From an uncultured Collinsella sp. (GTDB taxonomy: Bacteria; Actinomycetota; Coriobacteriia; Coriobacteriales; Coriobacteriaceae): 18,557 bases of DNA. The translations under genes and the position numbers were made by a program. The DNA lies in NCBI GenBank assembly GCA_902468045.1, contig CABQXG010000005.1, positions 1 through 18,557 on the forward strand. Reading direction: 5' to 3'. The notes beneath the pieces were generated by a model that was not told the origin of the DNA, made no database searches, and saw only the letters and a program-made list of their open reading frames with translations. Below, in pieces: positions 1 to 18,557 of this stretch; position 1 is the stretch's first letter, and every line of letters starts with the position of its first letter.

Positions 1-450
1 CCGGTTGTCGGGATCATCATGGGTTCCAAGTCCGATCTGGGCGTTATGGAAGGCTGCACCGCCGAGCTCGAGGCGCTTGGTGTGCCCTATGAGCTTGTCA
101 TTGCGAGCGCACACCGCACGCCGGCGAAGGTCCACGAGTGGGCCTCGACTGCCGCCGATCGCGGTATCAAAGTGATTATCGCCGCCGCCGGCAAGGCCGC
201 TCACCTGGGTGGTGTCGTGGCTGCCTTTACGCCGCTGCCGGTTATCGGTGTGCCTATGAAGACGAGTGACTTGGGCGGCATGGATTCGCTGCTGTCGATG
301 GTGCAGATGCCTTCGGGCGTGCCCGTGGCCTGCGTTGCCATCAACGGCGCCAAGAACGCCGCCATCTACGCCACGCAGATTCTAGGCGCTTGCGACCCCG
401 AGTACCGCAAGGTTATCGAGAAGATGAAGCAGGAGATGGCCGACGCCTAG
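1..450 (+). CDS. purE: N5-carboxyaminoimidazole ribonucleotide mutase (5' partial)
   Basis: PurE converts N5-CAIR to CAIR in de novo purine synthesis in the cytoplasm. The reading frame is open from base 1 (P-V-V-G-I-I-M-G-S-K-S-D), so the gene begins upstream of the window and only a few residues are missing. Visible class I PurE marks are the GSKSD nucleotide/phosphate-binding start, the SAHRTP motif with its active-site histidine, AAAGKAAHLGGVVAA, and the late GGMDSLLSMVQMPSGVPVA segment followed by AAIYATQIL. The ATG at 19 lies inside the first conserved strand and is unlikely to be the true start. The stop is 35 bases before the sortase start, so the two genes may be co-transcribed. purF, purM and purN lie about 3 kb downstream, so the purine genes are clustered but interrupted. 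Confidence 0.95.
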   Translation, partial: PVVGIIMGSKSDLGVMEGCTAELEALGVPYELVIASAHRTPAKVHEWASTAADRGIKVIIAAAGKAAHLGGVVAAFTPLPVIGVPMKTSDLGGMDSLLSMVQMPSGVPVACVAINGAKNAAIYATQILGACDPEYRKVIEKMKQEMADA

Positions 451-485
451 GCGTTCCGCCGTTTCACCGCAGTATAAGGAGAGCC

Positions 486-1484
486 ATGTCCGACTATCAG
501 GGAAAACGATTCAAGGCTTCTCAGATTCCCGATCCGTCGAAGCCGGGTACTGCCTGTGCGGCACAGCAGGGTCGGACATCCTCTCCTCAGCAGCCGCGCA
601 CGGCGCGCCCCGTGACACCGGCGACGCATCGTCGACAGGACGCGCCGGCCGCATATCGACCTTCATCTTATAGCAATGCTAAGAAGCCGCCCCGGTCTTC
701 ATCGCATGCCGCGCCGTCGGATTACACCGAGCCGCCGCGCAAAAAGCGCCGCTCCGTTATCCCCATCTTGCTCATCATTATTGGCATCGGCCTAATCGTT
801 GCCGCTGCCGCCATCTTTATCAACGCCCAGATTGGCTACAAGCAGGCGAGCGAGTCGTATCAAAAGATCGAAAAACAATATGTGAGCGACAAGGACGCCA
901 GCGGCGTGCCGATTATCGACTTTGATGCACTTGCCCAGACGAATCCCGAGGTTGTGGGTTGGATTTACGCGCCCGGCACCAACATCAACTATCCCGTCGT
1001 GCAGACGAACAACAACTCCAAATACCTCAACACGCTGTTTGACGGTACGGCTAACGCGTCCGGTGCCATCTTCTTGGATAGCGACGACACCGCGCCGGGC
1101 ATGGTGGATCAGCAGACCACGATTTACGGTCATCACATGAATGACGGTTCGATGTTCAACGTGATTTCGGATACGACCGATCAGGCGACGTTTGACAGCA
1201 TGGAATACGTGTACTACATCACGCGCGATGCGACGTATAAGTTGCGCCCGCTGGCGACCAAGGTGGTCGAGGACACGTATGCCAAGGCGCGCACGCCCAA
1301 CTTTGAGGGCGATGACGGACTGAAGAATTACCTGTCCGAGATGCTCGACGGTGCCTCTGCCGTGGCGAGCGATGCCACCGATCGTGCTGCTTCGGCAACC
1401 AAGGTCGTAACGCTTGTGACCTGTCGTTCGTTATCGCTGAGCAACACACGTGCCGTCATGGTGCTCACGCCGGTCGAGGAATAG
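486..1484 (+). CDS. Class B-type sortase, membrane anchored
   Basis: Sortases are extracytoplasmic cysteine transpeptidases that attach surface proteins to the cell wall or build pili. The 332-residue product has a Pro/Ser/Arg-rich cytoplasmic N-terminus (about 1-85), a KKRR positive cluster, one hydrophobic helix (about 90-113), then the catalytic domain. The domain opens with NPEVVGWIYAPGTNINYPVV, typical of class B. The catalytic triad is visible: His216 in YGHHM, Cys313 in TLVTC and Arg322 in NTRAVMV. The ATG at 486 is chosen because AAGGAG lies at 477-482; a longer frame from 390 would overlap purE and has no such site. The gap to the next gene is 3 bases. No protein with an LPxTG/NPQTN-type sorting signal is encoded in this window, so the substrate is unknown. 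Confidence 0.88.
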   Translation: MSDYQGKRFKASQIPDPSKPGTACAAQQGRTSSPQQPRTARPVTPATHRRQDAPAAYRPSSYSNAKKPPRSSSHAAPSDYTEPPRKKRRSVIPILLIIIGIGLIVAAAAIFINAQIGYKQASESYQKIEKQYVSDKDASGVPIIDFDALAQTNPEVVGWIYAPGTNINYPVVQTNNNSKYLNTLFDGTANASGAIFLDSDDTAPGMVDQQTTIYGHHMNDGSMFNVISDTTDQATFDSMEYVYYITRDATYKLRPLATKVVEDTYAKARTPNFEGDDGLKNYLSEMLDGASAVASDATDRAASATKVVTLVTCRSLSLSNTRAVMVLTPVEE

Positions 1485-1487
1485 ATA

Positions 1488-1937
1488 ATGGGCTACTCAA
1501 TGACGGTGAAAGGGGAAATGATGCTCGAGAATGGCAAAACGATGCCTTCGGTTGATGCTTGGCTGCGCGAGGCCAAGGCCGATGCTTCGGCGGCAGGCTG
1601 TGGGATGTATCTGACGCATAACGGCGTGGTGCGCGCGACGCCCAAGTCCGAGGTCCGCGGGATCGAAACCGATGGCGTAGCTCCCGGACGCAGGGTGGGC
1701 GGCATGGTGTTCGGCTTCGATGCTCAGAAAGTGCAGGCTGCTATCGAAGCCACGCGCGCGATGCCGGGTATCGGCTATGTGCGCGTGTGGCTGGCAAGCG
1801 GCGAGCTTGCCGTAGGTGACGACATCATGCTTGTGCTCATCGGCGGGGACATTCGCCCGCATGTGGTCGATGCGCTGCAGACGCTCGTTGGCACCATCAA
1901 GAACGAATGTGTGAGTGAGGTCGAGCGCGAGGCGTAG
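1488..1937 (+). CDS. MoaE-like protein (molybdopterin synthase large-subunit fold, diverged)
   Basis: This 149-residue protein resembles MoaE, the catalytic subunit of molybdopterin synthase, in its C-terminal half. There, WLASGELAVGDDIMLVLIGG followed by DIRPHVVDALQTLVGTIKNE matches the family pattern of a GxLxxGD turn, a strand, an R residue, then a helix leading to the active-site lysines. A lysine sits near the expected catalytic place, but the W-K-[KR]-E motif is replaced by VSEVERE and the aromatic residue is lost, so activity is doubtful. Length matches MoaE (about 150). GAGGA at 1476-1480 supports the ATG at 1488; in-frame ATGs at 1500 and 1518 are alternatives. It lies 3 bases after the sortase. 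No moaD, moaA or other cofactor gene is near. Assignment is by pattern recognition only. Confidence 0.5.
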   Translation: MGYSMTVKGEMMLENGKTMPSVDAWLREAKADASAAGCGMYLTHNGVVRATPKSEVRGIETDGVAPGRRVGGMVFGFDAQKVQAAIEATRAMPGIGYVRVWLASGELAVGDDIMLVLIGGDIRPHVVDALQTLVGTIKNECVSEVEREA

Positions 1938-1967
1938 AGGCTTGCGTCGATAGAAGGCTCGTTTATA

Positions 1968-2006
1968 AAAATGCCCGTTGGTACGTGTGATGCCGGCGGG
2001 CATTTT
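1968..2006. terminator. Bidirectional intrinsic terminator
   Basis: A perfect 10-bp stem, AAAATGCCCG at 1968-1977 and CGGGCATTTT at 1997-2006, encloses a 19-base loop. Transcripts of either strand end the stem in a run of U. It lies between the MoaE-like gene (plus) and the 3' end of the CmpB-like gene (minus), so it can serve both convergent units. Confidence 0.8.
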
Positions 2007-2027
2007 GCGTTTTGGGCGCGGTGGGTG

Positions 2028-3257
2028 CTACACGCGCGTCGCATCCTTGGGGCTCATGGTCATGCTCTGGAAGCGATTCTCCATAAAATCATTATCGAAG
2101 TACTTGCCGTAGAACTGCGCAACGGGAATATCCGGTTCCGTGCCGTTGACGCGCTGATACCAATAATCGAGCGACTGCAGCGTCATAACGCCATCGACCA
2201 GCATAATGATGGTGAAGATGACGGTAGCGGAGTAGCGGCTCTTCCAGGGAATCATATTGATGAGCTTGAGTAGCCTCGGCAGCAGCAGCTTGATCCAGAT
2301 GAGGCCACCCAGGCCCCACAGGCAGGCGAAGCCCGTGCAGGTACGTCCGCCGGTAAGGACGGCGAGCGGATCGGGCATGCCAAAGAGCTTCATATGCGAG
2401 TAGCTCCACGAGACTACGCCAAACGAGGTCTGCATAAACCAGCCCACGAACACCTCAAAGCTTGCGCCGAGCAGCGCGCTCACCAAAAAGATAATGATGG
2501 GGTTCTTTTTGTAGAAGCGGTTGAGCACCATGGTCATGAGTACGGCGCCAAATCCATAGATGGGGCTGAAGGGGCCAAACAGCATGCCGGCGCGGTTCTG
2601 GTAGACGCCGGGGTCGTCGACCGTCATGTGCCAGATGTCCTCGGCGATCAGGCCGAGTATGCAGCAGACAAAGAATACCCAGAACAGGTTGAAGTAGTTG
2701 AGCTTGATGTAGCCTTCGCCGGTTTCATCGCGCCCGAGCATGCCCTCGGCGGCGGCGTCGCGATCGAGCATTTCCTGCAGGCGGCGTTGCAGCTCGCGCT
2801 CCTGGCGCAGCGTGGGGTCGACGGTGGTCGAAAGCGCGACGAGGATGCCGAGCTGGATGGCGGGGCGCAGCAAGAAAGGCCCGATGCCCTGGAGCATCAC
2901 GTCAACCAAAAGCTCGACGACGGTCAATGCGATAAGGATATAGGACAGACGGGCGGCATTGCGGCGCTGGTTCTTGATGAGGTCAAGGCCAAAGATGATC
3001 AAGATGACGGCACTGGCAGCCGAGAGCATGATGCCGGCGACAATCAGTCCGACCGCGACGAGCGTGTTGTCGCCGAGCTTGGCGGCGGCGTTGCCGTTGA
3101 TGAGCGCGGTGATGACCTGCCACATAAAGGCGCCGACCGACGGGAGCGTGCCCACGCCGGACAGGATGCACAGGACGGCGTATACCTTAATGATGAGGGG
3201 GATCTTCTTGACCTCCGTGGCGCTGGGGACGCTGGGGTCGAGTTCGTTTCGATCCAT
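2028..3257 (-). CDS. Multi-pass membrane protein, CmpB-like putative ABC permease family
   Basis: The 409-residue protein has an N-terminal membrane half (several hydrophobic helices from about residue 20 to 175), a charged cytoplasmic linker rich in Arg/Glu (RQERELQRRLQEMLDRD), then a second membrane domain. That domain carries the hallmark of the family often labelled putative ABC transporter permease (CmpB type): a first helix ending in LGLIAEDIWH, then NRAGMLFGPFSPIYGFG, later GASFEVFVGWF and FACLWGLGGLIW. The biochemical function of this family is not established and no ATPase partner is adjacent. The start at 3257 is chosen because AGAAAGG precedes it at a suitable distance and the protein starts MDRNELDPSVPSATEVKK. 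A longer frame to 3434 has no supporting site. It is transcribed away from purF and convergently with the sortase unit. Confidence 0.8.
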   Translation of the reverse strand: MDRNELDPSVPSATEVKKIPLIIKVYAVLCILSGVGTLPSVGAFMWQVITALINGNAAAKLGDNTLVAVGLIVAGIMLSAASAVILIIFGLDLIKNQRRNAARLSYILIALTVVELLVDVMLQGIGPFLLRPAIQLGILVALSTTVDPTLRQERELQRRLQEMLDRDAAAEGMLGRDETGEGYIKLNYFNLFWVFFVCCILGLIAEDIWHMTVDDPGVYQNRAGMLFGPFSPIYGFGAVLMTMVLNRFYKKNPIIIFLVSALLGASFEVFVGWFMQTSFGVVSWSYSHMKLFGMPDPLAVLTGGRTCTGFACLWGLGGLIWIKLLLPRLLKLINMIPWKSRYSATVIFTIIMLVDGVMTLQSLDYWYQRVNGTEPDIPVAQFYGKYFDNDFMENRFQSMTMSPKDATRV

Positions 3258-3302
3258 ACATAACCTTTCTCGTTTTGCTGTAGGTACAAGGATACGCCGC
3301 CG

Positions 3303-3319
3303 ACCTGCCAAAAGACAGG
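3303..3319. repeat. Possible decayed copy of the 5222-5260 dyad
   Basis: ACCTGCCAAAAGACAGG here matches ACCTGCCAAAAAGGGACAGG at 5224-5243 except for loss of three bases (AGG). It still folds as CCTG/CAGG. It is followed by two further short palindromes, GGACGAACGTCC (3318-3329) and TTGCAACAATGCAA (3333-3346). It lies upstream of the minus-strand CmpB-like gene. Similarity is short, so chance is possible. Confidence 0.35.
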
Positions 3320-3504
3320 ACGAACGTCCCAATTGCAACAATGCAAGCCCCAACGGCGGGCGAGACGCGTCGCAACGGAAGTATGCGGGATCGTCGGCCC
3401 CGAGGCAGTTGCCCAATAAAATGTTTGGCTGCAAAACGGATTATAAGCTCGGTGGGCTTTTAAAAAGCGCTGTTCATGCGCGGGAGTGCTTGTCTTGCCG
3501 TGCG

Positions 3505-3510
3505 TATAAT
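3505..3510 (+). promoter_or_regulatory. Candidate -10 box for purF
   Basis: A perfect TATAAT lies 41 bases upstream of the purF ATG, in the 294-bp divergent gap between the CmpB-like gene and purF. No good -35 box is present at 16-18 bp spacing (GGGAGT region), so activator dependence or a different spacing is possible. No purine riboswitch fold was recognised in the gap. Confidence 0.5.
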
Positions 3511-3551
3511 AGGGCAGGTAACGCCAAATAACGAGGCTCTGAGGGGATGCC

Positions 3552-5222
3552 ATGTCTCAAGAAACCATCCGCGCGGCCGAGCGTGCCGCGGGACAGGTGA
3601 AGACCATGTCGACGTATGATCCGGACTCCGACCAGCTGCATGAGGAATGCGGCATTTTTGGTGTGTGGGCACCCGATCGCGATGTGGCTCGACTGACGTA
3701 CTTTGGTCTGCGCGCGCTGCAGCATCGCGGCCAGGAATCGGCGGGAATCGCCGTGGGTGATGGCGGCACGGTTATGGTTCGCAAAGACCTGGGACTGCTC
3801 GATCGCGTGTTCTCCAACGCCGACTTGTCGACGCTCTCCGGCCAGCTGGCCGTGGGCCACGTGCGCTATGGCACTGCCGGTGCCAAGAGCTGGGAAGCCT
3901 CGCAGCCGCATCTTTCTACCATCAACAGCGTCATTATCGCGCTCGCGCACAACGGTACCCTCGTCAACACCGACGAGCTGCGCCGCCAGCTGATCGAGCT
4001 GGGCGTGCCGTTCCTTTCCAATTCGGATTCCGAGGTCGCGACTAAGCTTATCGGCTACTTTACTCAGCGTACAGGCCATCTGCGCGAGGGCATTCGCAAG
4101 ACCATGGAGCTCGTGCGCGGCGGCTACGCCATGACGCTCATCAACGAGCAGGCACTCTACGCATTCCGCGATCCGCACGGCATTCGCCCGCTCGTGCTGG
4201 GCAAGCTGGTGGACGAGGGCCTGGACCAGGCCGATGCCGCATCCGTTTCGCAGCTGCCGTCGCAGGACGGCGCCGCGACGGTCGACTCCACCGTCCGTGT
4301 CACGCGCGCCGGCGGCTGGGTCGTTGCTTCCGAGACCTGCGCACTCGACATCGTGGGTGCCGAGTACGTCCGTGACGTCCGTCCCGGCGAGATTTTGCGC
4401 ATCAGCGCCGAGGGTCTGGTATCCGAGCAGGGCGTGCCTGCAGCCGAAGAGCCCGCAAACTGCATCTTTGAGCAGGTCTACTTTGCCCGCCCCGACTCCA
4501 TCATGAACGGCAAGAGCGTCTATGCCTGCCGTTACGACATGGGTCGTCAGCTGGCACACGAGGAGCCCGTCGAGGCCGATCTGGTCATCGGCGTGCCCGA
4601 CTCCGGCCTGCCGCCCGCGGAGGGGTATTCGCACGAGAGCGGTATTCCCTTTGGTGAGGGCCTTATCAAGAACCGCTACGTGGGCCGTACGTTTATCGAG
4701 CCCACGCAGGAGCTGCGCGCCATGGGCGTGCGTATGAAACTCAACCCGCTGCGCGACAACATCGAGGGCAAGCGCCTGGTCGTCATCGACGACTCCATCG
4801 TGCGCGGCACCACCATGGTGCAGCTCGTCAAGATGCTACGCAACGCTGGCGCCAAGGAGATTCATATCCGCATCAACTCGCCCGAGGTCATCTGGCCGTG
4901 CTTCTACGGCATCGATACCGACGTGCAGTCGCAGCTTATCAGCGCCAACAAGACGGTCGATGAGATTTGTGAGTATATCGGCGCCGATTCGCTGGCCTTC
5001 CTTTCGGTCGAGGGCCTGCTTAAGGTCATGCCCAAGGGCGGTTACTGCGATGCGTGCTTTACCGGCCGCTACCCCGTGGCGATTCCCGAGAGTTTTGGCC
5101 GCGACAAGTTCATGGAGGGCTTTAAGCCCCGCAACCTGGACAAGCCGCTGCACTTTGACGACGACGCCGTGGTCGAGAAATACGACGACCGCAGCTGGGA
5201 AGAGGAACACGGCGAGGCCTAA
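3552..5222 (+). CDS. purF: Amidophosphoribosyltransferase
   Basis: PurF makes 5-phosphoribosylamine from PRPP and glutamine, the committed step of purine synthesis. The N-terminal Ntn-hydrolase glutaminase domain starts at Cys33 (EEC-GIFG), which would be exposed by removal of a propeptide. The phosphoribosyltransferase domain carries the PRPP motif VVIDDSIVRGTT near residues 410-422. Single cysteines in ANCIFEQVYFARPDS and IWPCFYGIDT plus the pair in GYCDACFTG fit the 4Fe-4S class known from Bacillus PurF. GAGGGG at 3541-3546 supports the ATG at 3552, giving 556 residues, longer than the usual 470-520. Part of the excess is an insertion near residues 220-250 (DQADAASVSQLPSQDG). An in-frame ATG at 3606 behind AGGTGA would give a more usual 14-residue propeptide, so the start is uncertain. 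Confidence 0.96.
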   Translation: MSQETIRAAERAAGQVKTMSTYDPDSDQLHEECGIFGVWAPDRDVARLTYFGLRALQHRGQESAGIAVGDGGTVMVRKDLGLLDRVFSNADLSTLSGQLAVGHVRYGTAGAKSWEASQPHLSTINSVIIALAHNGTLVNTDELRRQLIELGVPFLSNSDSEVATKLIGYFTQRTGHLREGIRKTMELVRGGYAMTLINEQALYAFRDPHGIRPLVLGKLVDEGLDQADAASVSQLPSQDGAATVDSTVRVTRAGGWVVASETCALDIVGAEYVRDVRPGEILRISAEGLVSEQGVPAAEEPANCIFEQVYFARPDSIMNGKSVYACRYDMGRQLAHEEPVEADLVIGVPDSGLPPAEGYSHESGIPFGEGLIKNRYVGRTFIEPTQELRAMGVRMKLNPLRDNIEGKRLVVIDDSIVRGTTMVQLVKMLRNAGAKEIHIRINSPEVIWPCFYGIDTDVQSQLISANKTVDEICEYIGADSLAFLSVEGLLKVMPKGGYCDACFTGRYPVAIPESFGRDKFMEGFKPRNLDKPLHFDDDAVVEKYDDRSWEEEHGEA

Positions 5223-5260
5223 AACCTGCCAAAAAGGGACAGGTTTATTTTGGTAGGTTT
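5222..5260. repeat. GGGACAG dyad A
   Basis: A 13-base arm AAACCTGCCAAAA (5222-5234) pairs with TTTTGGTAGGTTT (5248-5260), with one G-U pair. The 13-base loop holds AGGGACAGGTTTA. The element begins on the last base of the purF stop codon. It could act as a weak terminator, but its core links it to six other dyads in this window. Confidence 0.75.
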
Positions 5261-5284
5261 TACCTGCTGTTTTGTTGATATGAC

Positions 5285-5309
5285 GGCGCGCGTTGTTATG
5301 GCGCGCGCC
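5285..5309. other. GC-rich hairpin upstream of purM
   Basis: GGCGCGCG (5285-5292) and CGCGCGCC (5302-5309) form an 8-bp stem with a 9-base loop. No U-run follows on the plus strand, so it is not a standard terminator. It lies in the 156-bp gap between purF and purM and could stabilise or attenuate the transcript; the role is not shown by the sequence. Confidence 0.45.
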
Positions 5310-5378
5310 GAAATGAACGCAACTATGAGCACCGTTTGGCGCCCGGGCGGCGGACGGTAGTGGGAGAGGAAGGCTCAG

Positions 5379-6480
5379 ATGAGCGACAGCAAGCATGTGA
5401 CGTATGAGGATGCCGGCGTCGATCCCGCCGAGGGCGGCCGCGCCGTCGACGCTATTAAGCAGATGGTTAAGGACACCAACCGTCCCGAGGTCATCGGCGG
5501 CATCGGTGGCTTTGGTGGCCTGTTCTCGGCTGCCGCGCTTAAGGATATGGAAGACCCGATTCTGATTAGCGGTACCGACGGCGTGGGCACCAAGCTCGTG
5601 CTCGCCCAGATCATGGACCGTCACGAGACGGTGGGCCAGGACCTGGTCGCTATGTGCGTCAACGACATTGGCTTCGGGCGCCGAGCCGCTGTTCTTCCTG
5701 GACTACGTTGCCATCGGCCACATCGAGGCCGAGCACATGGCAAAGATCATCAAGGGTGTGGCCGACGGCTGTAAGCTCGCGGGCTGCGCGCTCGTGGGCG
5801 GCGAGATGGCCGAGCACCCCGGCGTCATGGCTCCTGCCGACTACGACCTTGCCGGATTTACCGTGGGCGTCGTCGACCGTCCCAAGATGCTCGACCCCGC
5901 GAACGTCCGCCCCGGCGACGTGATCCTGGGCCTGCCTTCCACCGGCGTGCACTCCAACGGCTACTCGCTCGTGCGTAAGGTCATTGGCGTCGACGGTATT
6001 AAGCCGGGCACGCCCGAGGCCGCCGCTAAGGCCGAGGAGCTGAGCCGTCCGCTCGAGGAACTCGGCGGCGCATCGCTGGCAGACGCCCTGCTGGCCCCCA
6101 CGCGCATCTATGTCAAGCCGATTCTGGAGCTGCTGCGCGGCGGCGCCAACGTGCACGCCATCGCCCACATCACTGGCGGCGGTATTACCGAGAACCTCAA
6201 CCGCGCGCTCGCCGACGATGTCGACGCCGTGGTCACCCGCAACGGCGCCGAGATGGGTTGGGACGTTCCGCCCGTCATCACCTACGTGTCGCGCCAGGCC
6301 GAGCTCGCGCCCAATGAGGCATGCAAGACCTTCAACATGGGCGTTGGCCTGTGCCTGATCGTCGCCCCCGAGGACGAGGCCGCGGTGACCGAGGCTCTGG
6401 TCGCGCTGGGCGAGAAGCCGTTCCGCGTGGGCGAGTGCGTCGAGGGTTCCGGTAAGGTCGTGTACTCCGATGAGCGCTAA
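5379..6480 (+). pseudogene. purM: Phosphoribosylformylglycinamidine cyclo-ligase, frameshifted
   Basis: PurM (AIR synthetase) closes the imidazole ring using ATP. Its N-terminal part reads in one frame from the ATG at 5379 (behind GGAGAGGAAGG) through [19 protein letters not shown] and CVNDI at about 5669. The rest, beginning [16 protein letters not shown] and running through LVGGEMAEHPG, GLPSTGVHSNGYSLVRK and HITGGGI to the stop at 6480, is in another frame. The family reads VNDI-x-x-x-GAEPL; here only one base remains of the first x codon, so loss of two bases near 5670 fits best and would restore 367 residues. As written, the first frame ends at 5774 after 131 residues. The remaining sequence is intact, so either a very recent mutation or a sequence error is likely. 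The stop overlaps the purN start. Confidence 0.9.
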
Positions 6481-7171
6481 CGAGCAGATGACTGCTGCCG
6501 ATGGCCTGGATTTTGTGCCCTATACCCGTCCGACCGGCACCGATACGGCCGAGCCGCTCAAGATCGGTGTGCTCATCAGCGGTTCGGGTACCAACCTGCA
6601 GGCGCTGATCGATCTGATCGCTGCCGGCAAACTCAACGCTTCGATTGAGCTTGTGGTGTCGAGCCGTCCTTCGGCTAAGGGTTTGCAGCGCGCTGAGCGC
6701 GCGGGCATCCAGACGCTTACGCTGTCCAAGGATGTCTATGCCGACCCCATCGCCGCCGACGAGATCATCGCGCACGAGCTGCTCGAGCGCGGCTGCGAAT
6801 ATGTGGTCATGGCCGGCTACATGCGCATGGTGCACACGCCTCTGCTGGCGGCGTTTCCCAATCGCGTGGTCAACTTGCATCCGGCGCTGCTGCCGAGCTT
6901 TACCGGTGCGCATGCGATTGACGATGCCTTTGCGCGCGGCGTCAAGGTAACTGGCGTGACCGTGCATTTTGCCAACGAGATCTACGACAACGGCCCCATC
7001 ATCGCCCAGCGCGCGCTGGCTGTCGAGGAAGGTTGGGATGTCGACACGCTCGAGGAGCACATCCACGCGATTGAGCACGTGCTGTATCCCGAGGTCGTGC
7101 AGATGCTCGCCGACGGCCGCGTCCACGTGCTGGAGAGCGGCAAGGTCGCAATTGACGCGCCTCGCGGCTAG
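6470..7171 (+). CDS. purN: Phosphoribosylglycinamide formyltransferase
   Basis: PurN transfers a formyl group from 10-formyltetrahydrofolate to GAR. The 233-residue protein has KIGVLISGSGTN at 31-42 (phosphate-binding loop) and the catalytic set Asn135 and His137 (VNLHPALLPSF) and Asp173 (YDNGPIIAQ). All three are shifted by exactly 29 from the Escherichia coli numbering (106, 108, 144). The shift reflects a 30-residue N-terminal extension (MSANEQMTAADG...) not found in the classic enzyme. The ATG at 6470 overlaps the purM stop by 11 bases, suggesting translational coupling. With purF and purM it forms a purine unit closed by the terminator at 7204-7246. Confidence 0.95.
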   Translation: MSANEQMTAADGLDFVPYTRPTGTDTAEPLKIGVLISGSGTNLQALIDLIAAGKLNASIELVVSSRPSAKGLQRAERAGIQTLTLSKDVYADPIAADEIIAHELLERGCEYVVMAGYMRMVHTPLLAAFPNRVVNLHPALLPSFTGAHAIDDAFARGVKVTGVTVHFANEIYDNGPIIAQRALAVEEGWDVDTLEEHIHAIEHVLYPEVVQMLADGRVHVLESGKVAIDAPRG

Positions 7172-7203
7172 CGGCGCACAGTACAATTTAGCCGAGTAGT
7201 CAG

Positions 7204-7246
7204 GGTGGTCATTGGCGCCAAGGCGCGCGTGGCCACCTTTTGTTTT
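7204..7246 (+). terminator. Intrinsic terminator after purN
   Basis: GGTGGTCA (7204-7211) pairs with TGGCCACC (7230-7237), 8 bp with one G-U, followed directly by TTTTGTTTT. It lies 32 bases after the purN stop and ends the purF-purM-purN unit. Confidence 0.85.
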
Positions 7247-7249
7247 GAG

Positions 7250-7305
7250 TAGTCATCGGGGACGGTCTTTAGCGACTAGTCATTCAAGAACGCCTCCGAT
7301 GACTA
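7250..7305. repeat. GGGACAG-type dyad B (diverged core)
   Basis: TAGTCATCGG (7250-7259) pairs perfectly with CCGATGACTA (7296-7305). The pairing continues inward over GGACG/CGCCT with one mismatch and one G-U. The core reads GGGGACGG instead of GGGGACAG. A third copy of the arm heptamer TAGTCAT lies in the middle (7277-7283). The right arm abuts the ribosome binding site of the EIIA gene. Confidence 0.65.
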
Positions 7306-7323
7306 GGAGAGAGAGGTGAGCGC

Positions 7324-7788
7324 ATGGCGGATAACGAAGCGCTGTTTACGCCTGAGCTAGTGTTTTTTGATTGGGAGTGTGCAACGCCGGATGAGGTATT
7401 CGCGCGGCTTGAGGGCGAGCTTGCACCACGTGGCTACATTGCATCCGGTTGGCTCGACGCCGTTCGCACGCGCGAGGATGCCTACCCTACGGGTCTTGCC
7501 ATGCCGGCGGCAAACATTGCCATTCCGCATACCGATCCGGGGTTTGTGGCCAAGCCCTATATCGCGGTGGTGAAGCCCACCGCGCTCGTGACATTTAACG
7601 CTATGGCTGGCATGGGCGCTCCGGTGCCGGCGCAGATCGTCATCAATCTGGGCATCGCCGAGCCGGGCGGCCAGGTCGAGGCCCTGCAGGCGCTCATGAA
7701 CATCTTTATGGACGCCGATGCCGCAGCCGACGTGCTCGGCCAGACCACGTCCCAGGGCATGGTCGACGCCATCCGCCGCCACTTCTAA
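7324..7788 (+). CDS. PTS system EIIA component, galactitol (GatA)-like
   Basis: EIIA proteins pass phosphate from HPr to EIIB of a sugar phosphotransferase system. The 154-residue protein matches the fructose/mannitol EIIA fold in its GatA-like branch: YPTGLAMPAANIAIPHTDP holds the phospho-accepting His69, followed by the KPYIAVVKPTALVTF strand, VIINLGIAEP-like core and a C-terminal helix (QALMNIFMDADAAADVL). GGAGAGAGAGG just upstream supports the ATG at 7324. No EIIB or EIIC gene is within the window, so it is stand-alone here; it may serve a transporter elsewhere or have a regulatory role. It is bracketed by dyads B and C/D, and dyad B occupies its presumed 5' untranslated region. Confidence 0.85.
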   Translation: MADNEALFTPELVFFDWECATPDEVFARLEGELAPRGYIASGWLDAVRTREDAYPTGLAMPAANIAIPHTDPGFVAKPYIAVVKPTALVTFNAMAGMGAPVPAQIVINLGIAEPGGQVEALQALMNIFMDADAAADVLGQTTSQGMVDAIRRHF

Positions 7789-7802
7789 GGTGGGGCTGAG
7801 TC

Positions 7803-7863
7803 GGCACTTGGGGACGTTCCTTTTCTGCCGGCAGTAAGGGACAGTCCCCAAGTGCCAAGTGCC
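7803..7863. repeat. GGGACAG dyad C
   Basis: GGCACTTGGGGAC (7803-7815) pairs perfectly with GTCCCCAAGTGCC (7844-7856). An inner stem follows (TTCCTT with AAGGGA around the palindrome CTGCCGGCAG). The right arm heptamer AAGTGCC is repeated at once (7857-7863). GGGACA lies at 7838-7843. It begins 15 bases after the EIIA stop. Confidence 0.75.
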
Positions 7864-7865
7864 GC

Positions 7866-7917
7866 ATCTGTCCCCTTTGCACCAAAATGGTGCAGATTAA
7901 TCTGTCCCCAATGCACC
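7866..7917. repeat. GGGACAG dyad D, adjoining dyad C
   Basis: ATCTGTCCCC occurs twice (7866-7875 and 7900-7909), each followed by a TGCACC (7878-7883, 7912-7917). One inverted GGTGCA (7889-7894) can pair with either, giving alternative hairpins. GATTAATC (7895-7902) is itself palindromic. It sits 68 bases upstream of the foldase gene. Confidence 0.65.
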
Positions 7918-7985
7918 AAGCGTGCCGCGGGGGCTGCGTTGTGACACAATGGCGTTTGTTCGATTCGTTATGCGAAAGGCCAACT

Positions 7986-9206
7986 ATGGCAAATAAGAAA
8001 AAGAACTCCGAGGCCGCGTCGACGCCCGAGCAGCAGGCCCGCGCTGCCTCCAGCTCTCGCAAGAAGCAGCGCAAGACGTACGTGTCTAAGACCGTCAAGA
8101 TCGTCTTGGTGGTCATCGGCGTGCTGGCGATGCTGCTTTCCGTCTCGGCGATGGCGTGCTCCGGCCTTATGTCGCAGGCCGAGGACACCTCGGGCTACAA
8201 GCTGACCGGCGGTGTTGCTGCAACTATCAACGGCACCAACCTCACCGAGGACACCGTGACCAAGCAGATCATGAGCATGCGCACGTCCTACGGCTACACC
8301 AAGGACAAGGACTGGGCGCAGTATCTGGTTGACAACGACCTGACACCCAAGAAGTATCGCAAGCAGCTCATCGATTCCTACACGCAGCAGATTCTGCTTC
8401 AGCAGGCGCAGAAGGAAAACGGCGTGACGGTGTCGGACGAGGAGGTCGAGAAGGCTTGGAAGGACGCGTGCAAGAGCGCGGGCGGTGCCAAGGCCTTTAA
8501 GAAGACCCTCAAGACCTACGGCTATACCGAGGACACCTACAAGGACTCGCTCAAGGAGAGTCTGGCGCAGCAGAAACTCAAGGATGCCGTCGCGCCCACG
8601 AGCAAGCCCAAGGACAGCGAGATTGTCGATTACATCAACGAGAACCTGTCCAACTACAACGACGCCCGCCGCTCGTCGAACATCCTGATCAAGGTTGATT
8701 CCGACGCTTCCGATGAGGACAAGGCTGCTGCCAAGGCCAAGGCGCAGGAGTGCCTGGACAAGATCAACTCCGGTGAGCTGAGCTTTGAGGACGCCGTTGA
8801 GCAGTACTCCGAGGACACCGGTTCCAAGGAGAAGAAGGGCGATGTGGGCTGGGATAAGCTCACCACCTTCGTCGACAGCTACCAGACGGCGCTCGAGGGG
8901 CTCAACAAGGGCGACGTGAGCGAAGTCGTCGAGTCGACCTATGGTTACCACATCATCAAGTGCACCGACTACTTCCATGTCGATAATCAGGTCGATGACA
9001 TCAACCAGGTGCCCAAGGCCATCAAGAAGTACGTCTCCAACGTGGTGAAGACGCAGGCGGCCAGTACTGCATACAGCGAGTGGCTGGAGCAGTACAAGAA
9101 GGACGCCGACATTACCGTCAACCCCATGCCCAAGGACGTACCCTATAACGTGAGTCTGAAGGGCGTCACCAAGAGCTCGACCGACGATTCGTCGACGACT
9201 GAGTAA
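7986..9206 (+). CDS. PrsA/SurA-like peptidyl-prolyl isomerase foldase, membrane anchored
   Basis: Proteins of this type help secreted proteins fold outside the membrane. The 406-residue product has a basic N-terminus (about 1-36), a hydrophobic segment (about 37-60) ending in SAMAC, a weak lipobox-like end, then a SurA-N-type helical domain (INGTNLTEDTVTKQIM, YTQQILLQQA). A parvulin domain follows at about 226-330 (SSNILIKV, SFEDAVEQYSED, KKGDVGW, STYGYHIIK). The tail is Ser/Thr-rich. GAAAGG precedes the ATG at 7986. A longer frame from 7887 would run through dyad D and is rejected. Whether Cys is lipidated or the helix stays as an anchor cannot be decided. It is followed 54 bases later by the YqeY-like gene. 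Confidence 0.87.
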   Translation: MANKKKNSEAASTPEQQARAASSSRKKQRKTYVSKTVKIVLVVIGVLAMLLSVSAMACSGLMSQAEDTSGYKLTGGVAATINGTNLTEDTVTKQIMSMRTSYGYTKDKDWAQYLVDNDLTPKKYRKQLIDSYTQQILLQQAQKENGVTVSDEEVEKAWKDACKSAGGAKAFKKTLKTYGYTEDTYKDSLKESLAQQKLKDAVAPTSKPKDSEIVDYINENLSNYNDARRSSNILIKVDSDASDEDKAAAKAKAQECLDKINSGELSFEDAVEQYSEDTGSKEKKGDVGWDKLTTFVDSYQTALEGLNKGDVSEVVESTYGYHIIKCTDYFHVDNQVDDINQVPKAIKKYVSNVVKTQAASTAYSEWLEQYKKDADITVNPMPKDVPYNVSLKGVTKSSTDDSSTTE

Positions 9207-9260
9207 TCATGGGGCGGCGCTCGCTCGAGTACTGCCCACGCTATTAGAGAGGATTTGCAG

Positions 9261-9704
9261 ATGACCAACGAAGAGCTGCAGAAGGAAATGATCGCGGCCA
9301 TGAAGGCCAAGGACAAGGTTCGCCTGTCTATCATTCGCCAGGTCAAGGCCGAGGTGAAGAATATCGAGGTTAACGAGCGCCGCGACGTGACCGAGGAAGA
9401 CGTCAACAGCATGATCAAGCGTCTGATCAAGCAGACGAGCGAGACGCTGGAGATGTCCATCAAGGCCGGCACCGACCAAGAGCGTACCGACAACCTGACC
9501 GAGCAGGTCAAGATTCTGGAGAGCCTGCTGCCCGCGCAGGTTTCGGGCGAGGAGCTCGAGGCTCTGATCGAGCAAGTCATCGCCGAGCTGGGTGCCACGT
9601 CCAAGAAACAGATGGGCCAGGTCATGGGGGCACTCGGCAAGGCCACCGGCGGCAACTTCGACAAGCCGGCAGCGGCAAAGATCGTCGGAGCAAAGCTTGC
9701 GTAA
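9261..9704 (+). CDS. yqeY: YqeY/GatB-tail family protein
   Basis: The 147-residue protein matches the YqeY family, which resembles the C-terminal tRNA-binding domain of GatB but stands alone; its exact job is unsettled. Family marks are the start LQKEMIAAMKAKDKVRLSII, the middle IKQTSETLEMSIKAGTD, ILESLLPAQVS and the end SKKQMGQVMGALGKATGGNFD followed by a run of small residues and AKIVGAKL. AGAGAGGA at 9246-9253 supports the ATG at 9261; a TTG six bases upstream is not needed. It ends before a strong terminator at 9734-9765. Confidence 0.92.
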   Translation: MTNEELQKEMIAAMKAKDKVRLSIIRQVKAEVKNIEVNERRDVTEEDVNSMIKRLIKQTSETLEMSIKAGTDQERTDNLTEQVKILESLLPAQVSGEELEALIEQVIAELGATSKKQMGQVMGALGKATGGNFDKPAAAKIVGAKLA

Positions 9705-9733
9705 GGGCCGAGCGGTACATAGTTGATGTTGAG

Positions 9734-9765
9734 GGGGCGTGGCCGTCATGGTCGCGCCCCTTTTT
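9734..9765 (+). terminator. Intrinsic terminator after yqeY
   Basis: GGGGCG (9734-9739) pairs with CGCCCC (9755-9760), with further inner GCC/GGT pairing, and is followed by TTTTT. It lies 30 bases after the yqeY stop. Confidence 0.85.
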
Positions 9766-9776
9766 GCTGGGCTGGG

Positions 9777-9847
9777 CACTCATTGGGGACAGACTTAAAT
9801 GAGTGCCCAATGAGCAGGTACTCATTTAAGTCTGTCCCCAATGAGTG
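9777..9847. repeat. GGGACAG dyad E, perfect 28-base inverted repeat
   Basis: Bases 9777-9804 and 9820-9847 are exact reverse complements, with a 15-base loop. Each arm holds GGGGACAGACTTA or its complement. ACTCATT or its complement AATGAGT sits at both ends of each arm, and AATGAG recurs in the loop. It follows directly on the yqeY terminator and precedes the amino acid importer operon. Confidence 0.9.
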
Positions 9848-9910
9848 GGTTAAAGGTTGCGGGTTCTTTACGGGAATGTAGTGCGGGCTGCGGAAACGCG
9901 GTTCTTTCCG

Positions 9911-9916
9911 TACAAT
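9911..9916 (+). promoter_or_regulatory. Candidate -10 box for the amino acid importer operon
   Basis: TACAAT lies 36 bases upstream of the ATPase ATG. No clear -35 is seen at 17 bp (CTGCGG). The region just upstream holds GCGGAAA (9890-9896) and TTTCCG (9905-9910), which can pair and might be an operator. Confidence 0.4.
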
Positions 9917-9951
9917 AGTTCAACTCGTGTAAACGCAGGGAAGGGACATTC

Positions 9952-10683
9952 ATGGCAGACATGATCGAGATCAAGCATCTCAACAAGTACTTTGGCGACC
10001 TGCATGTGCTCAAAGATATCAATCTCACCGTCAAGCGCGGCGAGAAGCTCGTAATGATCGGGCCTTCCGGCTCGGGTAAGTCGACGCTCATCCGTTGCGT
10101 CGATTATCTGGAGGAGCCCACGTCGGGCGAGGTCGTCATCGACGGTACGCCGCTCACCAAAAAGAATCACCTGGAGATGGCTCGCAAGTATAGTTCCATG
10201 GTGTTTCAGCAGTTCAACCTGTATCCCAACATGACGGTGCTCGGCAACCTGACGCTCGCGCCCATCAAGCTGCAAAAGAAGAGCAAGGAGGAGGCGACCG
10301 AGGTCGCCATCGCCGCGCTCAAGCGCGTCGGCATGGCGCATAAGGCCGGCGAGTATCCGCAGAACCTCTCGGGCGGTCAGCAGCAGCGCATCGCCATCGC
10401 CCGTGCCCTGTGCACCAAGCAGCCCATCATCCTGTTTGACGAGCCGACCTCGGCGCTCGACCCCGAGATGGTCCAGGAGGTTTTGGACGTTATGATTGAG
10501 CTCGCGCAGGAGGATATCACCATGATCTGCGTGACGCACGAGATGGGCTTTGCGCGCCAGGTGGCCGACCGCGTCATCTTTATGGAGGACGGCCGCATTC
10601 TGGAGGAGGGCACGCCCGAGCACTTCTTCGATAACCCCGAGAACCCGCGCTGCCGCGAGTTCCTGTCCAAGATTTTGCACTAG
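9952..10683 (+). CDS. Polar amino acid ABC transporter, ATP-binding protein (GlnQ-like)
   Basis: This cytoplasmic ATPase drives the importer encoded by the next three genes. Its 243 residues include Walker [10 protein letters not shown] (37-45), the Q-loop [14 protein letters not shown], the signature [15 protein letters not shown] (near 139-153), Walker [14 protein letters not shown] (near 160-172) and the H-loop VTHEMGFA. The size and the [10 protein letters not shown] segment fit the glutamine/polar amino acid subfamily. AGGGAAGGG at 9937-9945 supports the ATG at 9952. The stop is 8 bases before the binding-protein ATG, so the four genes form one operon. Confidence 0.95.
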
Positions 10684-10691
10684 GCGCGGTG

Positions 10692-11567
10692 ATGGACATG
10701 ACGGATATGACGAGGGCGGCCGTATCGCGCCGCCACTTTTTGCAGCTGGCGGGCGTCGGCATGCTTGCGCTGACGGGGACCGCGCTTACCGGTTGCGGCA
10801 ACTCCACCAGCGGCGAGGGTTCCGACAAGGGGTCCAAGCTTGCGGCCATTAAGTCGCGTGGCCATCTGAATGCCGGCGTTAAGAAGGACGTTCCCGGCTA
10901 CGGCTATTACGACACCGCTAAGGGTCGCTTTGAGGGCATGGAGGTCGATTTGTGCTACCAGATCGCCGCTGCCGTCTTTGGTGTGAGCTACAAGGATGCC
11001 CGTGCCCAGGAGCTTGTAGAGTTTACCGATGTAACGCCCAAGACGCGCGGCCCGCTGATCGATAACGGCCAACTCGACGTGGTCGCGGCGACCTACACCA
11101 TCACCGACGAGCGCAAAAAGAGCTGGGATTTCTCGACGCCGTACCGCACCGACTACGTGGGACTCATGGTCAAGAAGCGTTCGGGCTTTACCTCGATTGA
11201 GGATCTGGACGGCAAGATTATCGGCGTGAGCCAGGGTGCTACCACACAGGGCCTCATCGAGCAGATGATCAAGGACAACGGCTTTAACTGCAAGCCCGAG
11301 TTTAGGGCCTTTAGCGGCTACCCCATCATCAAGAGTTCTCTCGACGCCGGCAATATCGACGTCTTTGCCATGGACCGCTCCACGCTGGCCGGTTACATGA
11401 ACGAGACCGTTGAGCTGTTGCAGCCCGAGGTCAAGTTTGGCGAGCAGGGCTACGGCGTGGCGACCAAGAAGGGCTGCGACCTTTCGGCCGTGGTCGATCA
11501 GGTGATTTGCGATCGCCTGGCCGACGGCTGGCTCGACCAAGAGGTCAAGACCTGGGGTCTTGTATAG
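10692..11567 (+). CDS. Amino acid ABC transporter substrate-binding lipoprotein (SBP family 3), Tat-type signal
   Basis: The family 3 binding protein captures amino acids outside the membrane for the importer. The 291-residue product opens with SRRHFLQL (twin Arg at 13-14), a hydrophobic stretch and the lipobox LTGC with Cys35, so it looks like a Tat-exported lipoprotein. Family marks include IKSRGHLNAGVKKDVPGYGY, GRFEGMEVDLCYQIA, VEFTDVTPKTRGPLIDNGQLDVVAATYTI-type core and DFSTPY, then the SQGATTQ phosphate/ligand loop. Its ligand cannot be read from sequence with confidence; glutamate, glutamine or aspartate are usual. ATGs at 10692, 10698 and 10707 are all in frame and none has a strong ribosome binding site, so coupling to the ATPase stop is likely. 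Confidence 0.92.
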   Translation: MDMTDMTRAAVSRRHFLQLAGVGMLALTGTALTGCGNSTSGEGSDKGSKLAAIKSRGHLNAGVKKDVPGYGYYDTAKGRFEGMEVDLCYQIAAAVFGVSYKDARAQELVEFTDVTPKTRGPLIDNGQLDVVAATYTITDERKKSWDFSTPYRTDYVGLMVKKRSGFTSIEDLDGKIIGVSQGATTQGLIEQMIKDNGFNCKPEFRAFSGYPIIKSSLDAGNIDVFAMDRSTLAGYMNETVELLQPEVKFGEQGYGVATKKGCDLSAVVDQVICDRLADGWLDQEVKTWGLV

Positions 11568-11592
11568 GCGCATCGTCCAAGGAAGGAATCAA

Positions 11593-12339
11593 ATGCTCGA
11601 AGGATTATTTGACGCCGACCGTTGGTCGACGACATTTCAAAACATGGGGCCCTTCTGGGAGGGCTTTGGCGTGACGCTGCAAGTGGTCGTTGCCGGTCTG
11701 CTGCTGTCGCTGGTGCTGGGCACGCTGCTGGGCGTGTTCTCTACCACTCGCACGCGCGTGCTGCGCGCCATAAGCCGCGTGTACGTGGAGTTTTACCAGA
11801 ACACCCCGTTGCCCGTACAAGTGCTCTTTATGTACATGGCCGGTCCGCAGTTTTTGCAGGCCATAACCGGTGCCGACCAGCCGGTGCGCATCGCGCCGTT
11901 CGTGCTGGGCTTCTTGGGCGTGGGTCTGTATCACGCGGCCTACATTTCGGAGGTTATCCGCACTGGTATCGAGGCGGTTCCGCGTGGTCAGATGGAGGCG
12001 GCCCAGAGCCAGGGCTTCACCCGCGCCCAGGCGTACTGGTACATCGTGCTGCCCCAGACATTCAAGATCATTCTGCCGCCGCTGTGTAACCAGGCGCTCA
12101 ACCTGGTCAAGAATACGTCGGTTCTGGCGCTTGTGGCCGGCGGCGACCTTATGTACCGTTCCGACAACTTTGTGAGTCTGTACGGTTACCTGCAGGGATA
12201 CATCGTCTGCTGCCTTATGTACTTCATCATCTGCTTTCCGCTCGCCATGCTGGTGCAGTGGCTCGAGCGCCGCTCCAAGGAGCGTCCGCGCGGCGTGAGC
12301 CTGGCCGAGCTGGGGCTCGACAACGTAGAGGAGGCCTAG
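11593..12339 (+). CDS. Amino acid ABC transporter permease (HisM/GlnP family), first subunit
   Basis: This 248-residue integral membrane protein forms half of the transport channel. It has an N-terminal helix region (GVTLQVVVAGLLLSLVLG), YVEFYQNTPLPVQVLFMYM, which is typical of the polar amino acid permease family, and the cytoplasmic EAA loop EAAQSQGFTRAQAYWYIVLP that docks to the ATPase. GGAAGGAA at 11581-11588 supports the ATG at 11593; an earlier frame start at 11560 would overlap the binding-protein gene. The next permease starts 3 bases after its stop. Confidence 0.93.
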   Translation: MLEGLFDADRWSTTFQNMGPFWEGFGVTLQVVVAGLLLSLVLGTLLGVFSTTRTRVLRAISRVYVEFYQNTPLPVQVLFMYMAGPQFLQAITGADQPVRIAPFVLGFLGVGLYHAAYISEVIRTGIEAVPRGQMEAAQSQGFTRAQAYWYIVLPQTFKIILPPLCNQALNLVKNTSVLALVAGGDLMYRSDNFVSLYGYLQGYIVCCLMYFIICFPLAMLVQWLERRSKERPRGVSLAELGLDNVEEA

Positions 12340-12342
12340 CGC

Positions 12343-12981
12343 ATGGAAATCTTCAACGCGACCAACCTGCTCTACATTTGGGGCGGCTTTGTTAAGACAA
12401 TCGAGATCTCGGCGCTGTCGATCTTTTTCTCGCTCATCTTTGGCACGGTGCTGGCGCTCGTTAAGAGCTATGCGCCCCGCCCGTTCCGTATTTTGGTGAG
12501 CGCCTATATCGAACTGTTCCGTTGCACGCCAAACCTGCTGTGGATCCTGTTTATTTACTTTACGGTGCAGGGTTTGGACATTGTGATTTCGACCATCGCC
12601 TTTACGCTGTTTACCAGCGCTGTTATGGCCGAGATTGTGCGCGGCGGCCTCAACTCGATTCCGCGCGGCCAGTTTGAGGCAGCGCAGAGCCAGGGCTTCG
12701 GCTTCTTTGCCACCATGCGCTACATCATTCTGCCGCAGACGTTTAAGACGATCATTCCGGCGCTGTTTAGCCAGTGCACGACCGTCATCAAGGACAGCTC
12801 GTATCTTTCGGGCATTAACGTGGCCGAGCTCATGTACACGGCAAACGTCGTGATGGCCCACGCGATCGACCTGTCGCAGGTGCTTATGCTCTACGGCCTG
12901 GTGTTTGCGATGTACTTTGTACTCAACTTTGGTATCTCGCTGCTGGTCCGCGCATATCAGAGGCGAATGGTGGCAGCGTAG
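12343..12981 (+). CDS. Amino acid ABC transporter permease, second subunit
   Basis: The 212-residue partner permease has GFVKTIEISALSIFFSLIFG, YIELFRCTPNLLWILFIYF and the EAA loop EAAQSQGFGFFATMRYIILP. Two different permeases indicate a heterodimeric channel. GAGGAGG at 12329-12335, inside the end of the previous gene, supports the ATG at 12343. The stop is followed at once by dyad F (12983-13013), which may limit read-through to the next gene. Confidence 0.93.
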   Translation: MEIFNATNLLYIWGGFVKTIEISALSIFFSLIFGTVLALVKSYAPRPFRILVSAYIELFRCTPNLLWILFIYFTVQGLDIVISTIAFTLFTSAVMAEIVRGGLNSIPRGQFEAAQSQGFGFFATMRYIILPQTFKTIIPALFSQCTTVIKDSSYLSGINVAELMYTANVVMAHAIDLSQVLMLYGLVFAMYFVLNFGISLLVRAYQRRMVAA

Positions 12982-12982
12982 A

Positions 12983-13013
12983 ATGTGGCAAAGGGACAGC
13001 CCCTTTGTCACAT
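12983..13013. repeat. GGGACAG dyad F
   Basis: ATGTGGCAAAGGG (12983-12995) pairs with CCCTTTGTCACAT (13001-13013) over 13 bp with one G-U. The loop ACAGC completes the GGGACAG core. It fills the gap between the second permease stop and the ribosome binding site of the next gene (13016-13023). Confidence 0.8.
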
Positions 13014-13029
13014 AGAGAAAGGAATCGCG

Positions 13030-13653
13030 ATGAGCGATCTGGAGAATAAGAAGAGTCCTGTGGTCATTACCATCGCGCGCGACTTTGGCGCCGAGGGCCA
13101 CGAGATTGGCCGCATGCTTGCCGACGAGTTGGGGATTCCGCTGTACGATAACGAGCTGCTGGTACGTGCGTCGCTGCGCGCGGGCGAGTCGCTCGATAAG
13201 ATGGCCGCCTATGATGAGCGTCTGGCCGTGGAGAACATGGCGTTTCTGCCCGACCGCTACGATGCGCGTTCGTACTCGGATAAGTTGTTCCAAAAGATGA
13301 GCCAGGTGATTTTGGATCTGGGCGAGACCGAGAGTTGCATTATCGAAGGCCGTCTGTCCGATTACCTGCTGCGCAACAACCCCAACCACATTGCCGTGTT
13401 GGTGACCGCACCCTTTGAGGACCGCGTCGAGATTGTGCGCAAGAAGCGTGGCCTTAACAAAAAGAAGGGCGCCAAGCTGGTCAAACAGCAGCAGAAGGCG
13501 CGCGAGGCGTTCTATAAGCGCTACAGTGCCGGAAAGTGGAAGATGACGAGCGGCAAGGACATCGTCGTCAACCGCGCCAAGCTGGGCCGCGAGGGTTGTA
13601 AAGACGTTATCGCCGCTGCCTACCGCTACAAGGTGGCGCAGCTCGAAGGCTAA
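13030..13653 (+). CDS. Cytidylate-kinase-like family protein
   Basis: The 207-residue protein matches the cytidylate-kinase-like P-loop family whose members are common in Firmicutes and Actinobacteria and mostly lack a tested substrate. It starts VVITIARDFGAEGHEIGRML, a variant P-loop (GAEGHEIG), followed by ADELGIPLYDNELL and a later CIIEGRLSDYLL strand, and ends with a basic LID-like region (RKKRGLNKKKGAKLVKQQQK). AGAAAGGA at 13016-13023 supports the ATG at 13030; a frame start at 12985 would read through dyad F. The gene is bracketed by dyads F and G. It may be co-transcribed with the amino acid importer. Confidence 0.85.
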   Translation: MSDLENKKSPVVITIARDFGAEGHEIGRMLADELGIPLYDNELLVRASLRAGESLDKMAAYDERLAVENMAFLPDRYDARSYSDKLFQKMSQVILDLGETESCIIEGRLSDYLLRNNPNHIAVLVTAPFEDRVEIVRKKRGLNKKKGAKLVKQQQKAREAFYKRYSAGKWKMTSGKDIVVNRAKLGREGCKDVIAAAYRYKVAQLEG

Positions 13654-13708
13654 CCGACCAAAACCATCACAAAGGTGCCTGTCCCCATCGTGGTGGTTGG
13701 GTGGTCGG
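13654..13708. repeat. GGGACAG dyad G
   Basis: CCGACCA (13654-13660) pairs with TGGTCGG (13702-13708). Inside it AACCATCAC (13662-13670) pairs with GTGGTGGTT (13690-13698) with one wobble. The loop holds AAAGGTGCCTGTCCCC. The outer arm begins at the base after the cytidylate-kinase-like stop codon. Confidence 0.75.
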
Positions 13709-13715
13709 CATAGAA

Positions 13716-13751
13716 AAAGTCCCCGCCGGGCGTGTGCTCGACGGGGACTTT
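13716..13751. terminator. Bidirectional intrinsic terminator
   Basis: AAAGTCCCCG (13716-13725) pairs perfectly with CGGGGACTTT (13742-13751), 16-base loop, with A- and T-rich edges suiting both strands. It separates the cytidylate-kinase-like gene (plus) from the convergent nfnB (minus). Confidence 0.85.
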
Positions 13752-13779
13752 GCCGTTTGGTGGCTAGCGCTGTAGGTGA

Positions 13780-15189
13780 TTACTCGCCCAGCAGGCTCTT
13801 GGTGATGGAAGCGGCGGCCTTCTTGCCGGCACCCATCGCCAGAATGACCGTAGCGGCACCGGTGACGATGTCGCCGCCAGCCCAGATGCGGGGATCGGTG
13901 GTCTGGCCGGTCTCCTCGTCGGCAACGATGTAGCCCCACTTGTTGAGCTCCATCTTGCCGCCGATCTTCTTTGCGAAGGGGTTGGCGTTGGTGCCGATAG
14001 CCGAGATTGCGACGTCGCAGGGAATCTCCTCGATGGCGCCCTCGATGGGCACCGGGCGACGACGGCCGGACTCGTCAGGCTCGCCGAGCTCCATCTTCTG
14101 GACCTTGACGGCGCACACGGAGCCGTCCTCGCCAGCGACAAACTCGAGCGGGGAGACGAGCGGCAGAACCTCGACGCCCTCGGCCTTAGCATGGTGCAGC
14201 TCGGCGCGACGGCAGGGCATCTCGTCCTCGGTACGACGGTAGGCGATGATAGCGTGCTCGGCGCCCAGACGCTTGGCGGTACGGACGGCGTCCATAGCCA
14301 CGTTGCCGCCACCAAAGACGACGACGTTCTTGCCGTGCTTGGTGGGGGTGTCGTACTCGGGGAACTTGTTGGCCTTCATCAGGTTCACGCGGGTGAGGTA
14401 CTCGTTCGCGAAGAAGACGTTGGGCAGGTTCTCGCCGGGGACGTTGAGGAACTTGGGCAGGCCAGCGCCGGTCGCCACATAGATGGCGTCGAAGCCCTGC
14501 TCGAACAGCTCCTCGGCCGTGGCCATGTTGCCCACGACGGAGTTGTACTCAAACTTGACGCCCATGTCCTCCAGGCCGTCAATCTCGCGCTTGACGACTG
14601 CCTTGGGCAGACGGAACTCGGGGATGCCGTAGACCAGCACGCCGCCGCCGGTAAAGAAGGCCTCGAAGACGGTGACGTCAAAGCCGTTGCGGGCGAGCTC
14701 GCCGGCGCAGGTGATGCCGGACGGGCCGGAACCGACGACGGCGACCTTCTTGCCGTTCTTGGGAGCCATCTTGGGCGTGGAGGCGAGCTCGGGGCGGTCA
14801 CCCAGGAAGCGCTCGAGCTGGCCGATGGCCACGGGCTCGGACTTCTTACCACGGATGCACTTACCCTCGCACTGGTTCTCCTGCGGGCAGACGCGACCGC
14901 AGATGGCGGGAAGCATGGAGTCCTCGCGGATGGTATCGAGAGCGCCGCCGAAGTCCTTCGCGCGGATCTGCTCGATAAAGCGGGGGATGTTGATGTTGAC
15001 GGGGCAGCCCTCAACACAGAACGGCTTCTTGCAGTTGAGGCAGCGCTCGGCCTCGGCCAGCGCCATCTCCTCGGTGAAGCCCTTGTCGACGGGGCGGAAG
15101 TCGCAGGCGCGCTCGGCAGCCGGCTCCTCGTTATCGGGGGTGCGGGGCGACTTCATATCGGCAACGAAACGACCGTTAACTAGTGGCAT
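13780..15189 (-). CDS. nfnB: NADPH-dependent glutamate synthase small-chain-like flavoprotein; probable NfnB subunit
   Basis: With NfnA this subunit forms NADH-dependent ferredoxin:NADP+ oxidoreductase, a cytoplasmic electron-bifurcating flavoenzyme; the same family is often labelled GltA/GltD. The 469-residue protein has two N-terminal Fe-S cysteine sets, C50-C53-C58-C62 (CLNCKKPFCVEGC) and C97-C101-C107-C111 (CGRVCPQENQCEGKC). An FAD site follows (VAVVGSGPSGITCAGELA), then an NADPH site (VVVFGGGNVAMDAVRTAKRL) and a final FAD-contact strand (IWAGGDIVTGAATVILAMGAGKK, read across). The start at 15189 overlaps the nfnA end by 10 bases. The pairing with nfnA, and the lack of a large glutamate synthase subunit nearby, favour Nfn over glutamate synthase. 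Confidence 0.88.
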   Translation of the reverse strand: MPLVNGRFVADMKSPRTPDNEEPAAERACDFRPVDKGFTEEMALAEAERCLNCKKPFCVEGCPVNINIPRFIEQIRAKDFGGALDTIREDSMLPAICGRVCPQENQCEGKCIRGKKSEPVAIGQLERFLGDRPELASTPKMAPKNGKKVAVVGSGPSGITCAGELARNGFDVTVFEAFFTGGGVLVYGIPEFRLPKAVVKREIDGLEDMGVKFEYNSVVGNMATAEELFEQGFDAIYVATGAGLPKFLNVPGENLPNVFFANEYLTRVNLMKANKFPEYDTPTKHGKNVVVFGGGNVAMDAVRTAKRLGAEHAIIAYRRTEDEMPCRRAELHHAKAEGVEVLPLVSPLEFVAGEDGSVCAVKVQKMELGEPDESGRRRPVPIEGAIEEIPCDVAISAIGTNANPFAKKIGGKMELNKWGYIVADEETGQTTDPRIWAGGDIVTGAATVILAMGAGKKAAASITKSLLGE

Positions 15190-16019
15190 GCGCAGCTCTT
15201 TTCCTCATAGGCCTTGAGGGACTCGCCCTCTTCGGAACGGTAAGCGGCCTGGCGGGCACGAAGGTCATCCCAGTCGACCAGGGTGGCATCGAAGTCGGGG
15301 CCGTCGACGCAAGCGAACTTGGTCACGCCGCCCACCTCGACGCGGCAGCAGCCGCACATACCGGTGCCGTCAACCATGATGGGGTTGAGCGACGCGGTGA
15401 TGGGGGTGTCGTACTTCTGGGCGGTGAGGGTCGAGAACTTCATCATCGGAACGGGGCCGACGCAGAAGACCTGGCTCACGGCCTTGTCCTGCAGCAGGCG
15501 CTCCAGCGGAGCGGTTACAACGCCCTGCTCGCCGTAGGAACCGTCGTCGGTAGTGATGTGGATGTGGTCCTCGTCGAGGAGCTCGCGGAACTGGTCCTCC
15601 ATGAGCAGGAGGTCCTTGGTGCGGGCGCCCATGATGGCGTGCACCTCGTGGCCGGTCTCGACCAGGTGCTTGGCGACCGGGAAGGCAATTGCCAGGCCAA
15701 CGCCGCCGCCAATGACGGCGCAGGGGCCCTCAGCCATCTCGGTGGGAACGCCCAGCGGGCCCACGACGTCGCGCAGCGACTCGCCGGCCTCGTAGGTGGA
15801 AAGCATCTCGGTGGTCTTGCCGATCACCATGAAGATGAACTCGACCCAGCCCTCGTCACCGTTCCAGCCGGCCAGGGTAAACGGGACGCGCTCGCCCGTC
15901 TCGTTGGCGCGAACCATGAGGAACTGTCCAGCGTGCGCATGCTTGGCGATTGCAGGCGCCTCGATGCGGAACTTGAACACCTTCTCCGAGAACTGCGTCT
16001 TCTCCAGGATCTTATACAT
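15180..16019 (-). CDS. nfnA: Ferredoxin-NADP reductase subunit alpha, PyrK/HydG-like FAD/NAD-binding protein; probable NfnA
   Basis: NfnA is the NADH-binding, FAD and 2Fe-2S subunit of the bifurcating Nfn complex. The 279-residue protein has an FAD-binding RVPFTLAGW region, the nucleotide-binding CAVIGGGVGLAIAFPVAKHL, and a C-terminal cysteine cluster at 222, 224, 225 and 237 (MCGCCRVEVGGVTKFAC), matching the PyrK/NfnA 2Fe-2S site. The C-terminus ends in an extra CACH. AGAGGGG precedes the ATG at 16019. The gene is first in a two-gene operon with nfnB. Two candidate promoters lie upstream, at 16125-16130 and in the segment 16180-16220. Confidence 0.88.
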   Translation of the reverse strand: MYKILEKTQFSEKVFKFRIEAPAIAKHAHAGQFLMVRANETGERVPFTLAGWNGDEGWVEFIFMVIGKTTEMLSTYEAGESLRDVVGPLGVPTEMAEGPCAVIGGGVGLAIAFPVAKHLVETGHEVHAIMGARTKDLLLMEDQFRELLDEDHIHITTDDGSYGEQGVVTAPLERLLQDKAVSQVFCVGPVPMMKFSTLTAQKYDTPITASLNPIMVDGTGMCGCCRVEVGGVTKFACVDGPDFDATLVDWDDLRARQAAYRSEEGESLKAYEEKSCACH

Positions 16020-16124
16020 AGAACCCCTCTCTTGTTAGGGCCGCCGAACCGTGCCTCCACGGAAATGGACGGTAGCCCGAATAAAACCGTACGCGCACAG
16101 GCGTTGTGCAGACATACGGTGCAA

Positions 16125-16130
16125 ATTATA
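16125..16130 (-). promoter_or_regulatory. Candidate -10 box for nfnA-nfnB
   Basis: A perfect TATAAT on the minus strand, 105 bases upstream of the nfnA ATG. The hexamer at 17-bp spacing is poor (CGTAAG), though GTGACA lies closer. The 16020-16217 gap otherwise holds no gene I can support. Confidence 0.45.
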
Positions 16131-16179
16131 CCCTCATGGACATGTCACTTACGTGTGTCTTCGGCTGTTGGGAGCAGGG

Positions 16180-16220
16180 TTTATCCACTTCCTTGATTGT
16201 CATTTTCATTGCAACAGCCT
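16180..16220 (-). promoter_or_regulatory. Promoter-like segment facing nfnA, homologous to 17780-17819
   Basis: Read on the minus strand the segment starts AGGCTGTTGC, passes ATGAAA and ends GGATAAA. It aligns with the plus-strand segment 17780-17819 with one gap and roughly three-quarters of the bases identical by eye. The aligned boxes are ATGAAA and GATAAA, 18 bp apart. A separate inverted pair, GGCTGTTG (16163-16170) and CAACAGCC (16212-16219), surrounds it. Confidence 0.45.
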
Positions 16221-16257
16221 CAGGACTCAGCGCAACGCGTTGCGCTGAGTCCTGAGG
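16218..16257. repeat. 40-bp perfect palindrome at the IS left end
   Basis: The left half 16218-16237 is the exact reverse complement of 16238-16257, with no loop. Its centre is CGCAACGCGTTGCG. It contains the 15-base IS terminal sequence GGACTCAGCGCAACG followed head-to-head by its own complement. Confidence 0.95.
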
Positions 16258-17631
16258 CGCGAATCCGGGTAGGCAACCCCAGAGGGGCCGGAATCCCCCG
16301 GCCCTCGATGGAGGGAGGCCGGCATGTCCAGACCGAGACCGTCCGGAAGGTCGTACGGGAGGCTCACGAGGCACGAGAGGAACGCGATCGAGAGAATGCT
16401 CGACCGCAACCGAAGCGCCCGCGAGATCGCCGCGGAGCTCGGCAGGTCGCCCTCGACCGTGACCAGGGAGGTGGCGGCGCACCGCTACGTCACCGCGCCG
16501 CGCTCGCGCTACGGCGAGCCCGCGCCCGAGGACCTCTCGGGGGCCTGCCCCAGGCTCGCCGCATGGCCGAGGTGCTGCAACGGCTGCTCGCACAGGAGGG
16601 GCTACGGCTGCTCGAGGAGGCCCAGGGTGTTCTACAGCGCCAGGAGGGCGCAGGAGACGGCCGACGCAGAGCTCTCGTCGAGCAGGTCCGGGATAGACGA
16701 GACCGAGGAGGGCGCCGCCGCCAAGCTCGAGGCCATCAGGGGCGGTCTCGCGCGCGGGCTCTCCCCGCAGCAGATAGCGGCGACGACCCCCGGCCTCAGC
16801 GCCTCCACCGTATACAGGTGGGTGGACGCCGGCTACGACGGCATGACGAACATGGAGCTCAGGCGCAAGGTCGGCTACAGGCCGAGGTCGCACCGGGCCC
16901 CGAAGAGGGCGACGTCCCACTCGGCCCGCAGGTCGCACGCGGCGTTCCTCGCGCTCGGCGAGGACGCCTGCGCCGCGGCCTGGGAGATGGACACCGTCGA
17001 GGGCGCCGGGTGCGACTCCGCCAGGCTCCTCACGCTTCTGCACCGCCCGAGCCGCTTCCAGCTGGCGCTGCCGCTGCCGGACGGCGCGTGCGCCTCGGTC
17101 CTCGCGGCGCTCTCGTCCCTGCGCGGGGTCCTCGGCGAGGACGGCGCGAGGCGCGCCTTCGGCGCCGTGCTCACCGACAACGGGAGCGAGTTCGCCGACG
17201 AGGACGCCATCGCGGCGCTGCTCGGCGAGCGCGACGGCGAGACCAGGCTCTTCTACTGCGACCCCCGGCAGAGCCAGCAGAAGGGCGCGTGCGAGAAGAA
17301 CCACGTGGAGATCAGGAAGCTGCTGCCCAAGGGCGCCGGGGTCAGGTTCGACCGGCTGACGGCGGCGGACTGCGCGCTGCTCATGTCGCAGGTGAACTCC
17401 GAGCCGAGGGGGGCGCTCGGGTTCCTGACGCCGGCGCGCGTGCTGAGGATGGCCCTCGGGGAGGACGCCTCCGCCCTTATGGACGCGTTCGGGATAGAGG
17501 AGCTGGCGCCCCGCGAGCTCGACCTCACGCCCGGCTGCATAGACAGGGCCAGGGCCGCGAGGGGCGAGGGCCCGCTGGCGGGATAGCCGGCGGGCCGGGA
17601 CATGGGCCGGAGGGCCCGTTGCGCTGAGTCC
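16223..17631 (+). mobile_element. IS30-family insertion sequence
   Basis: The element is bounded by 15-base inverted repeats: GGACTCAGCGCAACG at 16223-16237 and CGTTGCGCTGAGTCC at 17617-17631. It holds one transposase gene. No target-site duplication is obvious: the flanks read CTCA on the left and GGAA on the right. A second, inverted copy of the end (16238-16252) abuts the left terminus, so the exact left boundary and history are uncertain. A GGGCCGG/CCGGCCC hairpin at 16285-16304 lies upstream of the transposase and may block incoming translation or transcription. Base and codon use differ from the neighbours. Confidence 0.85.
16324..17586 (+). CDS. IS30-family DDE transposase
   Basis: The 420-residue protein catalyses movement of the element. 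An N-terminal helix-turn-helix (about 14-52, RLTRHERNAIERMLDRNRSA then REIAAELGRSPSTVTREV) matches IS30. A cysteine-rich insert follows (CPRLAAWPRCCNGC...GYGC), a zinc-ribbon-like feature found in one IS30 branch. The catalytic residues are Asp223 (WEMDTVEG), Asp285 (LTDNGSEF) and Glu324 (CEKNHVEIRKLLPKG), with Arg331 seven residues after the Glu as in IS30. It is longer than IS30 itself (383). AGGGAGG precedes the ATG at 16324. Arginine is often AGG and isoleucine sometimes ATA, unlike the host genes, which favour CGC/CGT and ATC/ATT; this points to recent transfer. The frame is intact. Confidence 0.94.
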   Translation: MSRPRPSGRSYGRLTRHERNAIERMLDRNRSAREIAAELGRSPSTVTREVAAHRYVTAPRSRYGEPAPEDLSGACPRLAAWPRCCNGCSHRRGYGCSRRPRVFYSARRAQETADAELSSSRSGIDETEEGAAAKLEAIRGGLARGLSPQQIAATTPGLSASTVYRWVDAGYDGMTNMELRRKVGYRPRSHRAPKRATSHSARRSHAAFLALGEDACAAAWEMDTVEGAGCDSARLLTLLHRPSRFQLALPLPDGACASVLAALSSLRGVLGEDGARRAFGAVLTDNGSEFADEDAIAALLGERDGETRLFYCDPRQSQQKGACEKNHVEIRKLLPKGAGVRFDRLTAADCALLMSQVNSEPRGALGFLTPARVLRMALGEDASALMDAFGIEELAPRELDLTPGCIDRARAARGEGPLAG

Positions 17632-17939
17632 GGAACGGCTGCGCGGCGGGCTGGCGGAGCATGTCGCGCAGCGTGGGGACACGGGCCTCCACAGCCCTCC
17701 ATCTGCGGAAACGAGGCGATGGCCAGATGCCGGGGGCTATTTCCGCGTTGCGCTAGCTGCGGAAACGCGGGGTCCGTTCAGGCTGTTGCGTTGAGATTGA
17801 AAATCAACCAGCGGATAAATCTCCATACCCCTCTACAAAAACCTGTACTTTTGCGACTGCGCCTAGCTGCGAGCGAGAAGCCTGTTCTTAACGCCCCTGC
17901 ATCCGTGTGAGTCGCGGAGGCAAGAAAAGGGGGCGAGAG
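17632..17939. other. Non-coding gap with GCGGAAA repeats and a leader
   Basis: This gap holds no gene I can support. It contains GCGGAAA (17705-17711), its complement TTTCCGC (17740-17746) and GCGGAAA again (17759-17765), allowing two mutually exclusive hairpins. An overlapping CCGCGTT/AACGCGG pair lies at 17743-17749 and 17764-17770. The 15-mer GCTGCGGAAACGCGG at 17756-17770 also occurs at 9887-9901, upstream of the amino acid importer. A promoter candidate lies at 17791-17819, and about 120 bases of leader precede the antiterminator gene. Confidence 0.6.
17791..17819 (+). promoter_or_regulatory. Promoter candidate for the NusG-like gene
   Basis: TTGAGA (17791-17796) and GATAAA (17814-17819) are separated by exactly 17 bases, a good sigma-70 spacing; the -35 matches 5 of 6 and the -10 matches 4 of 6 of the consensus. 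The 40-base segment containing it has a diverged, inverted counterpart at 16180-16220. Confidence 0.55.
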
Positions 17940-18530
17940 ATGGAACAGACAATGAGGCGCCAAGAGCAGCTGCCCGGTGCCTTTAGTGGCGCTACTACCA
18001 ACAGCCAGCACGGCCGCGTCCGCTGGTATCTGGTCCACACCCCCAATGGAAAAGAGCGCGAGACTTGCGAAAAGGTCCGCTGCATTATCCCGCACAACCT
18101 TATGCAGGACGCTTTTGTGATGCAAAAGGAGTTTTGGTTTAAACGGGACGGTGCCTGGTCGCTCCAAACCAAACCCATGTACAAGGAATACTTCTTCGTC
18201 GCTACGCACGATGCCGCCGCGCTCGATAGGGCTTTGGCCCAGTTGAGCTTTGGCTGTCGCATCGCCGGCAGTAGGGAGCGGGCGTACATGCCCATGCCGG
18301 ACGATGCACAGGACTGGTACCGCAGTGTGCTCGACGATGACGGCGTGGTGCGCAACAGCGTGGCGCGCATAGAAGACGGCGTGCTGCACATAGAGCAGGG
18401 GCCCTTGGTGGGGCAAGAGGCCCGCGTGCATAAGATCGACCGTCATAAACGCTGGTGCCTGGTAGACGTGGGCGAGGGCGACTCCGCTTTTAGGGAGCTG
18501 CTTCCGTTGGACGTTCCCAGTAAGACGTAA
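17940..18530 (+). CDS. NusG-family specialised antiterminator (LoaP/RfaH-like)
   Basis: NusG paralogues of this kind bind RNA polymerase and let it read through terminators in long operons, often for polysaccharides or other surface products. The 196-residue protein has an NGN domain from about residue 27 (RVRWYLVHTPNGKERETCEK ... KPMYKEYFFVAT) and a C-terminal KOW domain (HIEQGPLVGQEARVHKIDRH then KRWCLVDV). The GPLxGxE...KIDRHKR pattern is closer to LoaP than to the housekeeping NusG, and the gene lacks the secE/rplK context of nusG. AAGGGGG at 17927-17933 supports the ATG at 17940; a GTG at 17907 is an alternative. An AAGGAGA directly after the stop suggests another gene starts just past the window, so it probably leads an operon. 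Confidence 0.8.
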   Translation: MEQTMRRQEQLPGAFSGATTNSQHGRVRWYLVHTPNGKERETCEKVRCIIPHNLMQDAFVMQKEFWFKRDGAWSLQTKPMYKEYFFVATHDAAALDRALAQLSFGCRIAGSRERAYMPMPDDAQDWYRSVLDDDGVVRNSVARIEDGVLHIEQGPLVGQEARVHKIDRHKRWCLVDVGEGDSAFRELLPLDVPSKT

Positions 18531-18557
18531 AGGAGACGTTGCACCGGTTGATCGTTC

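Follow-up and report, generated by a model that had tools for sequence, protein, structure and literature searches.

Intergenic dyads of a Collinsella contig are very probably copies of RAYT-associated hairpin families with a common tip and family-specific stems

A stretch of 18,557 nt from an uncultured Collinsella sp. (GCA_902468045.1, contig CABQXG010000005.1, positions 1-18,557, forward strand), referred to here as the window, contains inverted repeats with a recurrent core, and the question is what these dyads are and how their two arms come about. The seven dyads that a first-pass annotation had placed between genes are all present, and they sit between open frames taken as genes; the first one (5222-5260) abuts the stop codon of purF. 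The heptamer GGGACAG occurs nine times in the window, with an expectation of 2.77 (sd 1.62) and at least nine occurrences in none of 200 shuffles. One of the nine copies lies within purF, at 3590. The core had been described as a fixed GGGACAG; the exact heptamer is not fixed, and what the elements have in common is GGGAC[AG]. The elements are as follows.

5220-5262, plus strand: family F element; core GGGACA at 5236-5241 between a left arm at 5220-5234 and a right arm at 5248-5262; axis at 5241.
7250-7305, plus strand: family B inverted dimer, REPIN-like; copy 1 at 7250-7278 with its core at 7259, copy 2 inverted and degenerate.
7803-7863, plus strand: family C compound element; arms GGCACTT/AAGTGCC spanning two cores, GGGACG at 7811 and GGGACA at 7838.
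7866-7917, minus strand: family I pair; minus-strand cores at 7869 and 7903, with TGGTGCA as arms.
9773-9849, plus strand: family E inverted dimer; one core on each strand, at 9786 (plus) and 9833 (minus); arms CACTCATT.
12983-13013, plus strand: family D element; near-perfect palindrome ATGTGGCAAA-GGGACAGCCCC-TTTGTCACAT.
13654-13708, minus strand: family A element; minus-strand core at 13680, loop inverted relative to some relatives.

The dyads are real inverted repeats. We compared ten core sites with dinucleotide-shuffled flanks and found a mean arm score of 7.45 versus 4.40, in agreement with the flank complementarity first claimed. Arm complementarity has p < 0.05 at five of the ten sites, namely 5236 (family F, stem score 12.5 versus 5.45 shuffled), 7259, 9786 and 9833 (family E, p 0.002 and 0.012), and 12993 (family D, p 0.002); as with all p-values given here, relatedness was ignored. 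It reaches p 0.056 at 7903 and p 0.066 at 13680, and is non-significant against the shuffled flanks at 7811, 7838, and 7869 (the last p 0.15), all three of which lie within compound elements. In gaps defined by a simple home-made gene caller, an arm score of at least 8 is found at 14 of 130 core sites versus 97 of 3253 sites of 55 permuted hexamers, a few of which perform as well as the core. The earlier observation of a dyad family is confirmed in part.

What did not stand is the claim that the arms change from element to element. Each of the seven dyads is one site of a family that has many copies and its own type of arms, and the families have 6-41 matches per genome in three Collinsella relatives (at most 3 mismatches). 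In genomes G001, G040, and G024, respectively, the patterns match 32, 37, and 30 times for family A (reversed control 1, 1, and 0), 25, 41, and 30 times for B, 23, 26, and 28 times for C, 15, 21, and 9 times for E, and 26, 36, and 29 times for F. Family D has 27, 27, and 31 strand matches, which stand for fewer places because the palindrome often registers on the two strands at once; family I has 7, 6, and 7 matches, many with two or three mismatches and some lacking the GGGAC core. Arms resemble each other inside a family, with family I as the weakest case. Like canonical REPs, the elements are multicopy, intergenic (checked in the window and in a G001 sample), and conserved in the stem within a family. 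Two inverted units at fixed spacing, as in REPINs, are found for family B in G040, where seven neighbouring pairs on opposite strands lie at exactly 35 bp (39 of 41 places analysed). Family C has one pair at 35 bp and three at 27 bp among 26 places.

The first-pass annotation had also proposed that in each element the second arm is built from the first. Arms are instead a family trait, and families A and F change mostly on one side. Among copies cleaned by requiring both arms near consensus (24/28 kept for A, 19/19 for F, 48/80 for B, 26/54 for E, and 12/31 for D, where mirror matches of the palindrome were removed too; family C with its 45 matches was left out), both arms are changed at three cells in A versus 0.79 expected (p 0.04), and at two cells in F versus 1.6 expected (p 0.49). 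Paired changes are in excess in B (25 versus 7.2), D (5 versus 0.53), and E (16 versus 2.8), with B and E picking up each other's copies in these counts. Without the filter, and with the right arm unused in the search, a changed left-arm cell has a compensating right base in 4/26 cases in A, 1/23 in F, 14/29 in D, 54/125 in B, 54/90 in E, and 27/72 in C. Element-by-element arm copying as the source of the dyads is rejected on the copy number and on the mostly one-sided change in A and F.

A HUH/RAYT-type reaction had been guessed at as well, and position supports this guess: hairpins of the same plan flank RAYT genes. In Collinsella, two of the seven window families, E and F, flank genes for RAYTs, which are HUH/Y1 transposases. 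Three such genes (L085, L086, and L222) have a family F element on both sides, and three others (L025, L111, and L112) have at least two family E copies on each side. No convincing cognate RAYT was found for families A, B, C, D, and I among 146 loci scanned, which are part of the RAYT places located. From a species-genome scan we took the best 80 of 544 RAYT loci, ranked by likeness to one Collinsella RAYT; they come from Coriobacteriia and Bacillota, and five have a short flank on one side. GGGAC[AG] faces inward on both sides within 500 bp at 62 of these 80 loci and outward at 14. The six core letters are common to the elements because the elements were sought by those letters; their evidential weight rests on the 62 inward-facing loci. 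Upstream and downstream arms of the same locus are equal at eight or more of ten bases in 36/62 cases, versus 1.3% between loci. Across 43 of the 80 loci, arm similarity follows RAYT similarity (Mantel r 0.33, p 0.001). In Collinsella and its order, many RAYT genes are flanked by hairpins whose arms match on the two sides, and the arms beside other RAYTs differ. Among 63 loci from Collinsella and its order, a set that includes fragments and two non-RAYT loci, a hairpin score of at least 5.5 is found on both sides at 17, on one side at 16, and on neither at 30. An element of the shared plan was found at none of eight loci examined for one common RAYT type; at some loci of this type a different GGGACA-bearing palindrome lies downstream. 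Twelve genomes carry RAYTs of a 311-348 aa type, a grouping made by score and not by tree, with no shared-plan element at the loci examined.

Alignment on the core reveals quasi-palindromes with the axis on the R of GGGACR. Of the 132 nearest elements, 83 have a stem score of at least 6, and in 67 of these 83 the axis is at that R, versus 35/205 in the cross control. Bases at stem positions 8-14 find their partners mostly inside the same element (56-74%, against 24-38% across loci). Over the 132 elements, stems formed with the own locus exceed in length those formed with other loci (median 6 versus 4, MWU p 5e-37 with relatedness ignored). The canonical REP foot GT[AG]G is seen at the hairpin foot in 3/83 elements, and a control motif in 2/83. 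In form, each element is a hairpin whose tip is shared and whose stem is particular to its family.

The RAYT proteins belong to class 2, having the Y1 transposase domain with the HUH and Y---NP motifs. PF01797 scores above cut-off in all seven RAYTs scanned, and the motif residues N, H, H, Y, N, and P are invariant in 22 aligned sequences. A RAYT model has its nearest structural neighbour in 4er8, the RAYT-REP complex of E. coli (E 2.1e-5, target TM 0.71). The C-terminal region, a candidate HTH-like domain, appears as a conserved tail in the alignment and as helices in the model; Pfam HTH matches stay under the curated cut-offs in five of the seven RAYTs and are absent from two. RAYT-type open frames mostly encode 237-355 aa with Y---NP (one, broken, 206 aa) and do not fit the short TnpA of IS200/IS605 (~150 aa). 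Some RAYT-bearing genomes have separate IS200-type genes of 167-204 aa. The RAYT groups reportedly come from Bertels et al. 2017. A C-terminal HTH as the stem reader is unsupported: arm similarity follows the HUH part (r 0.33) more than the C-terminal part (r 0.23), with partial correlations of 0.28 and 0.12.

Could replication itself build the second arm from the first, with GGGACAG provoking the template switch (quasi-palindrome correction) and no transposase needed? Its signature, according to parts of PMC8604942 and PMC8794818, is arm homogenisation and spacer inversion, and both can be seen here. Orthologues of the 7250 dimer have alike arms in two alternative versions: the 20-base arms agree at 19-20/20 in L035, L041, L044, and L047, with a private change in both arms of L041, and at 17/20 in the window and L039, while the other dimers agree at 14, 15, 14, 15, 18, and 14. 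At another family A locus (L063), the loop is inverted in four of the ten genomes holding the family, eight of which have the same flanks on both sides. The loop orientation of the 13654 element also varies among orthologues; as proof of template switching this is weakened, since L032, L033, and L036 retain two opposed copies (the left one in L033 lacking the core) and a deletion between them yields either orientation. Flanks recombine, so that flips are uncountable, and on a tree both element state and loop orientation are scattered across them. A clean pair of empty and filled insertion sites was found neither in the orthologous gaps (1-38 sequences per gap) nor at two family A loci. These comparisons showed gains and losses of units at 7788 and a family A copy beside or in a family F remnant; the unit number of the family C element varies among orthologues, and the family D element is found in 12 of 23 sequences collected for its gap, window included. 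Against template switching as the origin stand the recurrence of similar arms at numerous unrelated sites, the single-arm changes of A and F, and the bracketing of RAYT genes by hairpins of the same plan. Template switching is therefore very unlikely to have made the families, whose copy number contradicts it. As a secondary process acting on existing copies, it would fit the homogenised arms at 7250 and the inverted loop at the other family A locus, and to that extent the earlier idea holds.

That the dyads are terminators or attenuators kept for an RNA hairpin agrees with their intergenic position, their ability to form hairpins, and the location of several directly after stop codons. A scan of 5000-14000 in the window gave 12 terminator-like sites versus 7.4 expected in shuffles; one (5251-5269) overlaps an element, and the other 11 miss the listed dyads, in a scan that considered loops of 3-8 only and is blind to most of these hairpins. 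Termination needs no common primary sequence at the tip, and the inward orientation at both RAYT gene ends and the inverted pairs at fixed spacing also make an RNA role highly improbable. Operators at which a regulator reads GGGACAG/CTGTCCC in double-stranded DNA are scarcely credible. The family D core is palindromic (GGGACAGTCCC), but the cores of other families lack dyad symmetry, the arms differ by family, and the core is present at RAYT ends.

We conclude that the dyads are very probably copies of several non-autonomous REP/REPIN-like hairpin families of a RAYT system of the TIRYT or TnpA-Y1 subclass 2.1 kind, a reading that takes in their observed association with RAYT genes, anatomy, copy number, and locus specificity. 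Each element is ~30 nt long and folds on one strand into a hairpin. The tip of this hairpin, GGGACR-GTYCY, often contains G-T pairs and is found in every family; the base of the stem, ~7-9 bp, is characteristic of the family and also of the RAYT wherever the element flanks one. The HUH/Y1 transposase may bind the folded strand during replication, reading tip and stem, then cleave it and copy or move hairpins, singly or in pairs, into the DNA between genes. New families would arise when tip-bearing ends gain a different stem together with a RAYT able to accept it. Copies would decay later, and inside the hairpin a polymerase may occasionally switch template, homogenising arms or inverting a loop. 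A rather doubtful variant is that a single resident RAYT, itself without flanking elements, recognises the shared tip and acts in trans on hairpins of any stem. It fits the element-less RAYT type of 311-348 aa and the five families with no RAYT of their own among the scanned loci; if true, a single domesticated transposase would serve many orphan families, with the tip as a licence and a stem that need only pair.

The families resemble several known systems. TIRYT genes, as described in parts of Di Nocera et al. (2013; PMC3733652), encode RAYT-like Y1 transposases and have inverted repeats (TIRs) at both ends, an arrangement named TIRtron; some TIRs carry GGGGWSAS, some are self-complementary, and some are dispersed as dimers or families. 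RAYT-like Y1 genes are bracketed by inverted repeats here too, and the repeats at the 62 of 80 loci fit GGGGWSAS, from which the common variant GGGGACGG deviates at one position. Those parts of the paper describe long TIRs, partly mutually unrelated, whereas the present elements have one hairpin plan with a shared tip, a fixed axis, and a lineage-specific stem. They occur in Coriobacteriia and Bacillota, and the words Actinobacteria and Collinsella are absent from the main text of PMC3733652. TnpA-Y1 subclass 2.1 (Quentin et al., 2018; PMC6006769) shares the HUH motif NHxH, the Y motif Y[IV]xxNP, a length from ~240 aa upward, and a C-terminal tail; automatic and manual searches reported no REP-like sequences near it, whereas the core flanks 62/80 loci on both sides here. 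Canonical REPs and REPINs with a GTAG foot are likewise intergenic, multicopy, single or in inverted pairs, and tied to RAYTs, but their fixed motif is at the 5' foot and ours at the hairpin tip. In CGTC-tagged REPs, CGTC is an unpaired end tag and parts of PMC3733652 report no transposase; the complement of our core contains CGTC or TGTC, but the motif forms the tip and a transposase is adjacent. Among the matches listed, no title on RAYT/REPIN, TIRYT, or Collinsella repeats describes a shared-tip hairpin (figures and supplements lay outside the search), and none on palindromic sequences found with GGGGACAG concerns these repeats. In part of the Thiomargarita genome paper, GGGGACAG occurs within a primer. 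No passage on RAYT groups was found in PMC8049555.

The hairpin with a shared tip and variable stem seems to be the missing description of the partners of TIRYT and subclass 2.1 transposases. These enzymes, reported without REP partners, gain a defined candidate substrate, a hairpin whose tip is common and whose stem is lineage-specific, and the recognition code becomes directly testable by tip and stem swaps between RAYTs. A motif located at the tip would explain why REP searches by a 5' GTAG foot overlook such elements. Single loci are also at hand where template switching seems to reshape such hairpins. Coriobacteriia and Bacillota are added to the bacteria with REPIN-like element populations.

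The first-pass annotation listed at least seven dyads between genes that have GGGACAG in common. This core occurs nine times in the 18.6 kb of the window against 2.77 expected, and none of 200 shuffles reaches nine. One copy lies inside purF, the rest in gaps between open frames taken for genes. The claimed self-complementarity of the flanks also stands, the ten core sites having a mean arm score of 7.45 vs 4.40 in dinucleotide-shuffled flanks. Tested singly, five of the ten sites have p < 0.05, two more are barely above 0.05, and three, all within compound elements, show non-significant arm complementarity. Over 400 kb sampled from the closest genome available, with gaps defined by a simple home-made gene caller, 14 of 130 GGGAC[AG] gap sites have an arm score of at least 8, compared with 97 of 3253 for 55 permuted hexamers. 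Identical arms recur among the best-scoring sites of this sample. Patterns of left arm plus core were then searched in three relative genomes, with up to three mismatches allowed and the reversed pattern as control.

Hairpin families, each represented by one window dyad (start position), with matches in G001, G040 and G024
5222, family F: 26, 36 and 29 matches; control zero
7250, family B: 25, 41 and 30 matches to a consensus pattern two letters different from the window copy; control zero
7803, family C: 23, 26 and 28 matches; control zero
7866, family I: 7, 6 and 7 matches, many of them at 2–3 mismatches, and with GGGAC absent from some; control zero
9777, family E: 15, 21 and 9 matches; control zero
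12983, family D: 27, 27 and 31 strand hits to a consensus pattern two letters different from the window copy, in fewer places as it is a palindrome; control zero
13654, family A: 32, 37 and 30 matches; control 1, 1 and 0

All seven window dyads belong to multicopy families. The family A pattern has 28–40 matches per genome across the eight genomes searched, and a few matches are common to families B and E. The annotation had the arms varying element by element and suggested that each second arm is built from the first; instead, the arms vary between families and are a family property. Among copies retrieved by left arm plus core, arm changes are mainly one-sided in families A and F, and paired changes are in excess in families B, D and E.

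Of 83 elements whose stem scores at least 6, 67 have the dyad axis at the R of GGGACR, compared with 35 of 205 when the right half is taken from another locus, and the loop is 11, 13, 15, 17 or 19 long in 68 of the 83. In the tip, at distances 1–5 from the axis, GGGAC, which is common there by construction of the search, stands opposite a 3' half near GTYCY with frequent G-T pairs, and pairing is equal in own and cross comparisons. Distances 8–14 are paired with their own partner in 56–74% of elements and with another locus in 24–38%; pairing reaches background by a distance of about 17. Hence, the element is a hairpin of about 30 nt whose tip is common and whose stem is private. It differs from canonical REPs, which are marked by GT[AG]G at the foot: this motif is at background level here (3 of 83 elements vs 2 of 83 for a control motif).

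The annotation had suggested an HUH/RAYT-type reaction and a search for a Y1/RAYT gene. PF01797 Y1 transposase genes are present in 26 of 39 relatives searched; some are short and of the IS200 type, others longer and of the RAYT type. Of 43 Collinsella genomes, 37 contain matches to a RAYT profile, some of these matches being fragments. The RAYT-type proteins have NHxH and Y[IV]xxNP motifs. Their C-terminal tail is conserved, and five of the seven proteins scanned give HTH matches below threshold. For the structure model of the RAYT at locus L025 (mean pLDDT 89.7), the nearest known structure is 4er8 (E 2.1e-5), in which the REP-associated transposase of E. coli is bound to a REP hairpin.

Many RAYT genes are flanked by core-bearing hairpins whose arms are equal on both sides of the gene and unlike those at other RAYTs. 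Family E elements stand on both sides of the RAYT at L025, L071, L073, L083, L084, L111, L112 and L218, and family F elements do so at L085, L086 and L222. Among 63 loci fetched from Collinsella and its order, including fragments and two non-RAYT loci, hairpins scoring at least 5.5, a threshold that overlooks some family E elements (e.g., L084), lie on both sides at 17, on one side at 16 and on neither at 30. Since only 17 of the 63 are two-sided, our confidence in the RAYT-linked reading is slightly reduced, to a still high level. For families A, B, C, D and I, the 146 loci scanned, which cover part of the RAYT-profile places, gave no convincing cognate RAYT. Loose matches at RAYT loci (up to two mismatches; A 2, B 3, D 15, I 28) sit mostly in other species or inside family E elements. 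A RAYT type common in the clade (L018, L019, L021, L022, L023, L211, L219, L230) has no adjoining core hairpin scoring at least 5.5 and is a candidate domesticated or trans-acting RAYT; at L018 and L021 a different palindrome containing GGGACA lies downstream of it.

A species-genome scan with a RAYT alignment confirmed 544 loci. The best 80 of them belong to Coriobacteriia and Bacillota, apart from a single record that bears the label Desulfaltia. Within 500 bp, GGGAC[AG] faces inward on both sides at 62 of these 80 and on at least one side at 71; it faces outward on both sides at 14. For the 132 elements nearest the gene on each side in the same best 80, the median stem is 6 with the own right half vs 4 with that of another locus, and a stem score of at least 8 is reached by 25% vs 1.1%. 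Upstream and downstream arms are the same at 8 or more of ten bases at 36 of 62 of these loci, compared with 1.3% between loci, and arm similarity tracks RAYT similarity (43 of these loci). Downstream of the RAYT, L178 has a run of many outward-facing core copies at about 50-bp spacing, and L177 a run of many inward-facing copies at irregular short spacing. At L169 a 52-bp palindrome of the element is present on either side of the gene.

Template switching in replication was the other process put forward. The available text of PMC8604942 and PMC8794818 gives homogenised arms and inverted spacers as its marks between inverted repeats. Arm building element by element does not hold, as the families show, and arm changes among the 5222 orthologues are one-sided. 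The 7250 orthologues, however, are dimers with arms alike, in two different versions, and at the family A locus G001:C1:1500812 the loop is inverted in four genomes and forward in six, eight of the ten having identical flanks on both sides; ten further fetched loci carry family F material in place of family A. In the orthologous gaps L039, L041 and L042 the 13654 loop is forward, and the window, L031, L045, L046 and L048 have it inverted, but L032, L033 and L036 have two element copies, so deletion could account for its orientation. Elsewhere, 12 of the 23 sequences collected for the 12983 gap hold the element, and units are gained and lost in the 7788 gap. Because flanks recombine, the events at these loop and arm loci are uncountable. 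Template switching perhaps plays a minor role at single loci.

Other mobile elements are also present. At L279 and L280 (G012 and G040), an insertion sequence with ends TGAACTG...CAGTTCA, which we take from its translated frames to be IS3-like, lies directly after GGGGACAG within a family A hairpin, with CAG apparently duplicated. Family A matches ending GGGGACAGTGAA, the same left junction, occur in at least four places in G040, two in G010 and one in G018, as if this insertion sequence targeted the hairpin tip. A transposase gene at 16324–17586, presumably IS30-like (HTH_38 above and rve below cut-off), is accompanied by a perfect 40-bp palindrome at 16218–16257 and a partial repeat of it near 17618, as noted by eye in the region 16218–17640. 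At 5379–6480, purM is broken by a frameshift, possibly a sequencing error; among 21 relatives examined, 19 have the gene as one uninterrupted frame of 373 codons, and the regions of the remaining two yielded no purM.

RAYT-like genes with flanking TIRs were named TIRYTs by Di Nocera et al. (2013), in whose available text some TIRs share GGGGWSAS and some are self-complementary. The available text of Quentin et al. (2018) assigns most listed TIRYTs to subclass 2.1 and reports no REP-like sequences near this subclass. The RAYT proteins and core described here are similar to that group. In the part of the literature covered, none of the paper titles listed points to a shared tip with private stems. 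The dyads are real. They are multicopy hairpins linked to a transposase; their general kind is known, but we found no description of this form. The suspected HUH/RAYT involvement is borne out by the position of such hairpins beside RAYT genes and by their covariation with these genes, whose activity on them is likely on these grounds. According to the available text of Corneloup et al. (2021), coevolution with the cognate REPs took place in two other TnpA-REP groups, each of which recognises its REPs in a different way; it is therefore plausible that these RAYTs would read both the tip and the stem of their hairpins.
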